47,952 bases of DNA, from positions 1 to 47,952 of the forward strand of contig JAHDCP010000010.1 of NCBI GenBank assembly GCA_020629775.1, written 5' to 3'. A program made the translations under genes and the position numbers. Below the pieces are notes generated by a model. It was not told where the DNA came from, did no database searches, and saw only the letters and a list, made by a program, of their open reading frames with translations. This document shows, piece by piece, positions 1-47,952 of the stretch (the first letter of the stretch is position 1; each line of letters begins with the position of its first letter). The DNA comes from Planktomarina sp. Its GTDB lineage: Bacteria; Pseudomonadota; Alphaproteobacteria; Rhodobacterales; Rhodobacteraceae.

Positions 1-52
1 AGTGTGTAGGCGGGAGACCGTCTCCAGGGTTCGAATCCCTGTCTGTCCGCCA
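1..52 (+). tRNA. tRNA-Ser, 3' part (cut by window start)
   Basis: The visible part holds a small extra-arm hairpin (CGG-GAGA-CCG, 11-20), a T arm with the TTCGAAT loop (25-41), a seven-base 3' acceptor strand, a G discriminator and an encoded CCA ending at 52. A long variable arm together with a G discriminator points to tRNA-Ser rather than tRNA-Leu. The anticodon lies outside the window, so the isoacceptor is unknown. Confidence 0.8.
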
Positions 53-492
53 CCACCTAAGTGGTTGTTATTAAGTAATTTTTCAGCCTTCGATTAACCC
101 CGACATATCCGATGCTTAGCCCAGTCTGCGCCTCACAGAGACTGCACGTTAGAGCGCCAATCTAGCCTGTTTTGCGCATTCGTCTCTCTGCCGCATTTTC
201 GGAGGGACGGTTTTTGTCGTGTGAATTCGAGTGAGATTTGACTTCTTGAACTGAACAATGAGCTTTTTCAGAGGCGGTGGTATTTGTTCTGTTTAGTCGG
301 AACGCGTAATCAAGTTGCCAAGCGAAGTTGAGTCTGTCCGCAAATCGCAGCGGCACCCTCCACATTTTTCAAGTGAGCTTTATTCAGATTTTGGTACGGT
401 ATTTGGGAATTTGGGTTTTTCAAACGATGCCCGGAACCTAGATGGCTGCGATGATGTTTCGCTCCTGGTCCCAATCTGCAGGTATCGGGTTA
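53..492. other. Intergenic stretch downstream of tRNA-Ser, no gene seen
   Basis: About 440 bp between the tRNA-Ser 3' end and the IS remnant. Short open frames exist on both strands, but none has a ribosome binding site or a recognisable protein. No integrase and no obvious repeat of the tRNA 3' end is visible. The stretch is more AT-rich than the genes downstream and may be leftover from past insertions next to the tRNA. Confidence 0.5.
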
Positions 493-555
493 TGGACCTG
501 CCGCGGTTTGATGCCGCTCCTTTGATAGCATTTACTGCAACACAGGAGATGAACT

Positions 556-872
556 ATGGGACTGAAACGGACGGACGAATTTCGCCAGGATGCGGTGCGG
601 ATCGCGCGAACCAGCGGGCTCACGCGTAAGCAGGTGGCCGATGATCCACTGCCTGGCAGGGTATTGCGCAGCAATGTCCCGAGAAGGTGGGTGTCGGGAT
701 GTCGACACTGAACAAATGGGTCACAGCACACCGAGATACGGATGTGCTGCCGAAAAAGGATTTGGACCTTGCCAAAGAGAATGATCGGCTTCGGCGCGAG
801 AACCGCCTTCTCAAGGAGGAGAGGGAGATCTTAAAAACGGCCACCCAGTTCTTTGCGGGCCTAAAGCAATGA
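556..872 (+). pseudogene. IS3-family transposase OrfA, frameshifted
   Basis: OrfA is the N-terminal helix-turn-helix and leucine-zipper half of an IS3 transposase. From ATG 556 the frame reads MGLKRTDEFRQDAVRIA and on to QVADD, typical of OrfA. It then leaves the family pattern for about 44 bases (646-689) and the expected sequence resumes in another frame as GVGMSTLNKWV, ending with a coiled-coil stretch of E/L/R heptads and the usual LKTATQFFA ending. Intact relatives read VA-DLGVG without interruption, so the 44 bases look like an insertion that also shifts the frame. The element is therefore non-functional. Confidence 0.8.
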
Positions 873-1112
873 GAATTAGGTTTGTCGAAGAGCATAGGGC
901 CGACTTCCCACCCAACCGTTTGTGTGGCGTTGTTGGGGTCAGCCCACGTGGATTACGTGCATACCGCAGCCGCACAGCCAGCCGCCCACAAGGGGCTGAT
1001 CTGGTCACGTTGGCGCACATCTAAGGAGCAATCGCGTCTCAGTCTCGGCAGCTACGGTCGGCCCCGAATGACCGAAGAGCTGAAAGAGATTGGCTTGCAT
1101 GTTGGTGCCTAG
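869..1112 (+). pseudogene. IS3-family transposase OrfB, truncated and frameshifted
   Basis: OrfB carries the DDE integrase core in IS3 elements. The visible part starts at ATG 869 inside the orfA stop and matches only the N-terminal leader (MRIRFVEEHRADFPPNRLC, then GVSPRGLRAYRSR). That frame hits TAA at 1022-1024. The family sequence continues in another frame as EQSRLSLGSYGRPRMTEELK and ends near 1112. The whole catalytic DDE region is missing. This is a dead remnant next to a tRNA gene and just downstream of the GntR gene. Confidence 0.8.
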
Positions 1113-1177
1113 GCATAAAAATCTTTGTAAGATCGACCAAATTACTTTGGTTATCTATTTATAGGCTTCATTAGGGA

Positions 1178-1843
1178 TCAATCAGCGTTCGCCATGGCGG
1201 TCAGTGTGTGCTCCAATCCCAAGCGAATGTGCTTTTCCAATTCGGCCTTGGCCCTTGGCACATCCCGGGCCAGGGCCGCGTCAAACATGGCACGGTGTTC
1301 TAAGATTGCCTCTGAACCGCGATAGGTTAGCACCAACATTTGATACCGCAGATATTTGTCAAAGATGACGCCGTGCAAGGCCAACAGATTTTCTGAATTG
1401 CACGCGCGGATCAGGGCTTGGTGAAATTCCCAATCGTATCGTTTCCACTGTTCTTTTTGTGAATGATCTCCAGATTGCATCTTTTGTTCAATCAAATGCA
1501 GCTTGTGGTGTGCGGCAACCAGGTTGCCTTCCCAATCGGCATCCCCCGTTTCGATGGATGTTTCCAAAGCGGAGCCTTCCAACAAGATTCGTAATTCGGC
1601 GATTTCTGTCAAATCCCCAGGGGAAACAGGACGCACAAAGAACCCACGTTGTTCGGCGGCATCCACAAACCCTTCGCTGGCCAACCGGTTCAACGTTTCA
1701 CGCAGTGTTGATACACTTGCGGAATACCGTTCTTTCAGCCCTTCAAGCTTCAGTTTGGTCCCTGGTTCCAGTTCCCCAAAAATGATGTCGTGCTTGATAT
1801 GTTCATAGGTGCTGGACCCGACTGTATTCATGGACCCTGACAT
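1178..1843 (-). CDS. GntR family transcriptional regulator, FCD subfamily
   Basis: A 221-residue regulator with an N-terminal winged helix (YEHIKHDIIFGELEPG, then VSTLRETLNRLASEGFV) and an all-helical FCD ligand domain (LTEIAELRILLEGSALE, then the acidic and His residues of the effector/metal pocket). I start at 1843 because AAAGG lies six bases upstream; the in-frame ATG at 1882 has no such site. It is transcribed away from the MocA-TRAP locus. An 18-bp AT-rich motif in the shared intergenic region recurs before dctP and before the gene at 8698, so this protein is the likely local regulator, probably a repressor released by the pathway substrate. The effector is unknown. Confidence 0.9.
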   Translation of the reverse strand: MSGSMNTVGSSTYEHIKHDIIFGELEPGTKLKLEGLKERYSASVSTLRETLNRLASEGFVDAAEQRGFFVRPVSPGDLTEIAELRILLEGSALETSIETGDADWEGNLVAAHHKLHLIEQKMQSGDHSQKEQWKRYDWEFHQALIRACNSENLLALHGVIFDKYLRYQMLVLTYRGSEAILEHRAMFDAALARDVPRAKAELEKHIRLGLEHTLTAMANAD

Positions 1844-1927
1844 AACGTGCCTTTCTGGGGTGGTGTTGACGGTTGTTACCATAAGTATCGGATATTTCTC
1901 AATATCAGATAAAATCGGTGGTTAATA

Positions 1928-1945
1928 AAAATATCATATATTATT
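1928..1945. promoter_or_regulatory. Putative GntR operator, copy 1
   Basis: AAAATATCATATATTATT, with core AATAT-CAT-ATATT at 1930-1942 forming five-base inverted arms around three bases. It lies between the divergent GntR and MocA genes, 55 bases before the MocA start. The same 18 bases occur at 8629-8646 and a one-mismatch copy at 3054-3071. Assignment to the adjacent GntR protein is inference from position and recurrence. Confidence 0.6.
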
Positions 1946-1999
1946 GTGAATTGGTGAAACTCTGCTAGCTTGCAAATATTCGAAGACAGGACGACCAAA

Positions 2000-3055
2000 A
2001 TGGCGAACCCTTTAAAACTTGCAGTGGTGGGCGCGGGCCTTGTGGGATTGCGCCATATCGCAGCAATTGATCAAGCGCCTGGCGTTGAATTGGCCGCTGT
2101 GGTGGAGCCAGGCAAGGGCGATTTCGGCGCGCCCAAATTCGCGGACTTGGCGGGGATGCTGGCTGAAGTGGCCGTTGATGGCGTGATATTGTCCACGCCA
2201 ACGCTGATGCATGTTGATGGCGGATTGGCCTGCGTGGAACGGGGAATCCCGGTGTTGATCGAAAAGCCCCTGGCGGCGTCTTCTTTGGCGGCAGGACCGC
2301 TGGTGGATGCAGCGGAAGTCAAAGGGGTTCCCATCTTGGTGGGCCATCACCGCCGCCATAATCCGGTGATCCAAAAGGCTGCAGAATTGTTGGCGGGCGG
2401 CGCAGTCGGCGACATTCGCGCGGCCCATGTGACCTGCTGGTTTTATAAGCCGGATGACTATTTTGCCGTGGCCCCTTGGCGGACCAAGCAAGGGGCGGGG
2501 CCAATTTCCGTAAATCTTGTTCATGATGTTGATTTGTTACGATCCTTCATGGGGGAAGTCGTGACGGTTCAAGCACAAAAGGCGCCATCGGTTCGCGGGT
2601 TTGAAAACGAAGACTTGGCTACAGCAATTCTAAAGTTCGAAAGCGGCGCGTTGGCCACCATCACTGTGTCCGACAGCATCGTTTCCCCGTGGAGTTGGGA
2701 GCTGACTTCGGGGGAGTATCCGATTTACCCGAAGACCAACCAATCAAGCTATTTGATTGGCGGGTCCGAGGGGTCATTGTCTGTGCCGGACATGCAGTTG
2801 TGGCGTCATGACGGGGACACCAGTTGGTGGAATCCTATAAGCGCCACGTCCATGCCGCGGGATGCGTCTGATCCGTTGATCACGCAGATCAGCCATTTTG
2901 CTGACGTGATCCGAGGCGATTCTGCCCCGGCGGTATCAGGGGCTGAGGGTTTGCGAACTTTGCAGGTGGTGGAGGCGATTCAGAAAGCCGCCGACACCGA
3001 AGATTTGGTACGGATAAATGTCCGAGACACTGGAAAATCACATGCTGCAGAATAA
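2000..3055 (+). CDS. Gfo/Idh/MocA family NAD(P)-dependent oxidoreductase
   Basis: A 351-residue protein with an N-terminal Rossmann fold (VVGAGLVGLRHI, residues 9-20), the family EKP motif with Lys89, and a C-terminal domain carrying the NLVHDVDLL motif, where the conserved Asp/His pair of this family sits. Members oxidise a secondary hydroxyl of polyols, sugars, inositols or cyclohexane acids using NAD(P). ATG 2000 follows AGGA at a suitable distance; an upstream TTG at 1970 is less likely. It is the first gene on the plus strand of the GntR-controlled locus, so it probably performs an early oxidation of the TRAP-imported compound. The substrate cannot be read from the sequence. Confidence 0.88.
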   Translation: MANPLKLAVVGAGLVGLRHIAAIDQAPGVELAAVVEPGKGDFGAPKFADLAGMLAEVAVDGVILSTPTLMHVDGGLACVERGIPVLIEKPLAASSLAAGPLVDAAEVKGVPILVGHHRRHNPVIQKAAELLAGGAVGDIRAAHVTCWFYKPDDYFAVAPWRTKQGAGPISVNLVHDVDLLRSFMGEVVTVQAQKAPSVRGFENEDLATAILKFESGALATITVSDSIVSPWSWELTSGEYPIYPKTNQSSYLIGGSEGSLSVPDMQLWRHDGDTSWWNPISATSMPRDASDPLITQISHFADVIRGDSAPAVSGAEGLRTLQVVEAIQKAADTEDLVRINVRDTGKSHAAE

Positions 3056-3071
3056 AATATCATATATTTTT
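3054..3071. promoter_or_regulatory. Putative GntR operator, copy 2
   Basis: AAAATATCATATATTTTT, one mismatch from copies 1 and 3, overlapping the MocA stop codon and about 90 bases before dctP. The core AATAT-CAT-ATATT (3056-3068) is intact. Just downstream, ATATATTT-TTAT-AAATATAT (3064-3083) is a second perfect palindrome overlapping it. Position suggests a second promoter for the transporter genes. Confidence 0.55.
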
Positions 3072-3085
3072 ATAAATATATTGTA

Positions 3086-3105
3086 ATGCCTCGAAAATGA
3101 GGCAT
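3086..3105. other. Short inverted repeat before dctP
   Basis: ATGCCTC-GAAAAT-GAGGCAT forms a seven-base-pair stem with a six-base loop between the MocA gene and dctP. No T-tract follows, so it is not a clear terminator. It could be a leader hairpin that protects the dctP message. Confidence 0.35.
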
Positions 3106-3158
3106 AAATTCACCTATCAGCTGCCGCCGAGGACAGCTTCAACGTCTGGGAGGACACT

Positions 3159-4166
3159 ATGACACTTAAACTTACTCGTCGTTTGGCGATGGCTGCGATG
3201 GTTGTGGCTGGCACTATTGCTGCAACCGGTTCTTTTGCGGACGGCCACGCTGTTCAGCTGCGGATGTCGACATCTGGTTCAGAAACTGACCAGCGGTCTG
3301 TTGCCATGGCCGAAGTTTTTGGACCTGCTGTTTCTGGCTTTGCCTCTTACGAGCCATCTTATAACGCGACACTTTTCGCCCAGGGCACAGAGCTTGAAGC
3401 AATCAGCCGTGGCAACTTGGAAATGTCCATCACGTCTGCACAAGAACTTGCGCAGTTCTTCCCAGAATTTTCCATCTTCGCAACTGGCTATGTTCACCAG
3501 GACGCAGCACACCAAGTGCGTGTTTTCAACGATCCTTTGATGGACCCTTTCAAAGCCAAAGTGGAAGACGAACTGGGCATCAAACTGTTGTCCGTTATGT
3601 ATTTGGGCCGTCGCCACGTGAACTTGCGTCAAACCCGCGAAGAACTGGACGTGCAAACACCTGCTGATTTGGCTGGCGTGAACCTTCGGATGCCAGGCAC
3701 CGACGCATGGCAGTTCCTGGGGGCCGCTTTGGGTGCTTCCCCAACACCACTTGCTTTCTCAGAGGTGTACACCTCTTTGGCAACCGGCGCGGTGGACGGT
3801 CAAGACAACCCACTGCCAACAGTTGTGGACAAAAAGTTCTACGAAGTGACAAAGCAAATCGCTTTGACCTCGCACCTGGTGGATTTGAACTACATCGCCA
3901 TGTCCAAAGAAACTTACGACAGCCTGACAGCTGAACAGCAGGTCACCGTGCAACGTGCGGCCGATGCTGCAGCATCTGTTGGCCGTTTGCGTCAACTGGA
4001 TTTGGAAGCAAACTTGACCTCTTTCATCGAGAGCCAAGGTGTTGAAGTCTATGAACCAGACACAGCAGCGTTCCGCACCCACGTGCAAGCGCAGTACGTC
4101 GGCAGCGAATTTGCAAAATCCTTCCCAGAAGGCGTTTTGGAAAAAATCAACGCACTGGGTAATTAA
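3159..4166 (+). CDS. TRAP transporter substrate-binding protein, DctP family
   Basis: A 335-residue periplasmic binding protein. Residues 1 to about 27 form a signal peptide (KLTRR, a hydrophobic core, then a cleavage region near SFADG). The mature part shows the DctP pattern NLRMPGTDAWQFLGAALGAS, whose Arg pairs with a carboxylate in most characterised members, followed by PLAFSEVYTSLATGAVDGQD. A good GGGAGGA site precedes the ATG. It leads the dctP-dctQ-dctM set and delivers ligand to the membrane pair. The conserved Arg implies an organic acid substrate; nothing narrower can be seen. Confidence 0.92.
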   Translation: MTLKLTRRLAMAAMVVAGTIAATGSFADGHAVQLRMSTSGSETDQRSVAMAEVFGPAVSGFASYEPSYNATLFAQGTELEAISRGNLEMSITSAQELAQFFPEFSIFATGYVHQDAAHQVRVFNDPLMDPFKAKVEDELGIKLLSVMYLGRRHVNLRQTREELDVQTPADLAGVNLRMPGTDAWQFLGAALGASPTPLAFSEVYTSLATGAVDGQDNPLPTVVDKKFYEVTKQIALTSHLVDLNYIAMSKETYDSLTAEQQVTVQRAADAAASVGRLRQLDLEANLTSFIESQGVEVYEPDTAAFRTHVQAQYVGSEFAKSFPEGVLEKINALGN

Positions 4167-4190
4167 GACCAAAAGGTGAGGGGGCCCAAG

Positions 4191-4790
4191 ATGAAAACAG
4201 TTTCGACTTGGGTCACTCGCATCGCAGAAGCGATTGCCGCCACATTATTGGCGGCAATCTTTTTGACCTTCCTACTTCAAATCTTCACGCGCTATTTCCC
4301 AAAGCTGGTGGTTGCCTTCGATATGGCATCATTCTGGCCTGCTTTGGGTAATGTCGCGCCCCTTGGTTGGACCTTGGAATTGATCGGCATCCTTTGGGTT
4401 TGGGTCATATTCTTTTCTTGTGCGTTTATCGTGCGAGAACGCGATCACGTTCGATTTGATATCATCTATTTGTCGGTGTCACGGCGGGTGCGGACTGTAT
4501 TTTCCATTGTTGCGGCCACAGCGATCGTGGCGGGCATGATCTACGCTCTGGAACCGACTTGGGATTACATCGATTGGTTGAAACGGCGCAAAACATCGAC
4601 GGTGCGCAATCCGTTCGACGGCCAAAAGATCCCAATGCGCACGATCTTCTCGGTCTATGCAGGGTTTATGATCGTGGTGGCCCTGCGGTATCTTTGGTTG
4701 GCGATTGATACAGTTCGCCATGGCCCGCCCAAGACAGAATTGGAAGCCGTCTTGGAAGATGATCGCGACGCGGCGGGAGGGGCGAAATGA
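4191..4790 (+). CDS. TRAP transporter small permease, DctQ family
   Basis: A 199-residue membrane protein with about four hydrophobic helices, the expected DctQ layout. Helix 1 contains the LQIFTRYF stretch typical of the family, and ELIGILWVWVIFFSCAFIVRE is followed by the charged RDHVRFD loop. I choose ATG 4191 over an in-frame GTG at 4176, which has almost no room for a ribosome binding site; GAGGGGG lies before 4191. The 3' end overlaps the dctM start by four bases (ATGA), so both subunits are probably translationally coupled. Confidence 0.9.
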   Translation: MKTVSTWVTRIAEAIAATLLAAIFLTFLLQIFTRYFPKLVVAFDMASFWPALGNVAPLGWTLELIGILWVWVIFFSCAFIVRERDHVRFDIIYLSVSRRVRTVFSIVAATAIVAGMIYALEPTWDYIDWLKRRKTSTVRNPFDGQKIPMRTIFSVYAGFMIVVALRYLWLAIDTVRHGPPKTELEAVLEDDRDAAGGAK

Positions 4791-6082
4791 GCGTGGAATT
4801 GATTTCCATGTTGGTCACCCTGTTTGTGCTGGCAGGGATCGGGACTCCGATTGGGTATTCCATCTTACTGGCGGCCATTGTGTATCTGGGGCTGACTGGA
4901 GCCGACATCGCATTGGCGGGTGAAAAGATCCTGCAAGGGTTCTACACCAGTGCGATTTTGCTGGCTGTTCCGCTTTTCATCGTGGCGGCGAATATCATGA
5001 ACGCTGGGTCCATCACCGACCGGCTTTTACAATTTTGCGTCGCCATCGTGGGGCGGTTCAAAGGCGGCTTGGGCCACGTCAATGTTGTGGCATCACTCAT
5101 CTTTTCTGGCATGTCGGGATCGGCGGTGGCGGATGCGGCGGGCATCGGGAAAATCATCATTTCGATGATGACCCGTGACGGGCGATATTCGCGCGGATAT
5201 GCGGCGGCAATCACGGCGGCGTCAGCCACCATTGGTCCGATCATCCCGCCATCCATCCCCATGGTTTTGTATGCGTTGGTGTCAAAAGCTTCTATCGGGG
5301 CGTTGTTTTTGGCGGGTATCCTACCAGGTTTGATCATGGGCGCGGTGTTGATGGCCATGAATGCATATTTGGCCCACAAGCGTGGGTTCGCGTTGGAAGA
5401 CCCTGTCCCGTTCAAAGAATTGCCCAAGACAACCGCCAAGGCGTTTCCCGCTTTGTTGATGCCGGTCATTTTGTTGTACGGAATCTACGGCGGAGTGACG
5501 ACCCCCACAGAAGCTGCTGCTGTGGCTGCGTTTTACGCGCTTTTGCTGGCCGCGATGTTTTACCGGGTTTTGTCGTTAAAGGCGCTGTACCAAGTGTTTG
5601 TGGACAGCGCGCGGTCTTCTGCATCCGTAGGGATTGTCATCGGTGGGGCGTTCATCTTGAACTACATCGTCATCACTGAACAAATTCCTCAGGCAATTTC
5701 AGCCATGCTTGCCGGGGCTGACATTCACCCGTTGCTGTTCTTGATCGCCATCAATGTTTTGGTTTTGCTGTTGGGCTGTGTGTTGGATGCCACCACCATT
5801 ATCTTGGTCATCGTTCCGTTGTTCATCCCCACGGCAGAAGCTTTGGGCATTGATCTGGTGCATTTTGGTGTTTTGATTGTCGTGAACTCAATGATTGGCT
5901 TGATCACACCGCCCTATGGCATCCTATTGTTTGTGATCAATGCTGTGACGGATATCCCATTGCGCGAAATCATTGCCGAGATTTGGAGCTTCCTTGCTGT
6001 CTTGGTCTTTGCACTGGTTATCTTGATGGTGTTTCCCGATCTGGTGCTTTGGTTGCCGCGCTTGCTGGGTTATGGCGGATAA
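4787..6082 (+). CDS. TRAP transporter large permease, DctM family
   Basis: A 431-residue polytopic protein of the ion-transporter superfamily with about a dozen hydrophobic helices. Family signatures are visible: SGMSGSAVADAAGIGKI, SATIGPIIPPSIPMVLYA and TPPYGILLFVINAVTD, which correspond to the two re-entrant hairpin regions that bind Na+. It forms the translocation channel with DctQ and receives substrate from DctP. It starts inside the dctQ stop codon, and the next gene starts six bases after its stop, so the transport and enzyme genes are one transcription unit. Confidence 0.93.
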   Translation: MSVELISMLVTLFVLAGIGTPIGYSILLAAIVYLGLTGADIALAGEKILQGFYTSAILLAVPLFIVAANIMNAGSITDRLLQFCVAIVGRFKGGLGHVNVVASLIFSGMSGSAVADAAGIGKIIISMMTRDGRYSRGYAAAITAASATIGPIIPPSIPMVLYALVSKASIGALFLAGILPGLIMGAVLMAMNAYLAHKRGFALEDPVPFKELPKTTAKAFPALLMPVILLYGIYGGVTTPTEAAAVAAFYALLLAAMFYRVLSLKALYQVFVDSARSSASVGIVIGGAFILNYIVITEQIPQAISAMLAGADIHPLLFLIAINVLVLLLGCVLDATTIILVIVPLFIPTAEALGIDLVHFGVLIVVNSMIGLITPPYGILLFVINAVTDIPLREIIAEIWSFLAVLVFALVILMVFPDLVLWLPRLLGYGG

Positions 6083-6088
6083 AAATCA

Positions 6089-7801
6089 ATGCTTTGCATT
6101 CCGATATCCATCGTCCCGGGCACTTTGCCTGAAAAACTTGCTGCCATCGCCGCCGTCGGATTTGAAGGCGTTGATCTGGGTTTTACAGATATAGCACAAT
6201 TTGACGGGGATATTTCCCAGTTGCGGGGGCTTGTTGCAGAACATGGGCTGACCATCGTTGGCGTTGGTCCGCTGCAAGGGGATATCACGGCCACCCGTCT
6301 GCAGTCCAAGGTGGAAACGGCAGATGCGTTGGGGGCGCACGTGCTTTTGGTGGATCTGGACAAAATGATCGATCTGTCACCGGACAGCGCCCATGACTGC
6401 CTGATCGCATTTCGGCCTTCCCTTGCACTGGAAGAGAGGCTGATCGCAACTATTTCTGATGCAAACCCAAAGATTGGTCTTGGCCTTAATACCCAAACAG
6501 CCCTTTGCGACGGGTCGCGTCCGGCACGCTTACGCGATTGGCCTGCGGACCGGGTGTACCACGTCCAGATGGTGGACGGGGTACGCCAATCGCTTTTGCC
6601 TGGGCAGGGCCACTTGAATTTGGGCGGCGTGGGCCGCGTGCTGGCGCGCGGAGGGTATCATGGACCCTGGTCGGTCGGTGCACAAACTCAAGGCCAAGGA
6701 ACCGCTTTAAGTGCGTATCGATCTTTGGTGAACGTGTTGGGCGATGCCGCAGAAACAGAACCCAAACTTGCCCACGTCATTCCATCGGTGCCCGCCAAGA
6801 TACGCGCCAGCGGGATCGAATTCGTCGAATTTGCAGTGGATGAGACCCAAGCAGTGGTTTTGGAAACCGTGCTGGCGGCCATGGCGTTCAGATTGGAGCG
6901 CAAGCACGTGCACAAAAACGTGGTGCTGTGGCGCCAAGGGGCTGTGAATATTGTGGTCAACCGTGAACGAAGCGGCCATGCGGGCGATGCGTTCCAAACC
7001 CACGGTCCCACGGTGTGCGATATGGGGCTGCGGGTGGAAGATGCGGCGGCCACTGTGGCGCGGGCCAAGTCTTTAGGGTCCCCAGGGTTTAACCAAGATG
7101 CACGTGCAGATGAGTTGGACATTCCAGCCATTCGCGGTGTTGGGGGCCATGTCATCCATTTCATTGATGAAAAATCAGATTTGCATCGTGTCTGGGATAT
7201 TGAGTTCCAGCCCATGGCCGGTAAAGCCCAGCAACCCGCCGGCTTACGGCGCGTGGACCATATGGCCCAAACCATGCGATATGATGAAATGCAGGGATGG
7301 TTGCTGTATTATCTTTCCACTTTTCAAATGACGAAATCGGACATTTTTAATGTGGCGGACCCCAGTGGGGTGGTTCGGTCACAATCGGTGGAGAGCCCCG
7401 AAGGCGAAGTGCGGTTAAACCTGAACGGTGCTGCGGATGCGCAAACATTCGCAGGCGGGTTTGTGTCCAGTAAAACGGGGGCTGGTATTCAACACATCGC
7501 TTTTGCGACGGATAACATATTTGAAACCTCAACCGTGCTGGCTGAAAACGGATTTCAGCGCCTGAAAATCCCTCAAGATTACTACTATGATTTACAAAGT
7601 GCATTTGGTCTTTCGGCCGAGTTCACACAAAAACTGCGTGCTGAAAACATTCTGTATGATCAAGATGATACCGGGGCATACTTCCAACTTTACGGACAGT
7701 CGATTTTCAACGGGTTCTTCTTTGAGGTGGTACAGCGCACTGGGCGTTACGATGGATATGGCGCGCGCAATGCATCGATACGTTTGGCAGCCCAAACCTG
7801 A
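6089..7801 (+). CDS. Two-domain sugar-phosphate isomerase/HPPD-like protein (3-dehydroshikimate dehydratase relative)
   Basis: A 570-residue protein with an N-terminal TIM barrel (about 1-225) and a C-terminal 4-hydroxyphenylpyruvate-dioxygenase-like VOC part (about 240-560). The C-terminal metal triad seems present: His391 (RRVDHMAQ), His469 (GIQHIAFAT) and Glu546 (GFFFEVVQR). The barrel is unusual: relatives such as QuiC of Pseudomonas use Glu, Asp, Gln and Glu as metal ligands, while here the matching places read AFRPSL, GLNTQTAL, HVQMVDG and WSVGAQTQ, so only Gln160 seems kept. The protein is also shorter than the roughly 630-residue dehydratases, as I recall them. Annotation as a working 3-dehydroshikimate dehydratase is therefore doubtful. 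The fold assignment is firm; the reaction is unknown. Confidence 0.8.
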   Translation: MLCIPISIVPGTLPEKLAAIAAVGFEGVDLGFTDIAQFDGDISQLRGLVAEHGLTIVGVGPLQGDITATRLQSKVETADALGAHVLLVDLDKMIDLSPDSAHDCLIAFRPSLALEERLIATISDANPKIGLGLNTQTALCDGSRPARLRDWPADRVYHVQMVDGVRQSLLPGQGHLNLGGVGRVLARGGYHGPWSVGAQTQGQGTALSAYRSLVNVLGDAAETEPKLAHVIPSVPAKIRASGIEFVEFAVDETQAVVLETVLAAMAFRLERKHVHKNVVLWRQGAVNIVVNRERSGHAGDAFQTHGPTVCDMGLRVEDAAATVARAKSLGSPGFNQDARADELDIPAIRGVGGHVIHFIDEKSDLHRVWDIEFQPMAGKAQQPAGLRRVDHMAQTMRYDEMQGWLLYYLSTFQMTKSDIFNVADPSGVVRSQSVESPEGEVRLNLNGAADAQTFAGGFVSSKTGAGIQHIAFATDNIFETSTVLAENGFQRLKIPQDYYYDLQSAFGLSAEFTQKLRAENILYDQDDTGAYFQLYGQSIFNGFFFEVVQRTGRYDGYGARNASIRLAAQT

Positions 7802-7815
7802 TCAAAGGACATAAC

Positions 7816-8613
7816 ATGACTGATGATGCACAAGCCGTTCGTGATTGGTGGCGGACGTCGATTATCGATATGGCCCCCGGAAAAATTGAATTTCGCGGGC
7901 ATCCCATTCAGGACTTGATTGGGACCGTCAGCTTCCCGCAAATGATTTGGTTGATGACCCGGGGGGATATTCCCACGGCCGATCAAGCCGCCTTATTTGA
8001 AGCCGCCTTGGTGGCAGGGGTAGACCATGGTCCGCAAGCCCCGTCGATCGCCGCCGCAAGGATGGCTGCCACCTGCGGCGTGGGTTTGAACAATGCCATG
8101 GCCAATGGTGTGAACATGTTGGGTGACGTACACGGCGGCGCTGGGGAACAATGCGCAGAGTTGTATTACGATATTGAAAACCGCATGCAAAAAGGTGCGG
8201 ATCTGCCCACCGCCGTCGAAGCAGGACTGAATGCATGGCAAGCGGTGAACGGCAAAATAGTCAGTGGGTTTGGCCACCGCTTTCACAAACCCGTTGATCC
8301 ACGCGCGCCACGCTTAATGAAGTTGGTGCGTGATGCTGCCAAGAAAGGCGCAGTCTATGGGAATTTCGCGGACATTGGCGAGGCCGTTCAGGCAAGGTTG
8401 TCCCTTAAACGCCCCCTGGCCATGAACATAGATGGGGCTACGGCTGTGATCTTTTGCGAGCTTGGGTTTCCCGCGCCTTTGTCACGGGGATTGTTTTGTT
8501 TGACACGGTCGGTGGGGATCTTGTCCCATGCTTGGGAACAAATGGAACAGGGGGGACGCAATAAAGGGCCAATGCCGCCCGCGTATCTACCTACCTTTGA
8601 ACCGGAGACTTAA
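7816..8613 (+). CDS. Citrate synthase-fold protein, citryl-CoA lyase type
   Basis: A 265-residue protein matching the C-terminal core of citrate synthase; the N-terminal part of full-length synthases (400 or more residues) is missing, as in stand-alone citryl-CoA lyase-like proteins. All three catalytic positions are visible: His106 in GDVHGGAGEQ, His154 in GFGHRFHKPVDPRA and Asp206 in AMNIDGATAVI. Such proteins make or break the bond between an acyl-CoA methyl carbon and a keto acid. Its place beside a CoA-acylating aldehyde dehydrogenase and a ThDP enzyme suggests it handles an acyl-CoA of this pathway. Real substrate and direction are unknown. Confidence 0.82.
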   Translation: MTDDAQAVRDWWRTSIIDMAPGKIEFRGHPIQDLIGTVSFPQMIWLMTRGDIPTADQAALFEAALVAGVDHGPQAPSIAAARMAATCGVGLNNAMANGVNMLGDVHGGAGEQCAELYYDIENRMQKGADLPTAVEAGLNAWQAVNGKIVSGFGHRFHKPVDPRAPRLMKLVRDAAKKGAVYGNFADIGEAVQARLSLKRPLAMNIDGATAVIFCELGFPAPLSRGLFCLTRSVGILSHAWEQMEQGGRNKGPMPPAYLPTFEPET

Positions 8614-8628
8614 ATTTCGATATTAAGC

Positions 8629-8646
8629 AAAATATCATATATTATT
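8629..8646. promoter_or_regulatory. Putative GntR operator, copy 3
   Basis: AAAATATCATATATTATT, identical over 18 bases to the copy at 1928-1945, in the 84-bp gap between the citryl-CoA lyase-like gene and the TIM-barrel gene. It suggests a separate promoter for the last three enzymes under the same regulator. Confidence 0.6.
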
Positions 8647-8697
8647 ATTAATATAATGTGATACACCTTTCGACAGATGCTCGAAAGGTCCCGACTC

Positions 8698-9597
8698 ATG
8701 CCCGATGAAACTGGCCGCCCCTTGTTTTCCCTGGCCCATCTGACCCTAATAAATGCCACTGCGCCTGAATTGATCTATATCGCTGCGCGGGCAGGGTATG
8801 ATGCGGTAAGCCCGCGGTTCATTCCGATGAATGTACCGGGGGAATTTCGTGAAAGCCCCGTGGACGGCGCCATGATTGCGGCCACCAAAACAGCTTTGAA
8901 AAGCACTGGCTTGCAAGTGTTGGACATTGAGTTGGCCCGTATCACCGAAGACTGTGACCCACGCGATTTCGAACGCGCGTTTGAAATTGGGGCGGAACTG
9001 GGCGCGCGCCGCATGATAATGTCCGCCTGGACCCCAACCCGCGATGACCGCAGCTTTATCATCGATTGTTATGCAGAAACATGTGAGATCGCAGGTAAAT
9101 ACGGCTTGTCTGTTGATCTCGAATTTCCGAGTTTTTCGCGTTTACGTACTCTGGATGAGGTGTTGGACATTGTGCGTGCTGCGGATCAACCGAACGCTGG
9201 GATTTTGGTTGATACGCTGTATCTTCACCTGTCGCGTGTGGATCTTGGCGAATTGCTGCATGTGCCGGCGCACTATCTAAACTTTCTGCATATCGCCGAC
9301 GCGCTGCCAGGAATTGCGGATACCCGCGAAGGGATGATCCAACTTGCGCGCGATGCTCGGCTGTATCCAGGCGAAGGCTGCATCGATTTTGCAGGTGTCA
9401 TCGAACGCATGCCCCCTGTGGATTATTCCATTGAACTGCCCAACCGGTCCCGTGTGGCTGAGCTGGGTTTCGAAGAACACGCCCGTCGTTGCTTGATCCA
9501 CGCCAAAAAGACGTTTGGTCATTTAAACAGTCAACGCCGTGCGCCTTTTATTCCCCCAAAAGAAGGCATCCAAACCGATGGCCAAACAGCTTACTGA
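8698..9597 (+). CDS. Sugar phosphate isomerase/epimerase-like TIM barrel protein
   Basis: A 299-residue AP-endonuclease-2-type TIM barrel. Likely metal ligands are visible: Glu142 (SVDLEFPSF), Asp172 with His177 (GILVDTLYLHLS), His198 (FLHIAD) and Glu246 (YSIELPN). Unlike the barrel of the two-domain protein upstream, this one keeps a full site, so it may be the real isomerase, epimerase or dehydratase of the pathway. I start at ATG 8698 because AAAGG stands nine bases upstream; ATG 8677 has no such site. Its 3' end overlaps the next gene by 20 bases. Confidence 0.85.
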   Translation: MPDETGRPLFSLAHLTLINATAPELIYIAARAGYDAVSPRFIPMNVPGEFRESPVDGAMIAATKTALKSTGLQVLDIELARITEDCDPRDFERAFEIGAELGARRMIMSAWTPTRDDRSFIIDCYAETCEIAGKYGLSVDLEFPSFSRLRTLDEVLDIVRAADQPNAGILVDTLYLHLSRVDLGELLHVPAHYLNFLHIADALPGIADTREGMIQLARDARLYPGEGCIDFAGVIERMPPVDYSIELPNRSRVAELGFEEHARRCLIHAKKTFGHLNSQRRAPFIPPKEGIQTDGQTAY

Positions 9598-10990
9598 AGA
9601 CGACCGTCAACTGACGGCAGATATGATCAAACGCGCGCGCAGCGCGATGGCCATGATTGCGGATTGGTCGCAAACGGATTTGGACCGTTTGTCCCAAGCA
9701 ATCGCTTGGTTTGCGGGCAATGAAGCCACGTTCACGCGCTTGGCCCACCAGGGTGTTGATGAAAGCGGCATCGGGGACCGGGAAGGCCGCCCGGCAAAAC
9801 GTTTCAAAATTCAGATGGTTTTGCGGGACGTTTTACGAACGCCGTCCACAGGCGTGGTGGAAGTGGATGAAACCAAAGGCCTGGTGAAATACGCCAAGCC
9901 CGCCGGCGTGATCGCCTCACTTATTCCGATGACCAACCCTGCGATGACACCGCCTGTAACAGGGGTCTCATCGGCCAATGCGCGCAACGCAGTTATCTTT
10001 TCTCCGCACCCGCGCACCGCCAAAACCACTTGGGACATGACTGAAGTGATGCGCGCTGCTTGTCGGGCAGTTGGGGCCCCAGAAGATCTGTTTCAATGTG
10101 TGCGGCACCCTTCGATTCCGTTGACCCAACACCTGATGGAGGAATGTGATCTGACCCTTGCCACTGGAGGTAAACCCATGGTGAAGGCCGCGTATTCATC
10201 TGGGCGCCCGGCCTACGGGGTGGGGGCTGGCAATTCATCCATTGTGATTGATGAAACCGCAGATTTGGACATTGCAGCGCAAAACACACGAATTTCCAAG
10301 ACCTCTGATTTTGGATCGGGGTGTTCAGCTGATGGCAACATCATCATCCAAAAGTCGGTTTATGACGACATGATAAAAGCCCTGCAGGCTGAAGGTGGGT
10401 ATCTGTGTTCGCAGGAAGAAAAGGTACTGTTGGAAGCGGCCATGTGGGATGAAAAAGGCAATCGTACTTTCCCAACGATCGCCTGCAAGCCGCAGCAAAC
10501 GGCCCAAGTGGCAGGCTTCAAAGTGCCTGAAGACTGCAAGTTCTTAATGGTGGAAAACCAAGGGCAAATCGGACCCAATTACAAGTTCAGCAAGGAAAAG
10601 CTGACCACGTTGATGGCGCTGTATCATTTTGAAACCTTCGATGATGCTTTGGACACGGTCAGCCAGATTTACGCGACTGGGGGTATCGGTCATTCTTGCG
10701 GGATTTATTCCCACAATGACGCAAATATTGATGCCCTGGCGCGGTTGGCCCCGGTTAGCCGCATGATGGTGCGCCAACCCCAATCCAAAGCCAATGCTGG
10801 GGCGTGGACCAACGGGATGCCCATGACCAGCAGTTTGGGTTGCGGCATTTGGGGCGGCAACATCACAAATGAGAATGTCACCATGAAACACATGATGAAC
10901 TACACCTGGGTCAGTCGACCCATTGCCGAAGATCGCCCATCAGAAGCTGAGTTGTTCGGTGAATTTTACGGCACGGAGGTAACGGCATGA
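9578..10990 (+). CDS. CoA-acylating aldehyde dehydrogenase, SauS-like
   Basis: A 470-residue aldehyde dehydrogenase-superfamily protein. The catalytic Cys249 lies in DFGSGCSADGN and the N-terminal half has the cofactor-binding stretch around PAGVIASLIPMTNPAMTPP, as in acylating enzymes that lack the general-base Glu of hydrolysing ones. Overall it most resembles sulfoacetaldehyde dehydrogenase (acylating) SauS and acetaldehyde dehydrogenases, converting an aldehyde plus CoA and NAD(P)+ to an acyl-CoA. ATG 9578 has AGAAGG upstream and lies inside the preceding gene; the stop overlaps the next start by four bases. No sulfonate-specific gene is nearby, so sulfoacetaldehyde as substrate is only one option. 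Confidence 0.85.
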   Translation: MAKQLTEDDRQLTADMIKRARSAMAMIADWSQTDLDRLSQAIAWFAGNEATFTRLAHQGVDESGIGDREGRPAKRFKIQMVLRDVLRTPSTGVVEVDETKGLVKYAKPAGVIASLIPMTNPAMTPPVTGVSSANARNAVIFSPHPRTAKTTWDMTEVMRAACRAVGAPEDLFQCVRHPSIPLTQHLMEECDLTLATGGKPMVKAAYSSGRPAYGVGAGNSSIVIDETADLDIAAQNTRISKTSDFGSGCSADGNIIIQKSVYDDMIKALQAEGGYLCSQEEKVLLEAAMWDEKGNRTFPTIACKPQQTAQVAGFKVPEDCKFLMVENQGQIGPNYKFSKEKLTTLMALYHFETFDDALDTVSQIYATGGIGHSCGIYSHNDANIDALARLAPVSRMMVRQPQSKANAGAWTNGMPMTSSLGCGIWGGNITNENVTMKHMMNYTWVSRPIAEDRPSEAELFGEFYGTEVTA

Positions 10991-12753
10991 CCCACAAAAC
11001 AGTTGCAGAACACATCGTTGATTTTTTGGAACGTCGCGACGTGCGCCATGTTTTTGGCCTGTGCGGGCATACCAATATCGCGGTATTGGCCGCCTTGGCC
11101 GAAAGCCCCATCGATTTTGTCACCGTGCGCCATGAACAAATCGCGTCGCACGCAGCAGATGGTTATGCGCGGGTAACAGGGCGGGCGTCTGTGGTTCTGA
11201 GCCATTTGTCACCTGGGTTGACCAATTGCGCCACGGGCGTGGCCAATGCGGCGTTGGATTGCATCCCCATGGTGGTGATCGCGGGCGACATTCCCACCCA
11301 TTACTATGGAAAGCACCCCCACCAAGAAGTGAACCTACACGCTGATGCCGCCCAATGGGAAATTTACCGCCCCTTTGTGAAACGCGCATGGCGGGTGGAC
11401 CGCGCAGATTTGATGGCAGAAGTTCTGGAAAAAGCCTTTCACCTGGCGGAAAGCGGGCAGCCGGGTCCTGTGCTGGTGAACGTGCCCATGGATGTTTTCA
11501 GTGCGGTGATCGCGTCAGACAGTTTTGATCGCATTGCGGGAAATACACGCACCCTTAAAAGGCCATCAATGGATGAAGAAACTGCTGCGGAAATTGTGAC
11601 CGCGCTGGCCCAGGCAGATCAACCCGTGGCCTATGTGGGTGGCGGGATTTTGCTTGCGCAGGCTTCGGACGAATTGCGCGATTTTGCCGATCACATGGGG
11701 TTACCCATTGCGCATTCTTTGATGGGCAAAGGTGCTGTGCGTGATGACCATCCCTTGGTGCTGGGCATGACCGGGTTTTGGGGAACAGAATTGACCAACC
11801 AAACTTGCCTAAAAGCAGACTATGTTTTTGCCGTTGGGACGCGGTTTAAAGAAGCGGATTGTTCCAGTTGGTACCCTGGTTACACGTTCAATATTCCCGG
11901 ATCGAAGGTCATTCATATCGACATTGAACCGCAAGAAATTGGTCGGAATTACCCCACCGAAATCGGCGTGGTGGCGGATGCAAAAGCCGCGTTGCGGGTT
12001 TTGAACCGGGTTGCGCGGCGCATGTATCCAGACGGTTTTGATCGCTCGGAAAAGAAAGCAGAAATCGCCGAATTTCGTAAAACCTTCAAAGTCTCCAATG
12101 TGGAAATGCAGACCTCTGACGCATTTCCCATGATGCCCGAACGCATCCTGGCAGACACGCGCACCGCGTTGCCTGAAGACGCGATTATCACCACGGATGT
12201 GGGTTGGAACAAGAATGGGGTGGGCCAACAGTTTGATATCTTGACCCCTGGTTCTATCTTAACGCCGGGCGGATTTGCCACCATGGGCTTCGGTCCCCCT
12301 GCAGCCATTGGCGCAAAATTGGCGGCCCCAGATCGTGTAGTGATCAGCCTTGTGGGGGATGGTGGATTTGGCCAAAATCCTTCGATGTTGACCACAGCCG
12401 TGGAGCTGGACTTGGCCATCATTTGGGTGGTGATGAACAACAATGCCTTTGGCACCATCGCGGGTTTGCAAAAGGCGCACTATGGGCTGACCTATGGCAC
12501 CACGTTTCCTGGGTCAGCTGCGGAACCCACAAATGGTCCCGGTTATGCGGATATCGCGCGCGCCTATGGTGCGGACGGGGTGAAAATCACGGCGGCCGAT
12601 CAGTTGTTGCCCGCCTTGCAAGCCGCCATCGCCTCGGGTCGCCCAACGGTTCTGGATGTGCCCATGATCAACAATCCAACCCCTACAACAGGCCATTGGA
12701 ATATATTGGACATATATTCACCGGACCAAGATGTAAGCCACGTGGCCACATGA
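10987..12753 (+). CDS. Thiamine diphosphate-dependent enzyme, acetolactate synthase-like
   Basis: A 588-residue ThDP enzyme with the usual three domains. The catalytic Glu50 sits in VRHEQIASHAADGYAR, the middle domain has the VGGGILL and IHIDIEP stretches, and the ThDP/Mg motif runs from GDG (457-459) to NNN (484-486). The family includes acetolactate synthase, glyoxylate carboligase, sulfoacetaldehyde acetyltransferase, 2-oxo acid decarboxylases and the ring-opening hydrolase IolD. Coupling by an ATGA overlap to an acylating aldehyde dehydrogenase suggests that it decarboxylates or cleaves a keto compound to an aldehyde that is passed on as acyl-CoA. The exact reaction is not visible. Confidence 0.85.
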   Translation: MTHKTVAEHIVDFLERRDVRHVFGLCGHTNIAVLAALAESPIDFVTVRHEQIASHAADGYARVTGRASVVLSHLSPGLTNCATGVANAALDCIPMVVIAGDIPTHYYGKHPHQEVNLHADAAQWEIYRPFVKRAWRVDRADLMAEVLEKAFHLAESGQPGPVLVNVPMDVFSAVIASDSFDRIAGNTRTLKRPSMDEETAAEIVTALAQADQPVAYVGGGILLAQASDELRDFADHMGLPIAHSLMGKGAVRDDHPLVLGMTGFWGTELTNQTCLKADYVFAVGTRFKEADCSSWYPGYTFNIPGSKVIHIDIEPQEIGRNYPTEIGVVADAKAALRVLNRVARRMYPDGFDRSEKKAEIAEFRKTFKVSNVEMQTSDAFPMMPERILADTRTALPEDAIITTDVGWNKNGVGQQFDILTPGSILTPGGFATMGFGPPAAIGAKLAAPDRVVISLVGDGGFGQNPSMLTTAVELDLAIIWVVMNNNAFGTIAGLQKAHYGLTYGTTFPGSAAEPTNGPGYADIARAYGADGVKITAADQLLPALQAAIASGRPTVLDVPMINNPTPTTGHWNILDIYSPDQDVSHVAT

Positions 12754-12762
12754 CATGCTTGC

Positions 12763-12785
12763 GGCGGGGGACTTTCACCCCCGCC
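12763..12785 (+). terminator. GC-rich hairpin after the catabolic operon
   Basis: GGCGGGGG and CCCCCGCC form a perfect eight-base-pair stem around a seven-base loop, ten bases after the stop of the ThDP enzyme gene. There is no T-tract, so it may act as an RNA 3'-end stabiliser or a weak terminator. Confidence 0.4.
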
Positions 12786-12916
12786 CAAAGACAGGCGTAA
12801 TTGGGGTCCAACGCGGCGATTTTCTGAATGCCGTTGCATCGATAATCCGGAACTGTTTATTCTTGCCGAAATGTGTTTCAGTGCCACCGGAACCACAGCA
12901 GCGATACCCGCCGTAA

Positions 12917-13546
12917 ATGCAAGACAACGCACCCCTTCTTCAGCTTTCTGATATTGCCTGCGCTCGTGGTGGGCGGGTCGTGCTGGAAGGCGTGTCCTTT
13001 TCTTTGCGCCCGGGGCAAGGCGTTGCATTGCGCGGGGCCAATGGGTCGGGGAAAACCACTTTGCTGAGAACCATTGCTGGATTGCAGCCGCCAGTTTCCG
13101 GAACCATAACATGCGCAGAGGAAGGTCTTGCCTTTGCATCCCACGCCGATGGCTTGAAGGGGGCATTGACCGTTTCGGAGAACCTCTTGTTTTGGGCAAC
13201 TCTCCATGGTCAGGATGGCATCAATGCGGCTTTGTCGGCGTTTGCTTTGTCTGATTTGCAAGATCGACGCGCGGCAAATCTTTCAGCGGGGCAAAAGCGC
13301 CGATTGGGTTTGGCGCGCTTGCTGGTCACTGGGCGCAGAATTTGGATTCTCGACGAACCAACGGTTTCATTGGACTACGCTGCCACCCAGTTGTTTGCAC
13401 AAGTTGTTCAAGCGCATTTGGCCAAAGGGGGTGTGGCATTGATGGCCACCCATATTGATCTTGGGTTTGAATGCCAAGATTTGGACCTTACCACGTTTCA
13501 AGCGTCACGCGCCGTCGCGTCTGAATTTGACGAGGCCTTCGCGTGA
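12917..13546 (+). CDS. ccmA: Heme exporter ATP-binding protein CcmA
   Basis: A 209-residue ABC ATPase for cytochrome c maturation. Walker A reads [11 protein letters not shown], the signature is [15 protein letters not shown], Walker B is [12 protein letters not shown] and the switch His lies in MATHIDLG. Together with CcmB it supports release of holo-CcmE in the periplasmic heme delivery system. Length and the short signature-to-Walker B spacing fit CcmA. The gene overlaps ccmB by four bases. No clear Shine-Dalgarno is seen before ATG 12917. The usual partners ccmC, ccmD and ccmG do not follow. Confidence 0.92.
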
Positions 13547-14199
13547 TCCAGATTTTCGCACGGGATGTGAAGCTGGCGTTTCGGTCCGGGGGGGGCTTTG
13601 GTCTTGCATTGGTTTTCTTTTTGATTGTCGTCTTCTTGGTGCCGCTTGGCGTAGGGCCTTCAGGAAATACATTGGCAGTCATCGCGCCCGGGATCATTTG
13701 GGTTGGTGCGTTGCTGGCGTGTTTGTTGTCTTTGGACCGCATCCTGACCAACGATTGGGAAGATGGATCGTTGGAGTTGCTGGCAACGTCACCCATACCG
13801 CTTGAAGCGGTGATTTTGTCCAAAGCGGCGGCACATTGGATCACCACCGGATTGCCATTGGCCATCGCCGCCCCGGTACTGTCTGTTTTATTGAATATGC
13901 CCAGCCAAGGGTTCTTCTTTTTGTGCATTAGTCTCTTGGTGGGCACGCCGGCCTTGTCGCTGATCGGTGCTTTTGGTGCGGCGCTGACTCTGGGGGTGAA
14001 GCGGGGCGGCCTATTGTTATCGATCATCGTGCTGCCGCTTTATGTGCCAACGTTGATTTTTGGGGCGGAAGTTGCAAGCCGGGGTGCGGGTGGCCAGCCC
14101 ATCGAAACACCGCTTTTGTTGCTTGGGGCGGTGACCTTTGGCACCTTGGCAGCGCTTCCTTTTGCAGCGGCTGCTGCATTGCGTTTATCCCTTCGGTAG
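13543..14199 (+). CDS. ccmB: Heme exporter permease CcmB
   Basis: A 218-residue integral membrane protein with six hydrophobic segments, normal for CcmB. The opening [23 protein letters not shown] and the [18 protein letters not shown] stretch are typical. It starts with GTG in the four-base overlap with the ccmA stop. It is the membrane partner of CcmA in cytochrome c biogenesis. In many alphaproteobacteria ccmC, ccmD and ccmG follow directly; here a xylose operon follows, so the remaining genes must be elsewhere. Confidence 0.92.
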
Positions 14200-14259
14200 C
14201 GATTTCAAACAGGTTTAGGGCGGTCCAGTAGTGATCAGTCAAGTGAGGTAGCCTCAAAA

Positions 14260-14296
14260 TGATATACGTCTATCAAAAAATGATTGACGTATATCA
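14260..14296. promoter_or_regulatory. Twin operators of the xylose operon
   Basis: TGATATACGTCTATCA (14260-14275) and TGATTGACGTATATCA (14281-14296) are two 16-bp near-palindromes with a central ACGT, starting 21 bases apart, about two helical turns. The outer 11-base arms, 14260-14270 and 14286-14296, are also perfect inverted copies of each other. Size and central CG fit LacI-family operators. They lie 63-99 bases before the LacI-type gene, so autoregulation and control of xylA and xylB from one promoter is likely. Confidence 0.7.
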
Positions 14297-14358
14297 AACT
14301 TGTTCCTTAAATGGTCCAACGGTGCAGTTGGCGCAAGATTCGCTGGATAGGGGGGAAC

Positions 14359-15420
14359 ATGTCTAGTCCGACACTCAGCGATGTCGCACGTGCTGCTGGG
14401 GTAAGCTATGCCACAGCTGATCGGGTGATCAACAAGCGCGGTAACGTGGCCGACAAGTCTATTGCCAAAGTGCGCGATGCGGTCGAAACACTGGGCTATG
14501 TGCGCAATGTTGCTGCGGCCAACCTGTCCCGGGGGCGGGTTTATCGTTTGGCCTTCTTGGTTCCCAAAGGGGCAAACGCGTTTTTCGATATTATCCGGGA
14601 ACAAATTCAGCACGCTTCAGATCACCTGAGTGCGGACCGTGTTCATGTTAAAATGGTGGAAGTTTCTGCCTTTGCCGTTGACAGCCTGCAATACAGCATT
14701 GCTGCTTTGGCACATCAAAACCTTGATGGCGTGGCCATTGTGGGTTTGGAAAACAAACGCCTTGAAGGCCCATTGGATGAACTTAGGGCCAAGGGCGTTG
14801 CCGTGGTGGGATTGGTGTCCGACCTGCCAGAAGAATTTCGGTCCGCTTACATCGGGATCGACAATATAGTTGCCGGTAGAACTGCAGCACGGATGGTGGG
14901 CATGGCCCATGCAGGTGGGGCAGGCCACGTTCAAACTTTTGTTGGATCGATGGACGCCCGCGACCACGCAGAACGGTTGCAAGGATTTCGTCAGGTCATT
15001 GAAAGCGATTTCCCGAAAATTGCTTTACTGGATCCGATTATGACCAAAGATGAAGGGGCACTTCTGCAAGCACAAACCACGCAGTTGATGAAAGAGAATG
15101 CTGATCTTACGGCGCTTTACAATGTGGGGGCCGGCAACAGCGGGTTGATCAAAGCCATCGCATCGTTTGGCCCCGCGCGTCCCTTTTGTGTTGTTCATGA
15201 ACTTGTGCCCCATTCACGCCAAGCCCTGTTGGATGGGCACATTGATTTGGTGATTGACCAACGCCCTGACATTGAAGTCAATCGAGCGTTTACAGTTTTG
15301 CGCGCGTTGATCGATGAACGGGAAGTCCCGCCGATGCCAGACCTTATGCCCACGATTTATGTGCGGGACAATTTGCCCGCGTACCCCTTAACTGAACTTA
15401 TGAAAGCGAAAGTTACATGA
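14359..15420 (+). CDS. LacI family transcriptional regulator of xylose genes
   Basis: A 353-residue LacI/GalR regulator. The N-terminal helix-turn-helix ([20 protein letters not shown]) and hinge region are followed by a periplasmic-binding-protein-like effector domain. ATG 14359 follows a GGGGGG run; an upstream ATG at 14311 would add 16 residues in front of the DNA-binding domain and is unlikely. The stop overlaps the xylA start by four bases, so regulator and enzymes form one operon behind the twin operators. D-xylose or a derivative is the inferred inducer. It is not the AraC-type XylR of enterobacteria. Confidence 0.88.
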
Positions 15421-16712
15421 CTGACTTTTTCCAAGATATTGCCCCGTTGACCTATGATCCCAACAGCACTGATTTGGCCTTTCGCCATTATAACCCAGAC
15501 GAGGTGTTCATGGGTAAGCGGATGGAAGACCATCTGAGGTTTGCAGTGGCCTATTGGCATTCGTTTGCGTGGCCCGGTGGGGATCCCTTCGGCGCCGAAA
15601 CTTTTGAGCGCCCTTGGTTTGGCAGCACCATGGATTTGGCGCGCATGAAAGCAGACGTTGCTTTTGAAATGTTCGATTTGTTGAACGTGCCTTTCTTTTG
15701 TTGGCACGATGCGGACATTCGGCCCGAAGGGGACAGCTTTGCGGAAAGCCTGCGGAATTTCGAAGAGATTATCGACTATTTCGCTGAAAAAATGGAAACG
15801 TCAAAAACCAAACTGCTTTGGGGCACGGCTAACTTGTTCAGCCACCGTCGGTTCATGTCTGGGGCGGCCACAAACCCTGATCCTGATTTGTTTGCCTGGT
15901 CTGCGGCCACAGTGAAAAACTGCATGGATGCGACGCATAAATTGGGGGGCGAAAACTATGTGCTGTGGGGGGGGCGCGAAGGATATGAAACCCTGCTGAA
16001 CACCGACCTTAAGCGCGAACGCCAGCAAGCTGGACGATTTTTACAAATGGCCGTGGAATACAAACACAAAATTGGTTTCAAAGGGGCCATCCTGGTGGAA
16101 CCCAAACCCCAAGAACCCTCCAAACATCAGTATGATTTTGATGTGGCCACAGTTTATGGGTTCCTCAAGGAATTTGGGCTTGAAAACGAAGTGCAGATGA
16201 ACATCGAACAGGGCCATGCCATCCTTGCGGGCCATTCTTTCGAGCATGAATTGGCGTTGGCGTCTTCTTTGGGGATCTTTGGATCCATCGATATGAACCG
16301 CAACGATTATCAATCTGGTTGGGACACTGACCAATTCCCCAACAACGTGCCTGAAGTCGCCCTGGCATATTACGAGGTCCTCAAGGCGGGGGGCTTTACC
16401 AAAGGGGGCACAAACTTCGACGCAAAATTGCGCCGTCAGTCTCTGGACCCGGTTGATTTGATCGCCGCCCATGCTGGTGGCATGGATGTCTGCGCGCGCG
16501 GTTTCAAAGCGGCTGCCGCCATGTTGGAAGACGGTACATTGGAAGCCATGCGCGCCGAACGGTACGCCGGGTGGGACAGCGCGGGCGGCAAAGCCTTGTT
16601 GAACAGTGATTTTGCCACCATCGCCGCGCAAGTGGAAACCAGCGGTATCGACCCGCAGCCCAAGTCTGGTCGCCAGGAAATCCTTGAAAACATCGTAAAT
16701 CGCTTTGTTTAA
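15417..16712 (+). CDS. xylA: Xylose isomerase
   Basis: A 431-residue class II xylose isomerase, converting D-xylose to D-xylulose. The His97/Asp100 pair in [12 protein letters not shown], the metal-ligand region [16 protein letters not shown], and the [18 protein letters not shown] and [17 protein letters not shown] stretches are all present. Length fits the 430-440 residues of this class. It sits between the LacI-type regulator, which it overlaps by four bases, and xylB. Confidence 0.96.
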
Positions 16713-16790
16713 GCGGTTGGCGGCATTCGCGGGCCTCAGCACAATCGGTGCTGGATGGCATAGATCAAGCTTTCAACAGGGAGGGACCGC

Positions 16791-18224
16791 ATGACATATT
16801 TGGGGTTGGACTTGGGGACCTCTGGGGTCAAAGCGCTTTTGATTGATGACGCGCAACGCGCCATTGCCGAAGGGCATGGCCCGTTGAGCGTTGAACGCCC
16901 CCATCCTATGTGGAGCGAGCAGGATCCGAACACTTGGATCACCGCTTGCGAAGCGGCGATTGATCAGGTGCGCGCGTCCGCCCCGGCCGAATTTGCCGCC
17001 CTGCGCGGCATTGCCGTTTCGGGACAAATGCATGGGGCCACGCTTTTGGATGCAGATGATGTGCCCTTGCGTCCTGCAATCTTGTGGAACGACGGTCGGT
17101 CCCATGCTGAATGCATCGAATTGGAAAACGCTGCGGATTTTCGCGGGATCGGTGGCAACATCGTCATGGCCGGATTCACCGCGCCGAAACTGCGTTGGGT
17201 TCAAAAGAACGAGCCAGAGGTTTTCGCCAAAACGAAAAAAGTTCTGCTGCCCAAGGATTTTGTCAATCTGTGGCTGACCGGGGAATATGTGTCTGAAATG
17301 TCGGACGCGGCTGGCACGTTGTGGTTGGATGTGGCCAAGCGTGATTGGTCCGATGCATTGTTGGCTGCCACAGGCCTGACGCGTGCACATATGCCGCGCT
17401 TGGTGGAAGGCAGTGAACATGCGGGGGATTTGCGCGCTGAATTGGCCGCCCGTTGGGGCGTGGGCCGTGTCAGCGTGGGCGGGGGTGCCGGGGACAACGC
17501 AGCCACAGCTTGTGGTTTGGGGGCCGTCCAGCCAGGGCAGGGCTTCTTGTCGCTGGGGACATCTGGCGTTTTGTTTTCTGTCACAGACCGATTTGCTGCA
17601 AATACAGACAGTGCTGTTCACAGCTTTTGCCACGCGGTGCCCCACACCTGGCATCAAATGGGGGTCATTTTGTGTGCCACTGACGCCATGGCCTGGTTGG
17701 GGCAAATCACCGGACGAACCCCCGCTGGGTTAACGGCCATGGTCAAGGACGTTCAAGCACCATCGCCCATTACGTTTTTACCTTATCTTTCGGGGGAACG
17801 TACTCCCCACAATGCGCCCAATGCGGCGGGCGCATTCCACGGTTTACGACGCGATCATGAATTGGCTGACATGGTGCAAGCCGTGATGGAAGGCGTGGGC
17901 TTTGCATTCGCAGATTGTTGCAAGGCATTACAAGATTGTGGATCCCTGCCACAATCCGTTTGCGTGGCGGGCGGGGGCAGTCAATCCAAGACTTGGTTGC
18001 AGATGATCGCCAACATCACGGGACTGTCTTTAGATGTGCCTGTCAGTGGTGCCCAGGGGGCAGCCCTTGGGGCGGCACGGTTGGCGATTTTAGCCAGTGG
18101 CGACGCGCCGCAAAACACGGTTTTGACGCCAGCAAAAATTGACAAGCAGTTCCAACCTAACCCGGCTTTGGCATCAGAATATGCGGACAGTCTGAATGCC
18201 TATCGCGCTGGATGGTCCGGGTGA
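16791..18224 (+). CDS. xylB: Xylulokinase
   Basis: A 477-residue FGGY-family kinase phosphorylating D-xylulose to xylulose 5-phosphate for the pentose phosphate pathway. The N-terminal ATPase motif GLDLGTSGVKALLID, the GQMHGATLLD segment, RPAILWNDGRS and the second-domain motifs LGTSGVLFS and CVAGGGSQSKTWLQ are present. A strong GGGAGGG site precedes the ATG. It ends the xyl operon; no xylFGH transporter follows, so xylose uptake is encoded elsewhere. Confidence 0.95.
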   Translation: MTYLGLDLGTSGVKALLIDDAQRAIAEGHGPLSVERPHPMWSEQDPNTWITACEAAIDQVRASAPAEFAALRGIAVSGQMHGATLLDADDVPLRPAILWNDGRSHAECIELENAADFRGIGGNIVMAGFTAPKLRWVQKNEPEVFAKTKKVLLPKDFVNLWLTGEYVSEMSDAAGTLWLDVAKRDWSDALLAATGLTRAHMPRLVEGSEHAGDLRAELAARWGVGRVSVGGGAGDNAATACGLGAVQPGQGFLSLGTSGVLFSVTDRFAANTDSAVHSFCHAVPHTWHQMGVILCATDAMAWLGQITGRTPAGLTAMVKDVQAPSPITFLPYLSGERTPHNAPNAAGAFHGLRRDHELADMVQAVMEGVGFAFADCCKALQDCGSLPQSVCVAGGGSQSKTWLQMIANITGLSLDVPVSGAQGAALGAARLAILASGDAPQNTVLTPAKIDKQFQPNPALASEYADSLNAYRAGWSG

Positions 18225-18242
18225 AGGACGCTTTGCCTTCAC
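18221..18242. terminator. Hairpin between xylB and the convergent oxygenase gene
   Basis: GTGAAGG and CCTTCAC pair over seven bases with an eight-base loop, overlapping the xylB stop codon and lying 16 bases from the convergent gene end. No clear T-tract follows. It may end transcription from both sides. Confidence 0.4.
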
Positions 18243-18258
18243 CCTGTTGGGTGGTCAT

Positions 18259-19176
18259 TTAAAACGGTGCAAATCCGTCGCTTTGCGCGGACGGGTTTGA
18301 CCACCGCGTTTGCGCGTCAATGGCCGGTGCCGCGGCCCCACGTGGAGGAATTTGCCCGTGATCGCCGTAAAGCCACATAATAAAATTAGACCGCTCCCCT
18401 TGGGTGATGGGCATTGATTCATGGGGCACGCTTCCATGGTGGATTAATGCCGTGCCTGGGTCGAACGTCAGTTCACCAACTTGGCGGGTTGCGGGATCAA
18501 AGAAACGTACGCCGGATCCAGAAAAATCTTCCCCGGGCAGGTTCAAATTGATGTTCAGTGTCACTGATGATGCATCGGTATGGGCGCGCAATGAGGTGTC
18601 TTTGTCGGCTTGCCATTGGATCGAAAAGCCAAATGTCTGCGTGTCGTATCCATGGATGTCGGGAAACAAAAGCCGCGCGATGGGGCGCATATATGTGTTC
18701 ATCAAACTGCCATAGAACGCCTGAAAGCTTGGCGCAGCCAGATACCCTTCGGATCTTTCATCCAGCATGGCGCCACCACGGTTCAGCGATATGCCATAAG
18801 GCGGACGCAAAGGGATATCTGCATCGGCAACGCGGTCCAAATAATTGCGTAGACCAACTAATTTTTCAGGGTCGAAGAATTGGGTTTTGTAAACGCCTGG
18901 AAAGACCTCTTGCCACAAGTCTTTGACAGCATTTTCCGTGTTGGGATTTTCCCAGGCCTGTTCCACGGCCTTGCGCAAAGCAGGGTCATACAATTACGCA
19001 TCAAGGACCAAGGGATGGGTTGTATCGCTACGGTCCCACTCGGACCAGGCATCTTGAAACAGGTCCCGGTTTTCGGACCAAAATTGTGAAACGTTCGGTG
19101 CGCGTTGTAACATGGCTTCACGCGTGGGGCGAGCAATCGCGCGCGCGCGATTTAGGGATGTGTTTTCCATAATCAT
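18259..19176 (-). pseudogene. 2-oxoglutarate/Fe(II)-dependent oxygenase gene with in-frame stop
   Basis: Two open stretches in the same frame are separated by a single TAA at 18994-18996: 60 residues (19176 down to 18997) ending TTHPLVLDA, then 244 residues starting LYDPALRKAVEQAW. Together they would give about 305 residues. The second part has the double-stranded beta-helix core: His138 and Asp140 in RAHTDASS, the distal His191 in HHGSVPHESMPI and the 2-oxoglutarate Arg201 in GERSNFIMWLYGD. Apart from the TAA there is no other damage, so the stop is recent, a sequence error, or read through. A TTG directly after the stop could start a shortened protein. The native substrate is unknown. Confidence 0.75.
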
Positions 19177-19198
19177 TACTTTCTGAAAGGAGTAGAAT

Positions 19199-19987
19199 TC
19201 AGTCTAATTGATCAACGGCTTGTTGAAGGCCCAGCATCACGGCGGCCACGTGATCTGCGTCTGCCGCCGCCGGGTGGGGCAGCGCGAAGGCTTGGCTGTC
19301 ATTGTCAAAATATTGCCCACATGCCTCGGCGAAATTGGTACCGACTGCGGCCTCGCGCAGTATATCTGCACCGATCTGCAAATCATTGACGGACACGCCG
19401 AACCCTTCTTTAACCATTTTTGAAGCCAACAGAGACCCAGGGTTCACCGCAATCACGACCGGACCTTCGGGTAAATCTTTGGCCATTTGTTGCGACCAAA
19501 TGGTGATGGCCAATTTGCTTTGGGCATAAGCATCCATGTCCGCCAAAGGTTTACGGCCGGCCATTGCATCCAAATCAACGGGCGCTTGCGCGGCTGAAGA
19601 CAAGTTAACAATTCGGCCATCGGTCGGAATGATTGCCAATAAGTCGCCGGTCAATACGTATGGTGCAAATGTGTTAACCATAAACCTGAGATCGAAACCG
19701 TCTGCTGTAATAGGGGCGTTGGTTTTTAAAACGCCCGCATTGTTTATCAGCACGTCTATCTTTGAATGGTCGGCGCGAATGTCTTGGACCAACCGTTGGA
19801 CATCTGCCATGCGGGACAAATCCGCAGCATAGGTATGCGGTCTGCCCCCCACCGAGGCCGCTGCCGCGGCCAGTTTTTCCCGATTGCGCCCATGCAAAAG
19901 CAGGTTGTGGCCATCGGCTGCCAATGTTTGAGCCGTCAAAAGCCCAATGCCGTCTGTGGCTCCTGTGATCAGGATTGTTTTTGTCAT
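19199..19987 (-). CDS. Short-chain dehydrogenase/reductase family oxidoreductase
   Basis: A 262-residue classical SDR. The NAD(P) motif TGATDGIG is at residues 8-15, NNAG follows in the middle, the catalytic Ser lies in IVNLSSAAQ and the YxxxK motif in DAYAQSKLA. I start at 19987 because AGGA stands six bases upstream; an in-frame start at 20011 is less likely. It is transcribed divergently from a LysR gene, a common arrangement in which the LysR protein controls the enzyme. The substrate is unknown. Confidence 0.88.
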   Translation of the reverse strand: MTKTILITGATDGIGLLTAQTLAADGHNLLLHGRNREKLAAAAASVGGRPHTYAADLSRMADVQRLVQDIRADHSKIDVLINNAGVLKTNAPITADGFDLRFMVNTFAPYVLTGDLLAIIPTDGRIVNLSSAAQAPVDLDAMAGRKPLADMDAYAQSKLAITIWSQQMAKDLPEGPVVIAVNPGSLLASKMVKEGFGVSVNDLQIGADILREAAVGTNFAEACGQYFDNDSQAFALPHPAAADADHVAAVMLGLQQAVDQLD

Positions 19988-20080
19988 GTTGGTCCTTTCC
20001 ACGTGCCCCAAGTATGGATGTGCCCGCTTTTTGTCGCTGGTTGAAAAATATCTATCACTTTCGAAATGAATAAAAATGGG

Positions 20081-20090
20081 TCATTAATGA
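20081..20090. promoter_or_regulatory. Palindrome in the SDR-LysR intergenic region
   Basis: TCATTAATGA is a perfect ten-base palindrome 27 bases before the LysR start and 94 bases before the SDR start, in an AT-rich gap. LysR proteins often bind such dyads between divergent genes, but the T-N11-A pattern is not distinctive here, so this is tentative. Confidence 0.3.
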
Positions 20091-20117
20091 ATTCAGTATT
20101 CGCAAAAAGTATATAAA

Positions 20118-21014
20118 ATGGACGCGCAAAGCCTCAGACTATTTGTTTTAGCCGCTGAAACGCTGAACATCAGTGCCGCAGGGCGCATGTTGGGCATGGC
20201 CCCAGCTGTAGCCAGCACCCGAATTGCAAAGCTTGAAAAGCTTTTGGGGGCGGAATTGTTGCACCGCTCAACACGCAAGGTGTCTCTATCTTTTGAAGGC
20301 CAGGATTTTCTGCCTTATGCCAGGGAAATGATCGCACAAGAAGAAGCTGCGTTGGCGGCTTTGGGTAAGGGCAAAACCAATATCAACGGGACCCTGCGCT
20401 TTGCAGCCCCCAGCACTTTTGCGCAGTTGTATCTTTGCCCCTTGCTGCCCTTGTTTTTGGACGATTTCCCGGACCTTACGTTGGACTTGCAATTGTCTGA
20501 TGCCCAGCACGATTTGATCGAAGGAAGCTATGATTTGGCGCTGCGCAACACCATTTTGGATGACAGCAGTTTGATTGCCCGCAAGCTGGCGGACGATAAG
20601 CGCATCTTGTGTGCATCGCCAAAATATTTGAAGCAACACGGTGTGCCCACCCGACCAGAAGATTTGCAAACCCACCGTCTGATCGCGTTCCAAAATTGGG
20701 AGGCAAAGACCCTGATCCAAAATGATGGAACAAGAGCTGAGTATGATCCCAAACAGGCCGCACAGAGTTTGATTTTGAATGACGGCATGACCCAACGAAA
20801 CGCGACGTTGAATGGCGCAGGAATTTCGATCAATTCACTTTGGGTGGTTCACAATGATCTTAAAGCAGGGGCTTTGCATCAGGTGTTGCCAGATTTTGAA
20901 GTGGTACAAAAACCAGCACTTTGGCTCACATATCCCAAAAGCAACGTCGTGTCTGCGAAGGTGCGGGTGTTCATGGATTTCTTGATAAAACACCTTAGCG
21001 GCTTGCCAAACTGA
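20118..21014 (+). CDS. LysR family transcriptional regulator
   Basis: A 298-residue LysR-type regulator with an N-terminal winged helix (LRLFVLAAETLNISAAGRML, VASTRIAKLEKLLGAELLHR) and a C-terminal effector domain of the periplasmic-binding fold. It belongs by look to the CrgA/AaeR-like branch. It is divergent from the SDR gene and convergent with the reductive dehalogenase-like gene, 31 bases apart at their ends. Its most likely target is the SDR promoter; control of the dehalogenase promoter would have to act from 3 kb away. Confidence 0.9.
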   Translation: MDAQSLRLFVLAAETLNISAAGRMLGMAPAVASTRIAKLEKLLGAELLHRSTRKVSLSFEGQDFLPYAREMIAQEEAALAALGKGKTNINGTLRFAAPSTFAQLYLCPLLPLFLDDFPDLTLDLQLSDAQHDLIEGSYDLALRNTILDDSSLIARKLADDKRILCASPKYLKQHGVPTRPEDLQTHRLIAFQNWEAKTLIQNDGTRAEYDPKQAAQSLILNDGMTQRNATLNGAGISINSLWVVHNDLKAGALHQVLPDFEVVQKPALWLTYPKSNVVSAKVRVFMDFLIKHLSGLPN

Positions 21015-21045
21015 TGCGACCGGGATGATTTAAATAAGTATACGT

Positions 21046-24000
21046 TCAAAGATCGATTTCGAGAACACCATTTTCATCTGCCGCACGGGATTGGCACAGG
21101 ATAATCTGGGTTTTGCGTTGAGCGTTGGACAAAACAAAATCGCGGTGTTCTACATCGCCTGCCACAAGGCCGCATTTGCATACCCCGCAAATCCCGTCGG
21201 AACATTTTAAGTCAACGGGAAATCCATGTTCAATCAAAACATCAGCAGCCGTTTTGTGGGCGGGGACTTCAAAGGTTTTGCCTGATTTGGCCAATTTCAA
21301 CGTGAACGGGTGGTTCACATAGTCGGGCTGTTCAGGAACAGAGAAATATTCAAGATGTCGGGCATCTTCTGGGAAGCCAGCTGTTTGGGCCGCCTCCATT
21401 ACCGATGTCATGTACCGGTCTGCGCCGCAGGTATAAACGTGCCAACCGGCTTGATATCCAGCCAAGGCTTTGTCCAAATCAATTCGGGTTCCTTCGGCAG
21501 TGATGTGCAAGTGCAGTTTATCGGCCCATGCAAAGTTGGGGATGTCTTCTAAGAACCCCATCGTGTCGCGGCTGCGGCCGGAATAGTGCACCTCAAAAGA
21601 CTTGCCTTGCGCGTGCAATTCATGGGCCATGGCCAGCATGGGGGTGATGCCAATCCCGCCGCCCATCAGGATGGAATGGGTGGCCCCAGGATCAAGGGGG
21701 AAGTGGTTTATGGGTTTGGAAACAAAGACCCGCCGCCCTTCGTCAAAGATGCGCTGCAACAATTTGGATCCGCCGCGCCCTTCTTCTTCGCGCAGCACGG
21801 CGATTTGGAAATGATCACGATTTGCAGGGTCGCCGGACAAAGAATACTGCCGCAGAAAATCTGGCGCGATCACGATGTCCAGATGCGCCCCGGCAGTCCA
21901 TAATGGCAGGGGTTTGCCGTCCACAGGTTTAAATTCATACTTTATCAAATCCGTGGCCATCGCTTCGGCCTTTGAGATTTCCACCTGCACAACAGGGCTG
22001 TCGCCATCCGCGGTGTATCGGTGCAAAAACGGGTCCAACGTGCCGTTTTCCGCGCGGCGTTGGTATTCTTCTGCCGTGATCATCGCCTGATACGCTTCAA
22101 TCCCGGCTTCACGGTCCATGGCAAACGGGTACGGATGGGGCGGCGGGGCCAAGGGGGCGGGGTACACTGCCAAGGTTTGATCTTCGTATTTAAGATCCAG
22201 ATCCTTTTGCAAAGACCGTGCGTTGACCGGTTTTTCGGTGGGGCGATAGCCGCCCTTTTCGGTGATTTCCAAATCCCACCACCACTTTTTCACCGGGTTC
22301 AAACCCCCATTGCCGGCATAATCATCCAACTTTGCCAGCATCGGCGCGGCCCCAGGCATGTTCATGGCCGCCCAACGAAATGGCTTTTCTGCGAACAATC
22401 CTTCCAGATTCCAAGGACACGTTTTCATACAGCGCCCACACATCGCCCCGCCTGGGGTCGTTACCCGGTACGTTGTGCATTTCTGGCTGTCAGATTTCCA
22501 AATTTCATAGCCGTTGAACATCAGCTTTGGTCCGGCTGTGATGGCCCCAGATGGGCATTCACGGGCGCATTTGTTGCAGCTTTCGCAAAACCGCTGAAGG
22601 CCAAAATCGATGGGTTTGTCATGGTCCATGGGAAGATCAGTGGTCACCACGCCAGATTTCAAACGCGGCCCCAAAAACGGGTTCAAAATAACCTCGCCGA
22701 TGCGGCTGACTTCGCCCATGCCGGACAACAGCAGCAAGGGCGGTTGCAGTACTTCACCGTCGATCACGGTGTGGGCCTTGGCCGAATACCCAAGGTTGCG
22801 AATTTGTTTGGCCATAACACCACCCAAAAGGGAAAACCGCAAATATGCCCGCATGGATTGGGCCACTGCGATCCAATCGTCCCCCGATGATCCTTCCATG
22901 GTTTCATACCCCTGATCAACAATCATGCTGATGGCCTGGTCATGGGGCGGGTCCAGCCGCTCGCCGCGTGCGTCGTGGCTGTACCACGCCCAATCGGGGC
23001 AGCGCGAAATGCCAACAGCATCAAGCCCTAGGAAATAGCTGGTGGCCTTGATCAGATCTGCGGCATTTTTGGGATCCAGCTTTGCCTTGGTGGGGGCCGG
23101 GGTGCCGTCTTGCAGCAAGACGAAGGCCCCAAGGGCACGGCGCTGTGCGGCAGACGGTGCTGCCTTTTTCACATAATGGCCCCCGCGCGCGCCGTCTTGC
23201 AATGGTTTGCCCATGTCGCCAAAGACCGCACGCGCGAACATATCTGCGCGCTTGGGCACCCGCGCGACATTGGGTTCATCGATGTAAGTTGTGGGTTTGT
23301 CGGTGCGTTTCAGCGTTTCAAATGGATGGGCCCCATCGACGAAACGCCGCTTGGCAAATGGCACTGCGTTCATGGCATTTTTGGCAAACCCGCGCCCCAG
23401 TTTCCACGCATGTCCAAAGGCGGATTTGGGTTGCTGGTCCAAGGGCACCAGAGGCAAATCTGTGGCCATTTCAAAGGTGGTGGTGATGGCCGAAAGCCCA
23501 AAACGCGTTCCGATATACGGATGAGTCAGCGCACCATTTTCCACCGTAGCAAGGCCTGCGGCCACAGCGACTCTGTTTAAATCAATGTCGGAACTTGTGG
23601 CGGTATGGGCCACGGCCTCGAACCCTAAAATGCGCAGATAGTTGGCCATAACGCAGGCGGTTTCCGCGGCCAAAAGCCCCGCGCGGTGGGCATAAGCCCC
23701 CTTCAACCAATCCGTGCCCGGTTCATCATGCAACGGCGCCCGGGGGTTTTCATAGGCAAAGACAATGGTGTGGGTGTGATGGTCCACCGCTGTGGGCGGG
23801 GCTTCGGCGGAATCCTTCAGATCCGCCATGATGATATCAATGCCCGCCGCAAAGCTTTTAGTCTGGCGGGTTTTAAGATCGTCCACCAGTTGGGTCACAT
23901 CCGGATTGTGAAATGGCCTGTCCAACAAGGCAGCTTGGGGCAGGGCGCAAATGCCTGTGGCAGCGGCATCGGAAAAGTAAGAAAACGCTTTGATGTGGTG

Positions 24001-24252
24001 GGCACGTTCCACAACGTCAGACGGGCATTCCGATTTTTCAACATTCACCAAACCACTGCGGATCACGTCCAACATGGCTTGGTGTTCGCGCATGGCATTG
24101 ATGATGGAATGGGGATTTTCGCCGTGATCAAAGGTCAGCTGAACTTGGGGGGGAATTGCCGCCAAATCTGGCATCATGTGCGTGCGGGCCAAAAGTTCGG
24201 AAGGATACTTGCCCATATGGACTGGGCGGTTCTTGTCTGAAAATAAGCGCAA
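21046..24252 (-). CDS. Self-sufficient reductive dehalogenase-like protein with reductase and ferredoxin domains
   Basis: A 1068-residue fusion. Residues about 1-720 resemble the corrinoid-dependent catabolic reductive dehalogenases (BhbA, NpRdhA), ending in two 4Fe-4S motifs: Cys556, 559, 562, 566 and Cys592, 605, 608, 612. Residues about 740-970 form a phthalate-dioxygenase-reductase-like module (RQYSLSGDP for FMN at 801-809; GGGIGITP for NAD at 864-871). The C-terminus is a plant-type 2Fe-2S domain (Cys1017, 1022, 1025, 1053). There is no Tat signal, so it should be cytoplasmic. Such enzymes remove halogen from halogenated phenolic acids with NADPH. It starts with TTG 24252 behind GGGGAGA; the next Met, residue 13, lacks such a site. 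It lies downstream of the urease operon and has no aromatic-degradation genes beside it. Confidence 0.85.
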   Translation of the reverse strand: MRLFSDKNRPVHMGKYPSELLARTHMMPDLAAIPPQVQLTFDHGENPHSIINAMREHQAMLDVIRSGLVNVEKSECPSDVVERAHHIKAFSYFSDAAATGICALPQAALLDRPFHNPDVTQLVDDLKTRQTKSFAAGIDIIMADLKDSAEAPPTAVDHHTHTIVFAYENPRAPLHDEPGTDWLKGAYAHRAGLLAAETACVMANYLRILGFEAVAHTATSSDIDLNRVAVAAGLATVENGALTHPYIGTRFGLSAITTTFEMATDLPLVPLDQQPKSAFGHAWKLGRGFAKNAMNAVPFAKRRFVDGAHPFETLKRTDKPTTYIDEPNVARVPKRADMFARAVFGDMGKPLQDGARGGHYVKKAAPSAAQRRALGAFVLLQDGTPAPTKAKLDPKNAADLIKATSYFLGLDAVGISRCPDWAWYSHDARGERLDPPHDQAISMIVDQGYETMEGSSGDDWIAVAQSMRAYLRFSLLGGVMAKQIRNLGYSAKAHTVIDGEVLQPPLLLLSGMGEVSRIGEVILNPFLGPRLKSGVVTTDLPMDHDKPIDFGLQRFCESCNKCARECPSGAITAGPKLMFNGYEIWKSDSQKCTTYRVTTPGGAMCGRCMKTCPWNLEGLFAEKPFRWAAMNMPGAAPMLAKLDDYAGNGGLNPVKKWWWDLEITEKGGYRPTEKPVNARSLQKDLDLKYEDQTLAVYPAPLAPPPHPYPFAMDREAGIEAYQAMITAEEYQRRAENGTLDPFLHRYTADGDSPVVQVEISKAEAMATDLIKYEFKPVDGKPLPLWTAGAHLDIVIAPDFLRQYSLSGDPANRDHFQIAVLREEEGRGGSKLLQRIFDEGRRVFVSKPINHFPLDPGATHSILMGGGIGITPMLAMAHELHAQGKSFEVHYSGRSRDTMGFLEDIPNFAWADKLHLHITAEGTRIDLDKALAGYQAGWHVYTCGADRYMTSVMEAAQTAGFPEDARHLEYFSVPEQPDYVNHPFTLKLAKSGKTFEVPAHKTAADVLIEHGFPVDLKCSDGICGVCKCGLVAGDVEHRDFVLSNAQRKTQIILCQSRAADENGVLEIDL

Positions 24253-24357
24253 GTTTGTATCTCCCCAGGATGATCACAACGGCGATCACGGCACAAGGTT
24301 AGCGCGGGTTAACATGTTGCTCAACGCATTAAAGGGAGGGGCTTCGCGCGGCGGATA

Positions 24358-24987
24358 TTACGCCCGTACCGGCTTTTCAAACCCGCCGATTTTGGCCAAC
24401 AATACAATCACGTCATCAGTCCCGTGGCCCTGGCGCAAACTTGTGAACACAAAGGGTTTGGCCCCTCGCATGCGGCGCGCATCCCGGTCCATGACGTCCA
24501 GTGATGCCCCAACATGAGGGGCCAGATCGGTTTTGTTGATGATCAGAATATCGGACTTGGTGATGGCGGGGCCGCCTTTTCGGGGGATTTCTTCGCCTGC
24601 GGCCACATCAATCACATAAACCGTCACGTCGGCCAGTTCAGGGCTAAACGTGGCGGACAAATTGTCCCCGCCACTTTCGATCAACACAATCTCCAGGTCG
24701 GTATGCCGTTCACGCAGCTGTGCCACTGCCGCCAGATTGATAGAGGCGTCTTCACGGATGGCCGTGTGGGGGCAGCCCCCCGTTTCCACCCCGATCACCC
24801 GGTCTTGGGGCAAGATTTGCAAGCGCATCAAAGCTTCTGCGTCTTCTTGGGTGTAAATGTCATTGGTGATCACCCCTATGGACACCGCAGGGTGCAGGGC
24901 GCGCGCAAGGGCCGCCGTTAAAGTGGTTTTACCAGCGCCCACTGGGCCGCCGATTCCGATCCGCAAAGGTCCATTGGGGGAAGGCAT
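24358..24987 (-). CDS. ureG: Urease accessory GTPase UreG
   Basis: A 209-residue SIMIBI GTPase that drives nickel delivery to apo-urease with UreD, UreF and UreE. The P-loop [13 protein letters not shown] is near the N-terminus; the nickel-binding CPH motif is in [26 protein letters not shown] follows, and the guanine motif NKTD lies in [16 protein letters not shown] 24987 has AGGAG eight bases upstream, while the longer frame to 25074 adds residues not found in UreG. It is the last gene of the urease operon, four bases after ureF. Confidence 0.95.
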
Positions 24988-24991
24988 AAAT

Positions 24992-25621
24992 CTAACTCCT
25001 AAAAACGCGGGAATAGAGCGTTTCATGCTGTTGTGCTGCAATGTCTGACATCCAGGCGCTGCTGTGCAAATCATCCAGTGTTGCGCCCTTTAACTGGACT
25101 GCTGTTTCGGCGCACAACGGCTTCAATTGGGTTTGAATGAACTGTCCTTGGACCTGGCCCAAGGGAACCAAACGCATTGCCGCCGCCGTCAAATTCCCCA
25201 CAAAGGCTTGCAGGTACATGGCGGTGGTCAGTTCCGCATCCAAATCCAACAGGGCTGCGGTGCGCCCCACAGCAACGGGATAACACAGCCGCCCCAGATC
25301 AAAGCCCCATACTGCCTGCACGGTGTCGCAAAAAGCGGCCCCCTGCAGATCGGTTTCCATCAGTCTTTCGGCAGAAGCGGCAAAGGCACGGGCCGTGGCG
25401 TCTATGCTTGGATCGTCGCTGTAAAAGGCGGCATTCAACAGAACCGCATCGGCGTGCGCGCTGCCATGCGTTAACAGGCTGTGCAGCCAATCGTTTACCT
25501 GCTGGGCCGTGGCCAGTTGACCGCTGTCGATGGCTGTTTCCAACCCGTGGGAATACGCGAAGGCCCCCACGGGAAAACTGGGGGACAGCAATTGTGAAAG
25601 GGTCAAAATGTCAGTGGTCAT
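24992..25621 (-). CDS. ureF: Urease accessory protein UreF
   Basis: A 209-residue all-helical chaperone that bridges UreD and UreG in the urease activation complex. The N-terminal [18 protein letters not shown] is the family hallmark, and [15 protein letters not shown] and [14 protein letters not shown] continue the match. I start at 25621, inside the end of ureE (11-base overlap), because the upstream in-frame start would extend further into ureE without support. Fits the ureE-ureF-ureG order. Confidence 0.93.
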
Positions 25622-26078
25622 GGGCTGTGTGACCGTGTTCGTGGGCATGGGTGCGACCGTGCCCGTAAGCTCCGCCTTCCGGGCTAAAAGGTTCGAACAC
25701 CTCTGTCACATTGGCACCCAAATGTTCCAACATGTGCCCGATCACTTTGTCACGCTGGATCAATAGGCGGCTTTCTGTGATTTGACACGGGGTGTGGCGA
25801 TTGCCGATGTGCCATGCAAGCTGGATCAAATTGCCTTGCACGGCATAGAGCTCCTCAGATGCTGCGATGATTTCGATCAATCGCCCATCGGTCAGCACAA
25901 AGGCATCGCGGTTGTTGACGGATGTGGTCTGCGCAAGATCCACCAGCAGCGCATCATCATCCGCGGTTTTGACAACCTTGCGGCGCAAAAACCGCTCGTC
26001 ATAGGTCATGACACACCGATCAAAACTGCCGGACCAGGTGCCTGCGCGGGCCACTTTACGGGCGATGTAATCCGTCAT
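25611..26078 (-). CDS. ureE: Urease accessory protein UreE, nickel chaperone
   Basis: A 155-residue metallochaperone with an N-terminal peptide-binding domain and a C-terminal metal-binding domain; the HIGNRHTPCQI region is the conserved metal site, and the tail is rich in His ([16 protein letters not shown]), as in nickel-storing UreE proteins. It brings Ni to the UreG complex. The ATG overlaps the ureC stop by one base (TGATG), so translation is coupled. Confidence 0.95.
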   Translation of the reverse strand: MTDYIARKVARAGTWSGSFDRCVMTYDERFLRRKVVKTADDDALLVDLAQTTSVNNRDAFVLTDGRLIEIIAASEELYAVQGNLIQLAWHIGNRHTPCQITESRLLIQRDKVIGHMLEHLGANVTEVFEPFSPEGGAYGHGRTHAHEHGHTAHDH

Positions 26079-27808
26079 CAGAACAAGAAATACCTTTGGG
26101 CAATGGGCAATTCGGTGGCGGGCTCGCAGGTTAACAACTCCCCATCTGCGCGCACCTCATAGGTTTCGGGGTTCACCTCCATTTTTGGTGTGGCGGTGTT
26201 GTGGATCAGATCTGATTTCCCGATGGCGCGTGTGTTTTCAACGGCAACCGTTTGTTTGGCCAGCCCCAACTTTTCCCCAATGCCATCGGCCTGTGCCGCC
26301 GCAGAGACGAAACACACGGCAGAGTGTCCCACAGATCGACCGTATGCCCCAAACATGGGTCGCGTATAAACAGGCTGCGGCGTTGGGATGGATGCATTGG
26401 GATCCCCCATCTGCGCGCATACGATGGTGCCCGCCATCAAAACCATTTCGGGCTTCACGCCGAAAAACGCCGGGTCCCACAAAACAAGATCGGCCCGTTT
26501 GCCTTCTGCGATGCTGCCTATTTCGTGGCTGATCCCGTGGGCAATGCTTGGGTTGATGGTGTATTTGGCGATGTAGCGGCGCACACGAAAATTGTCATTG
26601 TCGCCGGTTTCTTCGGGCAAGCGGCCGCGCTGTTTTTTCATTTTGTCAGCGGTTTGCCAGGTTCGGATCAGCACTTCACCCACGCGTCCCATGGCCTGGC
26701 TGTCAGACGCGATGATGGAGAAAGCCCCCATGTCATGCAAAATATCTTCTGCGGCGATAGTTTCACGGCGGATGCGGCTTTCGGCGAAGGCCACGTCTTC
26801 TGGAATGGATTTGTCCAGGTGGTGGCACACCATCAACATGTCAAAATGTTCTTCCAGGGTGTTCACAGTAAAAGGCCGCGTGGGATTGGTGGAGGAGGGG
26901 AGAACATGGTTTTCCCCACAGATCTTGATGATGTCGGGCGCATGGCCGCCCCCGGCCCCTTCGGTGTGAAACGCGTGGATGGTGCGGCCCTTCATGGCGG
27001 CAACGGTGGTTTCCACAAAGCCTGATTCATTCAACGTGTCTGTGTGGATCATCACCTGCACGTCCATGTCATCGGCCACCGACAAACAGCAATCGATGGC
27101 CGCTGGGGTGGTGCCCCAGTCTTCGTGCAGCTTCAGCGCGCATGCGCCGCCTTTGACCATTTCCACCAAGGCATCAGGCTGGCTTGCATTGCCCTTGCCT
27201 GCAAAGGCCAGGTTCATGGGAAACGCATCGGCGGCTTGCAACATGCGGCCAAGGTGCCAGGGTCCAGGCGTGCAAGTAGTGGCCAAGGTGCCATGCGCCG
27301 GACCGGTGCCACCCCCCAACATTGTGGTTAAACCAGAATGCAGTGCATCTTCGATTTGCTGGGGACAGATGAAGTGGATGTGGCTGTCAAAGCCGCCGGC
27401 CGTCAAAATGCGTCCTTCCCCGGCGATGACTTCTGTGCCCGGGCCGACAATGATGTTCACGCCTGGTTGGGTGTCAGGGTTGCCGGCTTTGCCGATTTTG
27501 TGGATCCGCCCATCGCGCAGACCCACGTCAGCTTTGAAAATTCCAGAATGATCCACAATCAACGCATTGGTGATAACCGTGTCCACAGCCCCAGCGGCGC
27601 GGGTGAATTGGGATTGGCCCATGCCATCACGGATCACTTTTCCACCGCCGAATTTTACTTCTTCGCCATACGACAGGCCATTGCCGCGTTCTGCGGTCAG
27701 ATCTCGTTCCACTTCGATGAAAAGATCGGTGTCTGCCAGGCGCACCTTGTCGCCAACGGTGGGGCCAAACATGGCAGCATAATCGGCGCGACTGATGGTG
27801 GTGGCCAT
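26078..27808 (-). CDS. ureC: Urease alpha subunit
   Basis: The 576-residue catalytic subunit hydrolysing urea to ammonia and carbamate. All nickel-site residues are visible: His143 and His145 (DSHIHFICP), the carbamylated Lys226 (ALKLHEDWG), His255 (MIHTDTLNE), His281 ([13 protein letters not shown]) and Asp369 ([13 protein letters not shown]). The active-site flap has Cys328-His329 (MVCHHLDK). It overlaps ureB by three bases and ureE by one. Nothing suggests loss of function. Confidence 0.98.
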
Positions 27809-28113
27809 TACAAATCCCCCATGACTTGGGCGTTAAACCCAAAAATGCGCCTGTGCCCCGCGATTTCGATTAAATTTACCTCGCGGCGTTGGCCGGGTTC
27901 AAACCGGATGGCGGTGCCGGGGGCGATATCCAATCGGCGACCGCGCGCCGCCTGGCGGTCAAAGTCCAGCGCGCCGTTGCATTCGGCAAAGTGATAATGG
28001 CTGCCAACTTGCACCGGGCGGTCCCCGGTGTTGGCCGCCACCAGCGTGATTGCGTTGCAGTCTTCGTTCAGAACCAAGGCGCCTGCGGCGGGAAAAATTT
28101 GTCCAGGAATCAT
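27808..28113 (-). CDS. ureB: Urease beta subunit
   Basis: A 101-residue urease beta subunit with the usual opening MIPGQIFPA, the [18 protein letters not shown] core and the [16 protein letters not shown] segment. It forms the (alpha-beta-gamma)3 enzyme with UreA and UreC. The separate beta and gamma genes match the bacterial three-subunit type. It lies nine bases after ureA and overlaps ureC by three bases. Confidence 0.97.
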
Positions 28114-28122
28114 GGGCGTCTC

Positions 28123-28425
28123 CTATCGGATGGGTCTGTGGACGGTGACAAGTTTGGTTCCATCGGGGAACGTGGCTTCCACTTGGACCTCGTGGATCAT
28201 CTCCGGCACGCCAACCATGCATTGGTCTTGGGTCACCACATGGGCACCGGCTTCCACCATATCCGCCACGGATCGTCCGTCGCGGGCGCCTTCGACCACT
28301 GCATCCGTGATCAAGGCAATGGCTTCTGGGTGGTTGAGTTTAACCCCACGGGCCAGCCGCTTGCGGGCCACTTCGGCTGCCATGGCCACCAACAGTTTGT
28401 CTTTTTCACGGGGGGTGAGTTGCAT
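28123..28425 (-). CDS. ureA: Urease gamma subunit
   Basis: A 100-residue urease gamma subunit: [34 protein letters not shown] and the ending [20 protein letters not shown] are all typical. It starts three bases after the ureD stop and is followed closely by ureB, so the structural genes are in one transcript. Confidence 0.97.
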
Positions 28426-28428
28426 GGA

Positions 28429-29262
28429 TTATAGTCTCCAGTTTTTGGGAACAGCGGCGTCTGTCAAAAGGTGTAAGATTTTGAAAACGGATTTGCGCAG
28501 AGCCAAGCTGTCAGGGGCCAACACGCGCACCACCAGAACCGTGTCTGACAGCAAACTGGTCCCGGCGGTGGGGGGCAACAGGGGCCGGACAAGGTCAAGC
28601 CAAGGCTTTGCCAAGGGATCCACAAATACAATACTGGCCATGGCACGCGCCCCGTCGGCCACGGCTTTTTGGTTCAACTGTTCGGCGATTTTCCCGCCCA
28701 TTTTGATGCGATCAAAGTATAAGGGTGTGCTGTCACGGGTAATAGTCACCCGATCATCCAAAGCCCCGGACATCAGCCTTTCGCCCGAGGCACAGCGCCC
28801 AAACACCAAGGCTTCCACCATCAAGAATGTCGCAGATGCGTGCAATTCAACATCAAGGCGGCGTTTAAGCCGGGCCCCATCAAACAAAATCGTTTCTTGG
28901 GGCAACCAGAAAAGGGCCGCGCCGTCTTGGGCGCTAAGCGATGTGGTGACAGTGCCGTGTTGCACACCAGCGGCACGGTAAATCCGTTCAGCCGCTTGGG
29001 TCGTAACGCTGACCCGTGTTTTTGCCTGCGCCACGATATGGGTGGAAAATTGATCCCCGCCTGTGATGCCGCCCGCAGTGTTCACCAAAACCGTTTCAAG
29101 TTGGTCGCCCGCGGGGCGTGGGAAGATCGCCCGTAAGGAGCCTTGGTGCCGCAGGGTCTGCAATAAAGACGCCCCGTCAGGGCGGTGTTTTGCGTACACA
29201 GACACCAAGCCCTTGGCCCGTTGCAATTCGGGTTGTTGGGGGATGGTGCTTTGTACGTTCAT
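28429..29262 (-). CDS. ureD: Urease accessory protein UreD
   Basis: A 277-residue accessory protein that, with UreF and UreG, forms the nickel-insertion complex on apo-urease. NTAGGITGGDQFS, TTQAAERIYR and WLPQETILFDGARLKRR are clear UreD motifs. I use ATG 29262 (MNVQSTIPQQP); a longer frame to 29319 adds a poor leader. It is the first gene of the ureDABCEFG operon. No urea transporter or regulator gene is beside it, so nitrogen control (probably by NtrC) cannot be read here. Confidence 0.93.
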   Translation of the reverse strand: MNVQSTIPQQPELQRAKGLVSVYAKHRPDGASLLQTLRHQGSLRAIFPRPAGDQLETVLVNTAGGITGGDQFSTHIVAQAKTRVSVTTQAAERIYRAAGVQHGTVTTSLSAQDGAALFWLPQETILFDGARLKRRLDVELHASATFLMVEALVFGRCASGERLMSGALDDRVTITRDSTPLYFDRIKMGGKIAEQLNQKAVADGARAMASIVFVDPLAKPWLDLVRPLLPPTAGTSLLSDTVLVVRVLAPDSLALRKSVFKILHLLTDAAVPKNWRL

Positions 29263-29746
29263 GCGGGGCGTCCACCTGGTTTCCCCACCAGAGGTGACGG
29301 CGTTTCGCGATGCGCACAAACTTTGGAACGCGATCTGTTTTGAAATTTCGGTTTTTTCTTAAGTCGCTGAAATTTTAGGCGCTTGCGATCATTCTATGGG
29401 CGGTTTTTGGATGTTGTAATACCGGGTGAGCACGCGATTTCGTTAGGGCTTGGGCACGACGTGAGTGAAGATATCGCCTCTGCGCTCTTATTTGGGATCC
29501 TAAATGGTGTCAAAACAAAGAAAGAAAACCTTTTCGCGAAAAAATGGTTGATTTGGGATCCATCAACGGTCCTACTTACTATGACGACGCGCAAGATTCC
29601 GAACGCGCTTGCCGGATCGGCTGCTTTATCACTGTTGGGGTGAAGATTTAGGGCCGATTTTCGGGGGCAAATTTGTTTCTGCGCTGATGGCGTAAAAGCC
29701 CAGATGCGCGTGTGTTGGGCGAAAGTAGGAATTTGGGTTCGAAATC
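29263..29746. other. Divergent intergenic region between ureD and the sulfatase gene
   Basis: A 484-bp gap that must hold the promoters of the urease operon (minus) and of the sulfatase-TAXI operon (plus). A frame of 86 codons (29383-29643, plus) has no recognisable domain and no good ribosome binding site, so I do not call it a gene. The region is AT-richer than its neighbours and I found no convincing regulator site in it. Confidence 0.5.
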
Positions 29747-31372
29747 ATGGCTGAACGCAAAAACATTTTGTTCATCATGTGCGATCAACTTCGCTATGAC
29801 TATTTGTCGTGCGCGGGGCACAAAACGTTACAAACCCCAAATATTGATGCGCTTGCCGCGCGGGGGGTGCGGTTTTCCAACACATACGTGCAGTCCCCCA
29901 TTTGTGGCCCCAGCCGGATGAGCACTTATACCGGGCGGTATATGTCTTCGCACGGTTCTACGGCTAACTTTTCACCGCTGCGCGTGGGGGAGTTGAACAT
30001 TGGTGATTACCTAAAACCCCTGGGCATGCGCCCCGTGTTGGTGGGGAAAACCCACGTGATCCCGGATATGGAAGGGCTGACACGATTGGGGATCGATCCA
30101 TCCAGCCCATTGGGGCAGCACTTGGGGCAGGGCGGCTTTGAGCCGTTTGAACGTGATGACGGCATCCACCCAGATGCCATGGTAAAGCCCAATATTGCCT
30201 ACAATAAGTATTTGAAAGACCGTGGTTTTGATGACCACAAAAATCCTTGGCATTGGGCGGCCAATTCCGTGATGCGCGACGGCGAAGTGCGGTCAGGATT
30301 TTTCAACGATGTTGCGGATCTTCCGGCACGGGTCACGGATGAAGAGTCCGAAACCCCCTATATGACCCGCCGTGCGATGGAGTTTTTGAGCCAAGATGAC
30401 GGCGAAACACCTTGGCTTTTGCATCTCAGCTATATCAAACCCCATTGGCCCTATATCGCGCCTGCCCCTTACAATGATATGTACGGCCCATCCGATGTGC
30501 AGCCCGTCCACTGTGACGAAAGCGAGCGCGCAGATGTTAATCCTTTGATGAAACTGTTCCAAGACCGGATCAGTGGCAAAACCTTCTCTCGCGAGGAGGC
30601 ACGTAAGAAAATTATTCCGGCTTACATGGGCCTGATCAAACAGATCGATGATCAATTGGGCGAACTGTTCGCCTTCATGGATGAACGCGGTTTGACCGAT
30701 AACACGATGATCGTGTTCACATCAGATCATGGGGATTATCTTGGCGATCATTGGATGGGGGACAAGGATTTTTTCCATGATGAATCTGTCAAGGTCCCGT
30801 TGATTATCGCGGATCCGCATTCGGATTGTGATGCCACGCGCGGCACGGTCAATGACAAACCCATCGAAGCGATCGATTTACTCCCCACCTTCATTGAGTA
30901 CGCCGGTGGCAAAATACCTGATCACATTTTGGAAGGGCGGTCCTTGATGCCCTTGTTGCAAGGGCAGGACGTCAGTTGGCGGGATTATGTCATCAGTGAA
31001 TATGACTATTTTATGCAGACCTTCAGCCCCAAAACCAAGCGCCCCCCGATTGACTGTCGCATGTACATGATTGCCAACGACAAATGGAAATACATCCACG
31101 CGCCTGGGTTTGCCCCGGTGTTGTTCGATTTGAAAAACGACCCGGACGAATTTCACGATCTGGGGACCGCGCCCGAACACGAAGATATCCGCAAAACCAT
31201 GCATTACGCCCTGGCTGATTGGGCTTTGCAGTATCGACAACGCCAAACGGTGTCCGAACAACTGGCCAATGAACGCGTGGGCCTGGAGGACAAATTGGGC
31301 GTGTTGATTGGATATTGGGATGAAGACGACGTGAAACCGCCTGCGCAAGCCCCAAGCTTTGCGCAAGATTGA
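29747..31372 (+). CDS. Sulfatase/phosphonate monoester hydrolase family protein
   Basis: A 541-residue alkaline phosphatase-superfamily hydrolase. The sulfatase signature CGPSR at 53-57 (SPICGPSRMSTYTGRY) puts Cys53 where formylglycine is made. Metal and active-site residues are visible: Asp13 (MCDQLRYD), Lys101 and His103 (GKTHV), Lys231 and His233 (IKPHWPY), Asp327 and His328 (FTSDHGDYLGDH) and Lys340. No signal peptide is seen, so it should act in the cytoplasm. Relatives include aryl- and alkylsulfatases and phosphonate/phosphodiester hydrolases; I cannot tell which. The TAXI TRAP genes follow 58 bases later in the same direction, suggesting that its substrate is imported by them. Confidence 0.85.
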   Translation: MAERKNILFIMCDQLRYDYLSCAGHKTLQTPNIDALAARGVRFSNTYVQSPICGPSRMSTYTGRYMSSHGSTANFSPLRVGELNIGDYLKPLGMRPVLVGKTHVIPDMEGLTRLGIDPSSPLGQHLGQGGFEPFERDDGIHPDAMVKPNIAYNKYLKDRGFDDHKNPWHWAANSVMRDGEVRSGFFNDVADLPARVTDEESETPYMTRRAMEFLSQDDGETPWLLHLSYIKPHWPYIAPAPYNDMYGPSDVQPVHCDESERADVNPLMKLFQDRISGKTFSREEARKKIIPAYMGLIKQIDDQLGELFAFMDERGLTDNTMIVFTSDHGDYLGDHWMGDKDFFHDESVKVPLIIADPHSDCDATRGTVNDKPIEAIDLLPTFIEYAGGKIPDHILEGRSLMPLLQGQDVSWRDYVISEYDYFMQTFSPKTKRPPIDCRMYMIANDKWKYIHAPGFAPVLFDLKNDPDEFHDLGTAPEHEDIRKTMHYALADWALQYRQRQTVSEQLANERVGLEDKLGVLIGYWDEDDVKPPAQAPSFAQD

Positions 31373-31384
31373 AAACTATAAAAA

Positions 31385-31399
31385 CCGCGAAAAACGCGG
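31385..31399 (+). other. Small hairpin between the sulfatase and TAXI genes
   Basis: CCGCG-AAAAA-CGCGG forms a short GC stem just after the sulfatase stop codon and 32 bases before the next start. No T-tract follows. It may be an intercistronic hairpin that adjusts the relative expression of the binding protein. Confidence 0.35.
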
Positions 31400-31430
31400 G
31401 CAAACAGCCATGATCAACTGGGAGAAAACA

Positions 31431-32465
31431 ATGATCAAAACACTTATCGGGGCTGGCTTGGCCCTTGGCTTGATGACAGCTTCCGCCTCCGCGCAAGCCA
31501 TCTTGACCGCAGAAACGGGCCCTGCGGGCACCGTGCCTTTTACCGCCACCACAGCGCTGGCTGAACTTGCATCGGCCGAAGGGCTGGCAACCATGCAAGT
31601 GGCCGATGGGCAAACCCTGACGAATTCACTGCAAAACGTCGCGGAAGGCAAAACAGATGTTTCCGCCGCACCGTTGATTTTGACGTTCTTGATGTCACGT
31701 GGGGCGGGTCCTTACGCGAAATTGGGGCCTGAAAAGGGCAGCGAATTGATCGCCAATGTGCAAGTCCTGCACACCTTCAACTATGGCGGCTTTGGTCTGT
31801 ATGCTTATAACAGCTCAAGCGTCAAAGGCTGGGGTGATCTGGAAGGCAAAACCATCTTGAACGGCCCCCCCCGAGGTGCTGCCCTAACCAATGACCGCCA
31901 AATTCTGCAACTGGTCAGCGGCATCGAAGACGGCAAAGATTACAAGGGCTTGCAAGTGAACTGGGGGCAAATGCCCAAAACCATCAGTGATGGGTCTGCG
32001 GATGCCATGATGCTGCCGGTTACTTTTCCCGACAACCGTATCACCCGGTCCATGGCCGCCGGTGACATGACTTTGTGGTCCATCCCAAAAGACATTTGGG
32101 AAGGGGCCGCCATGCAAAAATACATCAAAAGCCCAGGCACCGCTGGTATCGTGTTCGATCTGAATGACGTGGCCCCAGTGGAAGGTCTGACCATCGTCAG
32201 CGAAGATGGCATCTGGCGCAGCCCGACGACCGTTGGCGCGGAAGTGGTGCAAGCCAGCATGGACTTTGAAACCGCCAAAGCGTTGACCGCTGTTATCTTA
32301 GCTAACGTAGACACGGTGTTGGCCAAAGCGCCATACATGGCCACCACCAAAATTGGCAGTGTTGGCTTTGGCCTGTGCGGTGCGGTTCCCGTGAAATACC
32401 ATCCTGGTGCCGTGGCAGCATATGAAGAAGCAGGGATGACCGTTCCCGATTGCGCCAAGCCATAA
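31431..32465 (+). CDS. TAXI family TRAP transporter solute-binding protein
   Basis: A 344-residue periplasmic protein with a signal peptide (MIKTLIGAGLALGLMTASAS, cleavage near AQA). The TAXI-type binding fold is suggested by the N-terminal ETGPAGTVPFTATTALAELA stretch, the LRG-like GDLEGKTILNGPPRGAALTN segment and the companion fused permease. I start at 31431 because GGGAG lies six bases upstream. A single gene product carries ligand for the permease at 32544. The ligand is unknown; the sulfatase upstream hints at an organic ester. Confidence 0.85.
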   Translation: MIKTLIGAGLALGLMTASASAQAILTAETGPAGTVPFTATTALAELASAEGLATMQVADGQTLTNSLQNVAEGKTDVSAAPLILTFLMSRGAGPYAKLGPEKGSELIANVQVLHTFNYGGFGLYAYNSSSVKGWGDLEGKTILNGPPRGAALTNDRQILQLVSGIEDGKDYKGLQVNWGQMPKTISDGSADAMMLPVTFPDNRITRSMAAGDMTLWSIPKDIWEGAAMQKYIKSPGTAGIVFDLNDVAPVEGLTIVSEDGIWRSPTTVGAEVVQASMDFETAKALTAVILANVDTVLAKAPYMATTKIGSVGFGLCGAVPVKYHPGAVAAYEEAGMTVPDCAKP

Positions 32466-32543
32466 GGCCGTATTCGGTCCATTAAAATAATGAAGGGGCT
32501 GCGGTATTTGCCGTGGCCCCATTCTCACAATGGGGTGGATGAG

Positions 32544-34913
32544 ATGTCGAATGCCGAAATGAACGAAGGTGGGTCCAAGTCCATCGCCAGCCAAATTGTA
32601 TTTTGGCTGTCTGTCTTTTTCGTCGTCCTGGGAATGATAAATGCTATGCCGGGCATTCCTGGGCTGGATCAATTGGCCGCCCAAATTGCCGGGAATGAGA
32701 ATTTCATCATTCGAAAATTCCCCTTCGAATATTACTATCCCTTTGCGTTTGCTGTGATGATGATCATCGTGGCGCTGCATCATTCCATGTGGCGGGCCTG
32801 GCGTGACAAAAGTGCGGTGCGACGGGGCTTTGGCTTGGCCATGGATGTCGCTTTGATCGTCATGGCTTTGACCATTTCGATCACGTATCTGGCGGAAATC
32901 GAAGCCGTTTGTATCATCGACCAAATCACCGGGGACCGCGCGCGGTTGCTGGCGGAAAGTCTGCGGATTGAAAAAGAAAACGCTGATCTGTTTGGCTTGC
33001 CGGAACCCACCACGGTGGATGATCCGCAATGCCTGAACACCACGGGGCCGTGGCTTGTGCTGATCATCGGATTGGCGATTGTTGTTTTCCTCAGTTACAA
33101 TGTCAAAGTTTGGGGCTTGCCGCTGGTTTTGGTGGCCATTTTGGTGGCGGCTTACACCATGGCAACTGTGTTGGTTTGGTACTTCTATGGCACTGAAGAC
33201 ATCAGCAAATACCTGGTGACCAAAATCGGCGGGGAACCAAGGATGCTGTCGGACGGGCGATCCAGGGTCCACGATATCTTGGTGAACAACGCATCGGGCC
33301 TGTTGGGGCGTTTCATGGATATTATCCTGAACGAGATCTTTCCTTATCTTATCCTTGGGGCCTTGTTTGGGGCGTCGGCGGGGGGGCAATCCCTGATCAA
33401 GGTGGCGTTTCGTTGGACGCGCAAATTGGCGGGCGGGCCTGCCCATGCTGCAATCGTCTCGTCCGCGATGTTCGGAACCATTTCTGGCGGGCCGATTGTG
33501 AACGTGCTGTCCACGGGTGTTTTGACCATCCCCATGATGATAAAGCGCGGCTTTTCTAAAGTCTTTGCGGGCGGCATGGAAGCTGCGGCATCATCGGGCG
33601 GGTCCATCATGCCGCCGGTCATGGGGGTTGCGGCCTTTATTTTGGCGGCCTTAACTGGGGTTCCATACAACAAGGTAATCATTGCCGCCGCCCTGCCGGC
33701 CTTGGCCTATTTCATCTGCCTGTTTCTTTCGGTGGTGTTCCAAGCGCGTAAACAAAAGATTGCGGCCATGGGGGAATTGACCCCCGATATGCACATGGAT
33801 CGCCAGGACATTTTGAACCTGATGGTGATTTTTGTTCCGATCTTGATCATCCTATTTTTGCTGCTGACCAGTAAGGAAAATATCGGCTGCGGTCTGTTTG
33901 GCGGGATACTTGGGGCGGAACGGATCTTTACAGATGCCGGGCAGTGCCGCGTGCAAAGTCTGCCCTGGGGCCTGAAGCTGGTGCAAAATGCCGCTGGTGA
34001 TGCGGGCAGTGCTGGCTGGTGGGCGGTGATTGCGCTGTGTTTCTTGATCTTTTTGGATCCTGAAATGCGTGCAAAACCGTCCAAGCTTTTGACTTCAGTG
34101 TCCAATGCCGGGGTGTTGATCGCGACGCTGTATCTGATGTTCCTGGCGGTTTCGATCATCGACTTTTGTTTAAAATTCACCGGCATGCCGTTCTTCATTT
34201 CATTGGATGTGTTGCAGTGGTTGCAAAGCTTGAACTTGGGCGGGGAAGGGTCCTTCTTGTTCCAATTTGTCGCATTGGTGGTGACCATGTTGTTGGCCGT
34301 TTTGCTGGGCATGGGGATGCCAGCGGTGCCTGCCTATATCAACGTGGCCTTGTTGATGGGGCCTGTCCTGGCGGGGCTGGGAATCTCCATCTTTGCCGCG
34401 AATATGTTCATCTTCTATTTTGCCGTGGCCTCGGCCATCACGCCGCCAGTGGCGCTGGCGGCCTTTGCAGCAGCGTCCATCACCAAAGCGGAACCCATGG
34501 CCACCGGGTTTGCCGCTGTGCGGGTTGGTATCGTGATGTTCGTGATCCCGTTTGTTTTTGCGCTCTATCCGGAAATTTTGTTGATTGAAGCCGCCTTCAT
34601 CGATCCCACAACCAGCAGTGGAAGCAACGTGCAATACTTGCCTGGTTACACCGGAGACGTGGCCTGGGGTGCGTTGGCTTGGCTTATGGCGCGGCTTTTA
34701 TTGGCGCTGTATCTTTTGGCCAGCGCCCTGGCGGCATTCGATCGGATGACATTGCCATTTTGGGATGTGGCAGTGCGGCTTGGGCTTGCGGCTTTGATCA
34801 TGTTCAAAGCCCCCACGCTGTATGGCCCTGCCGTTGTGGTGGCGGTGATCTGGTTGGTTCTCCACTTTGTGCGCAGCAGATCTGCCGCCAATGATGACAC
34901 GGCAGCCGCATAA
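32544..34913 (+). CDS. Fused TRAP transporter permease (DctQM type)
   Basis: A 789-residue membrane protein joining a DctQ-like N-terminal part (about four helices, then a soluble loop of about 60 residues) with a DctM-like part of a dozen helices, the normal form for TAXI systems. Signatures include SSAMFGTISGGPIVNVLSTG, AAASSGGSIMPPVMGVAAF, GMGMPAVPAYINVALLMGP and AVASAITPPVALAAFAAASI. I place the start at ATG 32544, behind GGGGTGG, rather than ATG 32490. It follows the TAXI gene by 78 bases and works with it as a Na+- or H+-driven importer. Confidence 0.9.
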   Translation: MSNAEMNEGGSKSIASQIVFWLSVFFVVLGMINAMPGIPGLDQLAAQIAGNENFIIRKFPFEYYYPFAFAVMMIIVALHHSMWRAWRDKSAVRRGFGLAMDVALIVMALTISITYLAEIEAVCIIDQITGDRARLLAESLRIEKENADLFGLPEPTTVDDPQCLNTTGPWLVLIIGLAIVVFLSYNVKVWGLPLVLVAILVAAYTMATVLVWYFYGTEDISKYLVTKIGGEPRMLSDGRSRVHDILVNNASGLLGRFMDIILNEIFPYLILGALFGASAGGQSLIKVAFRWTRKLAGGPAHAAIVSSAMFGTISGGPIVNVLSTGVLTIPMMIKRGFSKVFAGGMEAAASSGGSIMPPVMGVAAFILAALTGVPYNKVIIAAALPALAYFICLFLSVVFQARKQKIAAMGELTPDMHMDRQDILNLMVIFVPILIILFLLLTSKENIGCGLFGGILGAERIFTDAGQCRVQSLPWGLKLVQNAAGDAGSAGWWAVIALCFLIFLDPEMRAKPSKLLTSVSNAGVLIATLYLMFLAVSIIDFCLKFTGMPFFISLDVLQWLQSLNLGGEGSFLFQFVALVVTMLLAVLLGMGMPAVPAYINVALLMGPVLAGLGISIFAANMFIFYFAVASAITPPVALAAFAAASITKAEPMATGFAAVRVGIVMFVIPFVFALYPEILLIEAAFIDPTTSSGSNVQYLPGYTGDVAWGALAWLMARLLLALYLLASALAAFDRMTLPFWDVAVRLGLAALIMFKAPTLYGPAVVVAVIWLVLHFVRSRSAANDDTAAA

Positions 34914-35023
34914 ATCCTGGACGGTTGCTGGGGGCACGGCTATGGCCAATTGCCACGGGTCCCTTGTTGTTAACTGGGCGCGCGACTAGGTAGTTGCCAA
35001 ACCAAACGAAGGCGGGCCCGCAC

Positions 35024-36814
35024 ATGTCTGATATCACGTCTGCTGGAAACATTTCCGGCGCGGACAAGCGCGCGTCGTCTGCCCAAGTTGGTGTTTTTCG
35101 GGCCTTGGTGCCATTCTTTGCACCCTATCGCTGGTCCGTTGCGTTTGCGGCGGCGGCGCTGCTGCTGACGGCATCTGTTTCACTGATCTTGCCCATGGCG
35201 GCGCGGCGGGTTGTGGATGGGTTCAACACTGGTGATTTTGATCTTCTGGATCGCTATTTCGCGGCGGCCTTTGGCATTGCGCTTATTTTTGCCTTTGGCA
35301 CGGGACTGCGTTACTTTTTGGTGACCCGCTTGGGCGAAAGGGTAGTGGCCGATATCCGGCGTGCGGTGTTTGATCGCATGATCGGCATGTCGCCTGCGTA
35401 TTACGAACAGATCCGCACGGGCGAAGTGTTAAGCCGCATCACCACGGACACCACGTTGATCTTGGCGGTGATCGGGTCATCGGTCAGTTGGTTCTTGCGC
35501 AACATCCTGTTGCTGACGGGCGGGTTGATCATGATGATCTGGACCAGCCCAGGGCTGACGGCCATGGTGCTTTTGATCGTGCCTGTGATTTTGCTGCCAA
35601 TCTTGGCGCTGGGGCGCAAACTGCGAAAACTCAGCCGCGAAAACCAAGATTGGATCGCGGCGGCGTCCGCCCAGGCTTCTGAAACATTGCAAGCTGTTCA
35701 AACCGTGCAGGCTTTCACTCAAGAACAAGGCACGCGTGCGTCTTTTGGCACCGTCACCGAACAGTCCTTCATCAGCGCCAAAGCACGGATCTCAGTGCGG
35801 GCGTTGATCACGATTATCGTGATCTTTGTCGTGTTTTCCGGTATTCTTGGTGTGCTTTGGATCGGGGCAAGCAATGTGCGGGCAGGGACGATGACACCGG
35901 GCGAATTGGTGCAATTTGTCATCTATGCCGGGATTGTCGCATCGTCCGTGGCGGCCTTGTCTGAACTGTGGGCAGAACTGCAACGCGCTGCAGGGGCCAC
36001 AGAACGGCTGGTGGAATTGCTGAACGCGGATGACACGTTGATGGATGTGCCGACCCCCAAAGCGGCCATCCCCGGCGTTATTGCCTTTGAAAATGTCCAA
36101 TTTGCGTTTCCCAGCCGTCAAGATACGCCTGCGTTGAACGGTGTCAGCTTTACGGTGCAGCCCGGTGAAACCGTGGCCATCGTGGGGCCGTCAGGGGCGG
36201 GCAAGTCGACAGTGATCCAACTTCTTTTGCGTTTCTTTGATCCGCAATCAGGCCGTGTGACTTTGGATGGCATCGACCTGCGGGATGTGTCGCGCCCTGA
36301 TCTGCGGTCGCATTATGCCCTGGTGCCCCAAGATCCGGTGATTTTTGCAGGCTCTGCGCGTGAAAATATCGCCTTCGGGGACCCGGACGCCGACATGCCA
36401 ACCATCAAACAGGCCGCCCAAGCGGCAGCGGCGGATGGCTTCATCAGCGCCTTGCCTGATGGGTATGACACGTTTGTCGGCGAACGCGGCGTGATGCTGT
36501 CTGGTGGGCAAAAGCAGCGCATTGCCATTGCCCGTGCCATTTTGCGCAACGCGCCCATCGTACTGCTGGACGAGGCAACATCCGCCCTGGATGCCGAAAG
36601 CGAAGCCGCCGTTCAAACCGCCTTTGAAGACATGTCCAAGGACCGCACCACCATTGTGGTGGCGCACCGCTTGGCCACGGTGAAAAAGGCAGATCGGATT
36701 TTGGTGATGGAAAACGGTGAAGTTGTTGATCAAGGAACCCACGCAGAATTGGTGGCCAAAGGCGGGCTTTATGCGCGTTTGGCGCGGTTGCAGTTCACAG
36801 CTGACGACGTTTGA
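35024..36814 (+). CDS. ABC transporter, fused permease and ATPase (exporter type)
   Basis: A 596-residue half-transporter: six transmembrane helices (about residues 35-320) followed by one nucleotide-binding domain. Walker A is GPSGAGKSTVIQLLL, the signature LSGGQKQRIAIARAI, Walker B IVLLDEATSALDAESE and the switch His in VVAHRLATV. It resembles the MsbA/LmrA/BmrA-like exporters and should act as a homodimer. ATG 35024 is used; an upstream TTG is less likely. Gene order with an acyl-CoA synthetase gives no substrate. Lipids or drugs are guesses. Confidence 0.88.
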   Translation: MSDITSAGNISGADKRASSAQVGVFRALVPFFAPYRWSVAFAAAALLLTASVSLILPMAARRVVDGFNTGDFDLLDRYFAAAFGIALIFAFGTGLRYFLVTRLGERVVADIRRAVFDRMIGMSPAYYEQIRTGEVLSRITTDTTLILAVIGSSVSWFLRNILLLTGGLIMMIWTSPGLTAMVLLIVPVILLPILALGRKLRKLSRENQDWIAAASAQASETLQAVQTVQAFTQEQGTRASFGTVTEQSFISAKARISVRALITIIVIFVVFSGILGVLWIGASNVRAGTMTPGELVQFVIYAGIVASSVAALSELWAELQRAAGATERLVELLNADDTLMDVPTPKAAIPGVIAFENVQFAFPSRQDTPALNGVSFTVQPGETVAIVGPSGAGKSTVIQLLLRFFDPQSGRVTLDGIDLRDVSRPDLRSHYALVPQDPVIFAGSARENIAFGDPDADMPTIKQAAQAAAADGFISALPDGYDTFVGERGVMLSGGQKQRIAIARAILRNAPIVLLDEATSALDAESEAAVQTAFEDMSKDRTTIVVAHRLATVKKADRILVMENGEVVDQGTHAELVAKGGLYARLARLQFTADDV

Positions 36815-36840
36815 TCTGCGCCTAACCAAAGGCACAGATC
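36813..36840 (+). terminator. Hairpin after the ABC transporter gene
   Basis: GATCTG-c-GCC and GGC-a-CAGATC form a nine-base-pair stem with one mismatch around an eight-base loop; it overlaps the stop codon of the ABC gene. No T-tract follows, so it is a weak candidate terminator. Confidence 0.35.
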
Positions 36841-36968
36841 CAATATGTGGGGTGCTTTGCCGTCTTTGCTGGACCTAACGTCACTTGCGCACCAATTGCT
36901 TGCCTAATTGCGCGTTTGCGCCCATCCTGCCTGCCAAGGCCAAAAAAGGGCCAAAGGGAGGAATATAA

Positions 36969-38843
36969 ATGGGATTTGCCAACAAGGCCGATATCGACGC
37001 CGTCGTCAACGAAATGCCGTGGGACGCGCGTGATGTATCCAAAACGCTTTATCAATTTTTAGACCGCGTTGCCACGAACCACGGGTCCAAGCCAGGCGTC
37101 AGCTTTCAAATCATGTCTGGACCGAAAGACAAGGCCGAAACACTGACGTGGAAACAATTCCGCGATCAATCGGTTCAAGCGGCCAACCTGTTCCGCCGCT
37201 TGGGTGTGGGGGAAACCGACGTTGTGGCGTACATGCTGCCCGTGTGTAACGAAGCGGCTTTGACGTTGATCGGTGGCGGCATCGCGGGCATCGCAAACCC
37301 CATCAACCCATTGCTGGAGGCCGACCAGATCGGTGCCATCCTGCGTGAAACCAACGCCAAGGTTTTGGTCACATTGAAGGGCTTTCCTAAAACGGACGTG
37401 CCCCAAAAAGCGGCAGAGGCTGTGGCCCTGGCCCCCAATGTGAAACACGTGATTGAAGTGGATTTGAACCGTTATCTGTCGGGTGCAAAAAAGCTGATCG
37501 TGCCTTTGATCCGCCCCAAAGTGAAGCACACCAGCGGCGCGCAGATCTTGGATTTCACCAAGGAAGTGGGCAAACAAAACACGAATTTGGATTTCGCTGA
37601 CAGTGATGGGGACCGCGTTGCGGCATACTTCCACACCGGCGGCACCACAGGCATGCCCAAAGTGGCCCAACACAAGTATTCCGGCATGGTCTACAACGGT
37701 TGGCTGGGCGACACGCTGTTGTTTGAACCGGAAGACAACATCATCTGCCCATTGCCTTTGTTCCACGTGTTTGCCTGCCACGTCATCTTGATGGCAATGA
37801 TCAGTTCAGGGGCCCATGTGATTTTCCCAACGCCGCAAGGATATCGCGGGGACGGGGTGTTTGATAACTTCTGGAAATTGATTGAACGTTGGAACGTGAC
37901 GTTCATGATCACCGTGCCTACGGCCTTGTCTGCCTTGATGCAGCGTCCCGTGGATGCGGATGTTTCTTCGCTGAAAACAGCGTTTTCTGGGTCCAGCCCT
38001 TTGCCGATCGAACTGTTCAAACGGTTCGAAAAAGCCACCGGCGTGGAAGTTGTGGAAGGCTACGGCCTGACAGAAGCCACATGCTTGGTCAGCTGTAACC
38101 CGAACTTGGGTGCCAAGAAGATCGGTTCTGTGGGCATTCCGTTGCCATATACGGATGTGAAAATCCTGCTGGACACCGCCGATGGCCCCAAAGAATGCGA
38201 CACCAACGAAATCGGTGAAATCTGCGTTTCCAACCCCGGCGTTTTCGCGGGCAACACGTATACAGAAGCCAAAAAGAACGACAACCTGTACCACTATGAC
38301 ACGCACCTGCGCACAGGCGACTTGGGGCGGGTCGACGAAGACGGGTATCTGTTCATCACAGGCCGCGCCAAGGATTTGATCATTCGCGGTGGTCACAACA
38401 TTGATCCGGCTGAAATCGAAGAAGCCTTGGCGGGCCACGAAGCGGTGGGCTTTGTTGGGGCCATCGGTCAGCCTGATGCGCACGCCGGTGAAATTCCCGC
38501 GGCCTATGTTGAATTGGTGGAAGGCGCGTCCGTTACGACGGATGAACTGCTGGAGTTTGCCAAATCCAAGATCAGCGAACGTGCGGCACATCCCAAGTAC
38601 ATGGAAATCTTGGATGAGCTGCCCAAGACCGCCGTGGGCAAAGTATTCAAACCCGACCTGCGAAAATCCGCCATCACGCGCATCTACAATGCCGCTTTGG
38701 CCGATGCCGGTGTGGATGCCAAAGTCACATCTGTGGTGGAAGACAAACAGCGTGGCTTGGTGGCCAAAGTGCAGGGTGGGGCGGCGGATGACGCAGTCAC
38801 TGAGGTGCTGGGATCGTTCACACGCCCCTGGGATCGCGCATAA
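36969..38843 (+). CDS. Acyl-CoA synthetase (AMP-forming ligase)
   Basis: A 624-residue ANL-superfamily enzyme that activates a carboxylic acid to the acyl-AMP and then to the thioester. The P-loop HTGGTTGMPKVAQHK, the EGYGLTEATC motif, the RTGDLGRVDEDGYLFITGR hinge, GGHNIDPAEIE and the C-terminal Lys in KTAVGKVFKPDLR are intact. A GGGAGGA site precedes ATG 36969. It looks like the fatty acid or medium-chain synthetases found across Rhodobacteraceae. It stands alone, ended by a strong hairpin at 38868. The acyl substrate is not known. Confidence 0.9.
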   Translation: MGFANKADIDAVVNEMPWDARDVSKTLYQFLDRVATNHGSKPGVSFQIMSGPKDKAETLTWKQFRDQSVQAANLFRRLGVGETDVVAYMLPVCNEAALTLIGGGIAGIANPINPLLEADQIGAILRETNAKVLVTLKGFPKTDVPQKAAEAVALAPNVKHVIEVDLNRYLSGAKKLIVPLIRPKVKHTSGAQILDFTKEVGKQNTNLDFADSDGDRVAAYFHTGGTTGMPKVAQHKYSGMVYNGWLGDTLLFEPEDNIICPLPLFHVFACHVILMAMISSGAHVIFPTPQGYRGDGVFDNFWKLIERWNVTFMITVPTALSALMQRPVDADVSSLKTAFSGSSPLPIELFKRFEKATGVEVVEGYGLTEATCLVSCNPNLGAKKIGSVGIPLPYTDVKILLDTADGPKECDTNEIGEICVSNPGVFAGNTYTEAKKNDNLYHYDTHLRTGDLGRVDEDGYLFITGRAKDLIIRGGHNIDPAEIEEALAGHEAVGFVGAIGQPDAHAGEIPAAYVELVEGASVTTDELLEFAKSKISERAAHPKYMEILDELPKTAVGKVFKPDLRKSAITRIYNAALADAGVDAKVTSVVEDKQRGLVAKVQGGAADDAVTEVLGSFTRPWDRA

Positions 38844-38867
38844 CCACTATTGTTGATAAATGAAATG

Positions 38868-38893
38868 AAAGGCCGGGTTTTCCCGACCTTTTT
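38868..38893 (+). terminator. Rho-independent terminator after the acyl-CoA synthetase gene
   Basis: AAAGG-c-CGGG and CCCG-a-CCTTT pair around TTTT and run into TTTTT. It lies 24 bases after the stop codon. The convergent tpiA gene ends at 38922, so the hairpin may also serve the minus strand. Confidence 0.75.
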
Positions 38894-38921
38894 CACATGC
38901 GAATATTGATTTTTGAAGGTG

Positions 38922-39644
38922 TCAGCTGGCGGAAAGTGCGGCGATGATGGGGGCGAAATCATCGGCTTTCAGGCTGGCGCCGCCCACCAAGGCGCCGTTC
39001 ACATTGCCCACGGCGAAAATCTCTGTGGCGTTGGTGGCTTTGACAGACCCGCCGTACAACAGCGGAATATCCCCACCAGGGATCATGGCAATCACTTGCG
39101 CGCGCAATGCATCGTGCACTTGTGCGATTTGGTCGATGGTAGGGGTTAAGCCGGTGCCGATGGCCCAGACGGGTTCATAGGCGATCACCACGGTTGCGTC
39201 ATGGGGCACAGACCCCGCGACCTGGGTTTCCACCACTGCAAGTGTTTCACCTGCCTCGCGTTCCGTCAGGGTTTCCCCCACGCAGATTACAGGCACCATG
39301 CCCGCCGTCAGCACGGCTTGGGCTTTGGCCATGACCATTTCGTTTGTTTCGCCGTGGTCGCTGCGCCGTTCAGAGTGGCCCACGATCACATGGCTTGCGC
39401 CCAAGTCTTTGACCATGGCTGCCGACACATCACCGGTGTGCGCACCGTTGGTTTGGGTGTGACAGTCCTGGGCCCCAATCATGACCCGGTTTTGGGCAGT
39501 GTCCACAGCAGGACCAATCAGTGTAAATGGGGGGCAAACCAGAACGTCACAGTCAGCATGTGTCGCAGCAATGCCCTCAAGCTGGGTCAACGCTGCGCGC
39601 GTTCCGTTCATTTTCCAGTTACCAGCGGCGATTTTGCGAGGCAT
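38922..39644 (-). CDS. tpiA: Triosephosphate isomerase
   Basis: A 240-residue TIM barrel that interconverts glyceraldehyde 3-phosphate and dihydroxyacetone phosphate. Lys11 (AGNWKMNG), His90 (IVGHSERR), Glu157 (AYEPVWAIGTG) and the phosphate loop YGGSVKATN are all present. It is slightly shorter than the roughly 250 residues of many orthologs. It follows the TfoX-like gene by 18 bases on the minus strand and ends at a bidirectional-looking hairpin. Confidence 0.96.
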   Translation of the reverse strand: MPRKIAAGNWKMNGTRAALTQLEGIAATHADCDVLVCPPFTLIGPAVDTAQNRVMIGAQDCHTQTNGAHTGDVSAAMVKDLGASHVIVGHSERRSDHGETNEMVMAKAQAVLTAGMVPVICVGETLTEREAGETLAVVETQVAGSVPHDATVVIAYEPVWAIGTGLTPTIDQIAQVHDALRAQVIAMIPGGDIPLLYGGSVKATNATEIFAVGNVNGALVGGASLKADDFAPIIAALSAS

Positions 39645-39662
39645 GGGGGCGTCCTTTTGGGG

Positions 39663-39989
39663 TTAGGTGTTTTGAGACAAAGACTTGCGCGCCCAATCGC
39701 ACGCCAGTTCTGGGTCATCCAAGGCGTCTTCGGGCAGGGTCCAATAGCCCATCGTGCCAACTTTGCCGTCTTTCTTGGAATACGAAAAAATGCTGGACCC
39801 TTCGGCCGCCAGATCATCGGCCAAGCTGTCTTTGGCTTTTACCAATAATTTTCCATCTGGCCCAATGATGGCAAAGATCACGCCGTCGCAGTATATCGAC
39901 AAACCGCCAAACATTTTGCGCGTTGTGATGGGGCCAAGATCCGCAAACAGATCCTTTGCGAATTCGATGTCTTCGTTAGATATTGTCAA
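39663..39989 (-). CDS. TfoX/Sxy N-terminal domain protein
   Basis: A 108-residue single-domain protein. The KMFGGLSIYCDGVIFAII stretch and the later GKLLVKAKD and YWTLPEDALDDPE segments are typical of the TfoX N-terminal domain. It lacks the C-terminal domain found in the competence regulator TfoX/Sxy, so a competence role is unproven. It overlaps the SufA-like gene by four bases and precedes tpiA, all on the minus strand. Confidence 0.88.
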   Translation of the reverse strand: MTISNEDIEFAKDLFADLGPITTRKMFGGLSIYCDGVIFAIIGPDGKLLVKAKDSLADDLAAEGSSIFSYSKKDGKVGTMGYWTLPEDALDDPELACDWARKSLSQNT

Positions 39990-40351
39990 AGCTTTTCAGA
40001 CATTTCCGCGTCGAACTTGATGCTTTCTCCGCAGCCGCAGGCATCCACCACGTTTGGGTTGCGGAACTTGAAGCTGCTGTCCAGCAAAGTGGTTTCATAA
40101 TCGATTTCAGTGCCAAACAAAAACATCTGGGCCATGGGCGCGATGATCACCCGTGCACCTTCATGGTCCACCACCACGTCGTGTTCTTCGGCGGCATCGA
40201 CGAAATCCATGGTGTATTCCATCCCGGCACAGCCGCCCTTTTTAACACCGATTTTCAAACCGAACCTTGTGTCTTGATCCATCAGCTTTTTGATCTGCGT
40301 GGCAGCTTGGGGGGTGATGGTGACGGGGTCGCTTCCTGGGATGCCGAACAT
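39986..40351 (-). CDS. sufA: A-type iron-sulfur carrier protein (SufA/ErpA/IscA family)
   Basis: A 121-residue HesB-family protein that carries Fe-S clusters from the SUF scaffold to target proteins. The three conserved Cys are visible: Cys41 (KKGGCAGMEY), Cys105 and Cys107 (DACGCGES). Usual length for the family. The symbol is by family resemblance; ErpA or IscA cannot be excluded without phylogeny. Another Fe-S assembly gene (sufT type) lies 1.5 kb upstream on the same strand. Confidence 0.87.
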   Translation of the reverse strand: MFGIPGSDPVTITPQAATQIKKLMDQDTRFGLKIGVKKGGCAGMEYTMDFVDAAEEHDVVVDHEGARVIIAPMAQMFLFGTEIDYETTLLDSSFKFRNPNVVDACGCGESIKFDAEMSEKL

Positions 40352-40378
40352 AGGGGGGCCTTTCGTGTTAAGACCAAA

Positions 40379-41080
40379 CTATGCGTCCAGTGGGGGTGGT
40401 GCAAGGGTGTCCAAGGCAAACCCAGTGGCATAGGCCACGGCAAAGGCCCAGGCAAAGCTGGCCAGGGTGCCGATCAGAATGTATTCGCTGGCGGATTTGG
40501 CATCACGAAAGCGGATGATGGATTTGGCGGTGATTAAGAAGCCCACACCGGCCGGTTCCCCCACCAAGATTAGCCCATAGATCAGCCCGCGTTCCAGAAG
40601 GCCAATCATGCGCCCGGCCCCTAAAATGCCTGTCTTTTCAGGGGTATGGGATAAAGATTGCACCACAAATTGCACCAATGGACCCCCGGCTTGGGATGCC
40701 ACCACCAGCCCTGTGATAACGATTAAGGGGGCCGTGATGGCTGCGTGATACTGCGCCCAAATCAGCGGGGATGTGATCATAAGCGCCGCTGCTGCCAGCA
40801 CCGCGATGTGCAGGGCTTGGTCCAAGGTGAAAGCCCAAAAATTGTTTCCAATAAACCGGGCTTTGACCCAATCGATGGCCGTATGAGACACCACAATCCC
40901 GGCCCACACGGCCCAATGGGTCCCGCCCAGCGCCAGGGCGGTCAGAACGCCCACAATGGCCCCGTGGCACATCAGCCCCTTGGCTTGGGCTTTGTGATCC
41001 ACCATCCATTTGGTCTGGAACACAAAATCCCCCGCCACATGGGCTGCGAACAACACAAGGAAGGTGAAGCTCATGTCCAT
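40379..41080 (-). CDS. DUF3307 family membrane protein
   Basis: A 233-residue membrane protein with about six hydrophobic helices. The opening FLVLFAAHVAGDFVFQTKWMV with its Asp and Gln is the DUF3307 hallmark, followed by HTAIDWVKARF. Function is unknown. ATG 41080 has GGGAGAG seven bases upstream. It lies 90 bases downstream of the SatD-like gene; these two families often occur together. The three 30-bp repeats lie in that gap. Confidence 0.85.
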   Translation of the reverse strand: MDMSFTFLVLFAAHVAGDFVFQTKWMVDHKAQAKGLMCHGAIVGVLTALALGGTHWAVWAGIVVSHTAIDWVKARFIGNNFWAFTLDQALHIAVLAAAALMITSPLIWAQYHAAITAPLIVITGLVVASQAGGPLVQFVVQSLSHTPEKTGILGAGRMIGLLERGLIYGLILVGEPAGVGFLITAKSIIRFRDAKSASEYILIGTLASFAWAFAVAYATGFALDTLAPPPLDA

Positions 41081-41109
41081 GGTTAAACTCTCCCGAAAAA
41101 AGGGTCGGT

Positions 41110-41199
41110 GTCAGTGGAATACGGCTGACGCATGGACTTGTCAGTCATAAACGGCTGACGTGAGGCATTGTCAGTCATATTTGGTTGACGCATCGGTCA
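41110..41199. repeat. Three tandem 30-bp repeats with inverted GTCAG/CTGAC pairs
   Basis: Units start at 41110, 41140 and 41170. Each begins GTCAGT and has the inverted partner CTGAC (TTGAC in unit 3) ten bases later. The unit length of 30 bases is nearly three helical turns. Unit 3 overlaps the last codons and stop of the SatD-like gene. The same nine bases GGCTGACGC recur at 41822-41830, 19 bases before the SatD-like start. Best read as an operator array for the SatD-like protein or another regulator. Confidence 0.7.
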
Positions 41200-41803
41200 G
41201 TGCCTCCAACGCTGTGGCAAAGGCCTCGAACCCACTGCGGTCCAAATGGGTGTGAATAGACTGTTTTTTTACTCCAGCTTTGTCCGCTAATGCGCTGATA
41301 TTAAGGGATTCACCAGATTTTAGGGCTGCGTCGCAGGTTTGCGCTTGCCGGGCGGTCCACCCTTTGGCGATTTCTTCCATCAGTGGGAATGTGCTGCGCC
41401 AGGCCAGCGGGCAGTCAGGGGCAACCCAAAGCGTTTTGCCCCGATCCATCCCTTCCAAACCGTGCCCGGACGCCAAAAAGGAAGGCCCAGAACTGGCGGA
41501 AAGATCGCTGTTGGGCACTTGCGCGTCCCCCAGGGCCAACGCCACACGGGTCCGAATTTTGAGGCTGTGCAACCCCGACCAAATCAAGGCCAGGGCCAGC
41601 GGCGCTGTGGTGGCGTTTGAAACCGCCATTTGCCAGCCGTCCCCCCGAAACCGATCAAACCAAACCTCTGACTTTTGTGTGCGGCGCAGCCAATCGGCAG
41701 CTTGCACCAAGGCCGCAAAGCCAGCATCCAACGCGCCGGGTTCCAAGTTTTGGGACCCAACGATATCTCCGGTGAGGACTGCGATATTTTTGTACTGCGC
41801 CAT
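41171..41803 (-). CDS. SatD-like protein with C-terminal helix-turn-helix
   Basis: A 210-residue protein. The N-terminal AVLTGDIVGSQ, later VWFDRFRGDGWQM and the RTRVALALGDA segments match the SatD family, whose fold recalls nucleotide cyclase-like domains. The C-terminal part, LNISALADKAGVKKQSIHTH, looks like a helix-turn-helix, so the protein may bind DNA. No clear Shine-Dalgarno is seen before ATG 41803. It forms a pair with the DUF3307 gene. In streptococci satD is known from an acid-tolerance locus, but no biochemical role is established that I can apply here. Confidence 0.8.
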   Translation of the reverse strand: MAQYKNIAVLTGDIVGSQNLEPGALDAGFAALVQAADWLRRTQKSEVWFDRFRGDGWQMAVSNATTAPLALALIWSGLHSLKIRTRVALALGDAQVPNSDLSASSGPSFLASGHGLEGMDRGKTLWVAPDCPLAWRSTFPLMEEIAKGWTARQAQTCDAALKSGESLNISALADKAGVKKQSIHTHLDRSGFEAFATALEALTDASTKYD

Positions 41804-41830
41804 GATTTGGACGCTACTGCAGGCTGACGC

Positions 41831-42190
41831 TTACATAAAGCCCAATTCAAGACGCGCTTCATCGGACATCATGTCCATGCCCCAGGGCGGTTCCCAGGTC
41901 AGTTCCACATCCACCTGTTTCACACCAGCGATGGGTTCTATGGCTTCTGCCACCCAACCAGGCATTTCACCCGCCACCGGACAACCCGGTGCGGTCAACG
42001 TCATGATGACGTTCACTTCATTTTGGTCATTGATTTCAATGGTATAAACCAATCCCAGGTCATAGATATTGACCGGAATTTCAGGGTCAAACACCGTGCG
42101 GATGCCTTCTACGATTGTATCGTACAGGTCATGGTCCGTGGTGGAAGGCTTGATCAGCGGCGTGCCTTCCAGGTTTTCAAGATCGTTCAT
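41831..42190 (-). CDS. sufT: SUF system Fe-S assembly protein SufT (MIP18/DUF59 family)
   Basis: A 119-residue DUF59 protein. The YDLGLVYTIEI, MTLTAPGCPVAGEMP (with the reactive Cys) and LTWEPPWGMDMMSDEARLELG stretches are typical. Members help mature Fe-S proteins; in alphaproteobacteria the gene usually sits with suf genes. Here it lies between a small lipoprotein gene and the SatD-like gene, and a SufA-type gene is 1.5 kb downstream on the same strand. The PaaD-type alternative is unlikely without a paa cluster. Confidence 0.88.
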   Translation of the reverse strand: MNDLENLEGTPLIKPSTTDHDLYDTIVEGIRTVFDPEIPVNIYDLGLVYTIEINDQNEVNVIMTLTAPGCPVAGEMPGWVAEAIEPIAGVKQVDVELTWEPPWGMDMMSDEARLELGFM

Positions 42191-42204
42191 GTCTTTGGGG
42201 TTCC

Positions 42205-42696
42205 TTAACCGCAGGTCACAGACAAAATGCGTGCGTCGGGTGTGTTTTCAGCAGACCCTGCGCTGCGGGTGCTGACCCGTACCAACATGCGGTTTGGATT
42301 CACAGATTCAAGCTTTTGGTTGCGTCCAATCACCACAGCATTGCCGGGCAGGGCGATGTCAAACGTGATGGCATAGGGTTCGCCCGTCAAAAACGCAAAA
42401 TCAACCGCGCCACAGCTGTCTGTGCCAGAGGTTTGGATTTTTGCACGCCCCGCCACTGGGGGCGTGGTGGCGATAATGGCCGCAGGGCGGGAATCTTCGG
42501 CAGTAATGGGCGGTGGTGGCGCGTCTTTCCCAGGGGATGCAGGGGCAGGTGCGGTTTCTTCCGGGGCCGTTGGGGTGGGTTTTTCAACCGTTGGTGCCTC
42601 TGATGTTGTGCTGGATGCCGCATCATTGGGGGCCACGGGCATATCACAGGCCACAAGGACAAACGCCGCAACGGCAAGTGGAACGATACGCAACAT
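42205..42696 (-). CDS. Lipoprotein with I78 peptidase inhibitor-like domain
   Basis: A 163-residue protein. Residues 1-17 form a lipoprotein signal ending in LVAC (Cys17). A Pro/Thr/Ala/Glu-rich linker of about 60 residues follows. The C-terminal 70 residues start at SCGAVDFAFLTGEPY and end at ILSVTCG, with the paired Cys, the IGRNQKLESVNPNRM segment and the final CG of the I78 inhibitor family. It may protect the envelope from serine proteases. ATG 42696 has AAGGA seven bases upstream. A long frame continuing upstream runs antisense to tgt and is not real. It precedes sufT by 14 bases. Confidence 0.75.
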   Translation of the reverse strand: MLRIVPLAVAAFVLVACDMPVAPNDAASSTTSEAPTVEKPTPTAPEETAPAPASPGKDAPPPPITAEDSRPAAIIATTPPVAGRAKIQTSGTDSCGAVDFAFLTGEPYAITFDIALPGNAVVIGRNQKLESVNPNRMLVRVSTRSAGSAENTPDARILSVTCG

Positions 42697-42786
42697 GGAA
42701 GATTCCTTTGAAAGGCGAGAAGTTTTGTCGGTTATAGGAACGCGCCCAAGACTTGTCAAAACGCTTGCAATGGGGGACAGGGGCAT

Positions 42787-43917
42787 ATGACAGATCGCAT
42801 TCAGTTTCAGCTTCACAAAACATCCGGCAAAGCGCGTACAGGGGTCTTGCAAACGCCCCGCGGTGATATTCGCACGCCCGCTTTCATGCCTGTGGGCACC
42901 GCGGCCACGGTTAAGGCCATGACCACCGATGCAGTGCGATCCACGGGTGCCGATATTTTGCTGGGCAACACGTATCATTTGATGCTGCGCCCCACTGCGG
43001 AACGGGTGGACCGCATGGGTGGCCTGCACAAATTCATGAACTGGGACCGTCCCATTTTGACCGACAGCGGCGGGTTCCAAGTGATGAGTTTGGCCGATTT
43101 GCGTAAATTGACCGAAGAAGGCGTAACCTTCAAATCCCACGTGGACGGTTCCAAACACCACCTGACGCCCGAACGGTCCATGGAAATTCAAAAGCTGTTG
43201 GGCAGTGATATCGTCATGTGCTTTGACGAATGCCCGGCATTGCCTGCAGATCGCAAAGCGATCGAAGACAGCATGCGTTTGTCCATGCGGTGGGCCGCCC
43301 GGTCGCGTGATGCGTTTGGGGACCGGCCAGGCCACGCGTTGTTTGGCATCCAACAAGGTGGTTTGGAAAAAGACTTGCGCGCTGAGAGTGCCACGGCCCT
43401 GCAAAATATCGGCTTTGAAGGCTATGCCATCGGCGGGTTGGCTGTGGGCGAAGGGCAGGATGCCATGTTCAAAGTGTTGGACTTCGCCCCCGATCAATTG
43501 CCCCATGACCGCCCAAGGTACTTGATGGGCGTTGGCAAGCCATCGGACATTGTGGGCGCGGTGGCGCGGGGTGTGGACATGATGGATTGCGTTTTGCCAT
43601 CCAGGTCAGGGCGCACGGGCCAAGCGTTCACGCACTACGGTGTGGTGAACATCAAAAATGCCCGTCACCAAGATGACCCACGCCCGTTAGACGCCGATTG
43701 CACGTGCCCCACCTGTTCAAATTACAGCCGGGCATATCTGCACCACGTGTTCCGCGCCAAAGAAATCATCAGTTCAGTTTTGATGACCTGGCACAATTTG
43801 CATTACTATCAACTGCTGATGCAGGCCATGCGCGATGCCATCGCGGCTGATGCGTTCGAGGCGTTCCACACCCAATTTCACACAAATCAAGCCCGCGGTG
43901 ACATCGACCCGATTTAA
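42787..43917 (+). CDS. tgt: Queuine tRNA-ribosyltransferase
   Basis: A 376-residue enzyme that exchanges guanine-34 of Asp, Asn, His and Tyr tRNAs for a queuosine precursor. The acid Asp93 ([11 protein letters not shown]), the nucleophile Asp267 ([14 protein letters not shown]) and zinc ligands Cys305, Cys307, Cys310 and His336 ([15 protein letters not shown]) are present. Complete length. It is divergent from the I78-like lipoprotein gene and overlaps the convergent lipoprotein gene at 43914 by four bases. Confidence 0.97.
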
Positions 43918-44411
43918 GGCGCGAAGGTTATGTTGATCCGATGCTGATAATCGAAGCGGTCTTTGTTGCGGTTACGTATACTGATCACGCCCCCCACACT
44001 TGGCCCGTCGCTGCCGACACCGATGATAAAGCCTTCGTCATCAGGTTCCGACAAATTGGTGGGATCCACTGTGGTGCCGGATACGCGGGATCTACCGTTG
44101 ATGGTGGCGCGGCACTGCACAAATAACGATCGGGTTCTGCCGTAATACAACGGCACTTTCACCAAAACAGGCGGTTCAAATGTCTGCGACAGACCGTTGG
44201 CTGTCATGGTACAGCTTGCCCCGCCGATTTCTGACCAGCGCACACCGTCGCGTTGAATCGTGCGAATTTCCACCAGGTCAGGACGATCAAAACGATGGTG
44301 GCGTTCGGCAGAGGCAGGAACAAAACTTACGATGGGTTGGGTGATGGGCAGCTTGGGCCCCGTGGCACAGCCCATCACCAAAGTTGTTAACAAAATTGCA
44401 CCGATACGCAT
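43914..44411 (-). CDS. Hypothetical lipoprotein
   Basis: A 165-residue protein with a lipoprotein signal (lipobox LVMGC, Cys15). The rest is predicted beta-rich: [34 protein letters not shown] and [20 protein letters not shown] do not recognise the family. It is convergent with tgt and overlaps its last four bases. An AAGGAATG run precedes the ATG. A cell-envelope location is likely; the function is unknown. Confidence 0.75.
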
Positions 44412-44588
44412 GATCTCATTCCTTTATTTAACGGGGTCTTGCCCCAGCCGGGCCTTGCCCCTGACATATTCTGGGGGCATTGTGCTTGAAAGCCAATAAC
44501 AAAGGCCCCATTTCCATGGGCTGACAGGAGCCGCAAAGGGTTGCCAGTATTGGGACCCAGACAAGGCTTGCCAAACAAAGGATCGAGT

Positions 44589-46997
44589 ATGACCCAGTCT
44601 TTAGAGACGAGCTTTCCAGTCCTGACACTGCGCGATATCGTGGTGTTCCCCCATATGATTGTGCCGCTGTTTGTAGGGCGCGAAAAATCAGTGCGGGCTT
44701 TGGAAGAAGTGATGGCGAACGACAAGCAAATCTTGCTTGCGTCGCAAAAAGACCCCAACGAAGACGACCCCACATCCGACAGCATTTTTGCCACGGGCGT
44801 CTTGGCCAACGTTCTGCAACTTTTGAAACTGCCCGATGGCACAGTCAAAGTTTTGGTGGAAGGCCGGTCGCGCGTGGAAATCACGCAGTACGTTGAAAAC
44901 GATGATTATTTCGAAGCATACGCCGACATCTTGGATGAAACAGATGGCGACGCCGAAGCGATTGAAGCTTTGGTGCGGTCTGTGGCAACCGAATTTGAAC
45001 GCTATGCCAAAGTCAAAAAGAACATCCCAGAAGAAGCGCTGAAAACCATTTCAGAAACTCGCGACCCGGCCAAACTGGCTGACTTGGCATCGGGGCATCT
45101 GGGGATTGAAATCGCCCAGAAACAAGAACTTCTGGAAACCCTGGAAGTCGCTGCGCGCTTGGAAAAAGTGTACGGCCTGATGCAGGGTGAGCTGTCGGTT
45201 CTGAAAGTCGAAAAGAAGATCAAGACCCGCGTCAAATCCCAGATGGAACGCACCCAGCGCGAATATTATTTGAATGAGCAAATGAAAGCCATTCAGAAAG
45301 AATTGGGCGACGGGGAAGAAGGCGAAGGCGAAATTGCCGAACTGGAAGCACGCATTGCTGAAACAAAGCTGTCCAAAGAAGCGCAGGAAAAAGCTGACGC
45401 TGAATTGAAAAAGCTGAAGAACATGTCGCCCATGTCAGCGGAAGCCACAGTGGTGCGCAATTACTTGGATTGGATGCTGTCCATTCCTTGGGGTGTGCGC
45501 AGCCGGGTCAAAAAGGATTTGGGCAAAGCGCAAACCGTTTTGGACGACGATCACTATGGCTTGGACAAGGTCAAAGAACGGATCGTGGAATATCTGGCGG
45601 TTCAACAGCGATCCAAAAAGTTGAAAGGCCCCATCATGTGCTTGGTGGGTCCCCCTGGTGTGGGTAAAACATCCCTTGGAAAATCTGTGGCCAAAGCCAC
45701 GGGTCGCGAATTCATTCGCATTTCCTTGGGTGGGGTGCGCGACGAATCTGAAATTCGCGGTCACCGCCGGACCTACATCGGGTCCATGCCGGGCAAGATT
45801 ATCCAGGCGTTGAAAAAGGCCAAAACCACCAACCCACTGATCCTGTTGGATGAGATCGACAAAATGGGCCAGGATTTCCGGGGCGATCCGGCATCTGCGA
45901 TGTTGGAAGTGTTGGATCCAGAACAGAACTCCACCTTTGTGGATCACTATCTGGAGGTGGAATACGACCTGTCTGACGTCATGTTCTTAACCACGTCGAA
46001 CTCCTATAACATGCCGGGACCGTTGTTGGACCGGATGGAGATCATCCCACTGGCGGGTTACACCGAAGAAGAAAAAGCCGAAATTGCGCACCGTCACTTG
46101 GTGCCCAAGCAGGTTAAGAACCACGGCTTGAAAGCCGGGGAATTCGTTGTGGAGCCCGAAGCCCTGCAAGAAGTGATCCGCACGTATACCCGCGAAGCCG
46201 GTGTGCGGAACCTGGAACGCGAAATTGGTAAATTGGCCCGTAAAGCCGTGACCCAAATCGTGAAAAAGGAAGTTGAGACTGTCACGGTCACCCCGGACAA
46301 TCTGAACGATTTCTTGGGCGTGAAGAAATTCCGGTACGGCCTGGCCGAACAGGAAGATCAGATCGGTGTTGTGACCGGGCTGGCCTATACGTCTGTTGGC
46401 GGTGATTTACTTCACATCGAAGCGTTGAAATTGCCTGGCAAGGGCCGGATGAAAACCACGGGTAAACTGGGCGATGTGATGAAAGAATCCATCGACGCGG
46501 CCAGTTCATATGTGCGGTCCATCGCCCCTGAACTGGGGATCAAGCCATCGCGGTTTGAACGGTTCGACATGCACGTGCACGTCCCTGACGGCGCCACCCC
46601 CAAGGACGGCCCATCGGCTGGTTTGGCCATGGTCACGGCCATTGTGTCTGTGTTGACAGGGATTCCCGTGCGCAAGGACCTGGCCATGACAGGGGAAGTC
46701 ACTCTGCGCGGCAACGCATCAGCCATCGGCGGTTTGAAAGAAAAACTTCTTGCGGCCCTTCGTGGTGGAATCAAAACGGTTCTGATCCCGCAAGAGAACG
46801 AGAAAGACATCGCTGAACTGCCGGACAGTGTTAAGGACGGGCTGGAAATCATTCCTGTGACCCACGTCTCTGAAGTGCTGAAGCTGGCTTTGACGGGCGC
46901 ACCTGAACCCATCGAATGGGATGAAGAAGCCGAAGAAGCTGCAGCCGCGGCTTTGGCCGCTGAAAACCCAGGCGGGGCGGCCCCCGTTACCCATTAA
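44589..46997 (+). CDS. lon: ATP-dependent protease Lon
   Basis: The 802-residue cytoplasmic protease of the AAA+ family that removes misfolded and regulatory proteins. N-terminal substrate domain, a coiled-coil around residues 210-290, Walker A GPPGVGKTS from 354, Walker B ILLDEIDK and a C-terminal serine-lysine site with Ser676 (KDGPSAGLAM) and Lys719 (GGLKEK). ATG 44589 follows AAAGGA; an earlier start at 44541 is unlikely. The hupB gene that often follows lon is absent; a strong terminator follows. Confidence 0.97.
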   Translation: MTQSLETSFPVLTLRDIVVFPHMIVPLFVGREKSVRALEEVMANDKQILLASQKDPNEDDPTSDSIFATGVLANVLQLLKLPDGTVKVLVEGRSRVEITQYVENDDYFEAYADILDETDGDAEAIEALVRSVATEFERYAKVKKNIPEEALKTISETRDPAKLADLASGHLGIEIAQKQELLETLEVAARLEKVYGLMQGELSVLKVEKKIKTRVKSQMERTQREYYLNEQMKAIQKELGDGEEGEGEIAELEARIAETKLSKEAQEKADAELKKLKNMSPMSAEATVVRNYLDWMLSIPWGVRSRVKKDLGKAQTVLDDDHYGLDKVKERIVEYLAVQQRSKKLKGPIMCLVGPPGVGKTSLGKSVAKATGREFIRISLGGVRDESEIRGHRRTYIGSMPGKIIQALKKAKTTNPLILLDEIDKMGQDFRGDPASAMLEVLDPEQNSTFVDHYLEVEYDLSDVMFLTTSNSYNMPGPLLDRMEIIPLAGYTEEEKAEIAHRHLVPKQVKNHGLKAGEFVVEPEALQEVIRTYTREAGVRNLEREIGKLARKAVTQIVKKEVETVTVTPDNLNDFLGVKKFRYGLAEQEDQIGVVTGLAYTSVGGDLLHIEALKLPGKGRMKTTGKLGDVMKESIDAASSYVRSIAPELGIKPSRFERFDMHVHVPDGATPKDGPSAGLAMVTAIVSVLTGIPVRKDLAMTGEVTLRGNASAIGGLKEKLLAALRGGIKTVLIPQENEKDIAELPDSVKDGLEIIPVTHVSEVLKLALTGAPEPIEWDEEAEEAAAAALAAENPGGAAPVTH

Positions 46998-47022
46998 GCT
47001 GGCACCATTTGTGCCATGATAC

Positions 47023-47058
47023 CGCGCCCCGAACGTCAGTTTGGGGCGCGTTTTTTTT
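47023..47058 (+). terminator. Strong rho-independent terminator after lon
   Basis: A 12-base-pair stem (47023-47034 with 47039-47050, one G-T pair) closes a GTCA loop and is followed by eight T. It starts 26 bases after the lon stop codon. Shape and T-tract are textbook, so lon is the end of its transcript. Confidence 0.92.
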
Positions 47059-47232
47059 GCTTTATTAAGGATCCATCAAGCACGGCGTTAGCCTTTGTCT
47101 GCGCGGTGGGGGCTGTCGTGGTGTTTGGGGCAAACCTTACCGGACCGGGCGGTGGGTTGGTTTTCCATAAATTCGACCGAATCTGCCAAGAATTTCAGCG
47201 CCTTAGGCGATTTTGTTTCGCGTGCGAAACAA

Positions 47233-47261
47233 TTGACTTGGGCGTCATGTTCTGGCCTAAG
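47233..47261 (+). promoter_or_regulatory. Possible promoter of the histidine phosphatase gene
   Basis: TTGACT at 47233-47238 and CCTAAG at 47256-47261 with 17 bases between fit a sigma70 -35/-10 pair, 30 bases before the start codon at 47291. The -10 is poor. Position after the lon terminator supports an own promoter in this gap. Confidence 0.35.
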
Positions 47262-47290
47262 CTCTGCAAAACAACGATATTGGCCCACCC

Positions 47291-47851
47291 ATGCCCCTTC
47301 CTGACCTCCTCATCATGCGCCACGGTGAAACTGAATGGAATCTTGCAGGTCGCTGGCAGGGGCATTTAGACAGTCCTTTGACGACCAAGGGCATTGACCA
47401 GGCCAAGCATTTGAACACGATCTTGCAAGCGCAAGACCTGGACGGGTTTACAGCGCGCATCAGCCCCCAAGGGCGCGCGGTTCACACGGCGGCTTTGGCC
47501 TTGGGCGGGGTTATCGGGCACATGCACACGGATCCTGATTTGGCAGAAATCACCATTGGTGATTGGACGGGCTGGACCCGGGCCGCCATCCACGAACATA
47601 CAGGGCCTGTGCCAGAGTTTGCCCATTATGATCTTGCCCCAGGCGGCGAAGGGTATGCTGGTTTGCGCCAGCGGTGCGTTCGGTTTTTGGAAAATTTGAA
47701 TGGGCCAGCAGTGGTGGTGACCCACGGAATGACGTCCCGGATGCTGCGCATGGTGGCCTTGGATATGCCCACGTCAGACATTGCAAAATTGCCTGGCGGG
47801 CAGGGGGTCATCTTCAAGATATCGGATGGCAAACATTCAATCTTAAAATAG
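47291..47851 (+). CDS. Histidine phosphatase family protein
   Basis: A 186-residue phosphoglycerate-mutase-like phosphatase. The N-terminal RHGETEWN holds the phosphorylated His11 and its Arg, LAEITIGDWTGWTR carries the acidic residue and VVVTHGMTSRMLR the second His. Small-molecule phosphatase of GpmB/CobC-like type; the substrate is not visible. Transcribed alone, ahead of the tRNA-Val gene. Confidence 0.9.
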   Translation: MPLPDLLIMRHGETEWNLAGRWQGHLDSPLTTKGIDQAKHLNTILQAQDLDGFTARISPQGRAVHTAALALGGVIGHMHTDPDLAEITIGDWTGWTRAAIHEHTGPVPEFAHYDLAPGGEGYAGLRQRCVRFLENLNGPAVVVTHGMTSRMLRMVALDMPTSDIAKLPGGQGVIFKISDGKHSILK

Positions 47852-47904
47852 CGAAATTTACACTTGCAAAGCCCGCGCATGTCGCTGTATTGCCCCCTCA
47901 CGGC

Positions 47905-47952
47905 GGGTCGTTAGCTCAGTTGGTAGAGCGCTTCGTTTACACCGAAGATGTC
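47905..47952 (+). tRNA. tRNA-Val (UAC), 5' part (cut by window end)
   Basis: The acceptor 5' strand GGGTCGT, the D arm GCTC-AGTTGGTA-GAGC and an anticodon stem-loop CTTCG-TTTACAC-CGAAG with anticodon TAC are visible. The gene runs off the window end in the variable region. Anticodon TAC gives valine. Confidence 0.92.

Follow-up and report, generated by a model that had tools for sequence, protein, structure and literature searches.

A fused reductive dehalogenase of the BhbA/JtRdhA class in Planktomarina and its possible link to arylsulfatases in marine Rhodobacterales

The 47,952-nucleotide stretch of Planktomarina sp. DNA analysed here (contig JAHDCP010000010.1, in the following the window) encodes at 21046-24252 a single intact chain that joins a duplicated corrinoid reductive dehalogenase (RdhA), two 4Fe-4S sites and a module of the phthalate dioxygenase reductase (PDR) type. 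By its sequence, the fusion is a member of the already characterised BhbA/JtRdhA class of self-sufficient catabolic RdhAs. We consider it likely that it acts as a cytosolic self-sufficient catabolic reductive dehalogenase, and very probably it removes bromine from phenol-like compounds. The gene and its parts are arranged as follows:

21046-24252, minus strand: rdhA-PDR fusion gene, 1068 aa, TTG start (ORF, profile and phmmer searches)
24261-24266, minus strand: likely ribosome-binding site GGGGAG, 8 bases 5' of the TTG (from the sequence)
23053-24252, minus strand: N-terminal part, about residues 1-400 (approximate boundary), corresponding to the corrinoid-like, vestigial half of NpRdhA (NpRdhA alignment; "vestigial" after the available text of PMC10463259)
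23815-23940, minus strand: 42-residue insert, residues 105-146, without counterpart in NpRdhA (alignment)
22318-22941, minus strand: catalytic corrinoid/FeS core, residues 438-645, with Ser466, Tyr470, Lys532 and Arg596 (profile and alignments)
22417-22587, minus strand: two 4Fe-4S sites, Cys556, 559, 562, 566 and Cys592, 605, 608, 612 (Pfam, alignment)
21058-21993, minus strand: PDR-type module, residues 754-1065 (phmmer: 2PIA, 6KBH, 6LAA, 7YLR)
21094-21204, minus strand: 2Fe-2S cysteines 1017, 1022, 1025 and 1053 (Pfam, alignment)

With the NCBIfam profile TIGR02486 ("reductive dehalogenase") the chain reaches 192.1 bits, above the cut-off of 160.35, and Pfam recognises 4Fe-4S (residues 556-615) and 2Fe-2S/Fer2 (988-1057) domains above cut-off. 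In phmmer searches NpRdhA (4RAS) matches with E=8.1e-151 and aligns over both halves of the duplicated core, and residues 754-1065 match phthalate dioxygenase reductase 2PIA with E=1.3e-56. This bears out an earlier, sequence-only reading of the DNA, which had described one chain with RdhA, two 4Fe-4S motifs, a reductase and a 2Fe-2S domain. Internal stops are absent from the 30 top-scoring rows found in the family search, among them the one of the window, and the locus of strain HIMB11 (L085) has an ATG at the position of the TTG start. The AlphaFold model has a mean pLDDT of 61, with most of the FeS region below 50 and hence a low-confidence catalytic half; a Foldseek search with this low-confidence model returned NpRdhA at the top, followed by PDR-type proteins.

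According to the alignments, Tyr426, Lys488 and Arg552 of NpRdhA correspond to Tyr470, Lys532 and Arg596 of the fusion, and with Ser466 the fusion has the whole NpRdhA catalytic set. The catalytic residues are thus present as had been expected, with Tyr470/Lys532 taking the place of the previously proposed pair Tyr424/Lys492. Equivalents of the NpRdhA triad are retained in 94 of 94 compared rows, a census that contains duplicates and leaves out 15 of the 29 family loci, those on the locus minus strand; for the tree, all 29 were read. All eight 4Fe-4S cysteines are also cysteines in NpRdhA and BhbA, as are the four 2Fe-2S cysteines in BhbA. At NpRdhA position 419, in the second-bromine pocket, the fusion has Val, NpRdhA Ala and BhbA Ser. 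For NpRdhA Lys307, Phe310 and Pro311 the assignment of equivalents was dropped, as two alignments conflict in a gapped stretch.

Among the known enzymes, BhbA of Comamonas sp. 7D-2 (plasmid pBHB, WP_015585978) shares 49.7% identity over the full length together with layout, catalytic residues and cluster cysteines; its gene is located on a conjugative plasmid in the context of ligA, an extradiol dioxygenase subunit, a TTT binding protein and porin genes. NpRdhA (PDB 4RAS, 6ZXU, 6ZXX, 6ZY0, 6ZY1) is 44.0% or 41.2% identical in the RdhA part, depending on the alignment, and has the same catalytic residues, but lacks the 42-residue insert and, according to the available text of PMC10463259, a fused reductase. 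The earlier comparison of the layout with both proteins therefore stands for BhbA and fails for NpRdhA, and an unfused catabolic RdhA of the NpRdhA type is ruled out by the reductase domain in the chain. The third reference is JtRdhA (WP_104007082) from the marine Jhaorihella thermophila, enzymologically characterised in 2023 as a self-sufficient catabolic RdhA. As far as described in the accessible part of PMC10463259, its domain order is like that of the fusion, it retains Y426/K488/R552 (NpRdhA numbering) and it carries an insert missing from NpRdhA, to which the 42-residue insert found here possibly corresponds. The same source reports NADPH-driven debromination of ortho-bromophenols by JtRdhA, with 3-bromo-4-hydroxyphenylacetate turned over at 99.3% of its best rate. 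By analogy to this enzyme, the brominated phenol previously suggested as substrate appears likely.

Besides, a debrominating RdhA has been described for the marine Roseobacter sp. MED193 (Ros_A3X954; PMC13101508), but this protein is short and unfused. Its two quoted Fe-S motifs are located in ORF 808-2361 of locus L113, which is 29% identical to the fusion over 308 residues, while MED193 encodes its own fusion in a separate gene that is 69% identical to the one in the window; Ros_A3X954 was therefore rejected as the closest characterised relative. Since Ros_A3X954 is highly oxygen-sensitive (PMC13101508), oxygen tolerance of the fusion should not be assumed.

In the mechanism that we propose, NAD(P)H would feed electrons into the C-terminal module, where the flavin and the 2Fe-2S cluster would relay them to both 4Fe-4S clusters and finally to the corrinoid cobalt. 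An ortho-halogenated phenol would be held by Lys532, Arg596 and Ser466, its bromine (or iodine) would be abstracted by cobalt, and Tyr470 would donate the proton. The dehalogenated phenol, e.g. 4-hydroxybenzoate, could then serve as carbon source via PobA and protocatechuate 4,5-cleavage. The sequence-only reading had noted no aromatic-degradation gene nearby, which holds for the neighbours examined but not for the genome as a whole: pobA (691.9 bits), a protocatechuate 4,5-cleavage operon (LigB, LigA, LigK and oxalomesaconate tautomerase over NCBIfam cut-offs) and hmgA (contig C29) are all encoded elsewhere, and no match to PF00775 for intradiol ring cleavage was detected in the genome. A CobN-family gene, the family covered by our corrinoid survey, is also present. 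The pobA and lig genes lie on other contigs and do not adjoin rdhA, which counts against the proposed route.

Across other genomes, the association with pobA is mixed. In Nitratireductor sp. OM-1 a 50% identical fusion adjoins pobA and lig-type genes, and of 67 other genomes with both among the matches listed, 4 have pobA at most 10 kb from rdhA (0.42 expected). The presence of pobA (best E < 1e-120) had no predictive value for rdhA in a model including sulfatase, hmgA, ureC and genome size (P 0.78), so that 4-hydroxybenzoate is not necessarily the product. A halogenated breakdown product of tyrosine, such as 3-bromo- or 3-iodo-4-hydroxyphenylacetate, might instead be channelled into the homogentisate route. 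The substrate range of JtRdhA, the hmgA gene in the same genome, its occurrence in 99 of 113 rdhA genomes compared with 100 of 182 others, and 5 of 80 retrieved loci with a gene recognised by eye as hmgA no further than 10 kb from rdhA agree with this idea; we regard it as rather improbable, as in the family sample only 1 of 71 genomes with both among the matches listed has hmgA within 10 kb (0.45 expected).

The immediate neighbours of the fusion gene are:

24358-29319, minus strand: urease cluster ureG-F-E-C-B-A-D, neighbour only, outside the system (ORF scan)
20118-21014, plus strand: LysR-family regulator, convergent neighbour (ORF scan; NCBIfam cut-off not reached among the rows shown)

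The urease operon reported beside rdhA is indeed there, and ureG is encoded on the same strand only 105 bases upstream, which could allow read-through and make rdhA a functional part of the urease operon. This is very unlikely: none of 60 other genomes with both among the matches listed has ureC at a distance of 10 kb or less from rdhA, and the window's ureC, ureE, ureF and ureG remained unmatched in 80 retrieved rdhA loci, many of which end at contig ends and were read with a simple longest-ORF caller that may favour antisense frames and left rdhA itself uncalled in 2 of the 80. We reject an operon link; the adjacency is a coincidence. Even more improbable is a respiratory reductive dehalogenase acting as terminal reductase, with which the fusion has the TIGR02486 core in common, because the chain carries an NAD(P)H-reductase module, its N-terminus is in register with NpRdhA residue 1 in the phmmer alignment and so leaves no space for a Tat leader, and no membrane-anchor subunit was found among the 20 neighbouring ORFs scanned.

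Beyond the urease cluster, 5.5 kb from rdhA, lies a set of genes (29747-34913) for a predicted sulfatase and a transporter:

29747-31372, plus strand: predicted SpAS-type arylsulfatase, CGPSR nucleophile motif and GKTH with Lys101/His103 (motif and structure-relative search)
31359-32465, plus strand: TAXI-type TRAP solute-binding protein (Pfam NMT1_3 above cut-off; TIGR02122 53.1 bits, below the cut-off of 84.35)
32490-34913, plus strand: fused TRAP permease (Pfam DctM above cut-off; TIGR02123 313.8 bits, just below the cut-off of 320.65)

The earlier statement that no dedicated transporter is nearby was hence too strong, without implying that this one serves the fusion. Equivalence of the sulfatase to SpAS is based on the motifs (CGPSR at 53, GKTH at 100-103), whose Lys/His pair is described in the available part of PMC5488252 as the marker dividing arylsulfatases from phosphonate hydrolases. 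The best solved relatives are SpAS1 and SpAS2 (PDB 4UPI, 4UPL), with E 9.7e-200 for 4UPI; for the C14 sulfatase 4UPL is the best solved relative (E 1.1e-228). Both are arylsulfatases according to the accessible text of PMC5870055 and PMC5488252, and our literature search found no paper linking them to a dehalogenase.

A functional link between this sulfatase and rdhA is suggested by analogy to other genomes. The sulfatase, picked as query after its sighting in retrieved rdhA loci, is found in 84 of the 113 genomes with rdhA and in 53 of the 182 without it, giving an odds ratio of 5.3 once covariates are included. Of 74 other genomes with both among the matches listed, 6 have the two genes no more than 10 kb apart, where 0.60 would be expected (Poisson P 4e-5; one genome size of 3.9 Mb, random placement, ten gene pairs uncorrected, window genome left out). 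Since the locus L085 and genome G176 are the same genome (100% match), its omission leaves five linked genomes. The test drew on the matches listed, i.e. 150 rows each for the sulfatase (from 121 of 137 genomes), pobA (191 genomes over cut-off), hmgA (199) and ureC (230, plus the window's own). Among these, pairs with rdhA within 3 kb number three for the sulfatase, three for pobA, one for hmgA and none for ureC, and within 50 kb ten, six, one and none. An operon-like sulfatase upstream of rdhA was seen in 3 of 9 loci examined: in L066 and L129 it immediately precedes rdhA, and in L085, where the gene order is clearest, the two are separated by an alkyl-sulfatase-fold hydrolase, TRAP genes and an SDR.

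These data allow a tentative refinement of our explanation with the same enzyme, in which the physiological substrate would be a sulfated bromophenol. Such compounds occur in red algae, lanosol-4,7-disulfate being a major metabolite of Vertebrata lanosa (available text of PMC9322897), which makes the route testable; our literature searches found no report of desulfation followed by debromination. Several observations speak against it. The remaining 68 of those 74 genomes have none of the listed sulfatases at this distance of up to 10 kb from rdhA, only 4 of 80 retrieved rdhA loci contain one, and just a single sampled genome has the alkyl-sulfatase-fold hydrolase close to rdhA. In the window, the urease cluster separates rdhA from the sulfatase operon, which is on the opposite strand. 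The idea itself arose from retrieved loci, one of which (L085) recurs in the sample, and kinship among the genera means that co-occurrence may mirror shared lineage or marine lifestyle. Furthermore, among the matches listed the sulfatase is also near hmgA (4 of 74), pobA (3 of 80) and ureC (1 of 58), and could therefore have a general role with phenol sulfates.

Concerning the spread of the class, encoded relatives at E <= 1e-3 number 571 in the genome scan, of which some may not be fusions, and fused rdhA was retained in 113 of 295 sampled genomes of the family. The count excludes reductase-only rows as well as the broken or incomplete rows of the second copy in G193 and of genomes G160, G096 and G212, these three being counted as lacking rdhA. 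In G269 and in G099 neighbouring pieces were joined by coordinates only, whereas the partial gene of G102, the row of G033 that covers just the RdhA part (43% identity) and an additional incomplete copy in G139 were kept. With this frequency and with JtRdhA characterised, as the available text of PMC10463259 describes, such fusions are no longer the "few known" cases of the sequence-only reading, and the window gene is a further representative of a class that is known and common in the family.

The ecological value of the finding lies in the occurrence of this class in about two fifths of the sampled family genomes. What is new here is the hint that the fused RdhA acts beside sulfate-removing enzymes on similar algal compounds; the arylsulfatase linkage points to sulfated algal bromophenols and provides loci for testing. 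In marine Rhodobacterales the fused RdhA might, as a possibility that we hold with reservation, catalyse the second step in the catabolism of red-algal sulfated bromophenols. This catabolism would perhaps run from TRAP uptake over desulfation by an SpAS-type enzyme (in some genomes also by one of the alkyl-sulfatase fold) and NADPH-driven debromination to ring cleavage. If true, the widespread fused RdhA would gain a class of natural substrates, and the SpAS-type sulfatases could be assigned a role in physiology.

The window encodes a single-chain reductive dehalogenase (RdhA) fusion with a complete urease cluster upstream on the same strand, and further genes lie past this cluster:

21046-24252, minus strand: rdhA fusion, an open reading frame of 1068 residues with a TTG start
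past the urease cluster, opposite strand to rdhA: sulfatase, TAXI-TRAP binding protein, fused TRAP permease

The start codon is preceded by GGGGAG, and the protein lies above the curated reductive dehalogenase cut-off in a profile search. It aligns to the solved structure NpRdhA in two stretches (residues 1-105 and 158-729; E = 8.1e-151), residues 754-1065 match phthalate dioxygenase reductase (PDR; E = 1.3e-56) as well as the reductase parts of self-sufficient P450s, and the 4Fe-4S and 2Fe-2S domains were confirmed with Pfam. These E-values, together with the conservation of the whole chain, exclude chance similarity. With an AlphaFold model built from 22 relatives (mean pLDDT 61, Fe-S region mostly <50), Foldseek placed NpRdhA chains first and PDR-type proteins second, a ranking that supports the fold assignment and not the active-site geometry.

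Tyr470, Lys532, Arg596 and Ser466 align with Tyr426, Lys488, Arg552 and Ser422 of NpRdhA, where the tyrosine is described as the proton donor and the other three as binding the substrate hydroxyl (PMC7565698), and they are identical in 94/94 rows compared, duplicates among them. The sequence-only reading had named Tyr424 and Lys492 as the catalytic equivalents; both are present in the protein, but the alignment assigns these roles to Tyr470 and Lys532. At the second-halogen pocket, all 94 rows compared share Val463 (NpRdhA Ala419), whereas BhbA of Comamonas sp. 7D-2 and the Nitratireductor OM-1 enzyme carry serine. Relative to NpRdhA, the window protein also contains a 42-residue insert (residues 105-146), which may correspond to the specific insert described for JtRdhA-type fusions (PMC10463259).

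The earlier proposal that the layout matches known enzymes is borne out for BhbA, which has the same layout and 49.7% full-length identity, and fails for NpRdhA, which is described as lacking the reductase part (PMC10463259) that is fused in the window protein. JtRdhA of the marine bacterium Jhaorihella thermophila is described as using NADPH to remove bromine and iodine from ortho-halophenols, both aerobically and anaerobically, with chlorinated analogues acting only as inhibitors (PMC10463259). We rejected Ros_A3X954, the published debrominase of Roseobacter sp. MED193, as a direct precedent, since its two published Fe-S motifs (PMC13101508) sit in a short unfused MED193 protein (L113, ORF 808-2361) and not in the fusion; the separate fused RdhA of MED193 (L089) is 69% identical to the window protein and does not contain these motifs. 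As Ros_A3X954 is described as inactivated by oxygen exposure (PMC13101508), oxygen tolerance of the window enzyme is not to be assumed.

The window RdhA is genuine and intact, a probably functional self-sufficient catabolic reductive dehalogenase, and it is ordinary for its group. A genome scan with an E-value limit of 1e-3 returned 571 encoded relatives, the best 80 being retained for locus work, and an RdhA-type protein is found in 113/295 sampled genomes of the family (retained rows, a few partial). A quick tree built from 115 rows groups the window protein with that of Marinovum algicola (support 100) and gives the RdhA of a same-genus genome (G045; L128, 6660-9860), 63% identical to the window protein, a deep position, which suggests that the two copies were acquired separately despite the shared genus. 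Rhizobial and Granulosicoccaceae rows are intermixed with Rhodobacterales, and the tree suggests horizontal movement of rdhA, with long branches flagged at its deep join.

Concerning the neighbours, ureC, ureE, ureF and ureG of the window had no match in the best 80 of the 571 rdhA loci, many of them clipped by contig ends, and ureC lies <=10 kb from rdhA in 0/60 other genomes with both among the matches listed (0.36 expected). A functional link between urease and rdhA was therefore rejected, and their adjacency is best read as coincidence. The genes at 14311-18224 probably serve sugar use and have no relation to rdhA: they encode, in series, a LacI-type regulator, a protein with a weak match to xylose isomerases and a carbohydrate kinase of the FGGY type.

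Linkage counts for the SpAS-type sulfatase and the other genes were as follows:

Gene pairs <=10 kb apart, in genomes with both genes among the matches listed (family sample without the window genome)
rdhA-sulfatase: 6/74, 0.60 expected, Poisson P 4e-5
rdhA-pobA: 4/67, 0.42 expected
rdhA-hmgA: 1/71, 0.45 expected
sulfatase-pobA: 3/80, 0.58 expected
sulfatase-hmgA: 4/74, 0.53 expected
sulfatase-ureC: 1/58, 0.38 expected
pobA-hmgA: 0/91; pobA-ureC: 0/87; hmgA-ureC: 0/86

One of the six rdhA-sulfatase genomes (G176) is strain HIMB11; its locus L085 was among those that first suggested the link, and five genomes are left when it is set aside. A sulfatase is present in 4/80 fetched rdhA loci (best 80 of 571 relatives). 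Three of the nine loci viewed with both genes have an operon-like order: the sulfatase comes first and ends 10 bases (L066) or 170 bases (L129) before rdhA, while in L085 a single strand carries sulfatase, alkyl-sulfatase-fold hydrolase, TRAP permease, TAXI binding protein, SDR and rdhA in this order. In the other six, including the window, the order is not clearly operon-like. Sulfatase occurs in 84/113 genomes with rdhA versus 53/182 without, hmgA in 99/113 versus 100/182, pobA in 90/113 versus 109/182 and ureC in 94/113 versus 136/182. A logistic model of rdhA presence, with genome size and these four genes as covariates, gave odds ratios of 5.3 for sulfatase (likelihood-ratio P 3e-9), 3.3 for hmgA (P 9e-4), 1.1 for pobA (P 0.78) and 1.4 for ureC (P 0.31). 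Because genera are not independent, this co-occurrence is weaker evidence than physical linkage. A broader role of the sulfatase on phenol sulfates would likewise agree with its position near hmgA and pobA.

The nearest solved structures are the arylsulfatases SpAS1 (4UPI) for the window sulfatase and SpAS2 (4UPL) for a SpAS-type sulfatase on contig C14 of the same genome (PMC5870055, PMC5488252), the latter divergent from pobA at a distance of 94 bases (L124, 4739-11550). All nine sulfatases checked contain a GKTH motif, matching the Lys/His pair that divides arylsulfatases from phosphonate hydrolases. In six family-sample genomes, a SpAS-type sulfatase and an alkyl-sulfatase-fold hydrolase lie 9-63 bases apart (0.06 pairs expected within 3 kb), apparently a conserved gene pair.

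Downstream degradation genes are found on other contigs of this genome. Contig C14 also carries plasmid genes for RepA and RepC, so the use of 4-hydroxybenzoate may be encoded on a plasmid. A cluster on C82 encodes LigB, LigA, LigK and 4-oxalomesaconate tautomerase, each above an NCBIfam cut-off, Gfo/Idh-type dehydrogenase, DUF1932-like and PIG-L-type proteins, assigned by position and resemblance to the Nitratireductor OM-1 cluster, and an amidohydrolase, assigned solely from a below-cut-off match. An alkyl-sulfatase-fold hydrolase, 51% identical to that of HIMB11, and a DctP transporter protein adjoin these protocatechuate 4,5-cleavage genes (L127, 4576-7969). No intradiol dioxygenase was found in this genome; hmgA lies on C29 and a CobN-family gene on C11, and a further match on C124 may be a magnesium-chelatase relative. 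In Nitratireductor OM-1, a few kb at most separate the fused RdhA gene from pobA and lig-type genes, and the BhbA gene adjoins ligA and an extradiol dioxygenase subunit gene.

The evidence favours bromophenolic acids feeding 4-hydroxybenzoate/protocatechuate or homogentisate routes as the substrate. The boldest reading, a less probable one, would have sulfated bromophenols as its source; the red alga Vertebrata lanosa is described as making lanosol-4,7-disulfate as a major secondary metabolite (PMC9322897). In the literature searched, which mostly excludes subscription journals, we found no report treating reductive dehalogenase, sulfatase and Roseobacter together, and reductive dehalogenase with arylsulfatase matched only a paper on calf diarrhoea. 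With the enzyme itself being ordinary for its group, the interest of the window RdhA lies in its natural substrate.
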